Source: Ensifer sp. IC3342
GTDB lineage: Bacteria > Pseudomonadota > Alphaproteobacteria > Rhizobiales > Rhizobiaceae
Assembly: GCF_020193655.1 (NCBI RefSeq)
Contig: NZ_JADYVE010000002.1
Coordinates: 434,001 to 498,000, forward strand
Length of the DNA stretch: 64,000 bases
Direction: 5' to 3'
The position numbers and the translations under genes were made by a program. The notes beneath the pieces are model-generated. The model was given only the letters and a program-made list of their open reading frames with translations. It had not been told where the DNA came from and searched no databases. This document shows, in pieces, positions 1 through 64,000 of this stretch; positions within the stretch are counted from its first letter, which is position 1, and each line of letters starts with the position of its first letter.

Positions 1-1
1 A

Positions 2-367
2 TGGTTTGCCGAGACCGAGGGCGACGTGGCGACAAAGGTGGAGGGCATCTTTCGCAATTTGGCGCGCGCCGCCCGACACCCCAAATGGAAGGGCTGCGGT
101 TTCCTCCGCACCTCCGCCGAACTCGCGAACATGCCGGGGCATCCCGCGATGCGCATCGCGGCAGCGCATAAGAAGAAATTCGAGAACTGGCTACACCAGA
201 GGCTCGAAACGGAGGGGATTGACGGCGCAGACGTGCTTGCGCGTCAGGTTCTACTGCTCCTCGACGGCAGCTTCGCCGTCGTTTTGCTCCATCGCGATCC
301 GAGCTATATGGAGACGGCGGGAATGGCGGCGGCATCGCTGATCACACTCGCGCTTTCCAGCCGGTGA
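2..367 (+). CDS. TetR-type regulator, C-terminal part (cut by window edge)
   Basis: The reading frame is open from the left edge to a TGA at 365-367, giving about 121 residues with no start inside the window that would make a whole gene. The helical C-terminal part (motif LLLLDGSFAVVLLHRDP, then AAASLITLAL) resembles the ligand-binding/dimerisation domain of TetR/AcrR repressors. The DNA-binding helix-turn-helix would lie to the left and is not visible. The target and ligand cannot be inferred from this fragment. The family call rests only on the C-terminal pattern. Confidence 0.6.
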   Translation, partial: WFAETEGDVATKVEGIFRNLARAARHPKWKGCGFLRTSAELANMPGHPAMRIAAAHKKKFENWLHQRLETEGIDGADVLARQVLLLLDGSFAVVLLHRDPSYMETAGMAAASLITLALSSR

Positions 368-430
368 TGAAATGCTGCTCAGTGGATCATTCCACGATTT
401 AACGCATGCATCAAACCAGCGAAGGTGTCG

Positions 431-853
431 ATGAATTATCCAGGGCGTAAGCTTCCACTCAAGATTCAAGCCGGAAAATCCGGAGAGCCTACCCCGCTCA
501 ACGTCTCCCACCTATCAGAAGGGCGCATTATTCTCCGTGGGGGCAGACAGCATTTAGGCATCTATGAATTTCAAAGGGAGGTTCCATTTCTCGACGAAGG
601 CAAACTCTGGGAGAACGAGGACCTGTTTTCAAAACTGGTCGATCTCAACGCGTGTGGGGTTCCTTTCCAATCTCAACCCAAAGAAATGGATTCGCCTGAT
701 ATCCTGATGGCCTGGTGGCAGGAGACCGGGAAACTCAAAGTGAGCTTCAAGGAAATTTCCTGGCGCGGCACGGGGAAGTGGTTCATCACAACGGTCGAAC
801 CGCCGATTATTGGAATTCGGGGCTGGGCCGGCCCAAAGCCGTTCGGGTGTTGA
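431..853 (+). CDS. Conserved-looking hypothetical protein
   Basis: A 140-residue open frame with no recognised domain. I chose ATG 431 because a GAAGG sits about six bases upstream; a GTG at 425 is in frame and would add two residues. There is no signal peptide or membrane segment. The N-terminal half contains a short beta-rich stretch (ESRIILRGG-like, read as EGRIILRGG) and the C-terminal part is Trp-rich (MAWWQE, ISWRGTGKW). Base composition is visibly less GC-rich than the neighbours, which may point to acquired DNA. Function unknown. Confidence 0.5.
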   Translation: MNYPGRKLPLKIQAGKSGEPTPLNVSHLSEGRIILRGGRQHLGIYEFQREVPFLDEGKLWENEDLFSKLVDLNACGVPFQSQPKEMDSPDILMAWWQETGKLKVSFKEISWRGTGKWFITTVEPPIIGIRGWAGPKPFGC

Positions 854-910
854 CGTAGCCAGGTGAAACGGTTGATCCAACTCTTTGAGACTTCGCAATT
901 CCGGACCGAA

Positions 911-934
911 CACACTTTTCCTGGAACTGCTTTA
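911..934 (+). repeat. Short rhizobial intergenic repeat fragment (cacacttttcctggaa type)
   Basis: The stretch cacacttttcctggaa followed by ctgcttta recurs with few changes at 14093-14117 and partly at 31109-31130. Here it lies directly before the ribosome binding site of the next gene. Fragments of this kind are common between genes in rhizobia; no function is assigned. Confidence 0.5.
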
Positions 935-944
935 GGAGGAGAAC

Positions 945-1325
945 ATGTCTGTCAGACGCATCGTGCCCAATCTTCAGGTCTCCGATCCGTTACGTGGGCG
1001 AAGCTTCTACACCGACCTGCTCGGCCTCGAGGTGGTGATGGATCATGGCTGGATCCTCACCTTCGCAGCGAAGGGCGGCTCGGCCATGCCGCAGGTGAGC
1101 TTCGCCATCGAGGGCGGCTCGGGAACGCCGGTACCGGCGCTCTCGATCGAAGTGGATGACGTGGACGAGGTCTACCAGCGCGCGAAGGGCGCCGGTACGG
1201 AGATCGTCTACGATATCACCGATGAGCCTTGGGGCGTGCGGCGGTTCTTTCTCCGCGACCCGTTCGGCAACATCATCAATATCCTGTCGCATTCAGCGGA
1301 GCTCAAATCGCGCCCGCCTGGATAA
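945..1325 (+). CDS. VOC-superfamily (glyoxalase/bleomycin-resistance-like) protein
   Basis: This 126-residue protein is one compact vicinal-oxygen-chelate unit. It opens with the usual VPNLQVSD beta strand, then SFYTDLLGLEVV, and ends with the typical FFLRDPFGNIINIL strand and its DPFGN turn. Members bind a divalent metal and act as dioxygenases, isomerases or drug-binding proteins; the substrate here cannot be told. The start is well supported by AGGAGGA eight bases before ATG. The gene is not obviously part of an operon: a hypothetical gene precedes it and the following gene runs the other way, with only five bases between the two stops. Confidence 0.85.
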   Translation: MSVRRIVPNLQVSDPLRGRSFYTDLLGLEVVMDHGWILTFAAKGGSAMPQVSFAIEGGSGTPVPALSIEVDDVDEVYQRAKGAGTEIVYDITDEPWGVRRFFLRDPFGNIINILSHSAELKSRPPG

Positions 1326-1330
1326 AGCGT

Positions 1331-2614
1331 TCACACGGTCGTCAGGGCATTCGCGACGTCGGCCACAAGGTCGTCGGGATGCTCGATGCCGATCGACAGG
1401 CGGATGGTCGACTCCAGCACGCCGATCCGCTGGCGCACTTCGATCGGCACGCCCGAATGCGTCATCGCGGCCGGATGGCTTGCAAGGGATTCAGTGCCGC
1501 CGAGGCTGACGGCGAGCTTGAAGATCTGCAGCGCGTTCAGGAAGCGGAAAGCGGCGTCCTGGCCGCCGGCGATGTCGAAGGAGAAGGTCGAACCGGCACC
1601 GGTCGACTGGGCGGCAAAAACACGGCCGACGGGTGAGGCCTCGTCATGGAACGGCAGGTAATGGATCCGCTCGACCTTCGGATGGTCACGCAGGAACTCG
1701 GCGACGATGCGGGCGTTGTCGTTCGCCTTGTGCATTCGTACGGCAAGCGTTTCCAGCGAGCGGCCGAGCATCCAGCAGGAGTGCGGATCAAGCTGCGTGC
1801 CGATCGCACCGCGCAGCGCCTTCACCTGCTTTATGATCGCCTTCGGGCCAAGCACCGCACCGGCGATGAGGTCGGAATGGCCCCCGATATATTTGGTCAG
1901 CGAATAAAGAGAGACGTCGGCGCCGTAGTCGATCGGGTGCTGGAAGACCGGGCCGAGCAGCGTGTTATCGCAAACGACGATCGGCCGGTGCCCCTGTCTT
2001 TCGCCGATCGTGTCGGCAACGCGGCGTATTAAGGCGATATCGACAAGGCTGTTGGTTGGGTTGGCAGGCGTCTCGATGAGGATGACGGCGACGCGTCCCT
2101 TTGTCATCGCCTCTTCCGCTGCGGTCCTGACGGCCGCCTCGTCGACCCCATCGGCAAAACCGACCGCCGAGACGTTGAGATTGAGGAAGGTCTTGGCGAG
2201 CAGCGTTTCGGTGCCGCCGTAAAGCGGCTGCGAATGCAGGATGGAGTCGCCGGGCCGCACGAAAGCGAGCAGCGTCGTTGCGATTGCCGCCATGCCGGAG
2301 GAAAAGACGGCGCCGCTTTCGGCCCGTTCAAAGACAGTCAGCCGGTCCTCGACGATTTCGCTGTTCGGATGGTTGAAGCGGGAATAGACGAGCCCTGCGC
2401 CGACGCCCGCCGGCGGCTCGCGCCGGCCCGAAACGAAATCGAAGAAGTCGCGGCCCTCTTCGGCCGAGCGGAAAACGAACGTGGACGTCAGAAACACCGG
2501 CGGCTTGACTGCGCCCTCCGAGAGTTCCGGATCGTAACCATAGTTCAGCATGAGGGTTTCAGGATGCAGCTTGTGGTTGCCGATATGGGTCTTGGAAGGA
2601 TGGGGCGCGGTCAT
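1331..2614 (-). CDS. PLP-dependent methionine gamma-lyase / cystathionine gamma-synthase-type enzyme
   Basis: A 427-residue member of the Cys/Met-metabolism PLP family (fold type I). The phosphate-binding loop SSGMAA lies near residues 105-110, the YSRFNHPN substrate/PLP motif near 77-84, the aspartate that contacts the pyridine nitrogen in VVCDNT, and the PLP lysine in SLTKYIGG is Lys241. The family cleaves or exchanges gamma-substituents of methionine, cystathionine or O-acyl-homoserine in the cytoplasm. The divergent Lrp-type regulator next door recalls mdeA/mdeR of pseudomonads, which favours methionine gamma-lyase, but cystathionine gamma-synthase or an unassigned lyase remains possible from sequence alone. 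Confidence 0.85.
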
Positions 2615-2644
2615 GGCTTTTCTCCTCGAAGGAAACGGACTCGA

Positions 2645-2747
2645 CTACAGCGCCGCGCGTCTGTCAGACGCGCAAAGGACGCTGTAGCACTTTTAGTTGC
2701 TGCATGTTTTTATCCCTAAATCGACTACGATTTAAGGAAACATGCAG
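2645..2747. repeat. Two-hairpin intergenic mosaic element
   Basis: Two nested palindromic units lie side by side. The first pairs ctacagcg (2645-2652) with cgctgtag (2680-2687) and encloses a perfect gcgcgtctg/cagacgcgc hairpin. The second pairs tgcatgttt (2701-2709) with aaacatgca (2738-2746) around a second inner dyad aaatcg/cgattt. I recognise the sequence type as a dispersed rhizobial intergenic element. It lies between two divergent genes, so it probably sits in or near their promoters rather than acting as a terminator. Confidence 0.75.
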
Positions 2748-2842
2748 TAACAGCTAAATTATATCAGACGCTTGGACGGATCCTTGCTATTTGCGATCAC
2801 TTCGCTTTGATGGGCGCAAATATTTGCCGGAACCGAAGAGAT

Positions 2843-3301
2843 ATGACGCAGAAAATTGCCGATGAAATGGATCGCCGGATTTTGAAGGAGTTGCTGGCCG
2901 ACGCCAGGATCACCAACAACGAACTCGCCGAGCGGGTTGGGCTGTCGGCCTCGCCCTGCCTCAGGCGTCTGCGGCGGCTTGAGGAAAGCGGCGTCATCCG
3001 CGGTTACACTGCGCTCGTCGACCCGGCGATCGAAGGCTGGACGATGACGGCGATCGCGACCGTTCGGCTCAGCCGCCAGCACGAGGACGAAATCGTTATG
3101 TTCGAGGAGGCGATCCGCGGCTGGGACGAGGTGCTCGAATGCCACCTGGTCACAGGCTCGCGGGATTACGTCCTGAAAGTCATGAGTGCCGGGCTCGAAC
3201 AGTATGAGCGCTTCATCAAGGAAAAGATCGCTCGGCTCAAATGCGTTGCTTCGATCGAGACGAGCTTTGTGATGAACACGATCAAGGAGCGGCGGATCTA
3301 G
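2843..3301 (+). CDS. Lrp/AsnC-family transcriptional regulator
   Basis: A 152-residue regulator with an N-terminal winged helix-turn-helix (MDRRILKELLADARI, then ELAERVGLSASPCLRRLRRLEESGVI) and a C-terminal RAM ligand-binding domain. ATG 2843 is preferred over the upstream in-frame ATG 2807 because a GAAGAG lies just before it and the Lrp fold begins a few residues later. It is divergent from the PLP Cys/Met enzyme and is the obvious candidate to control it in response to an amino acid, by analogy with mdeR. That pairing is inference. Confidence 0.9.
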   Translation: MTQKIADEMDRRILKELLADARITNNELAERVGLSASPCLRRLRRLEESGVIRGYTALVDPAIEGWTMTAIATVRLSRQHEDEIVMFEEAIRGWDEVLECHLVTGSRDYVLKVMSAGLEQYERFIKEKIARLKCVASIETSFVMNTIKERRI

Positions 3302-3401
3302 CGCAGCAATTGACTGCAAGAGAGTGCGAGGCGACATTGCTTCCTGCGCGTGTCGCTCGCGCCGACATTCCGATGATAGTGCCTGTAGAGTGGAGGGTCG
3401 T

Positions 3402-5084
3402 ATGGAACACCTTCAACGGACGGACATGTCGAGGCCGAGGCCCTCTGGCCATCCTGCAAGCTTCTGGGATTCGTTTTCTGCGACCGGGCTGCTCGTCGGC
3501 GTGCTGTTCTTCGCCGTTTCGCTGACGCCGAGCCTCATTCCACGGCCCTATCTCATCCAGGGAGCGATATCCGGTTTCTCGCTCGCGGCCGGTTATGCGA
3601 TCGGCGTGTTCCTGCGCTGGCTCTGGTCCTTCTTCGAACTTCCGGACGCGTCTCCGCGGCGCCAACACACGCTGAAGATCGTGGCGGGGCTCGTCTGCGG
3701 TGCGGCAGTCGCGGTGTTCTTGTGGCAGACGGCGGGATGGCAGAACACCGTCCGAAGCATCATGGGTCTCGAACCGATCGAAACGGCGGAACCCTTGAAG
3801 CTCGGTCTTGTCGCAGCGTCGGTCTTCGTCGTGCTTGTTTTTCTGGCTCGGCTGTTCCGGCTGACATTCCATTTTCTCGCGCGCTTGCTAGAGCGCCTTG
3901 TGACCCGGCCCATCGCGAGGGCGATCGGCGGGCTTGCGGCGATTGCACTTTTCTGGTCCGTGGCCGATGGCGTGATCTTCAAGTTCGCATTGCGTGCCGC
4001 CGACAGTTCGTTCCAGACGCTCGATGCCTATATCGATGCCGAGGTCCCACCACCGTCGGATCCGACGAAGACGGGCAGCGCCGCATCGCTGGTCAACTGG
4101 AATGAGCTTGGGCGGCAAGGCCGTCAGTTTATCGCCTCCGGCCCGACGGCTGCCGAAATCGGTGCCTTCTTCGGCGGTCAGGCGAAGGCCCCGGTAAGGG
4201 TCTATGTGGGGCTGAATTCTGCCGAGACCGCGAGAGAGCGCGCGAAACTCGCCCTGGAAGAGCTGAAGCGGGCCGGCGGGTTCGAACGCAAGTCGCTGAT
4301 CGTCGTCGTTCCAACTGGTACCGGCTGGGTCGATCCGGCGGCACTCGATACCGTTGAATACCTGCTGCACGGCGATGTCGCGAGCATCGCGGTCCAGTAT
4401 TCCTATCTCACAAGCTGGCTGTCGCTGCTGGTGGAACCGGGCTACGGGGCCGACGCCGCCAATGCGCTCTTCGACGAGGTATATGGCTACTGGAGAACGC
4501 TGCCGAAGGATAGCCGTCCGAGGCTCTATCTACATGGCTTGAGTCTTGGGGCGATGAACTCGCAAGGCTCGGTCGATCTCTTTGACGTCGTGAGCGACCC
4601 TTTCCAGGGGGCGCTCTGGAGCGGACCGCCCTTTCCGAGCGCGATGTGGCAGTCGGTGACGGCGGATCGCGATCCTGCGTCCCCGGCCTGGCTGCCGCTC
4701 TACCGGGACAGTTCGATCATCCGCTTCACGAACCAGGAGAATGCACTCGATATTCCGGGCGCGCGCTGGGGTGCGATGCGGATCGTCTATCTGCAATATG
4801 CGAGCGATCCGGTGACGTTTTTCGATCCCCATTCCTTCTATCGCGAACCGCAATGGATGGAGGCGCCGCGGGGGCCGGATGTCTCGCCGGCGCTAAGCTG
4901 GTTTCCCTTCGTGACGGGGCTGCAGCTTTTGGCCGACATGGCCTTGGCGACGACGTCGCCGATCGGTTACGGCCATGTCTATGCGCCGGAGCACTATATC
5001 GATGCCTGGATGGCGGTGGTTGATCCGCCGGAGGTCACGCCCGCGGATGTCACGCGGCTGAAGGCGCAATTCGAGGAGCGGTGA
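3402..5084 (+). CDS. Membrane-anchored alpha/beta-hydrolase family protein (Abhydrolase_9 type)
   Basis: A 560-residue protein starting at ATG 3402, eight bases after a GGAGGG; the open frame extends upstream without a better start. The N-terminal 200 residues hold four or five hydrophobic segments (for example TGLLVGVLFFAVSLTPSLI and GLVAASVFVVLVFLARLF). The C-terminal half carries a GLSLG nucleophile elbow with Ser381. The architecture matches the Abhydrolase_9_N plus Abhydrolase_9 pair, a family of unknown substrate found in actinobacteria and rhizobia. The active domain side of the membrane is not clear. A RIME-like repeat follows the stop codon. Confidence 0.8.
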   Translation: MEHLQRTDMSRPRPSGHPASFWDSFSATGLLVGVLFFAVSLTPSLIPRPYLIQGAISGFSLAAGYAIGVFLRWLWSFFELPDASPRRQHTLKIVAGLVCGAAVAVFLWQTAGWQNTVRSIMGLEPIETAEPLKLGLVAASVFVVLVFLARLFRLTFHFLARLLERLVTRPIARAIGGLAAIALFWSVADGVIFKFALRAADSSFQTLDAYIDAEVPPPSDPTKTGSAASLVNWNELGRQGRQFIASGPTAAEIGAFFGGQAKAPVRVYVGLNSAETARERAKLALEELKRAGGFERKSLIVVVPTGTGWVDPAALDTVEYLLHGDVASIAVQYSYLTSWLSLLVEPGYGADAANALFDEVYGYWRTLPKDSRPRLYLHGLSLGAMNSQGSVDLFDVVSDPFQGALWSGPPFPSAMWQSVTADRDPASPAWLPLYRDSSIIRFTNQENALDIPGARWGAMRIVYLQYASDPVTFFDPHSFYREPQWMEAPRGPDVSPALSWFPFVTGLQLLADMALATTSPIGYGHVYAPEHYIDAWMAVVDPPEVTPADVTRLKAQFEER

Positions 5085-5113
5085 GGGTGCGCTGTGGTGG
5101 CTTCGTCGCATTC

Positions 5114-5224
5114 GCCCCTCATCCGCCTGCCGGCACCTTCTCCCCGCACGCGGGGAGAAGGTATAAGCCGCGCCGGCCCAGGTCCCCTCTCCCCGCGTGC
5201 GGGGAGAGGGTTAGGGTGAGGGGC
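5114..5224. repeat. RIME-like rhizobial intergenic mosaic repeat (copy 1)
   Basis: The element starts with gcccctcatccgcctgcc and ends with agggttagggtgaggggc. It contains two hairpins, ccttctccccgcacgcgggg/agaagg and ctctccccgcgtgcggggagag. It lies between the convergent stop codons of the membrane hydrolase and the LysR gene. Confidence 0.85.
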
Positions 5225-5257
5225 AATTTTCACGACAGTCGTTGTTTGGCTGACGCG

Positions 5258-6109
5258 CTAAAGGCCGAACAGCAGCCCCTCCATCGCACCGATGATCTTG
5301 CGGTGCTGATGCGCATGGCGGGTGCGGAGGCTGGTCGCCGCGTAGATGGCCTGTGGGATGACCGGTGCGTCGGCGACCGTTGCGGCGGCGCCGTTTTCGG
5401 AGAGTCGCTCGGCGGTGGCCTTCGTTACATAGGCGGCGCCGCCGAGTGCGCGAAGCAGGGCGGTGATCGCCATGTTCTGTCCGGCGGCGAGCGGAGCGGC
5501 GGAGAGATGCGGCAGGGCAAGGCGGTGGGCGCGGTCGAAGGCGGGCGAATAGCTGGAGCGGATATAGGTCTCCGGTTTCACGTCGGCGATGTCGCAGGCT
5601 TGTGTGCTGACCAATAAGTAATGCAGTTCGCCGATCCGTTCGTAATGAAGATCGGGCAGGTAGTGGGGCGTATAGAGGATCGCCAGATCAAGCTCCCCGG
5701 CCGCGAGATCGCGGTTCATCTGGTTGGAATAATCCGCCTCCATGTAGATTTCGATCTGCGGCAACTCGCGGCGGATGGCGGCGAGCCAGTCACCGGCAAG
5801 GGTCTCGGCGAGATCGTGCTGGATGCCGAGCCGCATCGAGCGCTCGAAGGCGCCGGCGTTGGCGACCGCGCGGGTTGCCTCATGCCATTGATTTTGAAGT
5901 GCTTTCGCGTAGTCGAGAAAGCGTAGGCCTGACGCGGTCGGCACGGTGCCGCCCTTGCTGCGGGTAAAGAGCTTGCGGTTGAACTGCGCCTCCAGGGCCT
6001 TCACGCGATGGGAAACGGTCGACTGCGTGATGTTCAGCCGCTCGGCCGTGCGGTTGAAGCTTCGCGTTTCCATCAGGTCCAGGAATGTCTCAATCAGTTC
6101 AACTTGCAT
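5258..6109 (-). CDS. LysR-family transcriptional regulator
   Basis: A 283-residue LysR regulator. The N-terminal helix-turn-helix is clear (FLDLMETRSFNRTAERL, then NITQSTVSHRVKALE), followed by the periplasmic-binding-protein-like effector domain. It is transcribed away from the tandem dimethylglycine-dehydrogenase-type genes, with 125 bp between the starts, the usual layout for a LysR protein and its target. I infer that it controls that operon, with a methylated glycine or betaine as possible effector; no operator was identified with confidence. Confidence 0.9.
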   Translation of the reverse strand: MQVELIETFLDLMETRSFNRTAERLNITQSTVSHRVKALEAQFNRKLFTRSKGGTVPTASGLRFLDYAKALQNQWHEATRAVANAGAFERSMRLGIQHDLAETLAGDWLAAIRRELPQIEIYMEADYSNQMNRDLAAGELDLAILYTPHYLPDLHYERIGELHYLLVSTQACDIADVKPETYIRSSYSPAFDRAHRLALPHLSAAPLAAGQNMAITALLRALGGAAYVTKATAERLSENGAAATVADAPVIPQAIYAATSLRTRHAHQHRKIIGAMEGLLFGL

Positions 6110-6234
6110 CTTTGCGACACGCCGCCTCCGAAACGCGGTAAGCCTAATCGAAGTTTTCGATCAATAAAACTCGTTCCGCTGCTTGATGGCCCTGAGCTCC
6201 TCGTCAAATATCCCCTCAAAAGAGGGAACTACGC

Positions 6235-8682
6235 ATGTCGAATTTGCCATCTTACGCGCGCGTCGTGATCATCGGCGGGGGAGCGGTTGGCGCCTCCTCG
6301 CTCTATCATCTTGCCAAGGCCGGCTGGACCGACTGCGTGCTTCTGGAAAAGAACGAGCTGACTGCGGGCTCGACCTGGCATGCGGCCGGCAATGTGCCGA
6401 CCTTCTCCTCGTCCTGGTCGATCATGAACATGCAGCGCTATTCCGCCTCGCTCTATCGCGAGCTTGGGGCGCTGGTCGACTATCCGATGAACTATCACGT
6501 GACGGGCTCGATCCGCCTCGGCCATTCGAAGGAACGGTTGCAGGAGTTCAAGCGTGTCGTCGGCATGGGGCGCTACCAGGGCATGGACCTCGACATCCTG
6601 ACGCCCGACGAGATGCGCAGCCGCTATCCCTTCCTCGAAACTCATGAACTGACTGGCGCGCTGTACGATCCTCATGACGGCGATATCGACCCGGCGCAGC
6701 TTACCCAGGCGCTCGCCAAGGGCGCGCGCGACATGGGCGCCAAGATCATCCGCTTCTGTCCTGTGACCGGAGCACGGCGCGAAAACGACGAGTGGGTGAT
6801 CTCCACACCGCAGGGCGAAATCCGCTGCGAATACGTCGTCAACGCCGCCGGCTACCATGCCCGCGAAGTCGGCAAGATGTTCGGCCGCGACGTGCCGATG
6901 ATGGTGATGAGCCATCAATATATTCTCTTTGATGAGATCCCGGAACTCGCCGCCTGGTCGAAGGAGGCCGGACACAAGCTGCCGCTGCTCCGCGATGTCG
7001 ATTCCTCCTATTATCTGCGGCAGGAGAAATACGGCATGAATCTCGGCCCCTATGAGCGGAACTGCCGGGCGCACTGGACCAGCCCCGAAGATCCGATGCC
7101 GGAGGACTTTTCCTTCCAGCTCTTCCCCGACGATCTGGAAAGATTGGAATGGTACCTGAATGACGCGGTCGAGCGCGTACCGATCCTCGGCACCGCCGGC
7201 CTTTCGCGCGTCATCAATGGACCGATCCCCTATGCGCCGGACGGCAATCCGCTGATCGGGCCGATGCCGGGCGTGCCGAACGCCTTCGAAGCCTGCGTTT
7301 TCACCTTCGGCATCTGCCAGGCGGGCGGGGCCGGCAAGGTACTCGCCGAATGGGTGACCGAGGGCCAGACGGAATGGGACATGTGGTCCTGCGATCCGCG
7401 CCGCTACACCGACTATACCGACCAGGATTATTGCATCGCCAAGGGCATGGAGATCTACGGCCATGAATATGCGATGCATTTTCCGAAACATTACTGGCCG
7501 GCAGGCCGCGGCAAGAAGCTGTCGCCGATCCATGACCGCATCGCTGCGCTCGGCGCCCAATTCAAGCCCTATAATGGTTGGGAGCGGGCCATGTGGTACG
7601 CGAAACCGGGCGACGACACTTCCGAGGAAGCGACGCAGACCTGGGGACGGGAAGGCCCGTGGGCGAAGCGGATCGAAGAGGAATGCTTGGCGGTACGCGA
7701 TGCTGCCGGTATCCTCGATCTTCCAGGCTTCTCGCGGTTCCGCGTCAAGGGCGAGGGGGCGCGGGCGTGGCTGACGGGGCTCATCACCGGCCGCGTGCCG
7801 AAGGCGGGGCGCATCGGCCTTGCCTATTTCGCCGACGACAAGGGACGCATCGTAACCGAAATGTCGGTGATGGCGATCGAGGAGGATTTCTTCTTCCTGA
7901 TCACCGCGGCGACGGCGCAATGGCATGATTTCGAGTGGCTGCAGAAACACCGCCCTGCGGACGCGACCTTCACGTTCGAGGACGTGACCGCGAATTTCTC
8001 CTGCCAGATTCTGACAGGCCCGAAATCGCGCGACATCCTTGCCGAAGTGTCCGACGCCGACCTTTCGAAAGGCTGGCTCACGCATCAGACGGCGCAGATC
8101 GCCGGACGTTACTGCCAGCTCGTTCGGGTCTCCTTTGCCGGAGAGCTCGGCTGGGAAATCCATACGAAGGTGGACGACACGGCCGCAATCTTCGACGTGG
8201 TTTGGGCGGCTGGCCAGAAACACGGCCTGAAACCGCTCGGCATGGAGGCGCTCGACAGCCTGCGCATTGAGAAGGGCTACCGCGCCTGGAAGGGAGACCT
8301 GTCGACCGACTACACGGTTCTGCAGGGCGGGCTGGAGCGTTTCGTCGATTGGTCGAAGCCGGCCTTCAAGGGCAAGGCGGCGCTGGAGCGCGAGAAGCAG
8401 CAGGGTGTGACCAAGCGCTTCGCCACTCTAACTGTCGAGGCAGGTGATTGTGATGCACCTTACATGTCGACGCTCTGGTCGGACGGCGAGGTCGTCGGCG
8501 AGACGACTTCCGGAAACTGGGGCTATCGCGTCGGCAAGTCGATCGCGCTCGGCATGTTGCGCGCGGATCTCGCCGTACCCGGCCAGGAGGTCGAGGTCGA
8601 GATTTTCGGTGAGCGCTTCAAGGCAACCGTTCAGCCGGACGAGCCGCTCTGGGACCCCTCGAATGAAAGACTGAGAGCATGA
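6235..8682 (+). CDS. FAD-dependent dimethylglycine/sarcosine dehydrogenase-type protein with GcvT domain (paralogue 1)
   Basis: The protein has 815 residues: a DAO-type FAD domain (VVIIGGGAVGASSLYHL at about 10-26), an FAO_M linker near 370-430, a GcvT folate-binding domain at about 430-700 and the GcvT C-terminal barrel. The TWHAAG motif near residue 46 contains the histidine that carries covalent FAD in dimethylglycine dehydrogenase. Such enzymes oxidatively N-demethylate dimethylglycine or sarcosine and pass the methyl carbon to tetrahydrofolate. Start ATG 6235 is shortly after AGAGGGA. The stop overlaps the start of paralogue 2 by four bases (ATGA), so the two are translationally coupled. 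The exact N-methyl substrate is uncertain. Confidence 0.88.
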   Translation: MSNLPSYARVVIIGGGAVGASSLYHLAKAGWTDCVLLEKNELTAGSTWHAAGNVPTFSSSWSIMNMQRYSASLYRELGALVDYPMNYHVTGSIRLGHSKERLQEFKRVVGMGRYQGMDLDILTPDEMRSRYPFLETHELTGALYDPHDGDIDPAQLTQALAKGARDMGAKIIRFCPVTGARRENDEWVISTPQGEIRCEYVVNAAGYHAREVGKMFGRDVPMMVMSHQYILFDEIPELAAWSKEAGHKLPLLRDVDSSYYLRQEKYGMNLGPYERNCRAHWTSPEDPMPEDFSFQLFPDDLERLEWYLNDAVERVPILGTAGLSRVINGPIPYAPDGNPLIGPMPGVPNAFEACVFTFGICQAGGAGKVLAEWVTEGQTEWDMWSCDPRRYTDYTDQDYCIAKGMEIYGHEYAMHFPKHYWPAGRGKKLSPIHDRIAALGAQFKPYNGWERAMWYAKPGDDTSEEATQTWGREGPWAKRIEEECLAVRDAAGILDLPGFSRFRVKGEGARAWLTGLITGRVPKAGRIGLAYFADDKGRIVTEMSVMAIEEDFFFLITAATAQWHDFEWLQKHRPADATFTFEDVTANFSCQILTGPKSRDILAEVSDADLSKGWLTHQTAQIAGRYCQLVRVSFAGELGWEIHTKVDDTAAIFDVVWAAGQKHGLKPLGMEALDSLRIEKGYRAWKGDLSTDYTVLQGGLERFVDWSKPAFKGKAALEREKQQGVTKRFATLTVEAGDCDAPYMSTLWSDGEVVGETTSGNWGYRVGKSIALGMLRADLAVPGQEVEVEIFGERFKATVQPDEPLWDPSNERLRA

Positions 8683-11126
8683 CGAAGCCCATTCCTGCAA
8701 AAGCCCGTGCCGTCATTATCGGCGGCGGCGTCTCCGGCTGCTCGGTCGCCTATCACCTGTCGAAGCTCGGCTGGACGGATGTGGTGCTGCTCGAGCGCAA
8801 GCAACTGACCTGCGGCACGACCTGGCATGCGGCGGGGCTGATCGGTCAGCTCCGCGCCTCGCAGAACATGACGCGGCTCGCGAAATATTCGGCCGACCTC
8901 TATGTCGAGCTCGAGGCCGAAACCGGCATCGCCACCGGCATGCGGCAGAACGGGTCGATCACCGTCGCGCTGACGGAGGAGCGCAAGGAAGAGATCTACC
9001 GCCAGGCCTCTCTAGCCCGCGCCTTCAACGTCGACGTCCGCGAGGTTACACCGAGCGAGGTCAAGGAGCTCTATCCCCACCTCAATGTCTCCGACGTGAA
9101 GGCGGCGGTGCATCTGCCGCTGGACGGCCAGTGCGATCCAGCAAACATCGCCATGGCATTAGCCAAGGGCGCGCGGCAGAATGGTGCCACCATCATCGAG
9201 GGTGTGAAGGTCACGTCGGTGCTGAAGAAGGACGGCCGCGTTACTGGCGTAACCTGTGAGCAGAACGGCGAGAGCTTCACGATCGAGACGGAGAATGTCG
9301 TCAACTGCGCCGGCATGTGGGGCAGAGAGCTTGCCCGGCAATCCGGGGTCACGGTGCCGCTGCACGCCTGCGAGCATTTCTACATCGTCACCGAGGCGAT
9401 ACCGGGCCTCGCCCGTCTGCCGGTGCTGCGTGTGCCGGACGAATGCACCTATTACAAGGAAGATGCCGGCAAGATGCTGATCGGCGCCTTCGAGCTCAAG
9501 GCCAAGCCCTGGGGCATGGACGGTATCCGCGAGGACTTCTGTTTCGACCAGTTGCCGGAGGACTTCGACCATTTCGCCCCGATCCTCGAAATGGCGGTCA
9601 ACCGCATGCCGATGCTGGAAACGGCAGGCATTCACACCTTCTTCAACGGGCCCGAAAGTTTTACGCCGGACGACCGCTACCACCTCGGCGAGGCGCCGGA
9701 GGTGAAGGGCTACTGGGTCGCCGCCGGCTACAATTCGATCGGCATTGTCTCGTCCGGCGGCGCCGGGATGGCGCTGGCGCAATGGATGAACGACGGCGAG
9801 CCGCCCTTCGATCTCTGGGAGGTCGATATCCGCCGCGCGCAGCCGTTCCAGAAGAACCGCAGCTATCTCAAGGAGCGCGTGTCGGAAACGCTCGGCCTGC
9901 TCTATGCCGATCACTTCCCCTATCGCCAGATGGCGACGGCGCGCGGCGTCCGCCGCTCGCCGCTCCATGAGCATCTGAGGGCCCGCGGCGCCGTCTTCGG
10001 CGAGGTGGCGGGCTGGGAGCGTGCCAACTGGTTCGCAAGGGATGGGCAGGAGCGCGAATACCGCTACTCCTGGAAGCGCCAGAACTGGTTCGAGAACCAG
10101 AAAGCGGAGCATCTTGCCGTTCGTAACGGCGTCGGCCTTTTCGACATGACGTCCTTCGGCAAGCTCCGGGTGGAGGGGCGCGATGCGCTCTCCTTCCTGC
10201 AGCGGCTCTGCGCCAACGAGTTGAATGTCGAACCGGGCCGGATTGTCTACACGCAGATGCTGAATGCGCGCGGCGGCATCGAGAGCGACCTAACCGTCAC
10301 CCGCCTTTCCGAAACCGCTTTCTTCCTCGTCGTGTCCGGCGCGACGCTGCAGCGCGATCTCGCCTGGCTGCGCAAGCATGTTCGCGATGAATTCGTCGTC
10401 ATCACCGATGTTACCGCCGCCGAAAGCGTGCTCTGCGTGATGGGACCGAAGGCGCGCGAGCTGATGCAGAAAGTGAGCCCGAACGACTTTTCCAATCAGG
10501 CGCATCCTTTCGGTACCGCGCGCGAAATCGAGATCGGCATGGGGCTCGCGCGGGCCTACCGCGTCACCTATGTCGGCGAGCTCGGCTGGGAGCTTTACGT
10601 CTCGACCGATCAGGCCGCGCATGTGTTCGAGGCGTTGGAGGATGCTGGCGGCGATATCGGGCTCAAGCTCTGTGGTCTCCATACGCTGGATAGCTGCCGG
10701 ATCGAGAAGGCGTTCCGCCATTTTGGCCACGACATTACCGATGAGGATCATGTGCTCGAAGCCGGGCTCGGCTTTGCGGTGAAGCCCGACAAGGGCGATT
10801 TCATTGGCCGGGAAGCGGTGCTCGCCAAAGAGAACAGGGGGCTGTCGCGCCGGCTTGTGCAGTTCCGGCTTGCCGACCCAGAGCCGCTGCTCTTTCACAA
10901 CGAAGCGATCGTCCGCGACGGCGAGATCGTCGGCACGATCACGTCGGGCAATTACGGCCATTATCTCGGCGGCGCGATCGGTCTTGGCTACGTGCCCTGC
11001 CGGGGCGAGAGCGTCGCGGATGTGCTGGCGTCGACTTACGAGATCGAGATCGCCGGAACGCGGGTCAAGGCCGGGGCTTCGCTGAAGCCGATGTATGACC
11101 CGAAGGCGGAGCGGGTGCGGGCATAA
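8679..11126 (+). CDS. FAD-dependent dimethylglycine/sarcosine dehydrogenase-type protein with GcvT domain (paralogue 2)
   Basis: Again 815 residues and the same domain order as the gene before it: FAD domain with AVIIGGGVSGCSVAYHL, TWHAAGL covalent-FAD motif, FAO_M linker, GcvT domain (FDMTSFGKLRVEGRDA begins it near 490) and GcvT C-terminal domain. The two proteins are clearly paralogous but diverged, for example AGNVPTFSSS versus AGLIGQLRAS after the FAD histidine. They may therefore handle successive steps such as dimethylglycine to sarcosine and sarcosine to glycine. Transcription is with paralogue 1 through an ATGA overlap. Assignment of each step is inference. Confidence 0.88.
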   Translation: MTKPIPAKARAVIIGGGVSGCSVAYHLSKLGWTDVVLLERKQLTCGTTWHAAGLIGQLRASQNMTRLAKYSADLYVELEAETGIATGMRQNGSITVALTEERKEEIYRQASLARAFNVDVREVTPSEVKELYPHLNVSDVKAAVHLPLDGQCDPANIAMALAKGARQNGATIIEGVKVTSVLKKDGRVTGVTCEQNGESFTIETENVVNCAGMWGRELARQSGVTVPLHACEHFYIVTEAIPGLARLPVLRVPDECTYYKEDAGKMLIGAFELKAKPWGMDGIREDFCFDQLPEDFDHFAPILEMAVNRMPMLETAGIHTFFNGPESFTPDDRYHLGEAPEVKGYWVAAGYNSIGIVSSGGAGMALAQWMNDGEPPFDLWEVDIRRAQPFQKNRSYLKERVSETLGLLYADHFPYRQMATARGVRRSPLHEHLRARGAVFGEVAGWERANWFARDGQEREYRYSWKRQNWFENQKAEHLAVRNGVGLFDMTSFGKLRVEGRDALSFLQRLCANELNVEPGRIVYTQMLNARGGIESDLTVTRLSETAFFLVVSGATLQRDLAWLRKHVRDEFVVITDVTAAESVLCVMGPKARELMQKVSPNDFSNQAHPFGTAREIEIGMGLARAYRVTYVGELGWELYVSTDQAAHVFEALEDAGGDIGLKLCGLHTLDSCRIEKAFRHFGHDITDEDHVLEAGLGFAVKPDKGDFIGREAVLAKENRGLSRRLVQFRLADPEPLLFHNEAIVRDGEIVGTITSGNYGHYLGGAIGLGYVPCRGESVADVLASTYEIEIAGTRVKAGASLKPMYDPKAERVRA

Positions 11127-11135
11127 GAAATGATT

Positions 11136-11247
11136 GCCCCTCATCCGCCTGCCGGCACCTTCTCCCCGTCGTGACGGGGAGAAGGGACAAGCCGCGACCC
11201 CGCAGTCCGCTCTCACCGCGTGCGGGGAGAGGGCTAGGGTGAGGGGC
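11136..11247. repeat. RIME-like rhizobial intergenic mosaic repeat (copy 2)
   Basis: Starts gcccctcatccgcctgcc and ends gggctagggtgaggggc, with hairpins ccttctccccgtcgtgacggg/gagaagg and ctctcaccgcgtgcggggagag. It separates the dehydrogenase pair from the MttB-type gene, so these may be one transcript interrupted by a hairpin element. Confidence 0.85.
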
Positions 11248-11274
11248 AAGAGCTAAAGCGCCATTGGGAGATGA

Positions 11275-12822
11275 ATGATGGCTGAGGAATGCGCAGTTGC
11301 GGTTTCGAGACGGTCGGGTGGAAGAGCGGCGCGCGTGGCGCTTCGCTCCGCGCCGCTCGCGGAAAACATCCGGCCGGTTCGCCCCGGTCTTCCCGGCGGA
11401 CAGTATAAGCCGCTGACCGATGCGAGCGTGAGACGCATCCATGAAGCTGCGCTCGATGCGCTGGAGCAGATTGGCCTTGCGAATGCGCCGAAATCCGGCA
11501 TCGAGATCATGATCGGTGCCGGCGCCATCCTCGGCGATGACGGGCGCATCCGATTTCCCCGTGCGCTGGTCGAGGACATGCTGGCCGTTGCGGCAAGGGA
11601 CATTACGCTCTTCGCCCGCGATCCGAAGCAGGATCTCGAGCTTAGCGGTACAAGGGTCTATTACGGCACCGCCGGCGCGGCCGTTCACGTCGTCGATGTC
11701 GAGAAGCGGGAATACCGAGAGTCGACTGCGAAGGACCTCCTGAACGCTGCCCAAATCGTCCATCACCTGGACAATGTCCATTTCTTCCAGCGGGCGATGG
11801 TGTGCCGGGACATTCCCGACAATTTCCTGATGGACATCAACACGCTCTATGCCTGTTGCGCCGGAACAACGAAACATGTCGGCACCAGCTTTTCCGATCC
11901 GTCGCATGTCGAGGGCTGTTTCGACCTGATCCTAATGATCGCCGGCGGCGAGGACCAGTGGCGGGCGCGGCCCTTCGTTTCCAATTCCAACTGCTTCGTC
12001 GTGCCGCCGATGAAATTCGCCGAGGAAAGCTGCGTCACCATGGAGAAGTGCATCCGTGGCGGCATGCCGGTCCTCCTGCTTTCCGCCGGGCAGGCGGGCG
12101 CAACGGCGCCAGCGCCGCTCGCGACGGCGATCGTGCAGGCGGTCGCCGAATGTTTGGCAGGCGTCGTCTATGTCAACGCGATGGCCCCCGGCCATCCGGC
12201 CGTCTTCGGCACCTGGCCGTTCGTCTCGGACTTGAGGACCGGGGCGATGTCCGGCGGCTCCGGCGAGCAGGCGCTGCTGACGGCCGGCTGCGCGCAGATG
12301 CATCAATTCTACCGCTTGCCGGGCGGCGCTGCCGCTGGCATCGCGGACGCGAAGCTGCCGGACATGCAGGCCGGCTGGGAACAGGCGATCTCGAACGTCA
12401 TGGCGGGGCTTTCCGGCCTCAACATGGTCTATGAAGCCGTCGGCATGCACGCCTCGCTCCTCGGATTCTGCCTGGAATCGCTGGTGCTCGGCGACGACAT
12501 GCTCGGGCAGGTGCAGCGCTGTATCCGCGGCATCGACGTGACCGAGGATTCGGTGTCGCTCGAAACGATGCGCTCGGTCTGCCTCGACGGCCCCGGCCAC
12601 TATCTCGGCCACCCGCAGACGCTCGGCCTGATGCAGACCGAATACATCTATCCGGCGGTTGCCGATCGCACGAGCCCGAAGGAGTGGGTGGAGATCGGCC
12701 GTCCGGATCTCGTAGCGCGTGCAATCGAGAGGAAGAACCGCATTCTCGCGGAGGCGGCACCATCGGTGATCTCACCCGAGATCGACCGGGCGATCCGCGA
12801 AAAATTCAGGATCTATTGCTGA
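11275..12822 (+). CDS. Trimethylamine methyltransferase (MttB) family protein, non-pyrrolysine type
   Basis: A 515-residue MttB-superfamily protein. The frame has no internal amber codon, so it is the non-pyrrolysine branch, whose characterised members (MtgB, MtpB, MtcB and others) demethylate quaternary amines such as glycine betaine, proline betaine or carnitine onto a corrinoid protein. Family features are LTDASVRRIHEAALDALEQIG near the N-terminus and the conserved central barrel (GHPAVFGTWP, SGGSGEQALL). A GGGAG lies about nine bases before ATG 11275. No corrinoid protein gene lies nearby, which is unusual for this chemistry. Position downstream of the dehydrogenase pair suggests glycine betaine as substrate; this is inference. 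Confidence 0.85.
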   Translation: MMAEECAVAVSRRSGGRAARVALRSAPLAENIRPVRPGLPGGQYKPLTDASVRRIHEAALDALEQIGLANAPKSGIEIMIGAGAILGDDGRIRFPRALVEDMLAVAARDITLFARDPKQDLELSGTRVYYGTAGAAVHVVDVEKREYRESTAKDLLNAAQIVHHLDNVHFFQRAMVCRDIPDNFLMDINTLYACCAGTTKHVGTSFSDPSHVEGCFDLILMIAGGEDQWRARPFVSNSNCFVVPPMKFAEESCVTMEKCIRGGMPVLLLSAGQAGATAPAPLATAIVQAVAECLAGVVYVNAMAPGHPAVFGTWPFVSDLRTGAMSGGSGEQALLTAGCAQMHQFYRLPGGAAAGIADAKLPDMQAGWEQAISNVMAGLSGLNMVYEAVGMHASLLGFCLESLVLGDDMLGQVQRCIRGIDVTEDSVSLETMRSVCLDGPGHYLGHPQTLGLMQTEYIYPAVADRTSPKEWVEIGRPDLVARAIERKNRILAEAAPSVISPEIDRAIREKFRIYC

Positions 12823-12842
12823 CGACAAAAGAAGGGCGGATC

Positions 12843-12867
12843 CGCTTTCCCGCTTAAGGCGGAAGCG
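12843..12867. terminator. Possible bidirectional hairpin between convergent genes
   Basis: An imperfect dyad (cgctt outer arm at 12843-12847 with aagcg at 12863-12867, inner ccgc/gcgg around ttaa) lies between the convergent stops of the MttB-type gene and the Lrp gene. There is no strong T run, so this is a weak candidate. Confidence 0.3.
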
Positions 12868-12876
12868 TTCGCGCGG

Positions 12877-13374
12877 TCAGGTCCGGCGGTCGAAATGCGT
12901 CCGGAGCGTCACATGCGTCTGAACGGTGGCGACGCCCGGAATCGTGGCGATCTGCCGCCGGATCGTGTCGAGGTCGCCATTGGAATCGCATTCGACGAGC
13001 AGCATCAGGTCCGTTGCGCCCGCAAGCGACCAGCAACTGACGACGTGCGGCATGCCGGAAAGATGCGGCACTACGTGGTCGCAATTTTTGCCGGGCTGGA
13101 AGGCCACGGCGACAAGCGCCCGCACGACCGGCGATTTATCCTCCTGGCCGAGGCGGATCGTATAGCCGGCAACCACACCCTTCGCTTCGAGTCGCCGCAG
13201 CCGCTCGTGGGCGGCGCTGCGGGAGAGGCCGGCATGGCGGGCAAGCGCAACAAGGCTCTGGCGCGAATCCTTGCGCAAAGCGGCGATCAGTAGCCGGTCC
13301 TTTTCATCGAGTTCGGTCAAATTGTAGTCCCCTGCCGATGCTGCCGGACGAATGTCCGGACTAGCCAACATCAT
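12877..13374 (-). CDS. Lrp/AsnC-family transcriptional regulator
   Basis: A 165-residue regulator: winged helix-turn-helix (ELDEKDRLLIAALRKDSR, then ALARHAGLSRSAAHERLRRLE) followed by an AsnC/RAM domain ending THVTLRTHFD. A few extra residues precede the HTH, so ATG 13374 or the next in-frame ATG 13371 could be the start. It is divergent from the cysteine hydrolase gene, 60 bp apart, and convergent with the MttB-type gene. Regulation of the hydrolase is the most direct inference; regulation of the methylamine genes is possible. Confidence 0.88.
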   Translation of the reverse strand: MMLASPDIRPAASAGDYNLTELDEKDRLLIAALRKDSRQSLVALARHAGLSRSAAHERLRRLEAKGVVAGYTIRLGQEDKSPVVRALVAVAFQPGKNCDHVVPHLSGMPHVVSCWSLAGATDLMLLVECDSNGDLDTIRRQIATIPGVATVQTHVTLRTHFDRRT

Positions 13375-13434
13375 GCTCAGTGAAACCGGACGATAGGGCA
13401 GTTACCGTTCAGGAACAACGAAGGAGCCTCATCC

Positions 13435-14019
13435 ATGAACAGCTTGAAATTGCCCGACAATGCCGTCCTGATACCGATCGACATGCAGCGGGCTTTTGAC
13501 GCGGCGCCGTGGCCGCCGCGCTGGAACGACCGCGTCGATGAGAACGGCCTCGCGCTTCTCGCCGCGTGGCGCGCCGCGAAGCGGCCGATCATCCATGTGC
13601 GGCACGACAGTGTCGAGGAACAGTCGACACTGCGTCCGGAGCATCCGGGCAATGCGTTCCGCCCCGGTTTCGGGCCGATGGGCGAGGAGCCGCTTGTCAC
13701 CAAGAGCGTGAACGCCGCCTTCATCGGCACCGACCTCGACTTGCGGCTCCGGCGTCTCGGTGCCGATACCGTCGTGATCTTCGGCATCTCCACCGACATG
13801 TGCGTTTCGACATCAGTGCGGGTGGGAGCGAATATGGGCTATCGCGTGATCCTCGTGGAGGATGCCTGCGACTGCTTCGATCTGGTGGACGGCGCAGGCG
13901 GCGTTGTAGCTGCGCGGGATATCCATCGCGCGCATGTCGCGACGCTGAGGGCGGAATTCGCTTCGGTCTTGACGACGGACGAACTGCTTGCGGCGCTCCG
14001 TGGCGTCGAGGCGGCGTGA
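13435..14019 (+). CDS. Isochorismatase-like cysteine hydrolase
   Basis: A 194-residue member of the isochorismatase-like superfamily with the full catalytic triad: Asp16 (LIPIDMQRAF), Lys90 (PLVTKSVN) and Cys123 (ISTDMCVSTSVR). The superfamily includes N-carbamoylsarcosine amidase, nicotinamidase and ureidoacrylate hydrolase, all hydrolysing small C-N bonds. Near sarcosine-forming genes an N-carbamoylsarcosine-type or other amide substrate is conceivable, but nothing in the sequence fixes it. Start ATG 13435 follows AAGGAGCC by about seven bases. An Lrp regulator is divergent. Confidence 0.85.
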   Translation: MNSLKLPDNAVLIPIDMQRAFDAAPWPPRWNDRVDENGLALLAAWRAAKRPIIHVRHDSVEEQSTLRPEHPGNAFRPGFGPMGEEPLVTKSVNAAFIGTDLDLRLRRLGADTVVIFGISTDMCVSTSVRVGANMGYRVILVEDACDCFDLVDGAGGVVAARDIHRAHVATLRAEFASVLTTDELLAALRGVEAA

Positions 14020-14092
14020 CTACGGCTCCGGGGGCCATGTGGACCTCTTCATGGCTCCCACTCATTACGCAACTCCAGACGCGATACCGCTG

Positions 14093-14117
14093 CACACTTT
14101 TCATGGAATTGCTTTAA
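14093..14117 (+). repeat. Short rhizobial intergenic repeat fragment (cacacttttcatggaa type)
   Basis: This stretch, cacacttttcatggaa followed by ttgctttaa, is the second copy of the short element at 911-934. It lies just beyond the stop codon of the small membrane protein gene on the minus strand. Confidence 0.5.
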
Positions 14118-14632
14118 CGCGTCGTCGCGCCTCTCACCTCGCTCACCTCGTAAGTCCATTTCGGTGCGGTCGGCGGTTCTCCCTCGCGGAACGGAAAGGT
14201 GAGGAACGTCTCGAACGAGCGGCTCTGGCCGCCGGGCACGCGGACGAGAATAAGCGCCGTATCGTCGCCGATCGGTTCGCAAGCGCCATCGGGGCAGTCT
14301 TCGAGCGTGACGGTCAGCCGGAAATATTCGAGCGCAAGAGCGGAGCTGTTGCGAACCGTGCCGCGGACGCGATAGCTACGCTCGGACTGGTTGCGCTCGA
14401 AAGTCATGCTCTCAAGCGCGATGTCCTCTGTCGCGAGGCCGGCAGGGCGACTCGGCTCGGGCGCGGGCGCTTGCTGATTGCCGCGTTCACTCAGCCAGAT
14501 GACGAAGGCGACGGTCAGGCCGAGGGCGACGGCAATGGTCAGGACCAGTTCTGCCCGATTGCGAAAGCGGCTGTACCGGGCCGCGAGATAGACGATCGCC
14601 ACCGCGACCAGCAGGACAATCAACCACAGCAT
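14114..14632 (-). CDS. Small membrane protein with extracytoplasmic domain, function unknown
   Basis: A 172-residue protein with two predicted N-terminal membrane segments (LWLIVLLVAVAIVYLAA at about 2-18 and LVLTIAVALGLTVAFVIWL at about 30-48). A short Pro-rich linker (APAPEPSRPAG) and a domain of about 110 residues with a beta-sandwich look (VRGTVRNSSALALEYFRLTVTLEDC) follow. The soluble part resembles FxLYD/DUF-type transport-associated beta domains, but I do not recognise the family. Four bases of the stop region overlap the intergenic repeat fragment. No operon partner is evident. Confidence 0.6.
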   Translation of the reverse strand: MLWLIVLLVAVAIVYLAARYSRFRNRAELVLTIAVALGLTVAFVIWLSERGNQQAPAPEPSRPAGLATEDIALESMTFERNQSERSYRVRGTVRNSSALALEYFRLTVTLEDCPDGACEPIGDDTALILVRVPGGQSRSFETFLTFPFREGEPPTAPKWTYEVSEVRGATTR

Positions 14633-14776
14633 GAAGCTCCTCCTCGCGGCACCTTATATGGGGTCGAGCGCGACTGGCAATTGCCAGATGCGCGTCCGCG
14701 CGGAGCACGTGAACTCGAATAAGAATCAAGGCGCTAGCTGCCCCAGCGTTCACGCCCGTTTCTGGACGCCTGTGCG

Positions 14777-15916
14777 CTATTTCCCGCGCTTCACGCTGGT
14801 CCAGTAGCTGCCCTCGAAGGGAACCGCGGCGAAGCGCGTGTTGATTTCGGCAAGGCTCGCCGCTGGATCGACATCCGGAAAAAGGTCCGGCCGCAGCCAG
14901 GACGCGAAGGCTTCCGCCGCGACGATGTTCAGCGGCACGGCATTGAAGAAATTCCAGAGCCCGTGGACGCGTCCGTTGCGCACCGCCGCAATGCTCGTCA
15001 TCACCGGTGTTCCGACCGCTTCCGCCAGGGTCCGCTCTGCGTCTTCCGCCTTCACGCCGGGCCCGATGGAGAAGCCGCTATATTTTCCGCCCGGTGAGGA
15101 GGTCGCGATGTAGACCTCGGGATTTTCGGCCATGATCGCTTCCGCGTTGACCATGCCGCCGGGACGCGGCAGTTTGCCTTCGACGATATTGCGGCTGCCG
15201 GTGATGCTGACGAACTCGCCGAGCCCGCCGACACCGTAGGCCCAGCAACAGGCGGCCGCGCCGGGGAATGCTTCCATGAGCACGGTCGGTCCGGGTTCCG
15301 GGTGCTTCGCAACCCGGTCGCGGATGCGGGCGAGGCGCTCTTCATAGAAGCGCGCGAAATCTTCAGCCTGCTTCTCTCGCTCGAAGATCTTGCCGAGCAG
15401 CCGCATGTTGCCGGCGGTGTTTTTCAGAGGGTCGCCGTTGAAGTCGACCACGACCACCGGCACGCCGACGCTTTCGAGGTAGTCGATCGCACGCTTGCCC
15501 GGTTCCGTATCGGCCTGCCAGTTGGCAAGGATCGCGAGGTCGGCCTTCAGCGTCAGGAGTGCCTCGAAGGACAGGCCCGCTCCACTGCCGTCATCGATCA
15601 GCGGTACCTCTGCGAGCCTCGCGAACTTGTGAACGAAGCTTTCGTAGATTTCCGGATTGTCGTTCTTCATGTCGCCCGACCAGCCGGCGAGGAGGCTTAC
15701 GGGATCCGGATGGATGAGCGAAAGGGCGACGAGATTGAAACCACTGCCGAGCAGAACCGCCTTGGGTGGAGCTTGTATCGTTACTTGCCGGCCGACCGCG
15801 TCGGTGATGGTCATAGGCCATTGAGTTTCCGCACGCGCGGCAAGGCAGAACAGTGTCACCGAGAGAAGCACGATGACCCGGATGATAGTCGCAATACCGA
15901 GATTTGGGCGAGACAA
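14777..15916 (-). CDS. fhuP: Periplasmic iron-siderophore binding protein (FhuP/FepB type)
   Basis: A 379-residue class III (TroA-like) substrate-binding protein. The signal peptide ends at about residue 29 (LFCLAARA). The typical N-terminal element (WPMTITDAVGRQVTIQAPPK) and two alpha/beta lobes joined by a long helix follow. Such proteins bind iron-hydroxamate or other Fe-siderophore complexes in the periplasm. It is the last gene of a TonB receptor, FhuF, binding protein set; its start is the base after the fhuF stop. The order and types match fhuA2-fhuF-fhuP of S. meliloti, from which the symbol is taken. No permease or ATPase is adjacent, so it must use one encoded elsewhere. Confidence 0.82.
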   Translation of the reverse strand: MSRPNLGIATIIRVIVLLSVTLFCLAARAETQWPMTITDAVGRQVTIQAPPKAVLLGSGFNLVALSLIHPDPVSLLAGWSGDMKNDNPEIYESFVHKFARLAEVPLIDDGSGAGLSFEALLTLKADLAILANWQADTEPGKRAIDYLESVGVPVVVVDFNGDPLKNTAGNMRLLGKIFEREKQAEDFARFYEERLARIRDRVAKHPEPGPTVLMEAFPGAAACCWAYGVGGLGEFVSITGSRNIVEGKLPRPGGMVNAEAIMAENPEVYIATSSPGGKYSGFSIGPGVKAEDAERTLAEAVGTPVMTSIAAVRNGRVHGLWNFFNAVPLNIVAAEAFASWLRPDLFPDVDPAASLAEINTRFAAVPFEGSYWTSVKRGK

Positions 15917-16672
15917 TTATTGATTCCTTTGGCTGGGAAGGGCGCAAAGACTGCCGCAGCTCGGGATGCCGGGGAGAAGGTATCTGAGGCAGCAGATCTT
16001 GCGTCGGCAAACGCGATCGCCGTCCTCTTCTTCATGGCGCAGGCAATCGAAGAAGGGATTCGGCGCACCGTTGGGCAACAGGCGACAGGCGACCATGGCA
16101 TCAGCTTGATCGCTCAAGGGTTCGGCTCCGGACGTGCGAAGCGCATAGTCGATGTAGACGGCTGCATTGTTCCAGGCGAGGCGGGGAGAAATACCGCCGA
16201 CGGCCTTCAGGTGACCGACGACCCTGGCGAGATGCTCTTCCATCAGCGGTGCGAGGACGGAGAAAACCTCGTGCTCGCCGTCCTCCCGCCAGTCGCCGGA
16301 CGTCGCGACGCCGAGGGCGCGAGGGAGGCCATCGGCCGAAAGGGCCACGGTCATCTCGTCGAATGCGACGGGCAGCGCCTGGTGTTCCAGTACCCGGGCG
16401 ACGACATAGGGGATGGTAAGACAGGAGAAATAATAGAGCGACCACATGGAGGCGACAGCACGCCGGTCGCTACCATTCGACGTCTCGGCATAGGTCGAGA
16501 GCGCCCGTTCGAAGGCGCCCGAGGCGAAGAACGTCGCGAGCGGGATACCGTCGGAGAGCTCGTCCGCCAGCATCATCTTCTCGTTGCACCAGGCGTGCGG
16601 GCCGGCAAATGCCGCCGACAGGAGCTTCGCCCCGCCTACTTCCGCCATGCTGTCACGCCTGCTAGTCGCCAT
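15917..16672 (-). CDS. fhuF: FhuF-type siderophore-iron reductase
   Basis: A 251-residue FhuF-family protein thought to reduce ferric hydroxamates in the cytoplasm with a [2Fe-2S] cluster. The C-terminal cysteine set is visible: CC, ten residues, C, three residues, C (in KICCLRYL and PSCGSLCAL). The E. coli protein has two residues between the last two cysteines, so the spacing here is one longer. The gene lies between the TonB receptor (four bases after its stop) and the binding protein, almost certainly one transcript, and would be iron-repressed through the RirA-type site upstream of the receptor. Confidence 0.82.
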   Translation of the reverse strand: MATSRRDSMAEVGGAKLLSAAFAGPHAWCNEKMMLADELSDGIPLATFFASGAFERALSTYAETSNGSDRRAVASMWSLYYFSCLTIPYVVARVLEHQALPVAFDEMTVALSADGLPRALGVATSGDWREDGEHEVFSVLAPLMEEHLARVVGHLKAVGGISPRLAWNNAAVYIDYALRTSGAEPLSDQADAMVACRLLPNGAPNPFFDCLRHEEEDGDRVCRRKICCLRYLLPGIPSCGSLCALPSQRNQ

Positions 16673-16676
16673 GGCT

Positions 16677-18929
16677 CTACCAGTTGTAGCGCAGCGAGCC
16701 GATGACAGTGCGGCCCTGGTCGCGGTAGCAATAGTTCGACGTACAGGTGATGTCGCGACGGTCGAAGAGGTTGGTCGCGTTCACCTGTAGCTGCAGTCCT
16801 TCGTATTTCTTGTCGATTGCCGCGAAGTCGTAGCCGATCGAAGCGTCGAAAAACATGCGAGAGCCGTTTCTGACCGTGTTCTGGTCGTTGCCGTAACTCG
16901 ATCCGATAAAGCGTGCGCCACCGCCCACGCTCAAGCCGTAAAGGGGAGTGTCTTCCGGTATGAGATAGTGGGCCCAAACAGAAGCGGTGTGGAAGGGCGT
17001 GCTCGACACATACTTGCCGGTCGTAAGGGCAGAGCCTTCCTTGATGGTCACATCGTTGTAGCTGTAAGCAGCGGTGAGGGAGAGACCGTTGTCCAGGCTG
17101 GTCGTTGCTTCCAGTTCGAAACCGCGCGAGCGCATGTCACGCTGGACCTGCGTGTTGACGGAGTTGATCACCTCCCAGACCACGCCGTTTTCCTGATCGA
17201 TGTTGAAGATAGCAGCCGTGATCAGCATATTGATGTTGGGCAGGAGATATTTGACACCGATTTCCTGCTGTTCGCTTTCCGTAGGCCGAAGCGGCTGGCC
17301 AGTGTCATAGTCTATGCCGATATTGGGGGAGAATGCAGTCGAATAGCTGATGTAGGGCGCTAGTCCGAAATCGGTCTCATAGGTGAGACCGACGCGGCCG
17401 GAAAACTTCTTGTCTGTTTGCGATGTGCTGCTCGTCGCGTCGGTTGTAAGGTCGATAGTGTCAGTGTCCGTGGAAATCCAGTCGTAGCGACCGCCAAGCG
17501 TGAGCGTCCACGCGTCGTATTGGATCTGATCTTGAAGATAGGTGCCGAGCTGCCATTGGTCCTGCTCAGTGCGCGAGCTGAAATCAGGTCGGGTGATCGG
17601 ACCACCGTAATCGGGGTTTAGGATATTGATCGGAGGCGCAGCTCCGCCACCGGCAAGCGCGTGGTACCGGAGCTTCTGCGCGTCAACACCTGCAAGAAGC
17701 GTGTGGTCGAGAGCGCCCGTCTCAAACTTGTATTCGAGCTGATTGTCCATGACGACGGCAGTCAGCCGCTCGTCGAGAATGCCGGAGGCGCGTTCAAAGC
17801 CGTAACTGCCAGCACCGGCCACGTTGGGCACGAGTTGGCCAAAGCCGTAAACGTAGTCCGCCTCGATCTGCAGTGACGAGATGCGAAAGTTCTGACGGAA
17901 TATCAGGCCATTGTCGAAGTCATGCTCGAACTCCCAGCCGAATCGCCCCTGATCCTGGACAGAGTCGTTAAATGAGGGATCACCTGAGAAGAAGTCGGTG
18001 TAATGGGGAACATCGTCCACATCCACCCAGGTGAAGTTAGCGGCCGTGCCGCCTGTCTTCGAACGAGAATACTCGCTTAGGATCGTGAGCCTGGTGCCTT
18101 CATCCGGGATCCACGACAGGGAAGGCGCTATGTAGATCCGGTCGTCCTCGACGCCCACCTGCTCAGTGTCGGCGTCGCGCATGAGCCCGGTCAAACGGTA
18201 ATAGACTGGGTCCGTCTCGTTTATCGGTCCGGAGAAGTCAAACTGTCCTTGGTAGCGCTCGTAGGTGCCGTATTGAACCTGTACCTCACGCAGTGTTTCT
18301 TCCGTCGGGCGCTTGGTAATGAGATTGTAAAGGCCGCCTGCGCTGCTCGACCCATAAAGTGCCGAAGAGGGGCCGCGCAGGATCGACACGCCTTCAAGGC
18401 CGTAGGGTTCGTTCTTGAAGAGTGCGAATCCGGCTCCCGGCTGGCGTAGGTTGTCGCGGAAGACACCAGTGTATGTCACATCGAAACCACGCACGAAGAA
18501 GGCGTCGAAGCGCGGATCGAATCCGTATGCGTTGACTCTCGTGCCCGGCGTATAGGCCAGCGTGTCCAGCAGCGTCTGCGGGTTGCGATCCTTCAACTGC
18601 TGCTCCGTTACCGATGAGATAGACTGCGGCGTTTCAAGAAAGGGCGTGTCGACCTTGGCTCCAGTCGCACTACTGATGCCGACATAACCATCGGCGGTGA
18701 TGACGCCGCCGCTGCCACCATTGACGACCAGCGTTTCGAGTGCGGTCGAATCGCCGCTGGACGCCGTGTCCTCCTGCTGTGCTTCCTGCGCATGCGCGGC
18801 GGCGGCGAGAGCAAGGGCGGAGGTGCCGGCGAGGGCGGCGCGAATGAGCGGCAGAAGAAGGGTTCCGGTGGCGGGCATGCGATGCAACTTTCTGATCGAT
18901 AAGCGAAATTTATAAGATGAGCTATTCAC
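16677..18929 (-). CDS. fhuA2: TonB-dependent siderophore receptor (FhuA2 type)
   Basis: A 750-residue outer-membrane receptor. There is a signal peptide (MPATGTLLLPL to AAAAHAQ), a TonB-box-like ETLVVNGG, and a plug domain with the SVLRGPSSALYGS-type motif (read VSILRGPSSALYG). A 22-strand barrel region follows and ends in the usual aromatic residue (LRYNW). It imports a ferric siderophore, probably a hydroxamate given fhuF and fhuP downstream. The start is uncertain: GTG 18929 has no clear ribosome binding site, and an ATG 17 codons later opens directly on the signal peptide. A TGA-N9-TCA element lies 33 bases upstream of the longer start. Confidence 0.88.
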   Translation of the reverse strand: MNSSSYKFRLSIRKLHRMPATGTLLLPLIRAALAGTSALALAAAAHAQEAQQEDTASSGDSTALETLVVNGGSGGVITADGYVGISSATGAKVDTPFLETPQSISSVTEQQLKDRNPQTLLDTLAYTPGTRVNAYGFDPRFDAFFVRGFDVTYTGVFRDNLRQPGAGFALFKNEPYGLEGVSILRGPSSALYGSSSAGGLYNLITKRPTEETLREVQVQYGTYERYQGQFDFSGPINETDPVYYRLTGLMRDADTEQVGVEDDRIYIAPSLSWIPDEGTRLTILSEYSRSKTGGTAANFTWVDVDDVPHYTDFFSGDPSFNDSVQDQGRFGWEFEHDFDNGLIFRQNFRISSLQIEADYVYGFGQLVPNVAGAGSYGFERASGILDERLTAVVMDNQLEYKFETGALDHTLLAGVDAQKLRYHALAGGGAAPPINILNPDYGGPITRPDFSSRTEQDQWQLGTYLQDQIQYDAWTLTLGGRYDWISTDTDTIDLTTDATSSTSQTDKKFSGRVGLTYETDFGLAPYISYSTAFSPNIGIDYDTGQPLRPTESEQQEIGVKYLLPNINMLITAAIFNIDQENGVVWEVINSVNTQVQRDMRSRGFELEATTSLDNGLSLTAAYSYNDVTIKEGSALTTGKYVSSTPFHTASVWAHYLIPEDTPLYGLSVGGGARFIGSSYGNDQNTVRNGSRMFFDASIGYDFAAIDKKYEGLQLQVNATNLFDRRDITCTSNYCYRDQGRTVIGSLRYNW

Positions 18930-18961
18930 TCATGTTTTTTGTTCGCGCAAGAGATTTTTTA

Positions 18962-18976
18962 TGACTATAATACTCA
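18962..18976. promoter_or_regulatory. Candidate RirA (IRO) operator, TGA-N9-TCA
   Basis: The sequence TGA ctataatac TCA lies upstream of the TonB receptor gene. It is an exact match to the IRO-type TGA-N9-TCA motif bound by the rhizobial iron regulator RirA. It lies in an A+T-rich segment that probably holds the promoter. The match is short, so chance cannot be excluded, but the gene downstream is what RirA would be expected to control. Confidence 0.6.
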
Positions 18977-19061
18977 TGTTTTTAAATTTGTGGGAAATGT
19001 GCAACAGCTGCGCCGCGCGTGCCATGCCGTCTCATGTTCGCGATGCTTGATGGAAATGCAT

Positions 19062-19106
19062 AAACAAACCCTCCGGTCGATCTCAGATCGACCGGAGGGT
19101 TTGTTT
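19062..19106. terminator. Long perfect hairpin, bidirectional terminator candidate
   Basis: Twenty-two-base perfect arms (aaacaaaccctccggtcg plus atct at 19062-19083, mirrored at 19085-19106) around a single central base. Read on the minus strand it lies 49 bases past the stop of the SnoaL-like gene and ends in ggtttgttt, as expected of an intrinsic terminator for the polyamine operon. Read on the plus strand it also ends in tttgtttt. Confidence 0.8.
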
Positions 19107-19155
19107 TGCCGATGCGGTTTCAAATCGGCGCGGGCGCGAACCGCGCCGGCGGCGG

Positions 19156-19647
19156 CTACATTAATCCGAGCTGCTTGTAGAAACCGAGCGCGTCGTAATA
19201 GTCGCTCTGCGTGGAAATCTTTCCGTCCTTGACGGTAAAGACCGAGGCTCCGGTAATCTTGAACGTCTTGCCGGTGGCCGCGGTGCCGTCGGCCCAGGCG
19301 CCCGAATTGGTGCCCGAGAACTCCCACTCGAACGACACCTTGTCGCCGGCGGCGATCGGGTCGCCCTTCATGGTCCACACGGCGTCGGGAACGGCGTTAA
19401 GGAAGTTGTCGATGACGCCGGTCTTGGCGGCATCCTTGCCGTTCACGGGCTTGCCGACGGAAGCATCGTAGTAGGTGACATCGTCAGCGAAGTAGGACGC
19501 GGCCTTGCCAGAATCGTGGGCGTTCCAAGCTGCGACATAGGCAGCGACCACTGCCGGGGCAGCATCGGCGGCGAAGGCAGCCGGCGGAAATAGAAGGGCA
19601 CTCAGGCCCAGCGCGCCGGCGCCGGCTAGTAATTGACGGCGATACAT
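19156..19647 (-). CDS. Exported SnoaL/NTF2-like protein
   Basis: A 163-residue protein with a Tat-like leader (RRQLLAGAGALGLSALL, cut after AAFAADA near residue 27) and one SnoaL/NTF2-like alpha+beta domain (VVAAYVAAWNAHDSGKAASYF, then FAADD-like ADDVTYYD). Related proteins are polyketide cyclases, ester cyclases or small-ligand binding proteins. It follows the aldehyde dehydrogenase by 15 bases and precedes a strong terminator, so it is the last gene of the polyamine operon. Its role there is unknown. Confidence 0.75.
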   Translation of the reverse strand: MYRRQLLAGAGALGLSALLFPPAAFAADAAPAVVAAYVAAWNAHDSGKAASYFADDVTYYDASVGKPVNGKDAAKTGVIDNFLNAVPDAVWTMKGDPIAAGDKVSFEWEFSGTNSGAWADGTAATGKTFKITGASVFTVKDGKISTQSDYYDALGFYKQLGLM

Positions 19648-19662
19648 GATGGCATCCTCCCA

Positions 19663-21090
19663 TTAGCCATGATTGATCATGATGTGGCGAACGGCCGTGT
19701 AGTCCTCGAGCGCATAGACCGACATGTCCTTGCCGTAGCCGGACTGCTTGACGCCGCCATGCGGCATCTCGTTGGTCAGCATGAAATGCGTGTTGATCCA
19801 GGTGCAGCCGTATTGCAGGCGTGACGCCGCCCGCATCGCCTTGGTGATGTCCTTCGTCCAGACGGAGGAGGCGAGGCCGTAGTCGCTGTCGTTTGCCCAG
19901 GCGACGGCATCATCGCTGCCGGTGAAGCGGGTGACGGAAACGACCGGCCCGAACACTTCGCGGCGGACGATTTCGTCTTCCTGCGTGGCGCCGGCGACGA
20001 CAGTCGGCTTGAAGAAGAAGCCGTCCTTGCTGCCCGCGGCGCCACCGGTGGTGATCTCGATATGCTTCTGGTCCGCCGCCCGTTCGACGAAGCTCGCGAC
20101 CCGGTCGCGCTGGCGCTTGGAGATGAGCGGGCCGATCTCGTTTTCGGTATCGTCATCGAGGTTGTAGCGGATCGTCGAGACGGCGGACGTCAGATCGGCA
20201 ACGAGCTTCTCGTAGATGCCGGCCTCCGCATAGATGCGGCAGGCGGCTGTGCAGTCCTGGCCGGCATTGTAGTATCCGAAGGTGCGGATGCCGTTTACGA
20301 CGGCTTCCAGTTCCGCATCGTCATAGACGATGACCGGCGCCTTGCCGCCGAGTTCGAGATGGGTACGCTTCACCGTCTTGGCTGCGGCCGCCAGCACCTT
20401 TTTGCCCGTGGCGATATCGCCCGTGATCGAAACCATGGACACTTTCGGATGGTTGATCAGCGCATTGCCGACCGTTTCGCCGCGGCCGGTGACGACGTTG
20501 ACGACGCCTTCAGGGAGAATGTCCGCGAGCAACCGCGCGAGCTTCAGCGCCGTCAAAGGCGTCTGTTCGGAAGGCTTGAAGACCACCGTGTTGCCGCCGC
20601 CGATGGCCGGGGCCAGCTTCCAGGCCATCATCATCAGCGGGTAGTTCCACGGTGCGATCGAGCCGACGATGCCGATCGGGTCGCGGCGGATCATCGAGGT
20701 GTGGCCCGGCAGGTATTCACCCGCCGTCGGCGCATGCAGGTTGCGCACCGCACCGGCGAAGAAGCGCCAGCAGTCGATGATCGCCGGCAGCTCGTCGTTC
20801 TTCACGGCGTTGATCGGCTTGCCGCAGTTCAGCGCTTCAAGCGCGGCGAAGCCGTCGGCGTTCTTCTCGATCGCGTCGGCGATCTTCAGGAGATAGTTCG
20901 AGCGCTCGGCGGGCGTCGTCTGCGACCAGGCGACGAAGGCGCGCTCGGCCGCATCGACGGCGACGTCGACTTGCGCATGGGAAGCCTCCGCGACATCGAT
21001 GATCGTGGCGCCCGTCCTCGGGTTCAGGATGTGCTCCTCGACCTCGGTGCCGGCTTCGAAGCGCGATCCGATCAAGAGTTGGGTGTCCAT
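19663..21090 (-). CDS. patD: Gamma-aminobutyraldehyde dehydrogenase (PatD/YdcW type)
   Basis: A 475-residue NAD-dependent aldehyde dehydrogenase. Visible are the oxyanion Asn region PWNYPLMM, the general-base Glu in [10 protein letters not shown] and the catalytic Cys in [11 protein letters not shown]. Its position directly after a four-gene YdcSTUV-type polyamine transporter mirrors E. coli ydcSTUVW. The likely reaction is 4-aminobutanal to 4-aminobutyrate in putrescine degradation. Betaine aldehyde is an alternative substrate of close relatives and cannot be excluded, given the betaine genes elsewhere in the window. Confidence 0.85.
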
Positions 21091-21115
21091 ATCTGTTCTC
21101 CCTTTACGTTCGATT

Positions 21116-21931
21116 TCATTTGCCGGCGCCGGCGATCTGGTCGCCGTCGCGCGTCAGGTAGTAGGCGCCGAGGATCGGCAGGAAGGTGACGACGACCACG
21201 ATCATGGCGACGACATTGGTCACCGGACGCTGGCGCGGGCGGATCAACTCCTCCAGCATCCAGATCGGCAGGGTCGATTGCTGGCCGGCAGTGAAGGTCG
21301 TGACGATCACCTCGTCGAAGGAAAGCGCGAAGGCGAGCATGCCGCCGGCAAGCAGCGCCGTGCCGATGTTCGGCAGGATCACGTAGCGGAACGTCTGGAA
21401 GCCGTCGGCGCCGAGATCCATCGAGGCCTCGATCAGCGAGCCGGAGATCCGCCGGAAGCGGGCAACCGCATTGTTGTAGACGACGACGATGCAGAAGGTC
21501 GCGTGGCCCAGCACGATGGTCCAGAAGGAAAAGGGGATATCCGCCATCGAGAACGCCGAGCGCAGCGCGATGCCGGTGATGATGCCGGGGAGCGCGATCG
21601 GGAGGATGACGAGGAGCGAGATCGTCTCGCGGCCGAAGAAACGGGTCTGGCTGACGGCGGCGGCGCAGAGCGTGCCGAGCACGAGCGCGACGGCGGTCGC
21701 GATCGAGGCGACCTTGACCGAGAGCGTCAGCGCCGCCCACACATCGGGTCGGTCCCAGGCAACGGCGAACCATTGCGTCGTCAGGTCGGGCGGTGGGAAC
21801 TGGTAGCTCTTCTCCTCCGTCGTAAAGGCGTAGAGAAAGATCAGCAGGATCGGCACATGCATGAAGGCGAGGCCGGCTGCTGCCGCAACCTTCAGGCCCA
21901 GGGGAGCGCGGTTCGATTTTTCAGAGCGCAT
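21116..21931 (-). CDS. ydcV: Polyamine ABC transporter permease (PotC/YdcV type)
   Basis: A 271-residue inner-membrane permease with six hydrophobic segments and the EAA loop ([22 protein letters not shown]) that contacts the ATPase. The start is taken as ATG 21931 ([12 protein letters not shown]); the open frame runs further upstream inside the previous gene without a reason to use it. It overlaps the preceding permease gene by 11 bases. It forms the heterodimeric channel with the YdcU-type protein. The substrate class (putrescine/spermidine) is inferred from the operon. Confidence 0.88.
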
Positions 21932-22871
21932 CGAAGGCCCCCATGCGTTTGGCCATCCAGAGGTAGAGGCCCATGATGACGATCGGCACGACCGTGAAAG
22001 CAGCGGCGAGAGGAATGTTGCCGGCGGTGCCCTGCTGAGCATAAACGGCCTGGCCAATGAAGAGCCGCGACGAGCCAATGATCTGCGGAATGATGTAGTC
22101 GCCGAGCGTCAGCGAGAACGTGAAGATCGATCCGGCGACGATGCCCGGCAGCGCCAGCGGAAAGAGCACGTAGCGGAAGGTCTGGGCCGGCGTGCCGCCG
22201 AGGTCGGACGACGCTTCTATCAGGTTTGACGGTACCCGCTCCAGCGCCGCCTGGATCGGCAGGATCATGAAGGGCATCCAGACATAGACGAAGACGATGA
22301 ACGTGCCGGTGTAGCTGACGGACAACGAATTGCCGCCGACGACGGGAAGCGACAGCCACGCATCGAGCAGCCAGAGCAGGTTCAGCCTCTCGAAGAACCA
22401 GGTGAGAATGCCTTCCTTGGCGAGGATCAGCTTCCACGCGTAGATCTTGACGAGATAGCTCGACCAGAGCGGCAGCATGACGCCGAGATAGAACAGCACC
22501 TTCCATTTTCCGCGCGCATAGCGTGCCGCGTAATAGGCGATCGGAAAAGCGATGAGCGCGGAGACGAGCGTCACCGCTGCAGCCATTGAGATGGTGCGGA
22601 TGATGATGTCGAGATTGGCCTCGCTCAAGAGCTGGCGGTAAGTGGCGAGCGTGAACTCGTAATTTATGAGGCCGGAGAAATCGTCGATCGAGAAGAAGCT
22701 CTGCAGCAGGAGTGCGAAAAGCGAACCGAGATAGACCACACCGAGCCAGAGGAGCGGCGGGCCGAGCAGCACCGCAAGAAGCACATGCGGATGCCGCCAG
22801 AAGAAGTCCGAGAGACGGCCGGCGGTGCCGCGACGTTCCGGAAGGATGATGCTTTCGGCGACGACGGTCAT
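21921..22871 (-). CDS. ydcU: Polyamine ABC transporter permease (PotB/YdcU type)
   Basis: A 316-residue permease with a longer N-terminal tail, six membrane segments (for example FLLQSFF-like [27 protein letters not shown]) and the EAA loop [22 protein letters not shown]. It overlaps the ATPase gene upstream by four bases and the second permease downstream by 11, so translation is coupled through the operon. Partner of the YdcV-type permease. Confidence 0.88.
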
Positions 22872-23866
22872 GCGTCCTCCATCGGGTGAAGGTCGCGTGC
22901 GGCGAAGCTAATCGTGACCGGGCTGCCGATGGGCGGGACCGCGTGTGCGGCGGGGCTTGCAACAGCTATGCGTGCGCCGTCGACATCGACGAAGACGCGG
23001 TTTGTCGCGCCGAGGAAGCTCTGGCCGGCGATGGTGCCGGCGAGGCTGAGTGCGCCGTTGCTCGGGGCCGCGAGCGCGATCGCTTCCGGCCGGAGGCTGG
23101 CGAAGGCCGCCTTCAGCCCTAGCCTTTGGCAGAGCTTCGTCGAGAGCACGTTGGACGACCCGACGAAGTCGGCGACGAAGCGGGTCTTCGGCTGGTTATA
23201 GACCTCTTCCGGTCTGCCGAGCTGCTGGATCCGGCCTTCGTTGAAGACCGCGATACGGTCAGCCATCGACAGCGCCTCTCCCTGATCGTGGGTGACGAAG
23301 ACGAAGGTGATGCCGAGCGATTTCTGCAGGCTCTTCAGTTCTTCCTGCATCTGTTCGCGGAGCTTCAGATCGAGCGCTCCCAGTGGCTCATCGAGGAGCA
23401 GCACCTTGGGCTTGTTGACGAGCGCGCGGGCAAGGGCCACGCGCTGGCGCTGGCCGCCGGAAAGCTGGCCGGGACGGCGCGTGCCGTAGCCCGGCAGCTT
23501 CACCATGGCGAGTGCATCCTCGGCGGCCTTGCGGCGCTCCTCGCGGGCGCCGCCCTTGACCATCAGGCCATAGGCGACGTTGTCGAGGATCGAGAGGTGC
23601 GGGAAAAGCGCATAGTCCTGAAACACGGTGTTGACGCTGCGCCGGTAGGGCGGCACGCCCTCGGCCGTCTCGCCGAAGATTTCGATGTGGCCACCGGTCG
23701 GCTGCTCGAAGCCGGCCATCAATCTGAGGCATGTGGTCTTGCCGGAGCCCGACGGCCCGAGCATGGCAAAGAATTCGCCCTCGGCGATATCGAGATTCAC
23801 GCGATCGACGGCGTGGACGGCGCCGAAGTAGCGGGAAACATTGTCGAAGAGGACGGCGGTGGTCAT
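22868..23866 (-). CDS. ydcT: Polyamine ABC transporter ATP-binding protein (PotA/YdcT type)
   Basis: A 332-residue ATPase: Walker A GPSGSGKTT, signature LSGGQRQRVALARAL, Walker B VLLLDEPLGALD, switch His in FVTHDQGEA, then a C-terminal TOBE regulatory domain. I chose ATG 23866 (MTTAVLFDN) because the fold begins there; the longer frame adds ten residues with no support. It is the second gene of the transporter operon, separated from the binding protein by a RIME-like hairpin repeat. Confidence 0.9.
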   Translation of the reverse strand: MTTAVLFDNVSRYFGAVHAVDRVNLDIAEGEFFAMLGPSGSGKTTCLRLMAGFEQPTGGHIEIFGETAEGVPPYRRSVNTVFQDYALFPHLSILDNVAYGLMVKGGAREERRKAAEDALAMVKLPGYGTRRPGQLSGGQRQRVALARALVNKPKVLLLDEPLGALDLKLREQMQEELKSLQKSLGITFVFVTHDQGEALSMADRIAVFNEGRIQQLGRPEEVYNQPKTRFVADFVGSSNVLSTKLCQRLGLKAAFASLRPEAIALAAPSNGALSLAGTIAGQSFLGATNRVFVDVDGARIAVASPAAHAVPPIGSPVTISFAARDLHPMEDA

Positions 23867-23887
23867 AGCGATACTCCAGTATTCCGA

Positions 23888-24028
23888 GCCCCTCATCCCG
23901 CTGCCGCGACCTTCTCCCCGCCAGCGGGGAGAAGGGGACCGCGGCCGGCGCCTCGCCTCAAGATCACGCGGCGGCTTTGCCGAAGGCGTTCCCTCTCCCC
24001 GCGAGCGGGGAGAGGGCTAGGGTGAGGG
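23888..24028. repeat. RIME-like rhizobial intergenic mosaic repeat (copy 3)
   Basis: Starts gcccctcatcccgctgcc and ends gggctagggtgaggg, with hairpins ccttctccccgccagcgggg/agaagg and ctctccccgcgagcggggagag. It lies inside the transporter operon, between the binding-protein gene and the ATPase gene. In that place it could shape mRNA stability and give the binding protein its usual excess. Confidence 0.85.
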
Positions 24029-24056
24029 CGATGCTTGCGATGCAGTTGCGGCTGGC

Positions 24057-25217
24057 TTACCGCCCGCCGATCACGCCGATATAGTCGGAAACCCAACGGT
24101 GGTAGGGCACGCATTCGCCCTGGCTTTCGCACGTGCTCACCGGCGTCTTCCAGAACTTGACTTTCTCGAAATCCTCGTAGCCGTTGGTCTTGCAGCCGGC
24201 GTCGGTCAGCAGTTCATTGCCCTTGCAGGCGGCGCCGACCGAGGGGTTCGCGCCGAACCAAGCGGAAACGTCACCCTGCACCTTGGGTGACAGTGAATGC
24301 TCCATCCACATATAGGCGCAGTTCGGATGCTCGCTGTCGGCGTGCAGCATGGTCGTATCGGCCCAGCCCGTTACCCCTTCCTGCGGAATGACAGAGGCGA
24401 TCGGCAGCTTCTCGGCCTCCATCAGGTTGACCTGGAATGGCCAGGAGCCGGAAGCGACGACGCCCTCGTTCTTGAAATCGTCGATCTGGATCATCGCGTC
24501 GTGCCAGTAGCGGCCGACAAGGGTGCGTTGGGTGCGAAGCAGGTCAAGCGCGGCCTTGTACTGCTCCTCATTGAGCTCGTAGGGATCCTTGATGCCGAGC
24601 TCGGGCTTGTGCGCCATCAGGTAGTTGGCGGCATCGGCGACATGGATCGGGCCGTCATAGGCCTGGACGCGGCCCTTGTTGGATTTGCCGTCGGGCAGAG
24701 TCATTTCCTCGAAAACGACGTTCCAGCTCTTCGGCGCTTCGCCCTTGAAGGCCTCGGTGTTGTACATCAGCACGTTCGGGCCCCAGACATAGGGGGTGCC
24801 GTAGTGGACGCCGTTGACCGTATGCCACGGCGCATTCTGCATGCGCTCGTCGATCGTCTTCCAACTCGGGATGAGGTCGGTGTTGATCGGCTGGACGCGC
24901 TTGCCGGCGACCAGCCTGAGGGAAGCATCGCCCGAGGCAGTGACGAGGTCGAAGCCGCCTTCGTTCATCAGGGCGACCATTTCATCCGAGGTGGCCGCGG
25001 TCTTGACGCTGACCTTGCAGCCCGTCTTTTTTTCGAAGTCGGTGACCCAGTCGTAGTTCTTGTCGGTTTCGCCGCGTTCAATATAGCCGGCCCAGGCGAC
25101 GATCGAGAGCTCCCCTTCGCCCTTGCCCAGTTCCTTCAGCGGCTCCTGCGCGAGCGCAGGGGCGACTAGGCCCAGCGAAAGAGTAAGCGCCGTGCAGGAT
25201 TTCAAGATCTGCTTCAT
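24057..25217 (-). CDS. ydcS: Polyamine-type ABC transporter substrate-binding protein (YdcS type)
   Basis: A 386-residue periplasmic binding protein of the spermidine/putrescine family. ATG 25217 (MKQILKSC) follows GGGAGACTT and opens a clear signal peptide cut after LAQ near residue 23; the open frame continues about 145 codons upstream, but that part is antisense to the LysR gene region and is not coding. The mature start (LSIVAWAGYIERG) and GTPYVWGPNVLMYN are typical of YdcS. Unusually, it has several Cys pairs near the C-terminus, possibly periplasmic disulfides. First gene of the ydcSTUVW-like operon. Confidence 0.88.
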   Translation of the reverse strand: MKQILKSCTALTLSLGLVAPALAQEPLKELGKGEGELSIVAWAGYIERGETDKNYDWVTDFEKKTGCKVSVKTAATSDEMVALMNEGGFDLVTASGDASLRLVAGKRVQPINTDLIPSWKTIDERMQNAPWHTVNGVHYGTPYVWGPNVLMYNTEAFKGEAPKSWNVVFEEMTLPDGKSNKGRVQAYDGPIHVADAANYLMAHKPELGIKDPYELNEEQYKAALDLLRTQRTLVGRYWHDAMIQIDDFKNEGVVASGSWPFQVNLMEAEKLPIASVIPQEGVTGWADTTMLHADSEHPNCAYMWMEHSLSPKVQGDVSAWFGANPSVGAACKGNELLTDAGCKTNGYEDFEKVKFWKTPVSTCESQGECVPYHRWVSDYIGVIGGR

Positions 25218-25383
25218 CGGAAGTCTCCCCAGTTTATGCCGCGTTCTGCAGCTATGTTCCCGGATCGAAGCGTGCCTTGATTTCTCCGTATTCGCAAATT
25301 CATTAATTAGAATGACGTTATCGATTTTTCCGATATCGATGTGAAACGGCGTTCCGTTCGCATACCTCCAACCGAAAGGAAGT

Positions 25384-26292
25384 CTAGCGGGGGCGGGCGC
25401 TGCGAAGGGCCTCGGCGATGCCGACAAAATCGCGGGCCGATTGCGGCAGGCTGGAGCCCTTACGCCAAACCATCCCGACCTGCACAACCGGCAGCGCGCC
25501 GGACACGTCGCGGCTTTCGATCCGGTCGCCTTCGAGCGACCAGGGGCGGTAGACGAGATCCGGCAATAGCGCGATACCGGCGCCGGTCGCAACCAGGCTT
25601 CTGACCGCCTCCACCGAGCGGGTGCGGAAGGCGACGTGCGGGCGAGCGCCAAGCGCCGTCAGGAGCTTGCCGGTGTTCTCCTCGATTTCGTCCACGGTCA
25701 GCATGATCAGCGGCTCCTTGGCGATGTCGTCGACCGAGATGATGTCGGCGCTGACGAGCGGATGGCCGATCGGGAGCCAGACACGGTAGGGGGAGGTTTC
25801 GAGGATTTCGGCCTGCAGCGCCATGCGGTCGCGCAGGTTTGAGATCACCATGACCGCGACGTCGAGCTCGCCGCCGATCAACAGATGTTCGAGATAGGAA
25901 CCGTTGTCCTCGATTGCGCTCACCTCGACGCCGGGGCAGGCGCGACGGTAGCGCGCGAGCAGGTCGGAAAGCACGTAGCCCGCGACAAGCGAAGTGACGC
26001 CAAGATTGAGCTTGCCTCCAAGTTCCTCGCGGCTGTCGGAAAAGCTGCGCCGCGCATCGGAGACATCGGCGAGAATCTTCGTCGCGTGGCGCAGGAACTG
26101 ATGGCCGTTGTGAGTGATCGACAGGCCGCGCGGGTGGCGGTCAAAGAGTTCGACGCCGAGGTCGGTTTCGAGTTCCTTGATTGCTTCGGTGATTGAAGAC
26201 TGCGAAATCGAAAGGTTCTGCGCCGCGCGGGTGACCGAGCCCTGTTCGGCGACGGCGATGAAATACTGCAATTGCCGGAGTGTGAATGCCAT
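25384..26292 (-). CDS. LysR-family transcriptional regulator
   Basis: A 302-residue LysR protein with the HTH at the very N-terminus (FTLRQLQYFIAVAEQGS, then NLSISQSSITEAIKELE) and a full effector domain. ATG 26292 is preferred; 24 extra codons upstream in the frame are not needed for the fold. It lies 166 bp upstream of the polyamine binding-protein gene on the same strand and is a reasonable candidate regulator of that operon, though co-orientation makes this less certain than a divergent pair. Confidence 0.88.
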   Translation of the reverse strand: MAFTLRQLQYFIAVAEQGSVTRAAQNLSISQSSITEAIKELETDLGVELFDRHPRGLSITHNGHQFLRHATKILADVSDARRSFSDSREELGGKLNLGVTSLVAGYVLSDLLARYRRACPGVEVSAIEDNGSYLEHLLIGGELDVAVMVISNLRDRMALQAEILETSPYRVWLPIGHPLVSADIISVDDIAKEPLIMLTVDEIEENTGKLLTALGARPHVAFRTRSVEAVRSLVATGAGIALLPDLVYRPWSLEGDRIESRDVSGALPVVQVGMVWRKGSSLPQSARDFVGIAEALRSARPR

Positions 26293-26360
26293 GGAGCGAA
26301 ATTGATGTGACAGCGAGATAGCAGCACTATATTCCGGTGCTACGGCGCCGCCCAGCATTA

Positions 26361-27329
26361 TCACTCAAAGGCCCCGCCTACAGTTCCAAATCTGTCGAAC
26401 CCGCTGTGTTTGTTGAAAAACACTGCGACTACTTTTGCGTATATATTTTCTTCGGGGACAAAGCCGACGTCATATCTACTGTCTGCGCTGTTATCCCGAT
26501 TGTCGCCCATCACGAAGTAGTGGCCGACCGGAACGACAAACTCAGCAGTGTTGTCGCTTCGCAGTAGATCGCCGTTTTCTGCTATGAAATGATCAAGGCC
26601 GTTGGGCAGCGTTTCTCGGTAGATCGTGATGGGAAAATCAGGCCCGTTCGGTAATGTCTTGATTTCATATCTAGGTACAGGTTTGCCATTGAGATGAAGT
26701 ATTCCGTCCTTCATTTGCACCCTGTCTCCAGGCAAACCAATGACGCGTTCCACATAATCGATCTCCGGATTTGGCGGGAACGCAAGGACGACGATATCGC
26801 CCCGCTCCGGTGTGCGGCCAAAAAACTTCGAAGCCGGTCCGCTGTGGAACAGGAAAGAATACTTGCCGTACCCATAGGCGAATTTGCTTGTCATTACATA
26901 GTCGCCCTCCCGGAGAGTCGGGAACATCGCCGACGACACGATGTTGAACGGTTGAAAGAGCAACGATCTCGCAAGGAGCGCAAGCGCCAGAGGAGCAATA
27001 AAGGAGACGAGAACGATATTGTACCAGCGCGCATACCACGGAAAAGTATGAGCGACGGGCAAGCTGCGGGCGATCTGATAGCCGTGAACGGCCCCAAGCA
27101 GATTGAAGGCCGCTAGCGCCAGAAGCACAACAATATAGACTGCATTCAACCCCGGAAAGGAGATTTCCGCCCATTTTTCAACGCCGAAGAGCGCAACCGC
27201 GGGTACGCAGTACCACATGGCCGGCTTCCAACGGCCGAGATAGAACATAACCAGGCTCGGTCCCAGGAGGAAACCAATCAGGGCGGCGCAGATAGGATGG
27301 CGCGATCGAAAAGCGCGGTATATTTTCAC
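26361..27329 (-). CDS. Signal-peptidase-I-like membrane protein with catalytic dyad replaced (probable pseudoenzyme)
   Basis: A 322-residue S26-family protein from GTG 27329, which has AGGGAT just upstream; an in-frame TTG at 27407 lacks a site. About four hydrophobic segments precede the peptidase domain. Family boxes are present: IVSSAMFPTLREGD, RGDIVVLAFP, YVERVIGLPGD and GDNRDNSADSR. In E. coli LepB the first reads IPSGSM with Ser90 as nucleophile and the third has Lys145 before the Arg. Here these positions are Ala134 (codon 26928-26930) and Glu194 (26748-26750). Cleavage by the usual mechanism is therefore unlikely. Base composition is lower in G+C than the flanks, suggesting transfer. 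The role may be binding or chaperoning rather than proteolysis. Confidence 0.75.
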   Translation of the reverse strand: MKIYRAFRSRHPICAALIGFLLGPSLVMFYLGRWKPAMWYCVPAVALFGVEKWAEISFPGLNAVYIVVLLALAAFNLLGAVHGYQIARSLPVAHTFPWYARWYNIVLVSFIAPLALALLARSLLFQPFNIVSSAMFPTLREGDYVMTSKFAYGYGKYSFLFHSGPASKFFGRTPERGDIVVLAFPPNPEIDYVERVIGLPGDRVQMKDGILHLNGKPVPRYEIKTLPNGPDFPITIYRETLPNGLDHFIAENGDLLRSDNTAEFVVPVGHYFVMGDNRDNSADSRYDVGFVPEENIYAKVVAVFFNKHSGFDRFGTVGGAFE

Positions 27330-27501
27330 GGGATCCCTATTGGAGTGGGTCGAGTGGAGCTGGATCGAATCAATCTGTAATTGCGGTGCGTCGGTAGGTC
27401 TATCCAATCGTCTAGGTCGTGTGAATGCCGGTTCATCTTGGCGTTAGGCGAAGTGTCAGAAAATGTCTTGCTACTGCAGACGATTCAAACGAGGCTCTTA
27501 A

Positions 27502-28428
27502 TTGCACGAGAAACTCAGCGGCCAGCCGGTTCCCACCGAACCGGAGATCCTCGCGTTCCATACACGCTGTGAGGAATTCTATCCCGCGGACGCGGTCAAT
27601 GCCTGTATCGACCAACAGCGGCAATGGTACGACGCGCTTTGCGCGGAGTTCGATGCGCCGTCGCCCGAGGGCCTGAGGCGGCGGGACGCGGTTGTGGCAG
27701 GACGCATACCTGTCAGGCACTACCGCCCCGCCGAAGTCGCGAGCGAAACGCGGATCTTCTACATCCATGGCGGCGGTTTTGTCGTCGGCTCGCTCGACAG
27801 CCATGATGCGATCTGCGCCGAGCTTGCGCATGGGGCGCGGGTCGAACTCGTCTCTATCGATTATCGGCTTGCGCCCGAACATGTCTGGCCGGCGGCGTTC
27901 GAGGACTGCTACGAAGTGCTGAAAAGCCTGCTTGCCGAGGGCCGCCCGCTGGTGATCGCTGGCGACAGTGCCGGTGGCAATCTCGCGGCGGGCATCGTGC
28001 TCAAGGCGAAGGCCGAGGGGCTTTCCGGCATCATCGGTCAGGTGCTGATCTATCCCACTCTCGGCGGTGATCTCGTCAGCGGCTCCTATATCGAGATGGC
28101 GCAAGCGCCGGGCCTTGCGACGGGGGACATTGCCTATTCCCGCGAGATCCTGAAGGCGCCGGCGGACAATCCTTTCGCGCATCCGCTGAAGGCCCGCGAT
28201 CTCTCCGGCTTGCCGCCGGCCTATATTACTGCAGCGAACTTCGATCCGTTGCGCGATGACGCGCGGAATTATGCGGCACGGCTTGCGCAGGCCGGTGTCG
28301 ACGTCACCTACCGTGAAGAACCGCAGATGATCCATGCGTGGCTAAGGGCGCGACACATGAGCCGGGGCGCTGAAGAAGGCTTTCGCCATCTTGTCCACGG
28401 CGTGGCGCGGTTGCTCGGGACGAGGTGA
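27502..28428 (+). CDS. Alpha/beta-hydrolase esterase (hormone-sensitive-lipase family)
   Basis: A 308-residue serine esterase of the HSL/bacterial family IV type. The oxyanion motif HGGGFVVGS lies near residue 92, the nucleophile elbow GDSAGG has Ser156, and the catalytic Asp (FDPLRDDARNY) and His (MIHAWLR) are in order. The only start that gives a full-length protein is TTG 27502, with GAGG about nine bases upstream. It hydrolyses short acyl esters in the cytoplasm; the natural substrate is unknown. The broken ACT-domain gene begins 12 bases after its stop and was probably in the same transcript. Confidence 0.82.
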   Translation: MHEKLSGQPVPTEPEILAFHTRCEEFYPADAVNACIDQQRQWYDALCAEFDAPSPEGLRRRDAVVAGRIPVRHYRPAEVASETRIFYIHGGGFVVGSLDSHDAICAELAHGARVELVSIDYRLAPEHVWPAAFEDCYEVLKSLLAEGRPLVIAGDSAGGNLAAGIVLKAKAEGLSGIIGQVLIYPTLGGDLVSGSYIEMAQAPGLATGDIAYSREILKAPADNPFAHPLKARDLSGLPPAYITAANFDPLRDDARNYAARLAQAGVDVTYREEPQMIHAWLRARHMSRGAEEGFRHLVHGVARLLGTR

Positions 28429-28439
28429 GGGGTTCTGGC

Positions 28440-28838
28440 ATGAAGGGAGAGACCGATCTTGCCCGACTGCTGGCGGAGATGAACCCGATCCTAGGGGAGG
28501 GCGAATATGTCTATTGCACGGTTCAGGGCGATACGGCGGCCTAGCTTGCGCTGGAGCCGATCGGCACCTTCCGCGAGGCAGAAGGCCTGACGCTCATTCT
28601 CGAACGATCGCGCGCGGATGCGGCCGGACTTGCCTATCGGCCGGTGCTGCGGCTCATCACACTCAGCATTCATTCCGCCCTCGATGCCGTGGGCTTGACG
28701 GCGGCGGTGTCGGCGGCGCTCACCCGAGCCGGGATCAGCGCCGATGTCGTCGCGGCCTATTACCACGACCATGTCTTCGTACCGGCGGCGGATGCGGAGC
28801 GGGCGGTGCAGGCGTTGCGGGGATTGGGCGGCGCATAG
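28440..28838 (+). pseudogene. ACT-domain protein (DUF2241/ACT_3 type) interrupted by an amber codon
   Basis: Read from ATG 28440 the frame codes MKGETDLARLLAEM, then meets TAG at 28542-28544 as codon 35. It continues in the same frame with a well-conserved ACT domain (GTFREAEGLTLILE, then ITLSIHSALDAVGLTAAVSAAL) to TAG 28836-28838. Without the internal stop it would be 132 residues, the normal size of this small family of putative amino-acid-binding proteins. Both halves stay in one frame, so a single base change (for example TAC, CAG or TGG to TAG) or a sequencing error explains it. No pyrrolysine machinery is visible. Confidence 0.75.
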
Positions 28839-28857
28839 ATGGGTCGTGCTGGATTTT

Positions 28858-29024
28858 GCCCCTCACCCTAACCCTCTCCCCGCACGCGGGGCGAGGGAAC
28901 ACCGTTGCGGCTCCCTCTTCATCGATATCTCTTCGCGACGGCGGAGAAGGGCGATCGAAGGGGCCTCGCGAGTCCCTTCTCCCAGCCTGCAGAGAGAAGG
29001 TCGCCGGCAGGCCGGATGAGGGGC
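28858..29024. repeat. RIME-like rhizobial intergenic mosaic repeat (copy 4, extended)
   Basis: Starts tgcccctcaccctaaccctc and ends ggccggatgaggggc. It is longer than the other copies because about 60 bases of unrelated sequence separate the two halves. It lies between the convergent stops of the ACT pseudogene and the CocE-type hydrolase. Confidence 0.8.
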
Positions 29025-29051
29025 GCGCTATCCGGCTAACGCGCCGATCGC

Positions 29052-31049
29052 TCACATGAAATCTCGCCGGATACGCTTTTCGAAGGTCTTTTCGAAGATC
29101 TTCGCCTCGCCCTCGAAGGCCTCGACCTTGGCCGACGTGGTCCACTCCGTTTCGGTGCAGCCAAGCCGAGAGGTCGAGACGGTCTTGATCGACTGATCAC
29201 CGCGCTGAGCGATGCAGGTCCAGGTGGAAAGCCCGGTCATCGAGTGCGGGTCGTCCGGTGCGATCGACCAGGTTTCGTCGCGGATGTCCTGCGTCGCGTT
29301 GCCGGTGCCGGGATGCTCGACGAGGCCGGTATCCTCAAAGATCCGGTAGTATGTCACGCCTTTCGTCATGTCGCGCTCGACGGTTCGGCGCGTTTGCGCC
29401 GGCGAACGCTCGATGTAGTGCGGCAGCGGATTGGGATTGGCCGGCTGCGGCACGACGATTTCGCGATGACCACCGAGGAGCGGCAGAGAGAGTGAAAGGC
29501 TGGCGGTGTCGATCGTCAGGCCCGGATTGGTTGGCGGCGGCAGGATCATCGGCCAGTAGGATGTCGACAGCGACAAGCGGATGCGGTGGCCGGCGCGGAA
29601 GCGATAGCCACAGGCATCGAGCACCAGCGTGATGCGCGTCTTGCGGTTCTTGTCCACAGGCTGTGGCGTCGCATTGCCGTGGCGGTGGGCGAGATTGAGC
29701 ACGCCGAAGGCGACGCGCGTCGCGGTGCCGTCGGGATGAATATCGACGATACGGGCAACGAGGTTCGCGGTCTCGGCGCTGCAGGACACGTCGAGACTGA
29801 GGACGGGCTGTCCGAGATAATCCTGCGCTTCGAGCAGCGGCTGCGTTTCGAAGGTGAGCGATCCAGCGTCATCGATGCGCTGGTCCCCTGCCATTTCGGC
29901 ATCCGGTTTCAGCGTGAAATATTCGCCGGAGGCCGTGCCGGTATCGAGCGGTGAGCGGAGGTAGACGTCGCCGACGCCCTTCGCCGAAGAAGCCTCGGCG
30001 GTCAGACTGCCGTCGCCGGCGATGGCAAACTTGCGCATCTCCGGCGTCGTCCAGACGTCTTTGGCGACCCATCGTCCCGGGTCTTCGTTGCGCCTCAGCG
30101 CCGGCCTCGGTCCGTCAAGAATATAGGCGCGCATCTGCGGCAGGTGGTCCGCGTCGTTTTTCTCGTCGCGAAGCCATCTGTTCCACCAGCGGATTGCTTC
30201 GCTGTGGAAATCCGTGCGCGGCTTCGGCCAGGCGAAATGCGGATATTTGTGCACCCAGGGTCCGATCAGAGCCTTTGCCTTAGCGCCGAGGCCCTCGACG
30301 GCCTTGATGGGCGTGTTGCGGTAACCGTCTGCCCAACCCGCGATCACCAGTGCGGGAATAGGGAAGCTTTCGAAGTCCTCGCAAATCGACCCATGGCGCC
30401 AGAAATCGTCGCGACGCTGGTGCTTGAGCCATTCCTCCAGGAAGAAGGGTTCGTTCTGGAGCCGCTCAAGCCACATTTCCTTCCAGCGTTCTCCCACGAG
30501 CGCCGGATCCGGCGAGCGTGACTGATAAGCGAGCATGGTCGCCGCCCAGGAGAGCTGTGCCGAGAGGTGGCATCCGTTCTTGTAGTGGATGTCGTCGTTG
30601 TAGCGATCAACGGTCGAGGCGATCGAGATGACGGCTTTGAGCGCCGGCGGCTTCAAGGCGGCCACCTGCAGGCAGTTGAAGCCACCCCAGGAAATGCCCA
30701 TCATGCCGACCTTGCCGTTGGACCAAGGCTGCGCGGCGATCCATGCGATGATCTCGCAGCCGTCGGAAAGCTCGCGCGGCGTGTATTCGCCGTCGATCAC
30801 GCCGTCGGATTCACCCGAGCCGCGGATGTCGACGCGCACGCCGGCAATGCCCGCAGCCGCAAAGACTGGATAGGTGGACTCGTCGCGGGCACACGTGCCG
30901 TCGCGCTTGCGATAGGGCAGGTACTCGAGAACGGCTGGCACCGGATTCTGCTCCGTACCCTCGGGCATCCAGATGCGCGCGGCAAGACGCGTCCCGTCCT
31001 TGAGCGTGATCCATTCGTTTTCGAGGACGGTAAAGTTGCGATCGGCCAT
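29052..31049 (-). CDS. CocE/NonD-family hydrolase (X-Pro dipeptidyl-peptidase S15 fold)
   Basis: A 665-residue protein: N-terminal alpha/beta-hydrolase S15 domain with Ser120 in MGISWGGFNC, preceded by the oxyanion Tyr region EYLPYRKRD, and a C-terminal jelly-roll domain (XPDC type, from about residue 330) with RLSLSTSYWP near the end. Relatives include cocaine esterase, glutaryl-7-ACA acylase and X-Pro dipeptidyl aminopeptidases. No signal peptide is seen, so it is cytoplasmic. It is encoded next to an oligopeptide-type binding-protein gene on the same strand, so a role in hydrolysing imported peptides or acyl compounds is possible. Confidence 0.85.
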   Translation of the reverse strand: MADRNFTVLENEWITLKDGTRLAARIWMPEGTEQNPVPAVLEYLPYRKRDGTCARDESTYPVFAAAGIAGVRVDIRGSGESDGVIDGEYTPRELSDGCEIIAWIAAQPWSNGKVGMMGISWGGFNCLQVAALKPPALKAVISIASTVDRYNDDIHYKNGCHLSAQLSWAATMLAYQSRSPDPALVGERWKEMWLERLQNEPFFLEEWLKHQRRDDFWRHGSICEDFESFPIPALVIAGWADGYRNTPIKAVEGLGAKAKALIGPWVHKYPHFAWPKPRTDFHSEAIRWWNRWLRDEKNDADHLPQMRAYILDGPRPALRRNEDPGRWVAKDVWTTPEMRKFAIAGDGSLTAEASSAKGVGDVYLRSPLDTGTASGEYFTLKPDAEMAGDQRIDDAGSLTFETQPLLEAQDYLGQPVLSLDVSCSAETANLVARIVDIHPDGTATRVAFGVLNLAHRHGNATPQPVDKNRKTRITLVLDACGYRFRAGHRIRLSLSTSYWPMILPPPTNPGLTIDTASLSLSLPLLGGHREIVVPQPANPNPLPHYIERSPAQTRRTVERDMTKGVTYYRIFEDTGLVEHPGTGNATQDIRDETWSIAPDDPHSMTGLSTWTCIAQRGDQSIKTVSTSRLGCTETEWTTSAKVEAFEGEAKIFEKTFEKRIRRDFM

Positions 31050-31108
31050 TGTGTACCTCCCGATCCATACCTGATTATTGAGATGCAGGATGCGGGCGGA
31101 AAACCGCC

Positions 31109-31130
31109 CACACTTTTCCTCGTCCCGCTT
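31109..31130. repeat. Short rhizobial intergenic repeat fragment with adjoining hairpin
   Basis: Third, partial copy of the cacacttttcct element, directly preceded by the hairpin gggcgg-aaaa-ccgccc at 31094-31109. It lies in the 178-bp gap between the CocE-type gene and the upstream binding-protein gene. Confidence 0.45.
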
Positions 31131-31227
31131 TGGAGCGGGATGCGCTCACGTGCGTTCGCGCCACCGCCCCATCGGTTTTTGCCGCATTTATGCGACGTCA
31201 GGTGATTACACCTGCCTGCAAAATGCT

Positions 31228-32817
31228 CTAGCTGTCGAACCAGACGCGGCTTCCGACGTAGCCGTTCGAAAGGTCGTTGCCGATGTCGTGCACGAAGCCC
31301 TTGAGCGAGGCGGAGGCGGCGTTCACGTAGTCGTTGAAGACGGGCAGGATCAGGCCGCCTTCGTCGCGCACCATGATCGCCATTGTATGATAGAGTTCCT
31401 TGCGCTTCGCTTCGTCAAGTTCGGAGCGCGCCTGCAACAGCAGTTTGTCAAAATCTTCCCGTTTGAAGCGCGTGTCGTTCCATTCCGCGCTTGAGAGATA
31501 GGAAGTGGAATAGCGAGAGTCCTGCGTCGGGCGGCCGCCCCAGTAGGAGGCGCAGAACGGCTGGACGTTCCAGACATTCGTCCAATAGCCGTCCTCTGGC
31601 TCGCGCCTGATTTCGAGCTCTATGCCGGCCTTGCGGGCGCTTTCCTGGAAGAGAACCGCCGCGTCGACTGCGCCCGGGAAAGCGGCATCGGAGGTGCGGA
31701 GCAGGATCGGCCGGTCATGGCCGGATTTCTTGTAGTGAAAGCCCGCCTTGTCCGGATCGTAGACGCGCTGCTCGATGCCCGTCGGGGCGAGCGCGTAGTT
31801 CTCGTTGACCGGATAGTCGTTGCCGAGCTTGCCGTAGCCACCGACGGCACGATCGAGGATCGCCTGCCGATCGATCGCGTATTTCAGCGCCAGCCTCAGA
31901 TCGTTGTTGTCGAAGGGCGCCGTGTCGCAATGCATGAGGAAGCTGTAGAAGCCCTTGCCTGGTGTCTGGAGGATCTGAACGCGAGGGGCGCGCTTGAGAA
32001 GCGACACGGTCTTCGGGTCGACGTTGTTGATGAAATGCACTTGGCCGGACGAAAGCGCTGCGATGCGCGCCGAGTTGTCATTCATGACGATGATCTCGAC
32101 GCTGTCGACAAATCCGCGATCCGAGCGCCAGTCGGCGGTGTTCTTTTCGAAGGTAGCGCGGATGCCGGCCTCATAGCTTATGAGCTTGTACGGCCCCGTT
32201 CCGACCGGCGAGGCAGGATTTTCGATGCCGCCGCCCGGCTGGATGATCAGGTGGTAATCGGTCAGCAGCAGCGGCAAGTCCGCATTGCCCTCCGAGAGCG
32301 TCAGTACGAGATCGCCGGCCCTTTCCTCGATCGTCTTGATCGATCGCATGAGTCCTAGAGCGCCCGACTTGGAGCCCTCGTCCGAATGCCGCTTCAGCGT
32401 CGCGACGACGTCGGCGACCGTTAGCTTGCTGCCGTCATGGAAGGCGATGTCGTTGCGGATCTTGAAGGTCCAGACAGAGGCATCCGCGGAAGGCTCCCAG
32501 GAAGAGGCGATCGAGGGCAGGGGTGCCCCGGTGACCGGATCGGACTCGACGAGCTTGTCGCCCCAGAGATGGCCGATCACGAAGGAGACAGAGCCGGTAT
32601 AGGCGGCCGGATCGAGGGAGTCCGTTGTCGCGCCGCCCTTGAGACCGAGCTTCAGGTGGCCACCGCGTTTCGGTTCCTGTGCCTGGGCTTTGCCCGCCAG
32701 CATTGTGCCACCGAGGCCGGCGGCGAGACCCAGCGCCGCAGTGCCCGCGAGGAAGCCGCGGCGGCTGATGCCAGTCGGGACGATAAGGCCGTCGGGACGC
32801 TTCGTGAATTCCGTCAT
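31228..32817 (-). CDS. ABC transporter peptide/opine-type substrate-binding protein (SBP_bac_5), copy 1
   Basis: A 529-residue periplasmic binding protein of the DppA/OppA class. ATG 32817 (MTEFTKRPDG) opens a Tat leader (SRRGFLAGTAALGLAAG) cut near AQAQEPKRGG; the 20 extra codons upstream in the frame lack support. The mature protein is closely similar along its length to the binding protein at 39281-40870, for example AALSSGQVHFIN and NVWNVQPF in both. It has no permease or ATPase beside it and probably shares the ABC core at 35730-39281. It is divergent from the XRE-type regulator, its likely controller. Confidence 0.88.
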   Translation of the reverse strand: MTEFTKRPDGLIVPTGISRRGFLAGTAALGLAAGLGGTMLAGKAQAQEPKRGGHLKLGLKGGATTDSLDPAAYTGSVSFVIGHLWGDKLVESDPVTGAPLPSIASSWEPSADASVWTFKIRNDIAFHDGSKLTVADVVATLKRHSDEGSKSGALGLMRSIKTIEERAGDLVLTLSEGNADLPLLLTDYHLIIQPGGGIENPASPVGTGPYKLISYEAGIRATFEKNTADWRSDRGFVDSVEIIVMNDNSARIAALSSGQVHFINNVDPKTVSLLKRAPRVQILQTPGKGFYSFLMHCDTAPFDNNDLRLALKYAIDRQAILDRAVGGYGKLGNDYPVNENYALAPTGIEQRVYDPDKAGFHYKKSGHDRPILLRTSDAAFPGAVDAAVLFQESARKAGIELEIRREPEDGYWTNVWNVQPFCASYWGGRPTQDSRYSTSYLSSAEWNDTRFKREDFDKLLLQARSELDEAKRKELYHTMAIMVRDEGGLILPVFNDYVNAASASLKGFVHDIGNDLSNGYVGSRVWFDS

Positions 32818-32945
32818 TTCAGAGTTCCCCTCGTTTGTTTGTTCGACGAAAACCCTAGCGCTTGTCTCACGCGGCACAATTTCGCGGCTTGACGCTGATT
32901 TACGCTAGTTTACGCTCCTCGAAACGAAGACTTTGGGAGCCTGAT

Positions 32946-33740
32946 GTGGAGCAGGACGATACATTCGTCACCAATTTGCGTTTCGCCTGCGCGACCCGGC
33001 GTTCGATCTCACAGATTTGCCGCGAAATCGGTATCAATCGCCAGCAGTTCAACCGCTACATCAGCGGTGAGGCGCGGCCGTCGGCGCACAATGTCGCGCG
33101 GATCGCGGCGTTCTTCGGGCTTTCAACGCAGGATTTTTTGCTTTCGCCGAAGCTGTTCGAAGCGCGGATGACGCGTCCCGGCCGTGACCGCTCGGAGGCG
33201 AGGCTACTGCTCGACGGCTTTCCCGGCGACATCTCGGCCCTCAGGCGGCACATGGGCTACTACCAGACCTATCACATTTCGCCGTCCTGGCCTGGTCTCG
33301 TCGTCTGCTCCTGCGCGCGGATATACGAGGACAGCGGTTCCGTCCGCGTGAAGTCCATCGAACGCATCCGCGATGCCGCGAACGAAATCCGACAGTTCTC
33401 GAAATATGTCGGACTCGCAACCTTCTGGCGAAACCGCATCTTCATCACCGAGCGCAGCGTCGGCCGTGAGCCGATGCTTTCGCAAACGATCCTGATGCCA
33501 TTTGAAGTGCATCAGCGCGTCTATCTGCGGGGCACCACCATGGGCGTCTCCTGGCGCAAGGAAAACCAGCCCTACGCATCGCGCATGATCTGGCGCCATA
33601 TCGGCCAGGAGCCGGACATCCGGCAAATGCTCTCACGTTGCGGCGTGCTCGCCTTCGGCTCGCGGCAGTTGCCGGCAACGGTCAGGAGCTTTCTCGACAC
33701 ACCGGCCGCCGAAGTGCTGAGCGTGCCGACTGAATTTTGA
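32946..33740 (+). CDS. XRE-type helix-turn-helix regulator with uncharacterised sensor domain
   Basis: A 264-residue protein from GTG 32946 (GGGAG seven bases upstream). The first 65 residues form a Cro/CI-type HTH (ICREIGINRQQFNRYISGEARPS). The rest, about 190 residues, is a mixed domain rich in aromatic residues with no family I recognise; similar proteins sit beside transporter genes in rhizobia. It is divergent from the orphan binding-protein gene, 128 bp apart, and is the natural candidate to regulate it. A TTG at 32862 would add 28 residues and is less likely. Confidence 0.75.
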   Translation: MEQDDTFVTNLRFACATRRSISQICREIGINRQQFNRYISGEARPSAHNVARIAAFFGLSTQDFLLSPKLFEARMTRPGRDRSEARLLLDGFPGDISALRRHMGYYQTYHISPSWPGLVVCSCARIYEDSGSVRVKSIERIRDAANEIRQFSKYVGLATFWRNRIFITERSVGREPMLSQTILMPFEVHQRVYLRGTTMGVSWRKENQPYASRMIWRHIGQEPDIRQMLSRCGVLAFGSRQLPATVRSFLDTPAAEVLSVPTEF

Positions 33741-33821
33741 GGCTGGGCGGATCAGGATGGCAACAAGTGCGCGCGATACCGTAGCTGCCAGAGCCGTGAA
33801 GGTCCGAGGGCAGACGTCGCG

Positions 33822-35258
33822 TTAGCCGAATTTGGCCAAACGCTCACCCTCCCGAATAGCTTCCAGGGCTTGCGGGTTCGTTATCGGGTAGCCGGCAATG
33901 AAGCGCTCGACCGAAAAGCAAGGAAACTCAGTTCGAAGCTGCGACGCGGCCTCGGCGGCTTTGTCCGTTTCGCCTAGTAATGCGTGTGCCATGGCGAGGA
34001 ACATCAGCCTACTCGGTGATTCCTGCGAACTCTTGCCGAGCGCCGACAAGCAGTCCCGATAGCGGCGGGTAACGAACAGAACCCGACCGTGCATTCCGAA
34101 ATACCAAGGTGGTGCCAAGGGGTTGAGGCGTAATGCCCTCTCTATGAGTGGAACCGCCTCAGAGGGGTCACCGACGACCAGCGCCTTGCTGCCGGCAAGT
34201 AGCGCCAGCGTATCCGCGTGGTTCCTCCCGTATTCGAACGCGCGCCGATGAGCTTCCGCTGCTCCCTGCAGATCGCCAAAGCAAGCAGTGAGATCGCCGA
34301 GGCAGGTGTATGCATGAGGATCCGTTGGGTCGAGCTGCAGCGCCTTCTCGACCGTATGTTTCCAGTTCTGGATCGAGGCACGGACGTCGTCACTGAACCC
34401 GTTACAGGCCTCTACCGAATAGGCATAGGCGAGTTCGACCCAAGCTTTTGCGTGGGTGGGATCGAGCTCGAGCGAGCGCGAAAGCAGGCGAATTGCAGCT
34501 TCGTTTCCCTCGCGGTTGAACCGGTTGTGCTGCTCCACGCCCAGCAGATAGTAGTCGTAAGAGCGAAGGCTCGCGGGTGGTTTGCGGCGACTTGCGTTTC
34601 GACCAACTGTGGCAAGCGTACCAAAACACCCCGCCAAGACATTGATGACGCTCTCGGTAAGGCTGTCCTGAAGTGCCAGAACATCTTCCATTGGCCGGTC
34701 GTAGCGCTCGCTCCAGAGGGTCAGCCCGGAGCGGGTATCGGAAAGCTGGATCGTCAACCGCACCCGTTGATCGTCGGCGCGCAACTGCCCGGTGATGGCG
34801 TAGGTTGCGCCGATGGCCTGGACGTGATCGTCAAAGCTCTCCGGCCTGTTGCCGAGTTGCTTCATGGTGTGGAACGCGATCACGGGCATATCTGCGTAGC
34901 GGGCAAGATCGACGCAGATGTCAGAGGACAGGCCGTTGGCGAAACGCTGCCAGCGTTCTTCGTGGTTGAGACTTTCGATCGGAAACAGGGCAAGGACGGG
35001 CGCTTCTTGTGCTGCGGCTGGAAGTGCCCGCCCGCCACCGACGGACGGTCCGGTGAAATAGGACGCAAGCTCCACTTTGTTGCGGATGCCGAGCTTGCCG
35101 TAGATCGCTGCGAGGTGCGTGCGGACCGTCGAAGGGGCGATGAAGAGCGCGTCGCCGATCTCGCGATAGGTCAGGCCAGCGGCAAATCGCTCGGCCACCG
35201 CACGCTCGCGGTCCGACAGCGGCTCAGGGACGGATTGAGACGTCGGGATGCGGTTCAT
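33822..35258 (-). CDS. LuxR-type HTH protein with TolB-like and TPR domains
   Basis: A 478-residue protein. A GerE/LuxR HTH is at the N-terminus (LSDRERAVAERFAAGLTYREIGDALFIAPSTVRTHL, residues about 14-50, given here in pieces: TYREIGDALFIAPSTVRTHL). A segment at about 90-200 resembles the cyclase-associated TolB-like region (FANGLSSDICVDLAR, ITGQLRADDQRVRLTIQL), and tetratricopeptide repeats follow from about 240 to 450. Placing the HTH before the TPR array is the reverse of the usual MalT/LuxR order. It may be a DNA-binding signal integrator. It is divergent from the small DUF1127 gene. The signal is unknown. Confidence 0.75.
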   Translation of the reverse strand: MNRIPTSQSVPEPLSDRERAVAERFAAGLTYREIGDALFIAPSTVRTHLAAIYGKLGIRNKVELASYFTGPSVGGGRALPAAAQEAPVLALFPIESLNHEERWQRFANGLSSDICVDLARYADMPVIAFHTMKQLGNRPESFDDHVQAIGATYAITGQLRADDQRVRLTIQLSDTRSGLTLWSERYDRPMEDVLALQDSLTESVINVLAGCFGTLATVGRNASRRKPPASLRSYDYYLLGVEQHNRFNREGNEAAIRLLSRSLELDPTHAKAWVELAYAYSVEACNGFSDDVRASIQNWKHTVEKALQLDPTDPHAYTCLGDLTACFGDLQGAAEAHRRAFEYGRNHADTLALLAGSKALVVGDPSEAVPLIERALRLNPLAPPWYFGMHGRVLFVTRRYRDCLSALGKSSQESPSRLMFLAMAHALLGETDKAAEAASQLRTEFPCFSVERFIAGYPITNPQALEAIREGERLAKFG

Positions 35259-35427
35259 GCCTGATCCCTGCTCGTTCGGCCGGCTCGTTTCAACTGCAGT
35301 CCGGCCAAAATACTACAAATGCAGGAGGCGAAACACTGCACATGCGCGATGGTTCGCTCCGCCGATGCGCCTAGAGTTGCTGCAGTCATCCACCGCCCAA
35401 AGGCCCCAACCGCTTGCAGGAACGACG

Positions 35428-35679
35428 ATGAGCAACATGCTGACCGGAATGTCCGACTTCTACAACAACGTATGGCTGGACCTGCGCCAGCGCCCCGGCG
35501 TCGGGCGCATCGATGGTTGGCGCAATCCGTTGTATCTCCTTACCGTGTGGAACGAACGCCAGCGCCTTCGCACACAACTTGCGCAGATGGCTGAACACGC
35601 ACCGGAACTTTTGGACGACATGGGCCTAAGCAAAACACAGGTCCATGCCGAAATAGGCAAACCGTTCTGGCGCCGCTAG
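35428..35679 (+). CDS. DUF1127-type small protein
   Basis: An 83-residue protein starting at ATG 35428 with CAGGAA upstream; the open frame extends further left but overlaps the divergent promoter. It is basic and carries WNERQRLRTQLAQMAEHAPELLDDMGLSKTQVHAE in short segments, with the RxLxxM...LxDxGLS pattern of DUF1127 (YjiS-like) proteins. Small DUF1127 proteins in alphaproteobacteria have been linked to RNA turnover and to phosphate and nitrogen metabolism. It is divergent from the LuxR-TPR gene, 169 bp apart, and may be its target. Confidence 0.75.
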   Translation: MSNMLTGMSDFYNNVWLDLRQRPGVGRIDGWRNPLYLLTVWNERQRLRTQLAQMAEHAPELLDDMGLSKTQVHAEIGKPFWRR

Positions 35680-35729
35680 ACCTCGTGGAGGGAGGTCTCA
35701 CTTGGCATCCCGGGCGGCCCGCGGATACG

Positions 35730-37361
35730 TCAGTTTCCAGCGCTTTCCATGCGCCGGGTCCTCAGCACCTTCTCCAGCCAGCCGATTTCCATTTCCGGCA
35801 CCGACTTCAAGAGTAGGTCGGTGTAGTCGTCGAAGGGCGGCGAGAGCACCTTCGACTTCGGACCGAAGCGCACCAGGCGACCGCGGTGCATGACCGCGAC
35901 GCTGTCGGCGATGGCTCGCACGATGGCGATGTCGTGGGTGATAAAGACATAGGAAACAGCGGTTTCCTCCTGAAGTCTCAGAAGCAGATTCAGGATGCCT
36001 TCGGCCACCAGCGGATCGAGCGCCGAAGTCGGCTCGTCGCAGAGGATGAGTTCCGGCCTGGCGGCGAGCGCCCGGGCGATCGCGACTCGCTGCTTCTGGC
36101 CGCCGGAAAGCTCGGCGGGATAGCGGTCGAGGAAACGTGGCCCCATCTCGATCTGGTCGAGCAGTTCCTTGACCCGCTCCGTCTTCCTGGCTCCATGCAT
36201 GCCGAAGTAGAAGGAGAGCGGACGGCCGATGATGTCGCGGACCGTCTGGCGTGGATTCATCGCCGTATCCGCCATCTGGTAGATCATCTGGATGCGGCGC
36301 AGCTCGTCGTTCGTCCGGCCCTTGAGTGCCTTCGGCAGCTCCTTGCCGTCGAAGGTGATGCGTCCCTCGCTTGGCGGCAGAAGGCCGGTGATGACGCGGG
36401 CAAGCGTCGACTTGCCGGAGCCGGATTCGCCGACGATCGCCAGTGTCTGGCCCTTCGGCAGATGCATCGATACGTCATGCAGCACCTTGAAGCCATTGGC
36501 ATAACCGGCATGGACGTGCTCGATCTTGAGAAGCGCGCCAGATTGGTCGGCGGCCTCATCGCGCTTCGCCTGGCGGACGCTGACGAGGGCGCGGGTATAA
36601 TCCTCTTTCGGCGCTTCGATCACCTGCTTGGTGGTGCCATATTCGACGGTCTTACCATGGCGCAGCACCATGATGTCGTCGGAGATCTGCGCGACGACGG
36701 CGAGATCATGGGTGATGTAGAGCGCCGCCGTATGTGTCTCCTCGATCGCATGCTTGATCGCGGCAAGCACGTCGATCTGGGTAGTAACGTCGAGTGCAGT
36801 TGTCGGTTCGTCGAAGACGATCAGTTCGGGGTTCGGGCAGAGCGCCATCGCCGTCATGGCGCGTTGCAATTGGCCGCCCGAAACCTGGTGCGGATAGCGG
36901 TCGCCGAAGGTTTCCGGATTGGGAAGGCCCAGCACGCGAAAGAGATACAGTGCGCGTTGCTTCGCTTCGTCGCGGCTCATGAGGCCGTGGCGAAGCGAGG
37001 CTTCGATGACCTGGTCGCCGAGCTTGTGAGCGGGGTTGAAGGCGGCTGCTGCGGATTGCGCCACATAGCAGACCTGGGCGCCGCGTACCGTGTTGATGCC
37101 GGAGCGGTCGAGCTTCAGGATGTCGCGACCATTGAGCAGCACCTCGCCGCCGATGATGCGGCAGCCGCCGCGGCCATAGGCAAGTGCCGAGAGGCCGATC
37201 GTCGACTTGCCGGCGCCGGACTCGCCGATGAGACCCAGCACCTTGCCCTTCTGCAGGTCGAAAGAAACGCCTTCGACCAGGGTCACGACTTTGGGCGGCT
37301 CGCCCGGCGGGTAGCTCGTCGCTTCGATTTTCAGATTCTTGACGGAAAGAAGCTCAGGCAT
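35730..37361 (-). CDS. Oligopeptide-type ABC transporter, fused double ATP-binding protein
   Basis: A 543-residue protein with two complete ABC ATPase domains, equivalent to DppD plus DppF in one chain. Domain 1 has GESGAGKST, the signature VSGGQLQRAM and LIVFDEPTTALD. Domain 2 has GESGSGKST, LSGGQKQRVAIARAL and LILCDEPTSALD. Both switch histidines are present (YITHD, FITHD). It energises the DppB/DppC-type permeases encoded immediately upstream, overlapping the second by eight bases. Last gene of the four-gene operon. Confidence 0.92.
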   Translation of the reverse strand: MPELLSVKNLKIEATSYPPGEPPKVVTLVEGVSFDLQKGKVLGLIGESGAGKSTIGLSALAYGRGGCRIIGGEVLLNGRDILKLDRSGINTVRGAQVCYVAQSAAAAFNPAHKLGDQVIEASLRHGLMSRDEAKQRALYLFRVLGLPNPETFGDRYPHQVSGGQLQRAMTAMALCPNPELIVFDEPTTALDVTTQIDVLAAIKHAIEETHTAALYITHDLAVVAQISDDIMVLRHGKTVEYGTTKQVIEAPKEDYTRALVSVRQAKRDEAADQSGALLKIEHVHAGYANGFKVLHDVSMHLPKGQTLAIVGESGSGKSTLARVITGLLPPSEGRITFDGKELPKALKGRTNDELRRIQMIYQMADTAMNPRQTVRDIIGRPLSFYFGMHGARKTERVKELLDQIEMGPRFLDRYPAELSGGQKQRVAIARALAARPELILCDEPTSALDPLVAEGILNLLLRLQEETAVSYVFITHDIAIVRAIADSVAVMHRGRLVRFGPKSKVLSPPFDDYTDLLLKSVPEMEIGWLEKVLRTRRMESAGN

Positions 37362-38181
37362 CGCCGCGCCCTCCTTTCAGGCTCGAGGTCCGCTTCATCA
37401 GCCAATCGACGACGAGATTGACGCAGATGGCGAGCGTGGCGATCGCCGCACCCGGAACGAGCGCCGCCGAAATGCCGAAGATGATGCCGTCCTTGTTGTC
37501 CTTCACCATGCCGCCCCAATCGGCGGCCGGCGGCTGGACGCCGAGGCCGAGGAAGGAGAGGGTGGAGAGGAAGAGGATCGAAAAGGCGAAGCGCAAGCCG
37601 AATTCGGCCAATAGCGGCGACAGTGTGTTCGGCAGGATCTCGCGGAAAATGATCCAGAGCGAGCCTTCGCCGCGCAGCCTTGCCGCCTCTACGAATTCCA
37701 TCACTGCCACGTCGAGCGCGACCGCACGGCCGATGCGAAAGACGCGGGTGGAATCGAGCACCGCCATCACAAGGATCAGGATCCAGAGATGTTGCGGCAG
37801 CACCGCGAGCACGACGAGAGCGAAGATCAGCGTCGGGATCGCCATCATCAGATCGTTGAAGCGCGAGAAGAGCTGGTCGACGAAGCCGCCCATAACCGCC
37901 GCGGCAAAGCTCAAGATCATGCCGAGCGAGAAGGAGAGCACGGTTGCCGCCAGCGCCACGAAGATGGTGGTGCGGGCGCCATAGATCAGGCGCGAGAGCA
38001 GGTCGCGCCCGAGATTGTCGGTGCCGAGCAGGAAGTCGCCGCCGGCGGGCAGCCAGATATCGCCGACGACGTCCCGCTCGCCATAGGGCGCGATCGCTGG
38101 TGCGAAAATTGCGCAGAGAATGGCGATCGCGATGCCCGCGATGCCGATCCAGGCGCTCAAGGGGATAGATCTCAGGTTCAT
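37354..38181 (-). CDS. Oligopeptide-type ABC transporter permease (DppC type)
   Basis: A 275-residue permease with one N-terminal membrane segment (IGIAGIAIAILCAIFAPAI), the OppC_N-like loop with FLLGTDNLGRDLLSRLIYG, five further segments and the EAA motif (EAARLRGEGSLWIIFREILPN, read in two parts EAARLRGEG and FREILPN). It overlaps the DppB-type gene by four bases upstream and the ATPase gene by eight downstream. Confidence 0.9.
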   Translation of the reverse strand: MNLRSIPLSAWIGIAGIAIAILCAIFAPAIAPYGERDVVGDIWLPAGGDFLLGTDNLGRDLLSRLIYGARTTIFVALAATVLSFSLGMILSFAAAVMGGFVDQLFSRFNDLMMAIPTLIFALVVLAVLPQHLWILILVMAVLDSTRVFRIGRAVALDVAVMEFVEAARLRGEGSLWIIFREILPNTLSPLLAEFGLRFAFSILFLSTLSFLGLGVQPPAADWGGMVKDNKDGIIFGISAALVPGAAIATLAICVNLVVDWLMKRTSSLKGGRGDA

Positions 38182-39281
38182 CGCGGGTGCCTCAGTCTCG
38201 GGTTGGCGAGAATGGCGAGAATATCAGCCGCCATGTTGAGGAAGATGTAGAAGGCCGCAAAGATCAGGCCGCAGGCCTGGACGACCGGCATGTCGCGCAC
38301 GGTCACGGCATCCACCATGTATTGCCCCATGCCCGGATAGACGAAGACCACTTCGACGACGACGACGCCGACGACCAGATAGGCGAGGTTCAGCGCGATG
38401 ACGTTGATGACCGGGGCCACGGCGTTGGGAGCGGCGTGGCGGGCGATGATGCGGAAGGTGCCGAGTCCCTTGAGCTCGGCTGTCTCGACATAGGCCGACG
38501 ACATGACGTTGAGGATCGCCGCCCGCGTCATGCGCATCATGTGGGCGAGAACGACCAGGACGAGGGTCGCGACCGGAAGCGCGATCGCCGAAAGCCGTTC
38601 GGTGAAGCTCATGCTGTCGTAGACGGTCGCCGGGAAGGTGGCGACACCCCATTGGACCGCGAAGAACATGATCAAGAGGTAGCCGATGAAGAATTCCGGC
38701 AGCGAGATCGCCGCAAGCGATATCACGTTGATGATCTTGTCCGGCATCCGGTTGCGGAATTGAACGGCCAGCATGCCGAGCCCGACCGCGAGCGGCACGG
38801 AAATGAGCGCGGCGAAGAAGGCGAGGAACAGCGAATTGCCAAGCCGCTTTCCGATCTGTTCGCTGACCGAGTTCTTGCTGGCCCAGGAGGTGCCAAAATC
38901 GCCCTTGACGGCACCGCCGAGCCAATTGAGGTAGCGTTCGCTCCAGGGCCGATCGAGCCCGAGGTCCTTGCGGATGTTTTCGACCGCTTGCGGTGTCGCA
39001 GACTGGCCAAGATAGGTGGTGGCGAAATCGCCGGGCAAGGCTTCGATGCCGCCGAAGATCATCAGCGACACGGCGAAAAGCAATCCGACACTCAAGCCGA
39101 GGCGCTGGAGGATCAGCGCCGCGAGAGGACGGCGAAAGACGAAACGCCGCCAGAACGTGCCACCGATCTCGCCGGTGGGGTTTGGTTTTGCTGGCACTCC
39201 GGAAAGGTCGGCGGACCGCGGGGGCTCACCCGCGGTCCCATCCGTCAGAACCGGACCAGTCATCGGTCCGCTTTCCATCAT
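38178..39281 (-). CDS. Oligopeptide-type ABC transporter permease (DppB type)
   Basis: About 367 residues from ATG 39281, whose first base overlaps the stop of the binding-protein gene (TGATG); a start at 39296 would add five residues. There is an unusually long cytoplasmic N-terminal tail of about 60 residues, Pro/Gly-rich, before the first membrane segment (LGLSVGLLFAVSLMIF). The DppB features DLGLDRPWSERYLNWL and the EAA loop region AELKGLGTFRIIARHAAPN are clear. Partner of the DppC-type permease. Confidence 0.88.
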   Translation of the reverse strand: MMESGPMTGPVLTDGTAGEPPRSADLSGVPAKPNPTGEIGGTFWRRFVFRRPLAALILQRLGLSVGLLFAVSLMIFGGIEALPGDFATTYLGQSATPQAVENIRKDLGLDRPWSERYLNWLGGAVKGDFGTSWASKNSVSEQIGKRLGNSLFLAFFAALISVPLAVGLGMLAVQFRNRMPDKIINVISLAAISLPEFFIGYLLIMFFAVQWGVATFPATVYDSMSFTERLSAIALPVATLVLVVLAHMMRMTRAAILNVMSSAYVETAELKGLGTFRIIARHAAPNAVAPVINVIALNLAYLVVGVVVVEVVFVYPGMGQYMVDAVTVRDMPVVQACGLIFAAFYIFLNMAADILAILANPRLRHPR

Positions 39282-40870
39282 CAGGCGTCCAGCCACACGC
39301 GGGTTGCGACATAGCCGTTCGACATGTCGTTGCCGATGTCATGGACATAGCCCTTCACCTGCTTTGTGGAGGCGTTCACGAAATCGTTGAACATCGGCAG
39401 GATCAGGCCCCCTTCATCCCGCACCATCATCGCCATGGTGCGGTACATGTCCTTTCGCTTGGCCTCGTCGAGTTCGGAGCGGGCTTCGAGCAGGATCTTG
39501 TCGAAGTCCGGGCGCTGGAAGCGGGTGTCGTTCCAGTCGGCGTTCGAGAGGTAGGCCGTCGAATACATCTGGTCCTGGGTCGGGCGGCCGCCCCAGTACG
39601 AGGTCGAGAAGGGCTGGACGTTCCAGACATTGGTCCAGTAGCCGTCGCCTGGCTCGCGCTTGACCTCGATCTCGATGCCGGCCTTCTTCGCACTCTCCTG
39701 ATAGAGAACTGCGGCGTCGACCGCGCCCGGGAAAGCGACGTCCGAGGTGCGCAGCAATATCGAGCCGCTATGGCCGGACTTCTTGTAGTGGAAGGCGGCC
39801 TTGTCCGGATCGTAGACGCGCTGCTCGATGCCTTCCGGGAAGAGCGCGTAGGTGTCGTTGATCGGGAAATCATTGCCGACTTTGCCGTAGCCGCCGAGGA
39901 TGCGCTGGACCATGGTCTCGCGGTCCATTGCGAGCTTCAGCGCCATGCGCAGGTCGTTGTTGTCGAACGGCGCGGTGTTGCAATGCATGATGAAGACGTA
40001 GTGGCCGCGACCCGAGGTGTTGAGAATCTCGACGGTGGGTGCCCGCTTCAGAAGGCTGACCGTCTTCGGATCGACGCGGTTGATGAAGTGCACCTGGCCG
40101 GACGAAAGGGCGGCGATGCGCGCCGTCGCGTCGTTCATGGCGATCAGTTCGATCGTATCCACATAGCCGCGATCCGTGCGCCAGTCATCGGCATTCTTTT
40201 CGAAAGTGGCGCGCACGCCGGGTTCGAAGCTCGCCACCTTGTACGGGCCGGTGCCGATCATCGCGTCCGGGTTGTCGAGGCCGCCGTTCGGCTGAATGAT
40301 GAGGTGGTAGTCGGAAAGAAGCAGCGGCATGTCGGCGTTGCCTTCCGTCAGCGTCAGCACAAGCTTGCCGCCGTCCGCCTTGATTTCCTTGATCGACTTC
40401 ATCACGCCCAACGCGCCCGATTCCGACTTGTCATCGGTGTGGCGCTGCAGGGTCTTGATCACGTCATCGACGGTCAATTCCTTGCCGTCATGGAACTTGA
40501 CGCCCTTGCGGATCGTGAAGGTCCAGGTCGCTGCGTCAGCGGAAGGTTCCCAGGATTCGGCGAGTGCCGGAACCGGTGCACCGGTCGTCGGATGGCTCTC
40601 GACAAGCATATCGCCCCAGTTGCGGCCGACGACAAACATGAACTGCGAGAGGGCCTTTGCCGGATCCCTCGAGTCGGTCGCCGCAGCACCTTCGAGGCCG
40701 AGCTTCAGGTGCCCGCCGCGCTTCGGCTCCTGTGCCGCGGCGCTGGTTGCGAAAAGCGTGCCGGCGGTCGAGGCGGCGATGCCGAAAGCGGCCGCGCGTC
40801 CGAGAAACTCACGCCGGTTCATTTTGCCCAGCATGACCTGTCGTGTCAGATAGTCTTTGTAATCGCTCAT
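39281..40870 (-). CDS. ABC transporter peptide/opine-type substrate-binding protein (SBP_bac_5), copy 2
   Basis: A 529-residue periplasmic binding protein, first gene of the transporter operon. It has a Tat leader (NRREFLGRAAAFGIAAS) with a predicted cut at SAAAQEPKRGG. It is strikingly similar to the protein at 31228-32817 and of equal length, so the two arose by duplication. Differences cluster near the leader and in scattered surface positions, so ligand ranges may overlap. The ligand class is uncertain: peptides, opines and other amine-containing compounds are all carried by this family, and the operon lies next to the carnitine genes. Confidence 0.9.
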   Translation of the reverse strand: MSDYKDYLTRQVMLGKMNRREFLGRAAAFGIAASTAGTLFATSAAAQEPKRGGHLKLGLEGAAATDSRDPAKALSQFMFVVGRNWGDMLVESHPTTGAPVPALAESWEPSADAATWTFTIRKGVKFHDGKELTVDDVIKTLQRHTDDKSESGALGVMKSIKEIKADGGKLVLTLTEGNADMPLLLSDYHLIIQPNGGLDNPDAMIGTGPYKVASFEPGVRATFEKNADDWRTDRGYVDTIELIAMNDATARIAALSSGQVHFINRVDPKTVSLLKRAPTVEILNTSGRGHYVFIMHCNTAPFDNNDLRMALKLAMDRETMVQRILGGYGKVGNDFPINDTYALFPEGIEQRVYDPDKAAFHYKKSGHSGSILLRTSDVAFPGAVDAAVLYQESAKKAGIEIEVKREPGDGYWTNVWNVQPFSTSYWGGRPTQDQMYSTAYLSNADWNDTRFQRPDFDKILLEARSELDEAKRKDMYRTMAMMVRDEGGLILPMFNDFVNASTKQVKGYVHDIGNDMSNGYVATRVWLDA

Positions 40871-41201
40871 TCCCCTGTTCCCTTCTTTCAGTCGGCATTC
40901 GCCGTTCGTTGTGATTGGTAGAGACTGTTGCGTATCGTCCGAAATGGCTTCGAAGCTATCTTGCCCGTGATGTCGTCTCGTTTCTCCTTCCTTTGCGATT
41001 TACGGTGGCGATACAGCTGTTCCGATCCATAAGGCTAGTCGTTCGGAGCTGGCTTGTAACGTCCTAATTTATAAATCTATTCCATAAGCCTCACTTATGG
41101 ACGGCCACCTATTCCCGCGTGCACCGGTGCTCGCGGCGCGCCACGTCGAATGCCGGTTCTCGCCGGCTGGAACTCACGCGGCCGTTGGCGGCCGTGTCTT
41201 C
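40871..41201. other. 331-bp intergenic region before the transporter operon
   Basis: No open frame with coding character is seen. The segment separates the stop of the enoyl-CoA hydratase gene from the start of the binding-protein operon on the same strand, so it should hold that operon's promoter. It contains an A+T-rich patch at about 41065-41100 and one small dyad listed separately. No RIME copy is present. Confidence 0.5.
41082..41100. promoter_or_regulatory. Small dyad, operator or terminator candidate
   Basis: Seven-base arms ccataag/cttatgg around cctca. It lies about 100 bases past the end of the enoyl-CoA hydratase gene and 210 bases upstream of the binding-protein operon. With no T run it looks more like a regulator site than a terminator; no protein is assigned. 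Confidence 0.3.
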
Positions 41202-41993
41202 TCAGCGCCCTTTCCAGACGGGATCGCGCTTCTCGGCGAAGGCGCGGGCTCCTTCGAGCTGGTCTTCGCTCGAATAGAGGATATCGACCGTCTTGAACTG
41301 GCGGCGGGTGATCTTGTTCATCGTCGTCTGGAAATCGCGGCCTTCCGCCTCGCGCACCACTTCCTTGATCGCGGCGTAGACGAGCGGCGGCCCGCTTTCG
41401 AGCAGCCGGGCGAGTTCCCAGGCGCGTTCCATCAGCCGGTTAGCCGGCAGGATTTCGTTGACGAAGCCCCAGCGGTTCGCCTCGGTGACGTCGAGCCAGC
41501 GGCCGGTCAACAGCATGTCCATGGCGACGTGATAGGGGATGCGCTTTGGCAATTTGATTGAAGCGGCATCAGCCACCGTGCCAGAGCGGATTTCCGGCAG
41601 CGCGAAGGTCGCATGTTCGGCAGCAAGGATGATGTCGGTCGAAAGCGCGATCTCCAGCCCGCCGCCGCAACAAATGCCGTTGACGGCGGCGATGATCGGT
41701 TTGTTGAGGTCGCGCAGTTCCTGCATACCGCCGAAACCGCCGACGCCATAGTCGCCGTCGACCGCGTCACCGTCGGCGGCAGCCTTGAGGTCCCAGCCGG
41801 GGCAGAAGAATTTTTCGCCCGCACCGGTGATGATCGCCACGCGCAAGGCGGGGTCGTCGCGGAACTCGCGAAAGATTTCGCCCATGATCCGGCTGGTCTT
41901 CAGATCGATGGCGTTGGCCTTCGGCCGGTCGATCGTGACTTCCAGAATGCCACCTTCGCGGCGGGTGAGGATCGGTCCGGTCATAGGCGTCAT
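41202..41993 (-). CDS. Enoyl-CoA hydratase/isomerase family protein, probable carnitinyl-CoA dehydratase (CaiD type)
   Basis: A 263-residue crotonase-fold protein. The oxyanion-hole regions are clear (GEKFFCPGWDLKAA and NGICCGGGLEIALS), and the Glu in FALPEIRSG is placed as in CaiD. In the carnitine setting it would interconvert carnitinyl-CoA and crotonobetainyl-CoA. It overlaps the acyl-CoA synthetase gene by four bases. The last gene of the same-strand carnitine block. Another crotonase-type substrate cannot be excluded from sequence alone. Confidence 0.82.
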   Translation of the reverse strand: MTPMTGPILTRREGGILEVTIDRPKANAIDLKTSRIMGEIFREFRDDPALRVAIITGAGEKFFCPGWDLKAAADGDAVDGDYGVGGFGGMQELRDLNKPIIAAVNGICCGGGLEIALSTDIILAAEHATFALPEIRSGTVADAASIKLPKRIPYHVAMDMLLTGRWLDVTEANRWGFVNEILPANRLMERAWELARLLESGPPLVYAAIKEVVREAEGRDFQTTMNKITRRQFKTVDILYSSEDQLEGARAFAEKRDPVWKGR

Positions 41994-44053
41994 TTCCTCC
42001 GGCGGATCAGGGCGTCAACGGCGATGGCTCCTTGGCCTTCCGGTAACACCATAATAGGATTGATATCGAGTTCATCGAGTTTGGAAGCGTTTGCAACGAC
42101 ATAGGATGCCGCTGCAGCGACAGTTCTTGTCAAAGCCGCGATGTCTCCCTTCGGTCCTCCGCGGTAGCCGTCCAGCAGCTTCCTGATCTTGAGACTGTCG
42201 ATCGCCTCCAAGATCGCCTTTTCGGTGGTGGGGAGCGTCAGGATCGCGGAGTCCTCGAGCAATTCCACGAGGATTCCGCCGGCGCCAATGGTGAGCACCG
42301 GGCCGGCAACCGGGTCGCGCATCGCCCCGATGATGAGTTCCGCCACGGGCTTGGCGACCATCTTTTCCACAAGATAGCCCGAAGCGACCGCGGCCATCGC
42401 CGTCGCGGCGGCGTAGACCTCGTCGCGGCTCGCAAGGTTGAGCTTGACCGCGCCGGCTTCGGTCTTGTGGGCGACGCCGAGGCCTTTGAGCACGACGGGG
42501 AAGCCGAGGGCTTCGGCGGTATCTGCCGCTTCTTCGGCCGTGGCGGCCGTTTTGCCACGGGGGACCTCAACGCCAGCCCCGAGAAGCTCTTCCTTGGCCT
42601 CCGCCTCGGTCAGCGTCACGGCATCGCCCGCTTCAGCCCGGACCTTGAGGAGGGGCGGCGGGGCAGGTCTTGCCCAGGCGCCACCAATCTCAGCCGCGGT
42701 CTCCGCAGCGGCGAGCGCTTCGTCGATGCCGAAGAACGGAACGACGCCCGCTGCCATCAGCGAAAGGGCGGTTTCCTCCGGCATGTTCTCGCCGAGGCTG
42801 GCGACGATGCCCGCGACGGCGCCGGTCGCCTTTGCCGAAGCGATGACCGCCTCGCAGGTCGTCACCCAGTCGACGGCGTTGCAACGGTCGAGGCGCGGGA
42901 AGTCGAGCACGATCAGGTTCAAGGCATAGCCGCCCTTCATCATCGCGGTGAAGGCTGCAGTCTGTTTGTCGCGGTTGCCCCAGACGAAGGTGTGATAATC
43001 GAGTGGATTAGCGATTGTCACCATCTCGCCGAGGCTTTCTCGGAGCGGTTGGCGCTGTTCTTCGCTTAGCGCGCGGAAGTTAACCTTCCGCCGGACGCCT
43101 GCGTCCGCCATCAGTGAGGCCTCGCCGCCAGAGCAGCTCATCGAAGAAATGTCGGCGCTCGCAAGCGGACCATGAAGATGCAGGAGTTTCAGCGTTTCGA
43201 GGAGCTCGGGCAGGGTATCGACCCGGCCGATGCCGAGGCGGGCAAGCAGTGCCGAAGAGACGCGGTCGTTGCCGGCGAGCGAGGCGGTGTGGGAGACGGT
43301 CGCGAGCCGTGCCGCCTCCGACTTGCCGACCTTCAGCGTCACCACCGACTTGCGCAGTTCCCGCGCGCGGGCCGCCAGCCGCTCCAGCGCCTCGATGCTG
43401 TCGAAACCTTCGATATGGAGGCCAACGGCGGTGACACGCGGGTCTTCGAGCACGGCGCACGCGATGTCCGAGAGCCCGGTTTGCGCCTGGTTGCCAGCGG
43501 TCATGACATAGGCGAGCGGCAGCCCGCGCGTCTGCATGGAGATGTTGCAGGCGATATTGGAGGACTGCGTCAGGATCGCCACGCCGCGCTCGACGCGCAG
43601 CATGCCGTGCTGGTCCGGCCACAGCAGGGCCCCGTCCAGCATGTTGATGAAGCCGTAGCAGTTGGGTCCGACAATCGGCATGTCGCCGGCGGCTGCAACG
43701 AGCGCCTCCTGCAAATCATTGCCGTCGGCAAGCTCGCTCGCCGCCTCGCGGAAGCCCGATGCGTAGCAGACGGCGCCGCCGGCGCCGCGTGCCGCAAGGT
43801 CGCGGATAATCTCGATCGTCAGCGCCCGGTTGACGCCGACAAAAGAGCCGTCTGGCGCATCCGGCAGGTCCGCCACCGAGCGGTAGCAGCGGCGGCCTAG
43901 GATTTCGACTTCGCGCGGGTGGACAGGCCAGATCTCGCCGGCAAAGCCCATCTTGTCGCATTGTTCGATGACCCGGCGCGCCTCCTTGCCACCGAAGACG
44001 GCGATGGAGCGCGGGCGGATTAATCGGTCGAGAGAGCGGGGTGGGGTGGTCAT
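41990..44053 (-). CDS. NDP/ADP-forming acyl-CoA synthetase family protein (CoA-ligase plus ATP-grasp)
   Basis: A 687-residue fusion of a CoA-binding domain (IAVFGGKEARRVIEQ), succinyl-CoA-ligase-like domains with the phosphohistidine segment VSHTASLAGND, and a C-terminal ATP-grasp domain (FPVVLKGLGVAHKTEAG). Family members make acyl-CoA from acid, CoA and ATP or the reverse. In this cluster the probable acids are carnitine, crotonobetaine or gamma-butyrobetaine, which would let the neighbouring hydratase and dehydrogenase act on CoA esters. The operon overlaps with the hydratase gene downstream. Confidence 0.85.
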   Translation of the reverse strand: MTTPPRSLDRLIRPRSIAVFGGKEARRVIEQCDKMGFAGEIWPVHPREVEILGRRCYRSVADLPDAPDGSFVGVNRALTIEIIRDLAARGAGGAVCYASGFREAASELADGNDLQEALVAAAGDMPIVGPNCYGFINMLDGALLWPDQHGMLRVERGVAILTQSSNIACNISMQTRGLPLAYVMTAGNQAQTGLSDIACAVLEDPRVTAVGLHIEGFDSIEALERLAARARELRKSVVTLKVGKSEAARLATVSHTASLAGNDRVSSALLARLGIGRVDTLPELLETLKLLHLHGPLASADISSMSCSGGEASLMADAGVRRKVNFRALSEEQRQPLRESLGEMVTIANPLDYHTFVWGNRDKQTAAFTAMMKGGYALNLIVLDFPRLDRCNAVDWVTTCEAVIASAKATGAVAGIVASLGENMPEETALSLMAAGVVPFFGIDEALAAAETAAEIGGAWARPAPPPLLKVRAEAGDAVTLTEAEAKEELLGAGVEVPRGKTAATAEEAADTAEALGFPVVLKGLGVAHKTEAGAVKLNLASRDEVYAAATAMAAVASGYLVEKMVAKPVAELIIGAMRDPVAGPVLTIGAGGILVELLEDSAILTLPTTEKAILEAIDSLKIRKLLDGYRGGPKGDIAALTRTVAAAASYVVANASKLDELDINPIMVLPEGQGAIAVDALIRRRK

Positions 44054-44098
44054 GCTGCGCCCTCGTTGAATGCATCAAAGGCGCGCGTGCCGCGGAAT

Positions 44099-44324
44099 AC
44101 CTCCCTCTGCCCTGCCGGGCATCTCCCCCTCAAGGGGGGAGATTGGATGGGGCGCTGTCGTTGCCATTCAGCGACTGTCGAGAAGTGGAGTGCTCTCAGT
44201 GGACGATGGATTGCGTGAATGATGCGGCGGATGGCAGAGATGGCCTGCGGATCAAAAAGCTGGATGGTCGCGCCTTGCCGATCTCCCCCCTTGTGGGGGA
44301 GATGCCCGGCAGGGCAGAGGGGGG
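44099..44324. repeat. Inverted pair of a second palindromic repeat family
   Basis: Two copies in opposite orientation flank about 135 bases. The left is tccctctgccctgccgggc followed by atctccccctcaagggggga (44100-44140). The right is atctccccccttgtggggga followed by gatgcccggcagggcagagg (44281-44320). Each holds a small hairpin (tccccct/aggggga type). The sequence differs from the RIME-like copies. The whole 296-bp gap between the acyl-CoA dehydrogenase and synthetase genes contains no coding frame. Confidence 0.75.
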
Positions 44325-44349
44325 TGACTTGCGGAAACTCGCCCATCCC

Positions 44350-45510
44350 TCAAGCCCCCAGCGGCCGCAGGAGATCGCGGCTGATGATGTGACGCTGGAT
44401 CTCCGAGGTGCCGTCCCAGATGCGCTCGACGCGGGCGTCGCGCCAGAAGCGGGCGAGCGGCAGGTCGTCCATCAGCCCCATGCCGCCATAGATCTGGATC
44501 GCTTCGTCGGTGACGCGGGCGAGCATTTCCGTCGCATAGACCTTTGCCGAAGCGATCTCGCGGTTTGACGGCAGGCCCTGGTCGAGCCGCCAGGCGGCAG
44601 ACAGCGTCAGGAGGTCGGCCGCGTCGATCTCGGTGATCATGTCGGCAAGTTTGAAGGAAACGCCCTGGTTGGCGCCGATCGGCTTGCCGAACTGCTTGCG
44701 CTCGGCGGCATAGGAAAGCGCATAGTCGAAGGCGCGCCGCGCGCGTCCGACCGACGTGGCGGCGACCGTCAGGCGCGTGGCGTAGAGCCATTCATTGGCG
44801 ATATCGAAGCCCTTGTGCACCTCGCCGAGGATCTGTGAGGAGGGCAGGCGGCAATCGTCGAAAGTCAGGATGCAGTTCTTGTAGCCGCGATGCGAGACGG
44901 AATTGTAGCCCTCGCGGATCTGGAAACCCGGCGTGCCGCGGTCGACCAGGAAGCAGGTGATCTTCTTCTTCGGTCCGCGCGGCGTCTGCTCCTCGCCGGT
45001 GGCGATGAAGACGATGACGAAATCGGCGATGTCGGCGTGGCTGATGAAGTGCTTCGTACCGTTGACGATCCAGTCGTCGCCGTCCTGTCTGGCGAAGCAC
45101 TTCATGCCGCGGACGTCCGAGCCGGCGTCCGGCTCGGTCATGGCGAGCGCATCGAATTTGTCGCCTCGAACCGCCGGCAGCAGGTAGCGTTCGCGCTGCT
45201 CTTCGTTGCAGGCCATCAGGATGCCGGAGGGGCGGCCGAAGAATACGGTCAGTCCCATCGAGCCGCGACCAAGTTCGCGCTCGACGAGCGTGAAGGTCAG
45301 GTGATCGAGCCCGGCGCCTCCGACTTCTTCGGGGAAATTGCAGGCGAAAAAGCCGAGTTCCTTGCACTTGCCGGCAATTTCCTGGCCGAGCTCGCGCGGC
45401 ACGATGCCAGTGCGCTCGACCTCGTTTTCATGCGGATAGATCTCCGTCTCGACGAAGTTGCGGACCGTGTCGACGATCATTTGCTGTTCTTCGGTCAGTG
45501 CGAAATTCAT
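44350..45510 (-). CDS. Acyl-CoA dehydrogenase family protein, CaiA-like
   Basis: A 386-residue flavoprotein: N-terminal helical domain (MNFALTEEQQMIVDTVRNF), middle beta domain with AMTEPDAGSDVRG, and C-terminal helical domain with QIYGGMGLMDDLPLARFWRD. ATG 45510 follows AGGGAGAAC; 16 upstream in-frame codons are not needed. The catalytic Glu position in the C-terminal part (RVERIWDGTSEIQRHI) is of the usual short-chain type. In this cluster it could oxidise gamma-butyrobetainyl-CoA to crotonobetainyl-CoA or do the reverse, feeding carnitine breakdown. Confidence 0.86.
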   Translation of the reverse strand: MNFALTEEQQMIVDTVRNFVETEIYPHENEVERTGIVPRELGQEIAGKCKELGFFACNFPEEVGGAGLDHLTFTLVERELGRGSMGLTVFFGRPSGILMACNEEQRERYLLPAVRGDKFDALAMTEPDAGSDVRGMKCFARQDGDDWIVNGTKHFISHADIADFVIVFIATGEEQTPRGPKKKITCFLVDRGTPGFQIREGYNSVSHRGYKNCILTFDDCRLPSSQILGEVHKGFDIANEWLYATRLTVAATSVGRARRAFDYALSYAAERKQFGKPIGANQGVSFKLADMITEIDAADLLTLSAAWRLDQGLPSNREIASAKVYATEMLARVTDEAIQIYGGMGLMDDLPLARFWRDARVERIWDGTSEIQRHIISRDLLRPLGA

Positions 45511-45577
45511 TGTTCTCCCTCGTATTTTTGGTCCGCCTGCCTGGACCGATCTCCTCATCGGCCCGAGCAGGCATTTT

Positions 45578-45696
45578 GCCCCTCACCCGTCCCCTCTCCC
45601 CGCGGGCGGGGAGAGGGGACCCTGGTGCACGGCGGCTACGGCATCTCCCTTCTCTCCGTCAGAACGGGGAGAAGGTGGCGGCAGCCGGATGAGGGG
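45578..45696. repeat. RIME-like rhizobial intergenic mosaic repeat (copy 5)
   Basis: Starts gcccctcacccgtcccctc and ends gcagccggatgagggg, with hairpins ctctccccgcgggcggggagag and ccttctccgtcagaacggggagaagg in partial form. It separates the acyl-CoA dehydrogenase gene from the carnitine dehydrogenase gene upstream. Confidence 0.85.
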
Positions 45697-45717
45697 TCTC
45701 ATCCACCGTCATCACCT

Positions 45718-47208
45718 TCACCGCTTCTGCCCCACATGCCGACCCGCACCCTCCGGCACGGTGAGCGTCGCGTGGCCTTCAATGATCGGCTTCAGCTTCG
45801 CCAGGACTTCTGCCGGTGCCGGAACCGACTTGCCGGCCTTGGCGTCGACATGCAGCATCATCTGCTCCGCAGTCGCGATCACCTCGTCCGACGCGGCATC
45901 GTGGATCCTCGTGAAGAAGTGGATCCGCTTCTCGTCCGACGAAAGAACCTGCAGCGTCGTGTAGAGCGCCTGCCCAAGCTTGGCCTCGCCAAGATGGCGG
46001 ATGTGGGTTTCCACGGTGTAGTAGCTGTGGCCGGCTTCGACATAGGCGAAATCGACGCCGATCAGCCTGAGCAGCGCATCGGAGGTGTCGCCGAAGAGCT
46101 GCAGGTAGCGGTGCTCGGTCATGTGGCCGTTGTAGTCGACCCAGGCGGCATTGACCTTAGTCTCGATAAGGTGCAGCGGGCCGGAGGCATCGTAGGTCTT
46201 CGCCTGGTTGCCGCCCTTGGCCCAAAGGCGCTTTTCGAAATCGGCGAGCAGCTTGCCGGCGCCCCAGCCTTCGCCGCCGTTGCTAGCTTTGAGCGCATGC
46301 ATGATGCCGACGAGGTTTTCGTCGCGGATGCGTTCGAGTTCGCGGATCGAGCGGCCGGCGGCCTGCGCATCCGACTGAGCGCCGATCTTTTCCACGAGCG
46401 CATCGTCGAGGTCGACGACATCGGTGAACTTCGTCCAGGGCCATTTGAGGCAGGGGCCGAACTGGGCGAGGAAGTGGCGCATGCCCGCTTCGCCGCCGGC
46501 GATGCGATAGGTCTCGAACAGGCCCATCTGCGCCCAGCGCATGCCGAAGGAATAGCGCATGACATTGTCGAGTGTTTCGGTGTCGCAGATGTCGTCCTGG
46601 ATCAGCCAGAGCGCCTCGCGCCAGAGCGCCTCGAGCAGGCGGTCACCAACGAAGGCTTCGATCTCCTTGGAGATGACGACGCCCTTCATGCCGATTTCGG
46701 CAACGCCTTCCTCGGCCCTTTTGATCGTCGCCGCCGAGGTTTTCTTGCCGCCAACGAGCTCGACCAGCGGCAAGAGATAGACCGGGTTATAGGGATGCGC
46801 CACGAACATGCGTTCGGGGTATTTCATATCGGCCTGCAGGTCCGAGGGCAGGAGGCCCGAGGTCGACGAGCCGATGAGCGCGTCGGCGCGCGCGAAGGCG
46901 TCGATCTCGGTGATGACCCCACGCTTCAGCTCCAGCCGCTCGGGAACGCTTTCCTGAATCCAGTCAACGCCTTCGACCGCCTGCTGGATGCTCTTGCAGA
47001 AGGTGAGCTCGCCGCGCGGCGGCAGCGGCGCCATGGTCAACATGCCATAGGCCTTCTCGGCATTGGCCATGACCTCGCCGATGATGCGCTCGGCTTCCGG
47101 ATGCGGATCGAAGATATTGACGTCGATGCCGGCGAGCGCGAAACGCGCCGCCCAGGCCCCGCCGATGACGCCGCCGCCGACGCAGGCGGCCTTGGTGATG
47201 ATGCTCAT
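45718..47208 (-). CDS. lcdH: L-carnitine dehydrogenase fused to betainyl-CoA thioesterase
   Basis: A 496-residue fusion. Residues 1-320 are a 3-hydroxyacyl-CoA-dehydrogenase-type NAD enzyme (VGGGVIGGAWAARFALAG Rossmann motif, SSTSGLLPS, the His/Glu region HPYNPVYLLPLVELVGG). Residues about 345-490 are a hot-dog thioesterase (VDYNGHMTEHRYLQLFGD). The first oxidises L-carnitine to 3-dehydrocarnitine; the second would release glycine betaine from the betainyl-CoA made by the BKACE enzyme encoded upstream. This fusion is typical of rhizobial carnitine dehydrogenases. Between this gene and BKACE lies a RIME-like repeat. Confidence 0.88.
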   Translation of the reverse strand: MSIITKAACVGGGVIGGAWAARFALAGIDVNIFDPHPEAERIIGEVMANAEKAYGMLTMAPLPPRGELTFCKSIQQAVEGVDWIQESVPERLELKRGVITEIDAFARADALIGSSTSGLLPSDLQADMKYPERMFVAHPYNPVYLLPLVELVGGKKTSAATIKRAEEGVAEIGMKGVVISKEIEAFVGDRLLEALWREALWLIQDDICDTETLDNVMRYSFGMRWAQMGLFETYRIAGGEAGMRHFLAQFGPCLKWPWTKFTDVVDLDDALVEKIGAQSDAQAAGRSIRELERIRDENLVGIMHALKASNGGEGWGAGKLLADFEKRLWAKGGNQAKTYDASGPLHLIETKVNAAWVDYNGHMTEHRYLQLFGDTSDALLRLIGVDFAYVEAGHSYYTVETHIRHLGEAKLGQALYTTLQVLSSDEKRIHFFTRIHDAASDEVIATAEQMMLHVDAKAGKSVPAPAEVLAKLKPIIEGHATLTVPEGAGRHVGQKR

Positions 47209-47241
47209 TCCCTCTCCTCGATCCCTTGAAATCCCTGTATT

Positions 47242-47347
47242 CCCCTCACCCTAGCCCTCTCCCCGCGAAGGGGGACTGGGGCGCCTAGGGCTTGCGTCCT
47301 TCGTCCCGTTTCTACGGGGAGAAGGTGCCGGCAGGCGGATGAGGGGC
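47242..47347. repeat. RIME-like rhizobial intergenic mosaic repeat (copy 6)
   Basis: Starts cccctcaccctagccctctc and ends gccggcaggcggatgagggg. It is degenerate in the left hairpin (ccccgcgaaggggg). It lies between the BKACE and carnitine dehydrogenase genes, inside what is otherwise one transcript. Confidence 0.8.
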
Positions 47348-47358
47348 CGAGCTCGCTC

Positions 47359-48261
47359 TTACCGCTTCTTCAGCTTCAGCTTCTCGCGGACCTCTGCCGG
47401 TCCGATGATCTTCGCGCCCATGCCCTCGATGACGGAGACCGCCTTTTCGACGAGCTGGCCGTTGGTCGCGAGCTGACCCTTGCCGACATAGAGGTTGTCT
47501 TCAAGGCCGACGCGGACATTGCCACCTGCAAGGATCGCCGCCGCTGGATAGGCGAGCGCATTGCGGCCGATCGAGAAGGCAGAGAAGGTCCAGTTCGACG
47601 GCACGTTGTTGACCATCGCCATGAAGGTGTTGAGGTCGTCCGGCGCGCCCCACGGAATGCCCATGCAGAGCTGGATCAGGACCGGATCCTCGATCAGGCC
47701 TTCCTCGACGAGTTGCTTGGCGAACCAGAGATGGCCGGTGTCGAATGCCTCGATCTCGGGGCGTACACCAAGCGCCGTCATCTGTCGGGCCATCTCGCGC
47801 AGCATCGACGGCGTGTTGGTCATGACGTAGTCGCCCAGCGAGAAGTTCATGGTCCCGCAGTCGAGCGTGCAGATTTCCGGCAGGCATTCGGCGACATGGG
47901 CGACACGCTCGGTGGCGCCAGCCATGTCTGTGCCCTTCTCGTTGACCGGGAAGGGGCTTTCGACATTGCCGAAAACGAGATCCCCACCCATGCCGGCGGT
48001 CAAGTTGAGGACAATGTCGATGTCGGCGGAACGGATACGGTCGGTCACTTCCTTGTAGAGGTCGAGGCGGCGGGCCGGTGCGCCGGTTTCCGGATCGCGG
48101 ACGTGGCAGTGGACGATCGCCGCACCAGCCTTGGCGGCCTCGACCGCCGCTTCGGCGATCTGCTTCGGCGTGATCGGGACGTGGCTGGATTTGGAAACGG
48201 TGTCTCCCGAACCGGTGACGGCGCAGGTGATGAATACCTCGCGGTTCATGCTGAGCGGCAT
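47359..48261 (-). CDS. 3-dehydrocarnitine cleavage enzyme (beta-keto acid cleavage enzyme, BKACE/DUF849)
   Basis: A 300-residue TIM-barrel Zn enzyme. ATG 48261 (MPLSMNREVF) follows AAAAGGGAGAC; the open frame continues about 300 codons upstream across the promoter and regulator, which is not coding. The Zn-binding HCHVRDPETG and the C-terminal GNVRVGLEDNLYV are hallmark motifs. With acetyl-CoA the carnitine-type enzyme converts 3-dehydrocarnitine to betainyl-CoA and acetoacetate. The neighbouring fused carnitine dehydrogenase-thioesterase makes this assignment strong. First gene of the minus-strand carnitine operon. Confidence 0.9.
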   Translation of the reverse strand: MPLSMNREVFITCAVTGSGDTVSKSSHVPITPKQIAEAAVEAAKAGAAIVHCHVRDPETGAPARRLDLYKEVTDRIRSADIDIVLNLTAGMGGDLVFGNVESPFPVNEKGTDMAGATERVAHVAECLPEICTLDCGTMNFSLGDYVMTNTPSMLREMARQMTALGVRPEIEAFDTGHLWFAKQLVEEGLIEDPVLIQLCMGIPWGAPDDLNTFMAMVNNVPSNWTFSAFSIGRNALAYPAAAILAGGNVRVGLEDNLYVGKGQLATNGQLVEKAVSVIEGMGAKIIGPAEVREKLKLKKR

Positions 48262-48317
48262 TGCTGTCTCCCTTTTGTTGGGAGCTATTACGAGCCAGAA
48301 AGATCGGCTTTGCTTTT

Positions 48318-48347
48318 CATTATCGGTGCTATCCTGTACATTATCGG
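48318..48347. promoter_or_regulatory. Direct-repeat operator candidate for the carnitine regulator
   Basis: Two exact copies of CATTATCGG begin at 48318 and 48339, 21 bp (two helical turns) apart. They lie in the 108-bp gap shared by the BKACE operon and the divergent AraC/GlxA-type activator. AraC-family proteins with two HTH motifs usually bind direct repeats of this spacing. The repeats end about 22 bases before the regulator's start codon, so autoregulation is likely. Confidence 0.55.
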
Positions 48348-48369
48348 CAGCTGAGGAGGAAGTTTTGCC

Positions 48370-49341
48370 ATGGATCAGATCGTTTCGCAGGTGCAGCACA
48401 TCGACTTGCTGGTCCTGCCGGAGACGAACCTGATCCTTGTCGCTTCCGTCATCGAGCCGCTGCGCGCCGCCAACCGCATCGCCGGGCGGAAGCTCTATAC
48501 CTGGACGATCTCCAGCCCGGATGGCGAACCGATCGAGACCAAGAGCGGCATTCCCATTCCCGTTTCCGGTCCCTTCCGGCCGCAGCGCGAGACGGCGCCG
48601 CTCTTCGTGCTTTCGAGCTACAACTGGGAGAGGAGTGCCACCTCGCAACTCAAGATGCTCCTGTCGCAGACGGCGCGGCATCGGGAAGTCATGGCGGGGA
48701 TCGAATCCGGCTCGTGGCTGCTTGCAGAGACCAGCCTGCTCGACAATTTTTCCGCCACCACCCACTGGGAGGATTTTGAGGATTTCGCCGCCGCCTATCC
48801 GCATGTGACCATGGTGCGCGAGCGTTTCGTCATCGACGGCAAACGCATCACGACCGGCGGCTCGCTGCCGACGCTCGACCTGATGCTGGAACTGATCCGC
48901 CGGGCGCATGGCTATTCGCTGGCGCTCGAGGTCTCCCGCCTCTTCATCTACGAGCAGGAGCGCACGCGTGGCGACCTGCTGCAGGTGCCGGCGATCGGCA
49001 ATATGCGCATTCTCGATGCCCGGGTCGGCGCCGCGGTCAAGCTGATGGAAGAGACGGTCGAGGCGCCGCTGACGCTTGCGCGCCTCGCACGCCGCGTCGG
49101 CGTCAGCGCCCGGCATCTGCAGGACCTCTTCAAGGACACGATGGGCGTTGCCCCGCATGAGCATTATCTCGCTCTCCGTCTCAATGCCGCACGTCGAAAG
49201 GTGATCGAGACGCGAATGGAGTTCGCCGATATCGCTGCGATCGCCGGCTTCAACTCCTCATCCTCGTTCTCGCGCAGCTACCGCGCGCATTACCGCGAAA
49301 GCCCTAGCGAAACGCGCCGGCGGCTGAAGCTCAAGAGTTGA
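48370..49341 (+). CDS. cdhR: GlxA/CdhR-type AraC-family transcriptional activator
   Basis: A 323-residue regulator: an N-terminal DJ-1/PfpI (class I amidotransferase-like) domain (IDLLVLPETNLILVASVIEPLRAA) without an evident catalytic Cys, and a C-terminal double HTH (LARLARRVGVSARHLQDLF and FADIAAIAGFNSSSSFSRSY). ATG 48370 follows GAGGAGGA. This architecture is that of CdhR, the carnitine dehydrogenase regulator, and of GbdR, the glycine betaine regulator. Divergence from BKACE and lcdH argues for the carnitine role; the symbol is by analogy. Confidence 0.85.
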   Translation: MDQIVSQVQHIDLLVLPETNLILVASVIEPLRAANRIAGRKLYTWTISSPDGEPIETKSGIPIPVSGPFRPQRETAPLFVLSSYNWERSATSQLKMLLSQTARHREVMAGIESGSWLLAETSLLDNFSATTHWEDFEDFAAAYPHVTMVRERFVIDGKRITTGGSLPTLDLMLELIRRAHGYSLALEVSRLFIYEQERTRGDLLQVPAIGNMRILDARVGAAVKLMEETVEAPLTLARLARRVGVSARHLQDLFKDTMGVAPHEHYLALRLNAARRKVIETRMEFADIAAIAGFNSSSSFSRSYRAHYRESPSETRRRLKLKS

Positions 49342-49421
49342 TTCAGGAGCCTCAGATGGCATTCAGCCGGCAAATTGGCCTAGCGAATCAGCGGCTTGGT
49401 GCTGCATCGTCAGAAGGCGAT

Positions 49422-50603
49422 TCAGGGCTGCGCTGTTCCGGTCGTCATCATCCTGAACATGGCTTCGCCGGCCTGGGCCCAAAGGGCTTTCCTTGGCCAT
49501 ACCAGCGTCAAGGACTGTCTGTACTGGGGCGCGAGGCGGATCATCGCCGGTGGGCGATGGACGCGGGCGAGCGAGCTTTCCGGCAATATCGAGAGATAGC
49601 CGTGGTGGCTCACGAGATTGATGATTACAGGGATGGAGTCCACTTCGATCAGCGTGACGCGGCGCCGCTCGCTTTCGCTGAGCGTATCTTCCAGAAAGCG
49701 CGTCGCCTCGCGCCTCAGCCCGCTCTTGGCGCTCGGCACGGCGATCGGGGACGTGCACAGCAGGCGGGTGAAGTCGCCGTCCATTTCGGAAAATGTCGCC
49801 GCGGCGCCGGCGAGAGCCAGTGGCGTTTCCGATACCAGCCGGCCATCGAATTCGTTTGGAAAGTCAGCGACATCGAGGAGCGCGGCGTCAAAGCGCCGGC
49901 TCTTCAGTCCGGCGATGAGCTCGTCCGCCGTCGTGCTTGAAATGAAGAGGTGTTGCCGAGGGCGTGCCGCATGCCAGGCGGCCGTCAGCGCCGCCAGCAT
50001 ACGCGCGATCTCGCTCTCGGGACCGAGCGGCATCACCGCACCGAGACGCCATGTGGTCGCGTCGCGGCGAAAGCGGTCGTCTGATGCACGCGTCAGGCGC
50101 CCCCAGCATTGAAGCAGTTTTTCTGCCAGAGGGATGGCGGCAAGCGCTTCCTCGGTGCAGACGACCCCGTGATAAGCGCGCTCGAACAGCCGGTATCCGA
50201 GATGGCGTTCGAGATCTGCCATCTGCCGGGTCAGCTGGGGTTGGCCGAGCCCGAGCATCCGCGCGACGGAGCGTATGCTGCCGTTGCGGGCGATCTTCAC
50301 GAAACGGTCGAGTGCGGCCAGGCTGACGGGAGGGATCGGTCCTGACGCTGAGCTCCGGAGGAGGCTGGCGAGAAGCGTTGCGGTGTCGGCCGCTTCCGCG
50401 ATGTCCGCAATGCGTGCCTGCGCCTCGAGCGTCGGCACGAGCATAGCCCCCTCGCGGCGAAGCAGCGGGACCGAAATCGTCTGCTCGAAGCGCCGCACGG
50501 CGGCGCTGACACTCGACGGCGGGCGCCCGCAGAACTTTGCCGCACGCCGTATACCGCCTTCCCGCATCGTCGCGTCGACAAGGACGATCGTCGCAATATC
50601 CAC
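49422..50603 (-). CDS. LysR-type regulator with two tandem HTH domains
   Basis: About 393 residues from GTG 50603 (a longer frame begins at 50711 but crosses the divergent promoter). Two LysR-type HTH units follow each other: the first DATMREGGIRRAAKFCG then PPSSVSAAVRRFEQ, the second FVKIARNGSIRSVARMLG then GQPQLTRQMADLERHLG. The ordinary effector domain follows. Most LysR proteins have one HTH and about 300 residues; the extra 100 are the duplicated DNA-binding unit. It is divergent from the ergothionase-like gene by about 134 bp and is the likely regulator of that operon. Confidence 0.8.
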   Translation of the reverse strand: MDIATIVLVDATMREGGIRRAAKFCGRPPSSVSAAVRRFEQTISVPLLRREGAMLVPTLEAQARIADIAEAADTATLLASLLRSSASGPIPPVSLAALDRFVKIARNGSIRSVARMLGLGQPQLTRQMADLERHLGYRLFERAYHGVVCTEEALAAIPLAEKLLQCWGRLTRASDDRFRRDATTWRLGAVMPLGPESEIARMLAALTAAWHAARPRQHLFISSTTADELIAGLKSRRFDAALLDVADFPNEFDGRLVSETPLALAGAAATFSEMDGDFTRLLCTSPIAVPSAKSGLRREATRFLEDTLSESERRRVTLIEVDSIPVIINLVSHHGYLSILPESSLARVHRPPAMIRLAPQYRQSLTLVWPRKALWAQAGEAMFRMMTTGTAQP

Positions 50604-50644
50604 GATATCTACCCGCGCTTTGAACAGCGATGTCGATCGATCTG

Positions 50645-50672
50645 TTCGGATTTCGGCATCCTTCGTTCCGAA
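50645..50672. promoter_or_regulatory. Inverted repeat in the divergent promoter of the ergothioneine genes
   Basis: Arms ttcgga (50645-50650) and tccgaa (50667-50672) are separated by 16 bases, between the double-HTH LysR gene and the lyase gene. This suits a LysR-type site, but the arms are short and the claim is tentative. Confidence 0.3.
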
Positions 50673-50737
50673 TTTGGGATATACCACGCATCGGCACTGT
50701 GCGCATAGCATGCTCGCAAAAGAGGTTTCGTTTCAGC

Positions 50738-52276
50738 ATGCTGCAATCGGTCAAGACCATCGTACTTTGCGGAAAACCGCTCGACTTCGGGGTACTCGAA
50801 GAGATCGGCTCGGGGCTGGCGCGACCCGTCGCGGATGATGCAGGCATGGAGCGGGTGGCCGCCGCCCACAAGGTGGTCGCCGACCGCGTCGCGATGGGCC
50901 TGCCTGTCTATGGCTCCAACACCGGCGTCGGTTCGATGAAGGACCGGCTGTGGACGGCAGACGACCTCGCCGAATTCAATACATCGCTCGTACGTGCCCA
51001 TCACTTCGGCACCGGCGAATTCTTTGCCGCGCCGATCATCCGCAAGGCGATCGCCATCCGCGTCAACACCGCGATGCGTGGGCATACCGGCTGCAGCCCG
51101 GAACTTATCAACGCCTTCGTTGCGCTCCTCGAGCATGGCATCATCCCGGCCGTGCGCCGCCATGGCTCGATGGGCTGCGCCGATATTGGACTGATGGGCC
51201 AGGTGGCCTCCGTGCTGACCGGCGTCGGCGACGCCTATTATAACGGCCAACTGATGACAGCCGAGTCGGCGCTGAGGGAGGCGGGGCTCACCCCCTTTGT
51301 CATGCGACCGCGCGATGCGCTCGCCGCTCTCAGCGTCAATGCGATCTCCTACGCGGCGGCGGGCGACGTCCTGCGCGAGGCGGCGGCAGCGATCCGCGTC
51401 CTGCTCGTCACCGGCGTCATGTCGTCCCGGTCGCTCGGCGCCTCGGCCGATCCTTGGCTCGTTGCGGCGACGCTTTCGACGCGTGGCGAGGCGCTTGTCG
51501 GCTCCTGGCTCTACGCCCAGTCGGGCATTGCCGACTGGCCCTTGCCGACGGCGATCCACGATCCGCTGAGCCTCCGCATGACCGCCCAGGTTTTCGGCGC
51601 CGTCGTCGACACGCTGCTCGTGGCCGCTGGCCGACTGGTCGAGGCAACCTATCTTTCGGACGACAATCCCGTGGTGCTCGGCGGCCAGGTGCATTCATCC
51701 GGTGCGTCGCTGCCGCTGACGACGACGCTCTATATCGAGGCGGCGCAGGTCGCCTTCTCCCATGTGGCGCGCAATGTACTGAACCGCTGCATCCTGCTTT
51801 CGAACGGCGGGCGGCGCAACCTGTCGGTCAATCTCGTTGCACCCGGAGAGGTTGCCACGGGGCTCGGGCCGCTGATGAAACTCGCGGTCGAGCTCTACAT
51901 GCGTGTCCAGTCGCTTGCCGTACCCTTGTCGGCGCAATCGATCGTCGTTGCCGGCGGGCTGGAGGAGGAGGCGACCTTCCTGCCGCTGATCGTCGAACGC
52001 ATGGAGGCGCAGGTTCGCGACCTCCGGCAACTGGCGGCGATCGAGGCGATGCTGTCGGCGCAGGCGATCGACCTCGTCGGCGACGAGCCGAAAGGCGTCG
52101 TCAGGCTCGCCTACGACCGCACCCGCTCGGTCAGCCCGGTCTATCTCAAGGACCGCCCGCTCTCGAAGGAGATCGAAGCGCTGCAGGCGGCGTTCACCGA
52201 CCATGACCTCTTGCGCGCCTTCGTCGAGACGGCGCCGATGCCGGAATTCGACGACTTTTTCGCGCTGGCCAAATGA
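50738..52276 (+). CDS. Histidine-ammonia-lyase-family protein without MIO tripeptide, ergothionase candidate
   Basis: The protein has 512 residues from ATG 50738, with AGAGG about 12 bases upstream. It has the aromatic amino acid lyase fold, and N-terminal VYGSNTGVGSMK matches the conserved Tyr-containing YGxNTGFG loop. Where lyases carry GSVGASGDLAPL, with Ala-Ser-Gly forming the MIO electrophile, this protein has GSMGCADIGLMG: residues 147-149 are Cys-Ala-Asp (codons 51176-51184). MIO cannot form. Ergothionase (ergothioneine to thiourocanate plus trimethylamine) is the known MIO-free member of this family. Four further genes with matching later steps follow, which makes this the best assignment. 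Confidence 0.82.
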   Translation: MLQSVKTIVLCGKPLDFGVLEEIGSGLARPVADDAGMERVAAAHKVVADRVAMGLPVYGSNTGVGSMKDRLWTADDLAEFNTSLVRAHHFGTGEFFAAPIIRKAIAIRVNTAMRGHTGCSPELINAFVALLEHGIIPAVRRHGSMGCADIGLMGQVASVLTGVGDAYYNGQLMTAESALREAGLTPFVMRPRDALAALSVNAISYAAAGDVLREAAAAIRVLLVTGVMSSRSLGASADPWLVAATLSTRGEALVGSWLYAQSGIADWPLPTAIHDPLSLRMTAQVFGAVVDTLLVAAGRLVEATYLSDDNPVVLGGQVHSSGASLPLTTTLYIEAAQVAFSHVARNVLNRCILLSNGGRRNLSVNLVAPGEVATGLGPLMKLAVELYMRVQSLAVPLSAQSIVVAGGLEEEATFLPLIVERMEAQVRDLRQLAAIEAMLSAQAIDLVGDEPKGVVRLAYDRTRSVSPVYLKDRPLSKEIEALQAAFTDHDLLRAFVETAPMPEFDDFFALAK

Positions 52277-52307
52277 ACTGGCAAAGTGAACGGGAAGGGA
52301 ATGAGCA

Positions 52308-53690
52308 ATGTCCGACTTCGATCTCGTTCTGAAAGGCACCGTCGTCCTGCCGCACCGCATCGTCGAAGGCGGGCATGTGGCGGTGCGAGACGGCAAGGTG
52401 GTGCATGTCGGGCAGGGAGCGGCCCCATCGGCGCGCGAACGGCACGATCTCGGCAAGGCGCTGCTCCTTCCCGGCGCGATCGACGCCCAGGTGCATTCGC
52501 TGTCGCAGAGGAACCAGGAAGATTTCATCTGGTCGACGCGCTCGGCTGCCGCCGGCGGCGTGACGACGATCGTCGACATGCCCTATGACGAGGGCAATCT
52601 CGTCTGTTCGGCGGAAGCGGTCACACGGAAGATCGCCCATGCCGGTCCGCAGGCTCGCGTCGACTTCGCGCTCTACGGCACGATCGATCCCGAAGAGGGG
52701 ACGTCGCGGATTGGCGAGATGGTGGAGGCGGGTGTTGCCGCCTTCAAGTTTTCGACATTTGGAACGGATCCGAAACGGTTCCCCCGAATTCCCGCCGCCC
52801 TTTTGGAAGAGTGCTTCCGGGCTATCGCCCCGACAGGGCTGACGGCGGGCGTTCACAATGAGGATGACGAGGCGGTGCGGGCCGCGATCGACAAGGTCAA
52901 GGCCGCCGGGATTAGTGACTATCGGGCGCACGGCCTTTCGCGCCCGCCGCTGACCGAGCTCCTTGCGACGAACCAGATCTATGAGACCGGTGCGGCGACC
53001 GGCTGCCCGGCGCATGTAGTGCATTGCTCGCTTGGCCGTGGCTATGAAATTGCCGCCGCCTACCGGGCGCAGGGCCATGCGGCGACGATCGAGTGCTGTA
53101 TCCATTATCTCACTTTGGACGAGGAAAATGACGTCCGCCGCCTCGGCGGCAAGGCCAAGATCAATCCGCCGATCCGGCCGCGCGCGGAGGCGGAAAAACT
53201 CTGGCGGCATGTGGCTGACGGCAATGTCACGCTGGTATCGACCGATCATGTCAGCTGGTCGGAGGACCGCAAAACCAATCCGGATATGCTTGCCAACGCC
53301 TCCGGCGTGCCGGGCCTTGAGGTGATGGTGCCGCTTTTCGTCAAGGGTGCGCTGGAGCGCGGCATTCCGCTGACGCGCGCCGCTGAGCTTATGGCGCTCA
53401 ACCCGGCAAGGCATTTCCGGCTCGACCATTGCAAGGGGGCGCTCGAAGCGGGCAAGGATGCCGATATCATCGTCATGACGCCGGAATCCTATGTCTATGA
53501 TGCGGCGACAAGCGGTAATAATGTCGTCGGCTGGTCGCCCTATAACGGTATCCGCCTGCCGTGGCGGGTCACCGCGACGTATCTGCGCGGGCGGCTTGCC
53601 TTCGACGGCCGCCGCGTGGTCGCGGAGCCGGGCACCGGTGCCTTCGTGCGACCGTTGCCGAGCCTTCCGCTTCGGGAGCCGCGGCAATGA
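52308..53690 (+). CDS. Hydantoinase-family amidohydrolase, hydantoin-5-propionate hydrolase candidate
   Basis: A 460-residue cyclic amidohydrolase. Metal-site residues are Gln61-Val-His63 (IDAQVHS; most hydantoinases have His-X-His), the probable carboxylated Lys147 (AAFKFST), His183 (GVHNED), His239 (HVVHCS) and Asp313 (VSTDHVSW, read LVSTDHVSW). It would open the hydantoin ring of hydantoin-5-propionate to N-carbamoylglutamate in ergothioneine breakdown. GGGAAGGGA precedes ATG 52308. The stop overlaps the next start (ATGA), so it is coupled to the carbamoyl amidohydrolase that would take its product. Confidence 0.85.
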   Translation: MSDFDLVLKGTVVLPHRIVEGGHVAVRDGKVVHVGQGAAPSARERHDLGKALLLPGAIDAQVHSLSQRNQEDFIWSTRSAAAGGVTTIVDMPYDEGNLVCSAEAVTRKIAHAGPQARVDFALYGTIDPEEGTSRIGEMVEAGVAAFKFSTFGTDPKRFPRIPAALLEECFRAIAPTGLTAGVHNEDDEAVRAAIDKVKAAGISDYRAHGLSRPPLTELLATNQIYETGAATGCPAHVVHCSLGRGYEIAAAYRAQGHAATIECCIHYLTLDEENDVRRLGGKAKINPPIRPRAEAEKLWRHVADGNVTLVSTDHVSWSEDRKTNPDMLANASGVPGLEVMVPLFVKGALERGIPLTRAAELMALNPARHFRLDHCKGALEAGKDADIIVMTPESYVYDAATSGNNVVGWSPYNGIRLPWRVTATYLRGRLAFDGRRVVAEPGTGAFVRPLPSLPLREPRQ

Positions 53691-54952
53691 TCGCAACGCA
53701 AACCAATCTGCCGGTCGATGCAGGCCGCATCGCCGATATTCTCAAGGGGCTGGCACGCATCACCGAGCCTGAGCGCCCCTACACCCGCCGCGCCTTCACG
53801 CCGCTCTTCCTCGAAGGTCGCGCCTTCCTCGAAGAACGGTTCAGGGCCGCGGGCCTCGATACGAGGATCGATGCGGCCGGCAACCTCATCGGCCGACGCA
53901 AGGGTCGGAAGTCGACGCTCGGCACGATCATGCTCGGCTCGCATTCCGACACGGTTCCGGAAGGCGGCCGCTTCGACGGGATCGCCGGCGTTGCGGCCGC
54001 GCTCGAAGTGGCGCGGTCTCTTGCCGACGCCGGGATCGATCTCGACCATGACCTGGAGATCGTCGATTTCCTTGCCGAGGAGGTGTCGATCTTCGGCGTT
54101 TCCTGCATCGGCAGCCGCGGCATGGCCGGGCTCGTTCCGGATGGCTGGCTGAACCGCACGCACGACGGGCTGACGCTCCGCCAGGGTATTGTCGAGGCCG
54201 GCGGTGATCCTTCCCGTTTGCCTTCGTCGAAGCGGTCCGACATCAAGGCGTTCCTGGAGCTGCATATCGAGCAGGGACCGGTGCTTGAAGCCGAGCGCCT
54301 GGATCTTGGGGTCGTGACGGCGATCGCCGGGATCACGCGCATCGAGATCGTCGTCGAAGGACAGGCGGATCACGCGGGGACGACGCCGATGGGTCGCCGT
54401 CGCGATGCGCTTGTTGTCGCCTCACGCCTTGTGCTGGAGATCGAGAAGCTGGGCTTTGTCCATGCGGCAGGTGAGGGTCATTTCACCGCGACCGTCGGCG
54501 AATTCGAAATAGAACCCAATGCCGCCAACGTCGTGCCCTCGCGGGCACGGTTCTTGATCGATGCCCGCGCGGAACTGCGGCCGCAGATGGAGGCGTTCAT
54601 CATCGAGGTCGAGGCGCTTGCCGCTCGCATCGCCGAGGAGACCAGCGTCGAGATCATGTCGCCGAAGGTGATCTCTGACAATCACCCGACATCCGGCGAC
54701 CACTTGGTTCTTGCGACGTTGGAAGCGGCCTGTGGGCGCGTCGGCGCGCGGCATCGGCGGATGGCTTCGGGGGCGGGGCATGACACGGCCTGGATGGGCC
54801 GGATAACGAAAGCCGCTATGATCTTCATTCCCTGTCGCGATGGCCGGTCGCATGCGCCCGAGGAATGGGCGGAAAACGACGATATCGCGCTTGGCGCGGC
54901 GGTGCTGCTCGAGGCCGTGCAACGGCTCGACGGACAATTGCAGGAGAAGTAG
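53687..54952 (+). CDS. M20-family N-carbamoyl-L-amino-acid (glutamate) amidohydrolase
   Basis: A 421-residue Zn peptidase-fold amidohydrolase of the hydantoinase/carbamoylase type. ATG 53687 overlaps the preceding stop; the longer frame upstream is antisense-free but lies inside the hydantoinase gene. Metal ligands are visible in GSHSDTVPEGGRFDG (His, Asp), FLAEEVSIFG (Glu-Glu) and LELHIEQGPVLE (His), and the C-terminal His in GRSHAPEEW. It would hydrolyse N-carbamoyl-L-glutamate to glutamate, CO2 and ammonia. Directly downstream of its probable substrate-forming enzyme. Confidence 0.87.
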   Translation: MIATQTNLPVDAGRIADILKGLARITEPERPYTRRAFTPLFLEGRAFLEERFRAAGLDTRIDAAGNLIGRRKGRKSTLGTIMLGSHSDTVPEGGRFDGIAGVAAALEVARSLADAGIDLDHDLEIVDFLAEEVSIFGVSCIGSRGMAGLVPDGWLNRTHDGLTLRQGIVEAGGDPSRLPSSKRSDIKAFLELHIEQGPVLEAERLDLGVVTAIAGITRIEIVVEGQADHAGTTPMGRRRDALVVASRLVLEIEKLGFVHAAGEGHFTATVGEFEIEPNAANVVPSRARFLIDARAELRPQMEAFIIEVEALAARIAEETSVEIMSPKVISDNHPTSGDHLVLATLEAACGRVGARHRRMASGAGHDTAWMGRITKAAMIFIPCRDGRSHAPEEWAENDDIALGAAVLLEAVQRLDGQLQEK

Positions 54953-54955
54953 TAG

Positions 54956-56053
54956 ATGGGCCGGATATTGACGGAAAAGGATGTCGAGGCGGCGGTGAAG
55001 GGCGGTTCCGTCTACGCGGCGGGCGGCGGCGGCTGGGCCGATCACGGGCGCATGCTGGGGCTTGCGGCCGTCTCGATCGGCAAGCCGGAGCTGGTTTCGA
55101 TCAACGAGTTGAAGCCGGACGACTGGGTGGCGACCGCCGCTGCAATCGGCGCGCCGGCCTCAACGACGCCGTGGGAAATGCGCGGCGTCGATTACGTGAA
55201 GGCCGTTGAACTCTTGCAGGAGGCGCTCGGTGAAAAGCTTACGGGCCTGATCGTCGGGCAGAACGGCAAATCCTCGACGCTGAACGGCTGGCTGCCCTCG
55301 GCGATCCTCGGCACCAAGGTTGTGGATGCCGTTGGCGATATCCGCGCCCATCCGACGGGAGATATGGGGTCAATCGGTCTCGCCGGTTTGCCCGAGCCTG
55401 TGATCCAGACGGCGGTTGGGGGGAACCGCGAGGAGAACCGCTATATCGAGCTCGTGGTCCGGGGTGCGACGGCCAAGGTATCGCCGATCCTGAGGACCGC
55501 GGCGGACATGTCAGGCGGCTTCATCGCCTCCTGCCGCAATCCGGTCCACGCGTCCTACGTCAAGGCCAATGCCGCGCTCGGCGGCATCTCCATGGCCCTG
55601 ACTCTGGGAGAGGCGATTATCGCCGCGGAAGGCAAAGGCGGCAGTGCCGTCATCGATGCGATCGCCAACACCACCAACGGCTCCATCCTTGCCGAGGGAA
55701 CGATCACCGATAAATCCGTGGCTTATACCAAGGAGGCCTTCGACATCGGCACCGTTACGCTCGGGAAGGGCGATGACTCAACGATACTCCATGTCATGAA
55801 CGAATACATGGCCGTGGAAACGGCGGACGGTGTGCGCCTTGCAACCTTCCCGGATGTCATCACCACGCTGTCGCCGGAAGGCGAACCTTTGAGCGTAGGG
55901 CAGTTGCAGGTGGGCATGACGGTCTTTGTGCTGCATGTGCCGAAGACGGTGATCCCGCTCGCTTCCAGCGTGCTCGACCCGTCCGTCTATCCGCCGGTCG
56001 AAAAGGCGATGGGGATCGAGATTGCGCGCTACGCCTTGGCCGGGAAGCGCTAA
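54956..56053 (+). CDS. DUF917-family protein, thiohydantoin desulfurase candidate
   Basis: A 365-residue DUF917 (S-methyl-thiohydantoin desulfurase-like) protein, starting three bases after the carbamoylase stop. Features include the Gly-rich YAAGGGGWADHGR near residue 20 and PTGDMGSIGLAG near 137. A Cys at about 200 (FIASCRNPVHASYVK) and a C-terminal domain (GKGDDSTILHVMNEY) are visible. In the ergothioneine route a DUF917 enzyme exchanges sulfur for oxygen on 3-(5-oxo-2-thioxoimidazolidin-4-yl)propionate, giving hydantoin-5-propionate and sulfide. The call rests on family plus context. Confidence 0.8.
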   Translation: MGRILTEKDVEAAVKGGSVYAAGGGGWADHGRMLGLAAVSIGKPELVSINELKPDDWVATAAAIGAPASTTPWEMRGVDYVKAVELLQEALGEKLTGLIVGQNGKSSTLNGWLPSAILGTKVVDAVGDIRAHPTGDMGSIGLAGLPEPVIQTAVGGNREENRYIELVVRGATAKVSPILRTAADMSGGFIASCRNPVHASYVKANAALGGISMALTLGEAIIAAEGKGGSAVIDAIANTTNGSILAEGTITDKSVAYTKEAFDIGTVTLGKGDDSTILHVMNEYMAVETADGVRLATFPDVITTLSPEGEPLSVGQLQVGMTVFVLHVPKTVIPLASSVLDPSVYPPVEKAMGIEIARYALAGKR

Positions 56054-56065
56054 TGGGAGGACGAT

Positions 56066-56395
56066 GTGGCGCGTGACACCGGGCTTGAGGAACTGGTGAG
56101 GCAGGACCTCGGCGATCAGCCGGGGCTTTCGGAAAAGCCGATGTTCGGTGGTTTGGCCTTTCTTCTGAACGGCAATCTGCTTTGCGGCGCACGAGAGGAT
56201 GGAATGCTGGTGCGGCTTGGCAAGGGCAATGACGATTGGGCCTTGGCGCTGCCCGGGATCGTGCAGATGGTGATGGGCGAGCGCCGGATGCACGGCTGGG
56301 TGCGCGCCGGCGTGGAAGCCTATGGCGATGACGCCTTGCGCCGTCGCCTGCTGGATGCGGCGCTCGGCTACGTGTTCTCGCTGCCGCCGAAGTGA
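56066..56395 (+). CDS. TfoX N-terminal-domain protein
   Basis: A 109-residue protein that is one TfoX_N domain (KPMFGGLAFLLNGNLLCG, then MLVRLG and a C-terminal helical part ending in LGYVFSLPP). The start is GTG 56066 with GGGAGGAC about nine bases upstream. TfoX was named for natural-competence control, but short one-domain members occur widely with unknown roles. It is transcribed between the desulfurase and thiourocanate hydratase candidates; a link to sulfur or ergothioneine metabolism is not evident from its sequence. Confidence 0.78.
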   Translation: MARDTGLEELVRQDLGDQPGLSEKPMFGGLAFLLNGNLLCGAREDGMLVRLGKGNDDWALALPGIVQMVMGERRMHGWVRAGVEAYGDDALRRRLLDAALGYVFSLPPK

Positions 56396-56417
56396 GTGAA
56401 TGAGGGCGCCGTGATTT

Positions 56418-56550
56418 GCCCCTCACCCTAGCCCTCTCCCCGCTCGCGGGGAGAGGGGATGGCCGCACCGCTTGCCGCAAGTGCCAGCGGACGCGATGGC
56501 CACGAAGTTCCCTCTCCCCGCAAACGGGGAGAGGGCTAGGGTGAGGGGCA
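56418..56550. repeat. RIME-like rhizobial intergenic mosaic repeat (copy 7)
   Basis: Begins gcccctcaccctagccctc and ends with its mirror gggctagggtgaggggc, so this copy is a near-perfect large inverted repeat with a hairpin in each half (ctctccccgctcgcggggagag; ctctccccgcaaacggggagag). It interrupts the ergothioneine operon before the thiourocanate hydratase candidate. Confidence 0.87.
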
Positions 56551-56582
56551 AATCTGCGTCCACGCAACAAAGGACGATCGCT

Positions 56583-58241
56583 ATGCCCAAGCCCAATCCC
56601 CGTCATCCGAACTTTCCGATTCCCGGCGGGCCGGAACTGCGTGCCAAGGGTTGGCGGCAGGAGGCGCTGCTACGGCTTCTCGAAAACGTGCTTTCCGTCG
56701 GCGAGGATCCAGACAATCTCGTCGTCTACGCGGCGCTGGGCAAGGCCGCGCGCAACTGGCCGTCCCATCGGGCAATCGTCAAGACGCTCATCGAGATGGA
56801 CGAGGACCAGACGCTGATCATCCAGTCGGGCAAGCCGGTTGGACTGTTGAAGACCCATGCCAAGGCGCCGCTCGTCATCATGGCCAATTGCAACATCGTC
56901 GGCCAATGGGCGAAGGCCGAGGTCTTCTATGAGCTGCAGCGCAAGGGGCTGATCTGCTGGGGCGGGCTGACCGCAGGCGCCTGGCAATATATCGGCAGCC
57001 AGGGGGTGATCCAGGGCACCTACGAGATCTTCATGCGGATTGCTGAGCGCCGCTTCGGCGGCGATCTCTCCGGCCGTTTTGTGCTGACCGCCGGGCTCGG
57101 CGGTATGGGTGGCGCCCAGCCGCTGGCCGGCCGCATGGCGGGTGCGGCCATCCTCTGCGTCGATATCGATCCGGAACGCGCAAGGAAGCGCCAGCAGGTC
57201 GGCTATCTTCAGGAGATCGCGCCTGACCTGGACGCGGCGCTTGCAATGATCGACGCGGCGGTCAAGGAGAAGCGGGCGCTCTCGGTCGGTCTCGTCGGCA
57301 ACGCCGCGGAAATCTATCCGGAGATCGCTTCGCGAGGCATCGTTCCCGATGTGGTCACAGACCAGACGTCGGCGCATGATCTCGTCTACGGCTACGTTCC
57401 GAAGGGCATGAGCATCGAGCAGGTGCGGTCGCTGCGCGAAGACGGGCAGGGCCAGCTGATGGCGGCAAGCCGCGCCTCGATCGTCGATCACGTGAAGGCT
57501 ATGCTCGACTTCCAGAAAAAGGGCGCGGAAGTCTTCGACAACGGCAACCTTATCCGCACGCAGGCGCGGGAAGGGGGCGTTGCCAATGCCTTCGACATTC
57601 CGATTTTCACCGAGGCTTATCTGCGGCCGCTCTTTGCCCGCGCCATCGGCCCGTTCCGCTGGATGGCGCTTTCCGGCGAAGAGAGCGACATCGCCCGGAT
57701 CGACGACCTGCTCCTCGAGATGTTTCCGGACAATCGGATCATCACCAACTGGGTCCGGCTCGCACGGAAGCACATTCCCTTCGAGGGCCTGCCGGCGCGC
57801 ATCGCCTGGCTCGGCCACGGCGAACGTACGGCGCTTGCGCGGCGCGTCAATCAACTGGTCGCCAGTGGCGAGCTCAAGGGGCCGATCGCCTTTTCACGCG
57901 ACCATCTCGATGCCGGCGCCATGGCGCATCCGAACATCATGACGGAGCGGATGAAGGACGGTTCCGACGCGATCGCTGACTGGCCACTCCTCGACGCCAT
58001 GCTGCTCTGCTCCTCGATGGCCGACCTCGTCGTCGTGCATTCGGGCGGGGGAGGTTATGCCGGTTACATGACGAGCTGCGGGGTGACGGTCGTTGCAGAC
58101 GGCACGAAGGCCGCCGACGAGCGGCTTGACCACGCGCTGACCAACGACACTTCGCTCGGCGTCATCCGCTATGCGGATGCGGGTTACGACGAGTCCTTCG
58201 AGGAGATTGCGGCAAAGGGCATTGGACACGTGAAGGTTTGA
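56583..58241 (+). CDS. Urocanase (HutU)-family protein, thiourocanate hydratase candidate
   Basis: 552 residues from ATG 56583, with AAAGGA nine bases upstream; the longer frame crosses the repeat. The NAD-binding centre GLGGMGGAQPLAGRM (about 171-185) is that of urocanase. Where urocanase has GLPARICWVG with the essential Cys (Cys410 in P. putida), this protein has GLPARIAWLG, so Ala408. The conserved HHGGG becomes HSGGG (His486). These changes argue against ordinary histidine breakdown. Adding water to thiourocanate, the ergothionase product, fits the cluster. The final ergothioneine enzyme encoded in the operon. Confidence 0.82.
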   Translation: MPKPNPRHPNFPIPGGPELRAKGWRQEALLRLLENVLSVGEDPDNLVVYAALGKAARNWPSHRAIVKTLIEMDEDQTLIIQSGKPVGLLKTHAKAPLVIMANCNIVGQWAKAEVFYELQRKGLICWGGLTAGAWQYIGSQGVIQGTYEIFMRIAERRFGGDLSGRFVLTAGLGGMGGAQPLAGRMAGAAILCVDIDPERARKRQQVGYLQEIAPDLDAALAMIDAAVKEKRALSVGLVGNAAEIYPEIASRGIVPDVVTDQTSAHDLVYGYVPKGMSIEQVRSLREDGQGQLMAASRASIVDHVKAMLDFQKKGAEVFDNGNLIRTQAREGGVANAFDIPIFTEAYLRPLFARAIGPFRWMALSGEESDIARIDDLLLEMFPDNRIITNWVRLARKHIPFEGLPARIAWLGHGERTALARRVNQLVASGELKGPIAFSRDHLDAGAMAHPNIMTERMKDGSDAIADWPLLDAMLLCSSMADLVVVHSGGGGYAGYMTSCGVTVVADGTKAADERLDHALTNDTSLGVIRYADAGYDESFEEIAAKGIGHVKV

Positions 58242-58259
58242 TGGCGCCGCGATGGATTG

Positions 58260-59021
58260 TCAGACGACCGTCTCCCCGCCATCGACTACAAGAATCTGCC
58301 CGGTCATATAGGAGGACCGGTCGGATACGAGGAAGAGGATCGACTCGGCGATCTCGTCGACGCTAGCCCATCGCCCGAGCGGCACCTTCTCGCGGATATA
58401 GGCCTCGATAGCGCCGCGCCCGCCCATCTGGGCGATGAAGGGTTCGTTGAAGGGCGTATCTACCCAGCCGGGGCAGAGCGCATTCACGCGCACGCCGTAT
58501 TTCGCATAGTCGCCGGCCATCTGGCGGGTCATGGCGATTATGGCGTGCTTCGTCGTCGTGTAGGCGATCATCTCGCGGTCGTAGAGCACGCCGGAGGAGG
58601 AGGAGGTATTGACGATGACGCCGCGGCCCGCCGCCTTCATTGACGGCATGACGAGACGCGCGGCCATGAAATGGGCGCGGACGTTAAGGCTCCAGGATCG
58701 GTCGAAGCCCGCCACGTCGACCCTTAGGAGATCGCCGGCGACCTGCGCACCGGCGTGATTGTGCAGGATGTCGATGCGGCCGTGGCGGTAAAGCACGTCG
58801 GCAATTCCAACCGAGAGCGCGTCGTCATCGGTGACGTCGATGGGGAGTGCCTCGGCGGTGCCGCCCTTGGCAGTGACGACGGCCACCGTCTCCTCCGCGG
58901 CTTTCGCGCTGCGGTCGATGACAACGACATGGGCGCCTTCGCGCGCCATGATGGCGGCGCCTGCCTGACCGATGCCGGAGCCTGCTCCGGTGACGATCGC
59001 GATCCGGTCCTTCAGGATCAT
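58260..59021 (-). CDS. Short-chain dehydrogenase/reductase
   Basis: A 253-residue classical SDR: cofactor motif TGAGSGIGQAG, Asp of the NAD type (VVVIDRS), NAG variant HNHAGAQ (Asn-His-Ala-Gly), catalytic Ser in NTSSSSGVL and YTTTK with Tyr and Lys. The C-terminus ILVVDGGETVV is typical. It ends 18 bases from the stop of the thiourocanate hydratase candidate on the other strand, and is the last gene of the ABC transporter operon, four bases after the permease. It may oxidise the transported compound; the substrate is unknown. Confidence 0.86.
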   Translation of the reverse strand: MILKDRIAIVTGAGSGIGQAGAAIMAREGAHVVVIDRSAKAAEETVAVVTAKGGTAEALPIDVTDDDALSVGIADVLYRHGRIDILHNHAGAQVAGDLLRVDVAGFDRSWSLNVRAHFMAARLVMPSMKAAGRGVIVNTSSSSGVLYDREMIAYTTTKHAIIAMTRQMAGDYAKYGVRVNALCPGWVDTPFNEPFIAQMGGRGAIEAYIREKVPLGRWASVDEIAESILFLVSDRSSYMTGQILVVDGGETVV

Positions 59022-59025
59022 TGTT

Positions 59026-59844
59026 TCACTCCCCGGATTTGCTTTTCTTTTCGCGCATCAGAAGGCGCGCTGTCAGGATCAGGAGCAGCGAGGCGACCAA
59101 TACCAGCGTCGCGATCGCGTTGATTTCCGGCGTCACGCCGCGGCGGATCGAGGCGAAGACATAGATCGGCAGGGTCGTCTTCGAGCCGGCGACGAAGAAG
59201 GCGATGATGAAATCGTCGAAGGAGAAGGTGAAGGCGAGCAGGAAGCCGGCAAGGATCGATGGCAGGATCTGCGGCAGCACGATCAGGCGGAAGGTGGTGA
59301 GTGGCGTCGCGTAGAGGTCGCTCGAGGCCTCGACGATGTCGCGGCCGAGGCTCGCGATTCGTGCCTTGACGATCATGGTCACCAGCGCCATCGAGAAGAG
59401 CCCGTGGGCGGCGATGATCGAGCCGTAGCCGAGGCCGAGCTGCGGCGGCTGATCGCCCGGCCAGAGCGTCGCGAGCGCCGGATTGACGAAAGAGAAGACG
59501 GCGACGAGCGCGACCAGCGTAGCAATTCCGATCACCACGCCCGGCACGACGATGGCGGCGGCGAAGAGTGCGTCAAAGATGGCGCGCGTGCGCGTGCCGA
59601 GCCGCTCCATGCCGAGCGCGGCCATGGTGCCGAAGACGGCGGCGAGCGCCGCACTCGTAAAGGCGATCATGAGGCTGTTTTGCAGCGCCGAGACGAGGAA
59701 GGTGTTGCCTAGTGCCTTGCCGTACCAGGCGGTCGAGAAGCCGGTGAACTCGCTGGCGCTGCGGCCGGCATTGAAAGAGAAAAGCACGACCAGCGCGATC
59801 GGCGCGTAGAGGAAGAGATAGACAGAGGAGATGAAGGCGCGCAT
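59026..59844 (-). CDS. Polyamine-type ABC transporter permease (PotC type)
   Basis: A 272-residue permease from ATG 59844 (MRAFISSVYLF), six hydrophobic segments, EAA loop DIVEASSDLYATPLTTFRLIVLP in short form (EASSDLYATPL). Start overlaps the PotB-type stop by one base; the longer frame reads through the preceding gene out of register. Part of the four-component transporter encoded at 59026-63157. Confidence 0.88.
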   Translation of the reverse strand: MRAFISSVYLFLYAPIALVVLFSFNAGRSASEFTGFSTAWYGKALGNTFLVSALQNSLMIAFTSAALAAVFGTMAALGMERLGTRTRAIFDALFAAAIVVPGVVIGIATLVALVAVFSFVNPALATLWPGDQPPQLGLGYGSIIAAHGLFSMALVTMIVKARIASLGRDIVEASSDLYATPLTTFRLIVLPQILPSILAGFLLAFTFSFDDFIIAFFVAGSKTTLPIYVFASIRRGVTPEINAIATLVLVASLLLILTARLLMREKKSKSGE

Positions 59845-60707
59845 CAGACGAGGTCCACCTGTCTTGTGCCCGCGACCTTCCAGGCGATCCGCATCGCCAC
59901 CATGAGCACCACGACGACGACCGCGACAAGGGTGACGGCGATTGCCGAGCCGAAAGGCCAGTTGCGCGACTGCAGGAAGAGATCGACCAGCGCATTGCCG
60001 ATGAAGAAGACCTTGCCGCCGCCGAGAAGCTGCGGGATCAGGTACTCGCCGAGGAGCAGGATGGTGACCAGCGCGACGCCGGTCATGACGCCCGGAAGCG
60101 ACAGCGGCAGCGTGACTCCGAAGAAGGTGGAGACCGGTCTGGCGCCGAGATCGGCGGAAGCCTCCAGAAGCCGCCGGTCGAGTTTTTCGAGGCTTACATA
60201 GATCGGCATGATCATCAGCGGTAGATAGCCGTACACGATGCCAAGCAGCACGGCGCCGGGCGTGTTCAGCATGCGGACATCCTCGATGCCGATCATCGCA
60301 AGCAGATTGGGAATGCCGCGCGAGCCGAGAATGTACATCCAGGCGTAGGTGCGCACGAGCAGGCTCGTCCAGAACGGCACGACCACCAGCGAAACGAGGA
60401 TGAGGCGATAGCGCGGGTTCGCCCTGACGGCGAGGTAATAGGCGACGGGATAGGCGACCAGCAGGCAGAGCAGGGCGCCGACAGGCGCAAGCACCAGCGT
60501 GTTCCAGAATGCCGCTGCCCGCGTCGGCAGGTTGGCGAACTGGGCGAAGGTGAAGGCCGCCTGATAACCGCCCTCCGGCGCGCGCTCGCCGAAGGCAAAT
60601 ACCAGCATGGCGATGAAGGGGAGAACCAGGAAGACAGTGAGCCACGCCGCCGCCGGCGCGACCAGCGCCGCCGTCACCAGATTCCTCTTCTTAATTGCCG
60701 CTTGCAT
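59844..60707 (-). CDS. Polyamine-type ABC transporter permease (PotB type)
   Basis: A 287-residue permease, six membrane segments (for example LTVFLVLPFIAMLVFAF near the N-terminus), EAA loop RLLEASADLGARPVSTFF. Only one base is shared with the next permease gene. A RIME-like repeat separates it from the binding-protein gene upstream. Confidence 0.88.
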   Translation of the reverse strand: MQAAIKKRNLVTAALVAPAAAWLTVFLVLPFIAMLVFAFGERAPEGGYQAAFTFAQFANLPTRAAAFWNTLVLAPVGALLCLLVAYPVAYYLAVRANPRYRLILVSLVVVPFWTSLLVRTYAWMYILGSRGIPNLLAMIGIEDVRMLNTPGAVLLGIVYGYLPLMIMPIYVSLEKLDRRLLEASADLGARPVSTFFGVTLPLSLPGVMTGVALVTILLLGEYLIPQLLGGGKVFFIGNALVDLFLQSRNWPFGSAIAVTLVAVVVVVLMVAMRIAWKVAGTRQVDLV

Positions 60708-60736
60708 CCGGTTTGGTCCGTGGGTTGAAGTGGATT

Positions 60737-60848
60737 GCCCCTCACCCTAGCCCTCTCCCCGCATGCGGGGAGAGGGGACCTGGGCGGTGCGGCACACATC
60801 CCTTCTCCCCGCAGGCGGGGAGAAGGTGGCGGCAGCCGGATGAGGGGC
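60737..60848. repeat. RIME-like rhizobial intergenic mosaic repeat (copy 8)
   Basis: Starts gcccctcaccctagccctc and ends gcagccggatgaggggc, with two hairpins (ctctccccgcatgcggggagag; ccttctccccgcaggcggggagaagg). As in the first polyamine operon, the copy lies directly downstream of the binding-protein gene. Confidence 0.87.
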
Positions 60849-60865
60849 GGCTAGGCAGTCCTCGC

Positions 60866-62026
60866 TCACGCCGACTTGAAACGCGCCATCAGCTCGGCGC
60901 GGCCGGGATCGGTCAGCGTCACGGCGGCGCCGAATTCGAGCGGCGTCAGCGCCGCTTCATCCGGATAGACGATTTTGTTCGAGGTGACCTCGGGCGGCAG
61001 AAGCTTCAGGACACGGCTGTCGGTCGTCGGCGCGCCGTTGGCGATGTGCTCCTTGACGGCGTTTTCCGGCGTCATCAGGTAGTTGAGCAGCGCGTAGCCG
61101 GCGGCTTTGTTGGCCGCGCTCTTCGGTATCGCGTAGAAATCCGACCAAATCTCGCCGCCGTCCTTGCCGAGCACGAACTGGATTTCCGGCATGTCGCGGT
61201 TGAGCTGCGCGCCGTCATTGGTCCAGCACATCGTCATCCAGGCGTCGGTCGCGCGCATCGATGGCTGGTAATCGCTGTTGATTGCATAAAGATGCGGCTT
61301 CACCTTGATCAGGAGTTCCTCGGCCTTGGCAAGTTCGTCCGGTTTGACGGAGTTGAAGGAATAGCCGAGCGAGACGAGCGCATTGCCGATGGTGGTGAGC
61401 TGGTAGTCGTGCACCATGGCGCGGCCGTCCGCCTCGGTCATCGCGACGTCGAAGAACTCCTTCCAGCTCGTAACCGGCGCCTTGATCTTGCTGGAGTTCA
61501 CGGCGATGCCGGTCGTGCCCCAGTTCTTCGGCACGGCATAGGTCTTGCCGTCGACGATGCCTTCGTTGGTGAAGCGCGGGTTCTCGGTCGAGGCGTCGTA
61601 ATTCGGCAGTTTCGACATGTCGAGCTCATCGATCAGGCCGAGCTTCACATAGGTCGATATCGTGTAGTTGGTTGGAACGAAGAGGTCCCAGCCGGTGCCG
61701 CCGGCCTGGAGCTTTGCGAGCATTTCCTCGTTCGAGCCGAAGACGTTGACCTCGACGGCAACGCCGGTTGCGGCCGTAAAGGCCTCGAAGGTGGCGGGGT
61801 CATGATAGTTCGGCCAGGTCGCGATCGACATCTGCGTGCCGAGATCGCCGGCGAAGGCAGCGGAATTGAAGAGGCCTGGCTGGCGCGCGAAGACGGCCGC
61901 CGCAAGTCCGAGGCCGGTGACGCCGAGAAAGTGGCGGCGCGTGACCGAGCCGCGCTTCAGGCGCATCAGCTCGTCGGCAAGCTTGTCGGCGGTTATCGGG
62001 GCATTCTCTCTGTACCATTTGGTCAT
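60866..62026 (-). CDS. Polyamine-type ABC transporter substrate-binding protein (PotD/PotF class)
   Basis: A 386-residue periplasmic protein with a Tat leader (VTRRHFLGVTGLGLAAAVF) preceded by a 28-residue cytoplasmic tail. The mature part has the family start (MSIATWPNYHDPATFEAF), LFVPTNYTIS and MCWTNDGAQ. The family binds putrescine, spermidine or other cationic compounds. Encoded next to the ergothioneine operon on the opposite strand, it could bind a trimethylammonium compound, but no residue seen here decides that. Confidence 0.85.
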   Translation of the reverse strand: MTKWYRENAPITADKLADELMRLKRGSVTRRHFLGVTGLGLAAAVFARQPGLFNSAAFAGDLGTQMSIATWPNYHDPATFEAFTAATGVAVEVNVFGSNEEMLAKLQAGGTGWDLFVPTNYTISTYVKLGLIDELDMSKLPNYDASTENPRFTNEGIVDGKTYAVPKNWGTTGIAVNSSKIKAPVTSWKEFFDVAMTEADGRAMVHDYQLTTIGNALVSLGYSFNSVKPDELAKAEELLIKVKPHLYAINSDYQPSMRATDAWMTMCWTNDGAQLNRDMPEIQFVLGKDGGEIWSDFYAIPKSAANKAAGYALLNYLMTPENAVKEHIANGAPTTDSRVLKLLPPEVTSNKIVYPDEAALTPLEFGAAVTLTDPGRAELMARFKSA

Positions 62027-62077
62027 GATGCTGTTCCCTTATCGTTGACGTGCAGTGATGGCAGCAGGTCCGGCGGT

Positions 62078-63157
62078 TCAGGCCGGAAAGACGTGAAGCG
62101 CGTTGGGATCGAAGGAGAGCCCGACTCTTTCGCCGGGTTCCGCGAGATCGCTTTCGTTGAGGCTTCGGCGATCGGCGGTCACCAGAAAGTCGCCGAGGCC
62201 GTCGACCTCGACCGAATATTCGACCGACGAGCCGAGGAAAATGCGGTGGGTAACCGTGCCTTGAAGCGTCGCCGCGCCGTCACGGACAAGGCTGATCGCC
62301 TCCGGCCGGAGTGCGACCATTGCTGTCCCGACCGTGCCGTTGGCGTTTGCGGGCTTCGCAAGGCCGACCCCGTTCGCCAGCCGCAGCGAATTCGCCCCTG
62401 CTTCGACGGTAGCAGGGATACGGTTGGTCTTGCCGACAAAATCGGCGACGAAGAGGCTCGCCGGGCGGTCGTAGATCTCCTGCGGCGGGCCGATCTGGAC
62501 GATGCGGCCGGTGCTCATGACGCAGACGAGATCACTCATCGACAGCGCCTCTTCCTGGTCGTGGGTGACCAGCACGAAGGTGATGCCAAGCTCGCGCTGC
62601 AGGCTCTGGAGCTCGATCTGCATGGCCGTCCGCAGCTTCTTGTCGAGAGCGGCCAGCGGTTCGTCGAGAAGCAGCACCTTCGGCTTGTTGACAATGGCGC
62701 GGGCAAGCGCCACGCGCTGCTGCTGACCGCCGGACATTTCGTGGATGCGGCGCTTGCCGAAGCCGCCGAGGCGAACCATCTCCAGCGCCTCCTGCGCCCG
62801 GCGGGTGATTTCCGCGGTGGCGATGCGCGGGCGCATCTGCTTCAGGCCATAGGCGACGTTCCGCTCGACATCGAGATGCGGGAACAGCGCATATTGCTGG
62901 AACACCATGTTGACCGGCCGACGGTATGCGGGAACGCCGTTCATCGGCTGGCCGCCGATATAGACCGCGCCCTCGCTCGGCTGCTCAAAGCCGCCGATCA
63001 TCCGCAGGCAGGTGGTCTTGCCGCAGCCGGAAGGGCCAAGCAGCGCCACGAATGCGCCCTTGGGCACCGCGAGGTTGATGTCCGAGACTGCCGTCACGCT
63101 GCCATAGCGTTTGGCGACCGAACGGAATTCGATGTCGTTCGTCGAAGCGGATGTCAC
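62078..63157 (-). CDS. Polyamine-type ABC transporter ATP-binding protein (PotA type)
   Basis: A 359-residue ATPase from GTG 63157 (AGGGAA five bases upstream); the frame is open further but holds no fold before this point. Walker A GPSGCGKTT, signature MSGGQQQRVALARAI, Walker B VLLLDEPLAALD, LVTHDQEEA, then a TOBE domain. First gene of the operon ATPase, binding protein, PotB, PotC, SDR. Divergent from the LuxR-type gene at the right edge. Confidence 0.9.
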   Translation of the reverse strand: MTSASTNDIEFRSVAKRYGSVTAVSDINLAVPKGAFVALLGPSGCGKTTCLRMIGGFEQPSEGAVYIGGQPMNGVPAYRRPVNMVFQQYALFPHLDVERNVAYGLKQMRPRIATAEITRRAQEALEMVRLGGFGKRRIHEMSGGQQQRVALARAIVNKPKVLLLDEPLAALDKKLRTAMQIELQSLQRELGITFVLVTHDQEEALSMSDLVCVMSTGRIVQIGPPQEIYDRPASLFVADFVGKTNRIPATVEAGANSLRLANGVGLAKPANANGTVGTAMVALRPEAISLVRDGAATLQGTVTHRIFLGSSVEYSVEVDGLGDFLVTADRRSLNESDLAEPGERVGLSFDPNALHVFPA

Positions 63158-63251
63158 GTCTGTTCCCTGCGGTTGTTCTTCAAGGATGTGGCACTCCCGG
63201 GCCCACCTTCCACCGTCATTGCCAAATAGCCTAGTCAAATGCGGTGGCGCT

Positions 63252-63310
63252 GGTATATACCCCAAGAGAGGTATTTCAACGCGTATTGCCCTGTGGGAGG
63301 AGTATACCTC
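63252..63310. promoter_or_regulatory. Paired GTATAC-type palindromes in a divergent promoter
   Basis: A perfect palindrome ggtatatacc (63252-63261) and a related near-palindrome gaggagtatacctc (63297-63310) lie in the 183-bp gap between the ATPase gene and the LuxR-type gene. Their centres are about 47 bp apart. They could be sites for the neighbouring LuxR-type protein; the evidence is only similarity and position. Confidence 0.4.
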
Positions 63311-63340
63311 GAAGCGGGAAAATCGGGCGGGGAGCGTGGT

Positions 63341-64000
63341 TTGAGTATCGACTTCGATGGACTTTTTCAGGTGTTGGCACCCATGGTCGACGGTGTGCCG
63401 ATGGAGGATCAAGCCGTCGGTGGAGCATTTCGCCGGCTGATGTCGACGCTGATGAACTTCGATTACGTCGTCGCCTTCGCCTATCGCGGCAAGGAACGCC
63501 CGATCGATCTCTACAGCACCTTCAACGCGAAGGACCACGTCCTCTTCGTCAGCCTCTATCAGGCCGGGCCGTATCTGCTCGATCCCTTCTATCACGCCGC
63601 ATGCGCGCCGAAACCCGGCGTGTGGCGGATGCGGGAACTGGCGCCCGATCGTTTCTTTTCGAGCGAGTATTACCGCACCTATTATGTCCAGACGGGGCTT
63701 GCGGAGGAGGTCGGCTTTTTCGTGCCGATCAGCGGTGACATCACGGTCGTCCTCTCGCTGATGCGGCGCGAGGCGACCGGGACCTTCAGCGCGGCGGAAT
63801 TCGCTCTGCTCAAGAAGGTCGAGCCGCTGGTGGCGGCGCTGGTGCGCCATCACTGGGCAGATCTCGGCCGCCGCTTCGACGCGGCGCTGGCGAAGACAGG
63901 GCGGGGCCGGCGGAAGGCAGCGCATCCGCCCGCCGATGGCGTCTGGCAACATCTGAACCTGACCGAAAGGGAGGCGGCGATCATCGAACTGGTGCTTCAG
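63341..64000 (+). CDS. LuxR-type regulator (cut by right window edge)
   Basis: The frame from TTG 63341 (GGGGAG six bases upstream) is open to the end of the window, 220 codons. The first 170 residues form a sensor-like domain (DYVVAFAYRGKERPIDLYSTF, then FVPISGDITVVLSLMRRE) of the type found in rhizobial LuxR proteins. The last visible part, LTEREAAIIELVLQ, is the beginning of the GerE/LuxR helix-turn-helix, so about 50 residues are missing. It is divergent from the ABC transporter operon and probably regulates it. Confidence 0.8.
   Translation, partial: MSIDFDGLFQVLAPMVDGVPMEDQAVGGAFRRLMSTLMNFDYVVAFAYRGKERPIDLYSTFNAKDHVLFVSLYQAGPYLLDPFYHAACAPKPGVWRMRELAPDRFFSSEYYRTYYVQTGLAEEVGFFVPISGDITVVLSLMRREATGTFSAAEFALLKKVEPLVAALVRHHWADLGRRFDAALAKTGRGRRKAAHPPADGVWQHLNLTEREAAIIELVLQ

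Follow-up and report, generated by a model that had tools for sequence, protein, structure and literature searches.

The locus described here raises the question of whether homologues of histidine-degrading enzymes, encoded in a tight gene cluster of a rhizobium, serve histidine breakdown or the use of ergothioneine, an antioxidant that fungi and some bacteria produce and that reaches soil. The window, meaning the whole stretch of DNA analysed, comprises 64,000 nt of Ensifer sp. IC3342 (GCF_020193655.1, contig NZ_JADYVE010000002.1, positions 434,001-498,000, forward strand). As the initial annotation proposed, five enzyme candidates lie on one strand between 50738 and 58241, in the order lyase, hydantoinase, carbamoylase, DUF917 protein (desulfurase) and urocanase homologue, and all five plus-strand frames are present. 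The tight middle junctions that it described are also there: an ATGA overlap of 4 bases (53687-53690) and a spacing of 3 bases between 54952 and 54956. The same interval also holds a TfoX-like gene and a palindromic repeat, and a divergent LysR gene adjoins it. Features are listed in Table 1.

Table 1. Features of the predicted ergothioneine locus and its flanks (window coordinates).
Feature	Position	Strand	Basis
Carnitine/crotonobetaine-type genes and GlxA/AraC-type regulator	41202..49341		Outside pathway, same island
LysR-family regulator, two tandem LysR-type HTH domains	49422..50711	-	Pfam HTH_1 (x2) and LysR_substrate
Candidate ergothionase (ergothioneine trimethylamine-lyase), divergent, without MIO motif	50738..52276	+	PF00221; 6s7j match
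Hydantoin-5-propionate amidohydrolase (ErtD)	52308..53690	+	NF058538, 797.5 bits (cut-off 600)
N-carbamyl-L-glutamate amidohydrolase (ErtE)	53687..54952	+	NF058540, 601.6 bits (cut-off 520)
Thiohydantoin desulfurase (DUF917 / S-Me-THD-like)	54956..56053	+	NF058529, 594.2 bits (cut-off 440)
TfoX N-domain protein, 109 aa, sixth plus-strand operon gene	56066..56395	+	PF04993, 38.8 bits (cut-off 30.1)
Composite inverted repeat, 45-nt arms, 96% complementary, 52 nt apart	56411..56554		Palindromic
Thiourocanate hydratase (urocanase homologue)	56583..58241	+	NF058530, 1062.2 bits (cut-off 930)
SDR gene and Pot-type ABC transporter (two permeases, binding protein at 60866-62026, ATPase)	58260..63235	-	

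A five-step bacterial pathway of ergothioneine catabolism was reportedly described by Beliaeva, Leisinger and Seebeck in ACS Chem Biol in 2021. The same five activities are predicted in the window, and four of them pass NCBIfam models. These four curated equivalog models are exceeded by 80 to 200 bits, and 73 of the 80 related loci (the best 80 of 391 relatives) contain the complete set of five genes; the five-gene set is therefore not a chance arrangement. Flanks of the related loci end at 10 kb or at contig ends, and a gene was counted if its tblastn match covered at least 35% of the query, with identity above 45% also needed for the carnitine, SDR-ABC, Osm and TfoX counts. Sequence ends early upstream in the lyase-less loci L064, L070 and L074. 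Of 151 genomes of the family, 16 carry the module, as do 12 of 33 genomes of the genus. The best 80 of 391 relatives show it in Rhizobiaceae as well as in other members of the Hyphomicrobiales, in most cases with the divergent type of lyase. We predict from sequence, with high confidence, that the block at 49422-58241 is an ergothioneine-utilisation operon. The pathway itself is already known, and the locus is another instance of it. It had been described as near-complete; the five-enzyme set is in fact complete, while a dedicated importer was not found among the operon and neighbouring genes. A histidine-type label had been foreseen as the usual annotation. Some plasmid records do keep older names ('urocanate hydratase', 'DUF917 family protein', 'aromatic amino acid ammonia-lyase'), but NCBIfam as of June 2026 names four of the five enzymes.

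The urocanase homologue, with its start placed at ATG 56583, is 67% identical to PDB entry 7ned (deposited as 'Urocanate hydratase'). We aligned it with 15 other operon hydratases. At the urocanase cysteine, which we take to be the active-site residue (P. putida Cys410, 411 in our numbering), the window protein has Ala (residue 408), and the 15 operon hydratases and 7ned have Ala or Gly. In total, 54 alignment columns separate 17 thiourocanate-hydratase rows from three HutU sequences, so that the comparison suggested at the outset sets the homologue apart from HutU.

These data bear on the possibility that the block is a second histidine-utilisation cluster, in which a histidine ammonia-lyase and a urocanase are joined by a hydantoinase side route. 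The hydratase does exceed the hutU model TIGR01228 (693 bits, cut-off 375), and the hutH model TIGR01225 finds the lyase at 198.1 bits, below its cut-off of 539.15. Yet the same hydratase reaches 1062 bits with the thiourocanate-hydratase model and no longer has the urocanase cysteine, the lyase falls far under the hutH cut-off and has no MIO motif, and a desulfurase would have no role in histidine breakdown. The HutH (743 bits, cut-off 539) and HutU (78% identical to P. putida HutU) of this genome also sit on another contig, C60, within 4 kb of sequence and with one reading frame between them. They belong to the same superfamilies as the window lyase and hydratase, at 25% and 50% identity, and retain the MIO motif (HutH) and the urocanase cysteine (HutU), both of which the window pair lacks. 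The claim that each histidine-pathway homologue lacks a key residue is thus borne out, with an altered MIO region in the lyase and Ala for Cys in the hydratase. We give a second histidine cluster almost no credence.

The lyase of the predicted ergothioneine operon is claimed by no NCBIfam model. Its best PDB sequence match is the Treponema denticola ergothionase (6s7j/6s7q), with 194 bits for 6s7j versus 98 for P. putida histidine ammonia-lyase (HAL). In the alignment, the MIO tripeptide region GSVGASGDL of HutH corresponds to GSMGCA-DI in the window lyase, and the one-residue gap at the MIO site is common to the window lyase and 6s7j, which likewise has no MIO motif. The two enzymes also have a common fold. 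Three 6s7j chains rank first against the AF2 model (TM 0.89-0.90, rmsd 2.1-2.2), with P. putida HAL close behind (TM 0.86-0.88, rmsd 2.8-3.6). The ergothioneine reading of the locus accordingly gains four enzymes above curated cut-offs and a lyase whose best match, by both sequence and fold, is an ergothionase. The window lyase nevertheless differs from 6s7j in its low identity (29%), its separate clade, and the stretch around HAL Phe329, which reads NFE in 6s7j and ASLPL in the window lyase. Its identity is 26-30% with the lyases of Treponema (6s7j), Burkholderia, Paracoccus and G096, and 25% with HutH. The lyases of Burkholderia arboris (L120) and Paracoccus denitrificans (L121), both within this 26-30% range, also lie at loci with a desulfurase and a thiourocanate hydratase, but they group with 6s7j and their genes are downstream of the hydratase gene. 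The enzyme of Burkholderia sp. HME13 (BAM63550) is a tested one.

A lyase tree was built from two PDB rows and 25 lyase rows, the latter taken from 99 that had been extracted and that included duplicates; 6s7j is its only tested ergothionase. The window lyase clade stands on a very long branch of 5.25 changes per column. The branch to HutH, a further lyase of this genome on contig C82, and 7tqr has 100/99 support, at a point where long branches meet and with an outgroup of only three rows. The C82 lyase, one of these three outgroup lyases, has no ASG motif either and also has Leu at the position of HAL Tyr280; because it carries this Leu, the residue is no mark of ergothionases. The phylogeny proposed as a check therefore gives a divided answer: the lyase falls apart from HutH, but as a distant, long-branched sister of the 6s7j group placed against a three-row outgroup. 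Since it is such a distant sister of the ergothionases, the assignment of its substrate rests largely on the partner genes.

Two of these partners have further matches. On the carbamoylase, the generic 'Zn-dependent hydrolase' model NF009531 outscores the ErtE model (674.9, cut-off 486), and in the PDB the desulfurase has a single relative by sequence, the hypothetical protein 2o3i (44.7 bits). The hydratase and desulfurase also match the homologous S-methyl models, at 744.9 and 284 bits, as might be expected if the operon served S-methyl-ergothioneine rather than ergothioneine. Both scores lie below the cut-offs of those models (880 for the hydratase and 450 for the desulfurase model NF058532), and the two proteins exceed the cut-offs of the plain thio models by over 130 bits, which makes an S-methyl substrate highly improbable. 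Ergothioneine sulfonate, or another oxidised form, is a further candidate substrate. Agrobacterium belongs to the same family, the window lyase clade is divergent, and Yan 2022, cited for an Agrobacterium radiobacter ergothionase in the portion of PMC13405746 available to us, names an ergothioneine sulfonate pathway in its title. A thiohydantoin desulfurase above its cut-off would instead imply a reduced thiol substrate, and we consider tuning to an oxidised form very unlikely. In some relatives the other four genes form an operon without the lyase, near TRAP-transporter genes. Two genomes of the same family (G049 and G068) have the other four genes, no lyase and one HutH-like gene; the module can therefore work on something other than ergothioneine itself.

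Judged by family membership, the MIO-free lyase of the ergothioneine operon would split ergothioneine into thiourocanate and trimethylamine, and the urocanase homologue would hydrate thiourocanate to thiohydantoin propionate. The DUF917 protein would then exchange sulfur for oxygen with release of sulfide, the amidohydrolase would open hydantoin-5-propionate to N-carbamoyl-glutamate, and the M20 hydrolase would yield glutamate, ammonia and CO2. The trimethylamine could feed a separate Tmm/Tdm cluster of the same genome. This trimethylamine-demethylation cluster, on contig C29, includes a PF11927 gene, and the contig encodes Tmm (851 bits, cut-off 675), Tdm (1275, cut-off 1100), a TMAO permease (839, cut-off 690) and a type III glutamine synthetase (622, cut-off 470). 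The tandem-HTH LysR protein, encoded divergently to the operon, probably controls it; the true start of its gene is probably internal to the annotated frame. Two HTH_1 stretches are present in eight of nine scanned LysR proteins (that of the window and those of seven related loci). The exception, at L050, has one such stretch and a gene downstream of its operon.

The downstream SDR gene and Pot-type ABC transporter might be read as the importer of an ergothioneine system. Permease genes of this transporter accompany the operon in 31 of the best 80 of 391 relatives. The SDR-ABC set is, however, kept on pSymB of S. meliloti, where the ergothioneine block is absent, and for the Rhizobium plasmids among the matches listed, similarity to the window is limited to the SDR-ABC part. 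Six of the same 80 loci (from Martelella, Devosia, Salinarimonas and a Hyphomicrobiales genome) have an OsmF/OpuAC-type transporter inside the operon instead. An importer role is thus unlikely, and the SDR gene and transporter are probably not ergothioneine-specific. In a 12-row tree of the flank, S. meliloti is nested inside the block-bearing rows. Loss is the simpler account because of this nesting, and the Sinorhizobium meliloti lineage has probably lost the block. On the same grounds we reject a recent insertion into the lineage of the window. On the other side of the operon, carnitine 3-dehydrogenase is recognised by NF005716 (931.8 bits, cut-off 592), and the other neighbouring genes match below cut-off. 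A carnitine dehydrogenase or keto-acid cleavage gene is present in 47 of the best 80 of 391 loci, within flanks that end at 10 kb or at contig ends.

Of 79 loci (from the best 80 of 391 relatives, leaving out L036, which has no hydratase within its contig), 51 have the TfoX-fold gene placed between the genes for desulfurase and hydratase. The 151 family genomes hold five close homologues (62% or more), all beside a desulfurase gene, and dN/dS is 0.05-0.26 against seven relatives. The AF2 model of the protein has a pLDDT of 94.7. It resembles TfoX N-domain proteins (PF04993; PDB 2od0) with a Foldseek probability of 0.97-0.99, but with E values of only 0.02-0.03, and a PDB profile search with the family gave four matches, none significant (best E 0.42). 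A literature search returned no link of TfoX to ergothioneine breakdown in the text it covered, the match returned being an engineered Vibrio. The inverted repeat follows this gene, within the 187 bases that separate it from the hydratase gene. Related copies occur at 45571, 47234, 60730 and 60780, and Rfam at gathering score gave no matches between 45000 and 63900, and thus no known RNA elements there.

Set beside the pathway of Beliaeva and colleagues, the window features are the divergent lyase, the TfoX-like gene, the tandem-HTH LysR protein and the carnitine neighbours, some of which the enzymes of that study may share. Tentatively, the rhizobial module might be a distinct version of the pathway, with a second, early-diverged ergothionase subfamily and a TfoX-fold sixth protein. 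The lyase would then have diverged early from the Treponema/Burkholderia type, in a subfamily named by no curated model. The TfoX-fold protein, from a subfamily confined to the space between the desulfurase and hydratase genes, would be a partner of the desulfurase and might, for instance, deal with the sulfide set free or with a thio-intermediate that is unstable. A 2026 gut study, in the portion available to us, places ergothionase in few genera, obtained only ammonia-lyases by BLAST, and itself cautions that divergent homologues may be missed (PMC13405746). The Agrobacterium radiobacter ergothionase cited there may already belong to the window lyase clade. A distinct version is rendered less likely because this enzyme is said to be known and is perhaps of the same clade, and we regard it as doubtful.

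Plants and fungi had been proposed as the source of ergothioneine. The fungal part of that proposal stands and the plant part does not, as plants do not make ergothioneine according to the portion of PMC7653990 consulted. No EgtB exceeds its cut-off in this genome. Because plants are non-makers by that account and the genome has no EgtB above cut-off, any ergothioneine used would come from fungi or other microorganisms. Literature searches found nothing joining ergothioneine, trimethylamine and Rhizobiaceae, and in the excerpts of rhizobial literature among the matches listed the word ergothioneine is absent. The host genome carries nodA. In this locus of a nodA-bearing soil bacterium, predicted ergothioneine use has carnitine use as its neighbour, and the divergent lyase and the TfoX-like protein stand in a well-defined biochemical context in which both can be tested.

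The ergothioneine reading of the initial annotation is well supported. The block comprises six plus-strand genes and one divergent gene (see table), and four of the encoded enzymes pass the models for this pathway in the June 2026 release of NCBIfam. The amidohydrolase passes the ErtD model at 797.5 bits against a cut-off of 600, and the DUF917 protein passes the thiohydantoin desulfurase model (594.2 against 440). The M20 carbamoylase passes ErtE at 601.6 against 520, although a generic hydrolase model scores higher on it (674.9 against 486), and the urocanase homologue passes the thiourocanate hydratase model at 1062.2 against 930 but also passes hutU (693 against 375). The S-methyl model versions fall below their own cut-offs. 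The pathway itself is already known, and curated models exist for it. The original observation was correct, including its gene junctions and five enzymes, but it missed the TfoX-like gene that lies among them. The LysR-family regulator has two HTH_1 stretches in a single chain, as do seven of the eight related-locus LysR proteins scanned.

Locations of the features discussed (L, related loci or stretches compared; scores are bits/model cut-off)
Feature	Location	Strand	Remark
LysR	window 49422-50711	-	divergent gene of block
Lyase	window 50738-52276	+	
Amidohydrolase	window 52308-53690	+	
M20 hydrolase	window 53687-54952	+	
DUF917 protein	window 54956-56053	+	
TfoX-like gene	window 56066-56395	+	
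Urocanase homologue	window 56583-58241	+	
Carnitine/crotonobetaine-type set	window 35730-47208		
Palindromic repeats	window 45571-45619, 47234-47282, 56411-56554, 60730-60828		
Trimethylamine/TMAO demethylation cluster	contig C29 (L092, 50001-69000)		
Trimethylamine monooxygenase	contig C29		851/675
TMAO demethylase	contig C29		1275/1100
TMAO permease	contig C29		839/690
Third lyase	contig C82 (L094, 316949-318403)		
OsmF/OpuAC-type quaternary-amine ABC transporter genes	L054, L057, L061, L067, L068, L075		behind lyase gene; ahead of amidohydrolase gene in 5/6
Lyase-free operons	L103; L105; L122:5043-17023; L123:4795-16256		
Toxin-antitoxin pair	L050:13302-13990		

Only aromatic-lyase models in NCBIfam match the lyase, each below its cut-off (hutH, 198 against 539). 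Its top PDB sequence match is the Treponema denticola ergothionase 6s7j (194 bits), compared with 133 for 7tqr and 98 for P. putida HAL. Three 6s7j chains also rank first against its AlphaFold2 model (pLDDT 89.8, built with 24 sequences; TM 0.89-0.90, rmsd 2.1-2.2), ahead of P. putida HAL chains (TM 0.86-0.88, rmsd 2.8-3.6) and then other ammonia-lyases and aminomutases; in this predicted fold, the lead of 6s7j over HAL is real but not large. Where HutH has GSVGASGD, the lyase aligns as GSMGCA-D, and the one-residue gap is common to 6s7j and the Burkholderia, Paracoccus and genome G096 lyases. All of these have Leu at HAL Tyr280, which is no specific mark since the strain's own contig C82 lyase has it too. 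That third lyase of the family scores 464.8 bits against the hutH cut-off of 539 and has also lost the ASG motif (GSVGYLTH).

By sequence, the lyase is a divergent type. It is 68-98% identical to a first subgroup from Ensifer, Sinorhizobium, Pararhizobium, Shinella, Mycoplana and some Rhizobium loci, and 42-55% identical to a second from other Rhizobium, Neorhizobium, Martelella, Devosia, Salinarimonas and others. Identity is just 26-30% to 6s7j and the B. arboris, P. denitrificans and G096 lyases, which share 36-59% with one another and with 6s7j. In a 27-row tree it falls with 19 other rows into a clade whose branch measures 5.25 changes per column, and three outgroup rows (the strain's HutH, its C82 lyase and 7tqr) split off with support 100/99; the software flags long branches and atypical residue composition, so the join of the clade is tentative. 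By our own reading, the family's 16 operons include eight with the window subgroup, five with the second, one with a 6s7j-like lyase and two with none. An ergothionase of Agrobacterium radiobacter is reportedly known (PMC13405746), and this enzyme may belong to the same clade as the window lyase.

The block is not for histidine breakdown, and the residue losses proposed earlier for both histidine-pathway homologues are present. Besides the altered lyase motif, the hydratase has Ala for the urocanase Cys, a position that is Ala or Gly in 15 other operon hydratases and 7ned. In the alignment, 54 columns divide the operon hydratases and 7ned from three HutU; 7ned was deposited as 'Urocanate hydratase', so the likeness is no independent proof. 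Contig C60 of the same genome has, within 4 kb, a HutH scoring 743 bits and, separated from it by one reading frame, a urocanase with 78% identity to P. putida HutU.

Among the best 80 of 391 desulfurase relatives in genome contigs, 73 loci have all five enzymes, 76 the four non-lyase enzymes and 77 a lyase. The desulfurase exceeds its cut-off in 16 of 151 genomes of an even draw of the family, the window's included, and occurs in 5 of 385 genomes of the class; the hydratase exceeds its own in 12 of 33 genomes of the genus. Of 79 loci, 51 have the TfoX-like gene in the desulfurase-hydratase interval; they span several genera, Devosia among them. The gene was not found in the other 28, so it cannot be essential to the pathway everywhere. 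All five homologues of at least 62% identity in the 151 genomes (the window's own included) lie within 30 bases of a desulfurase match; the remaining 25 matches (36-52%) have no desulfurase alongside. Its dN/dS against seven relatives (0.05-0.26) is slightly above most of the enzymes and clearly purifying. Its model (pLDDT 94.7) resembles 2od0 and YjbR (2fki) at a weak E-value (0.02-0.03), yet with probability 0.97-1.00. The window also holds interspersed palindromic repeats (CCCTCTCCCCGC...GCGGGGAGAGGG), resembling rhizobial intergenic mosaic elements, with one copy between the TfoX-like and hydratase genes.

Upstream lie carnitine-type genes (carnitine 3-dehydrogenase, 931.8 against 592), and the carnitine/crotonobetaine-type set adjoins a peptide/nickel-type ABC transporter; downstream are an SDR gene and a Pot-type ABC transporter. 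On S. meliloti pSymB, 91 bases with nothing annotated separate the carnitine-end regulator from the SDR gene. When three proteins from the carnitine side are placed in a tree of 12 rows with Shinella as the root, S. meliloti nests within block-bearing rows (support 100/100), and the five-enzyme tree has much the same shape. The simplest reading of these sequences is loss of the block from the S. meliloti lineage. The Pot-type set is present without the block in S. meliloti, and at megablast sensitivity the Rhizobium plasmids listed match the window over the SDR-ABC part alone. An OsmF-type betaine transporter lies within the operon in 6 of the best 80 of 391 loci, identified by family scan in L068 and by tblastn with its genes in the other five. 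These transporters are candidate ergothioneine importers; their type fits the known importer EgtU, which carries a quaternary-amine transporter annotation (PMC9732360). One Rhizobium operon has a MazE-like/PIN-domain toxin-antitoxin pair immediately behind the hydratase gene, and a similar annotated pair lies upstream of the lyase in L125.

No lyase accompanies the other four genes in the 15-19 kb examined in each of P. aminophilus, Thalassospira marina and genomes G049 and G068; the latter two each have only one PF00221 gene, with a HutH-like score. TRAP transporter genes lie near all four lyase-free operons and a UbiD-type decarboxylase near three. Such operons may use thiourocanate made by others, and cross-feeding of this compound among gut bacteria is mentioned in PMC13405746; a different substrate is possible.

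No EgtB above the cut-off was found in the genome (best 71 of 360 bits), so the strain, which encodes NodA (328 bits), probably does not make ergothioneine by the EgtB route. Contig C29 carries, besides the genes for trimethylamine and TMAO use, a type III glutamine synthetase, the one-carbon genes PurU and FolD, and a gene of PF11927, a family that includes dimethylamine oxidases. This gene set could allow the strain to demethylate the trimethylamine that the lyase would set free and to recover its nitrogen.
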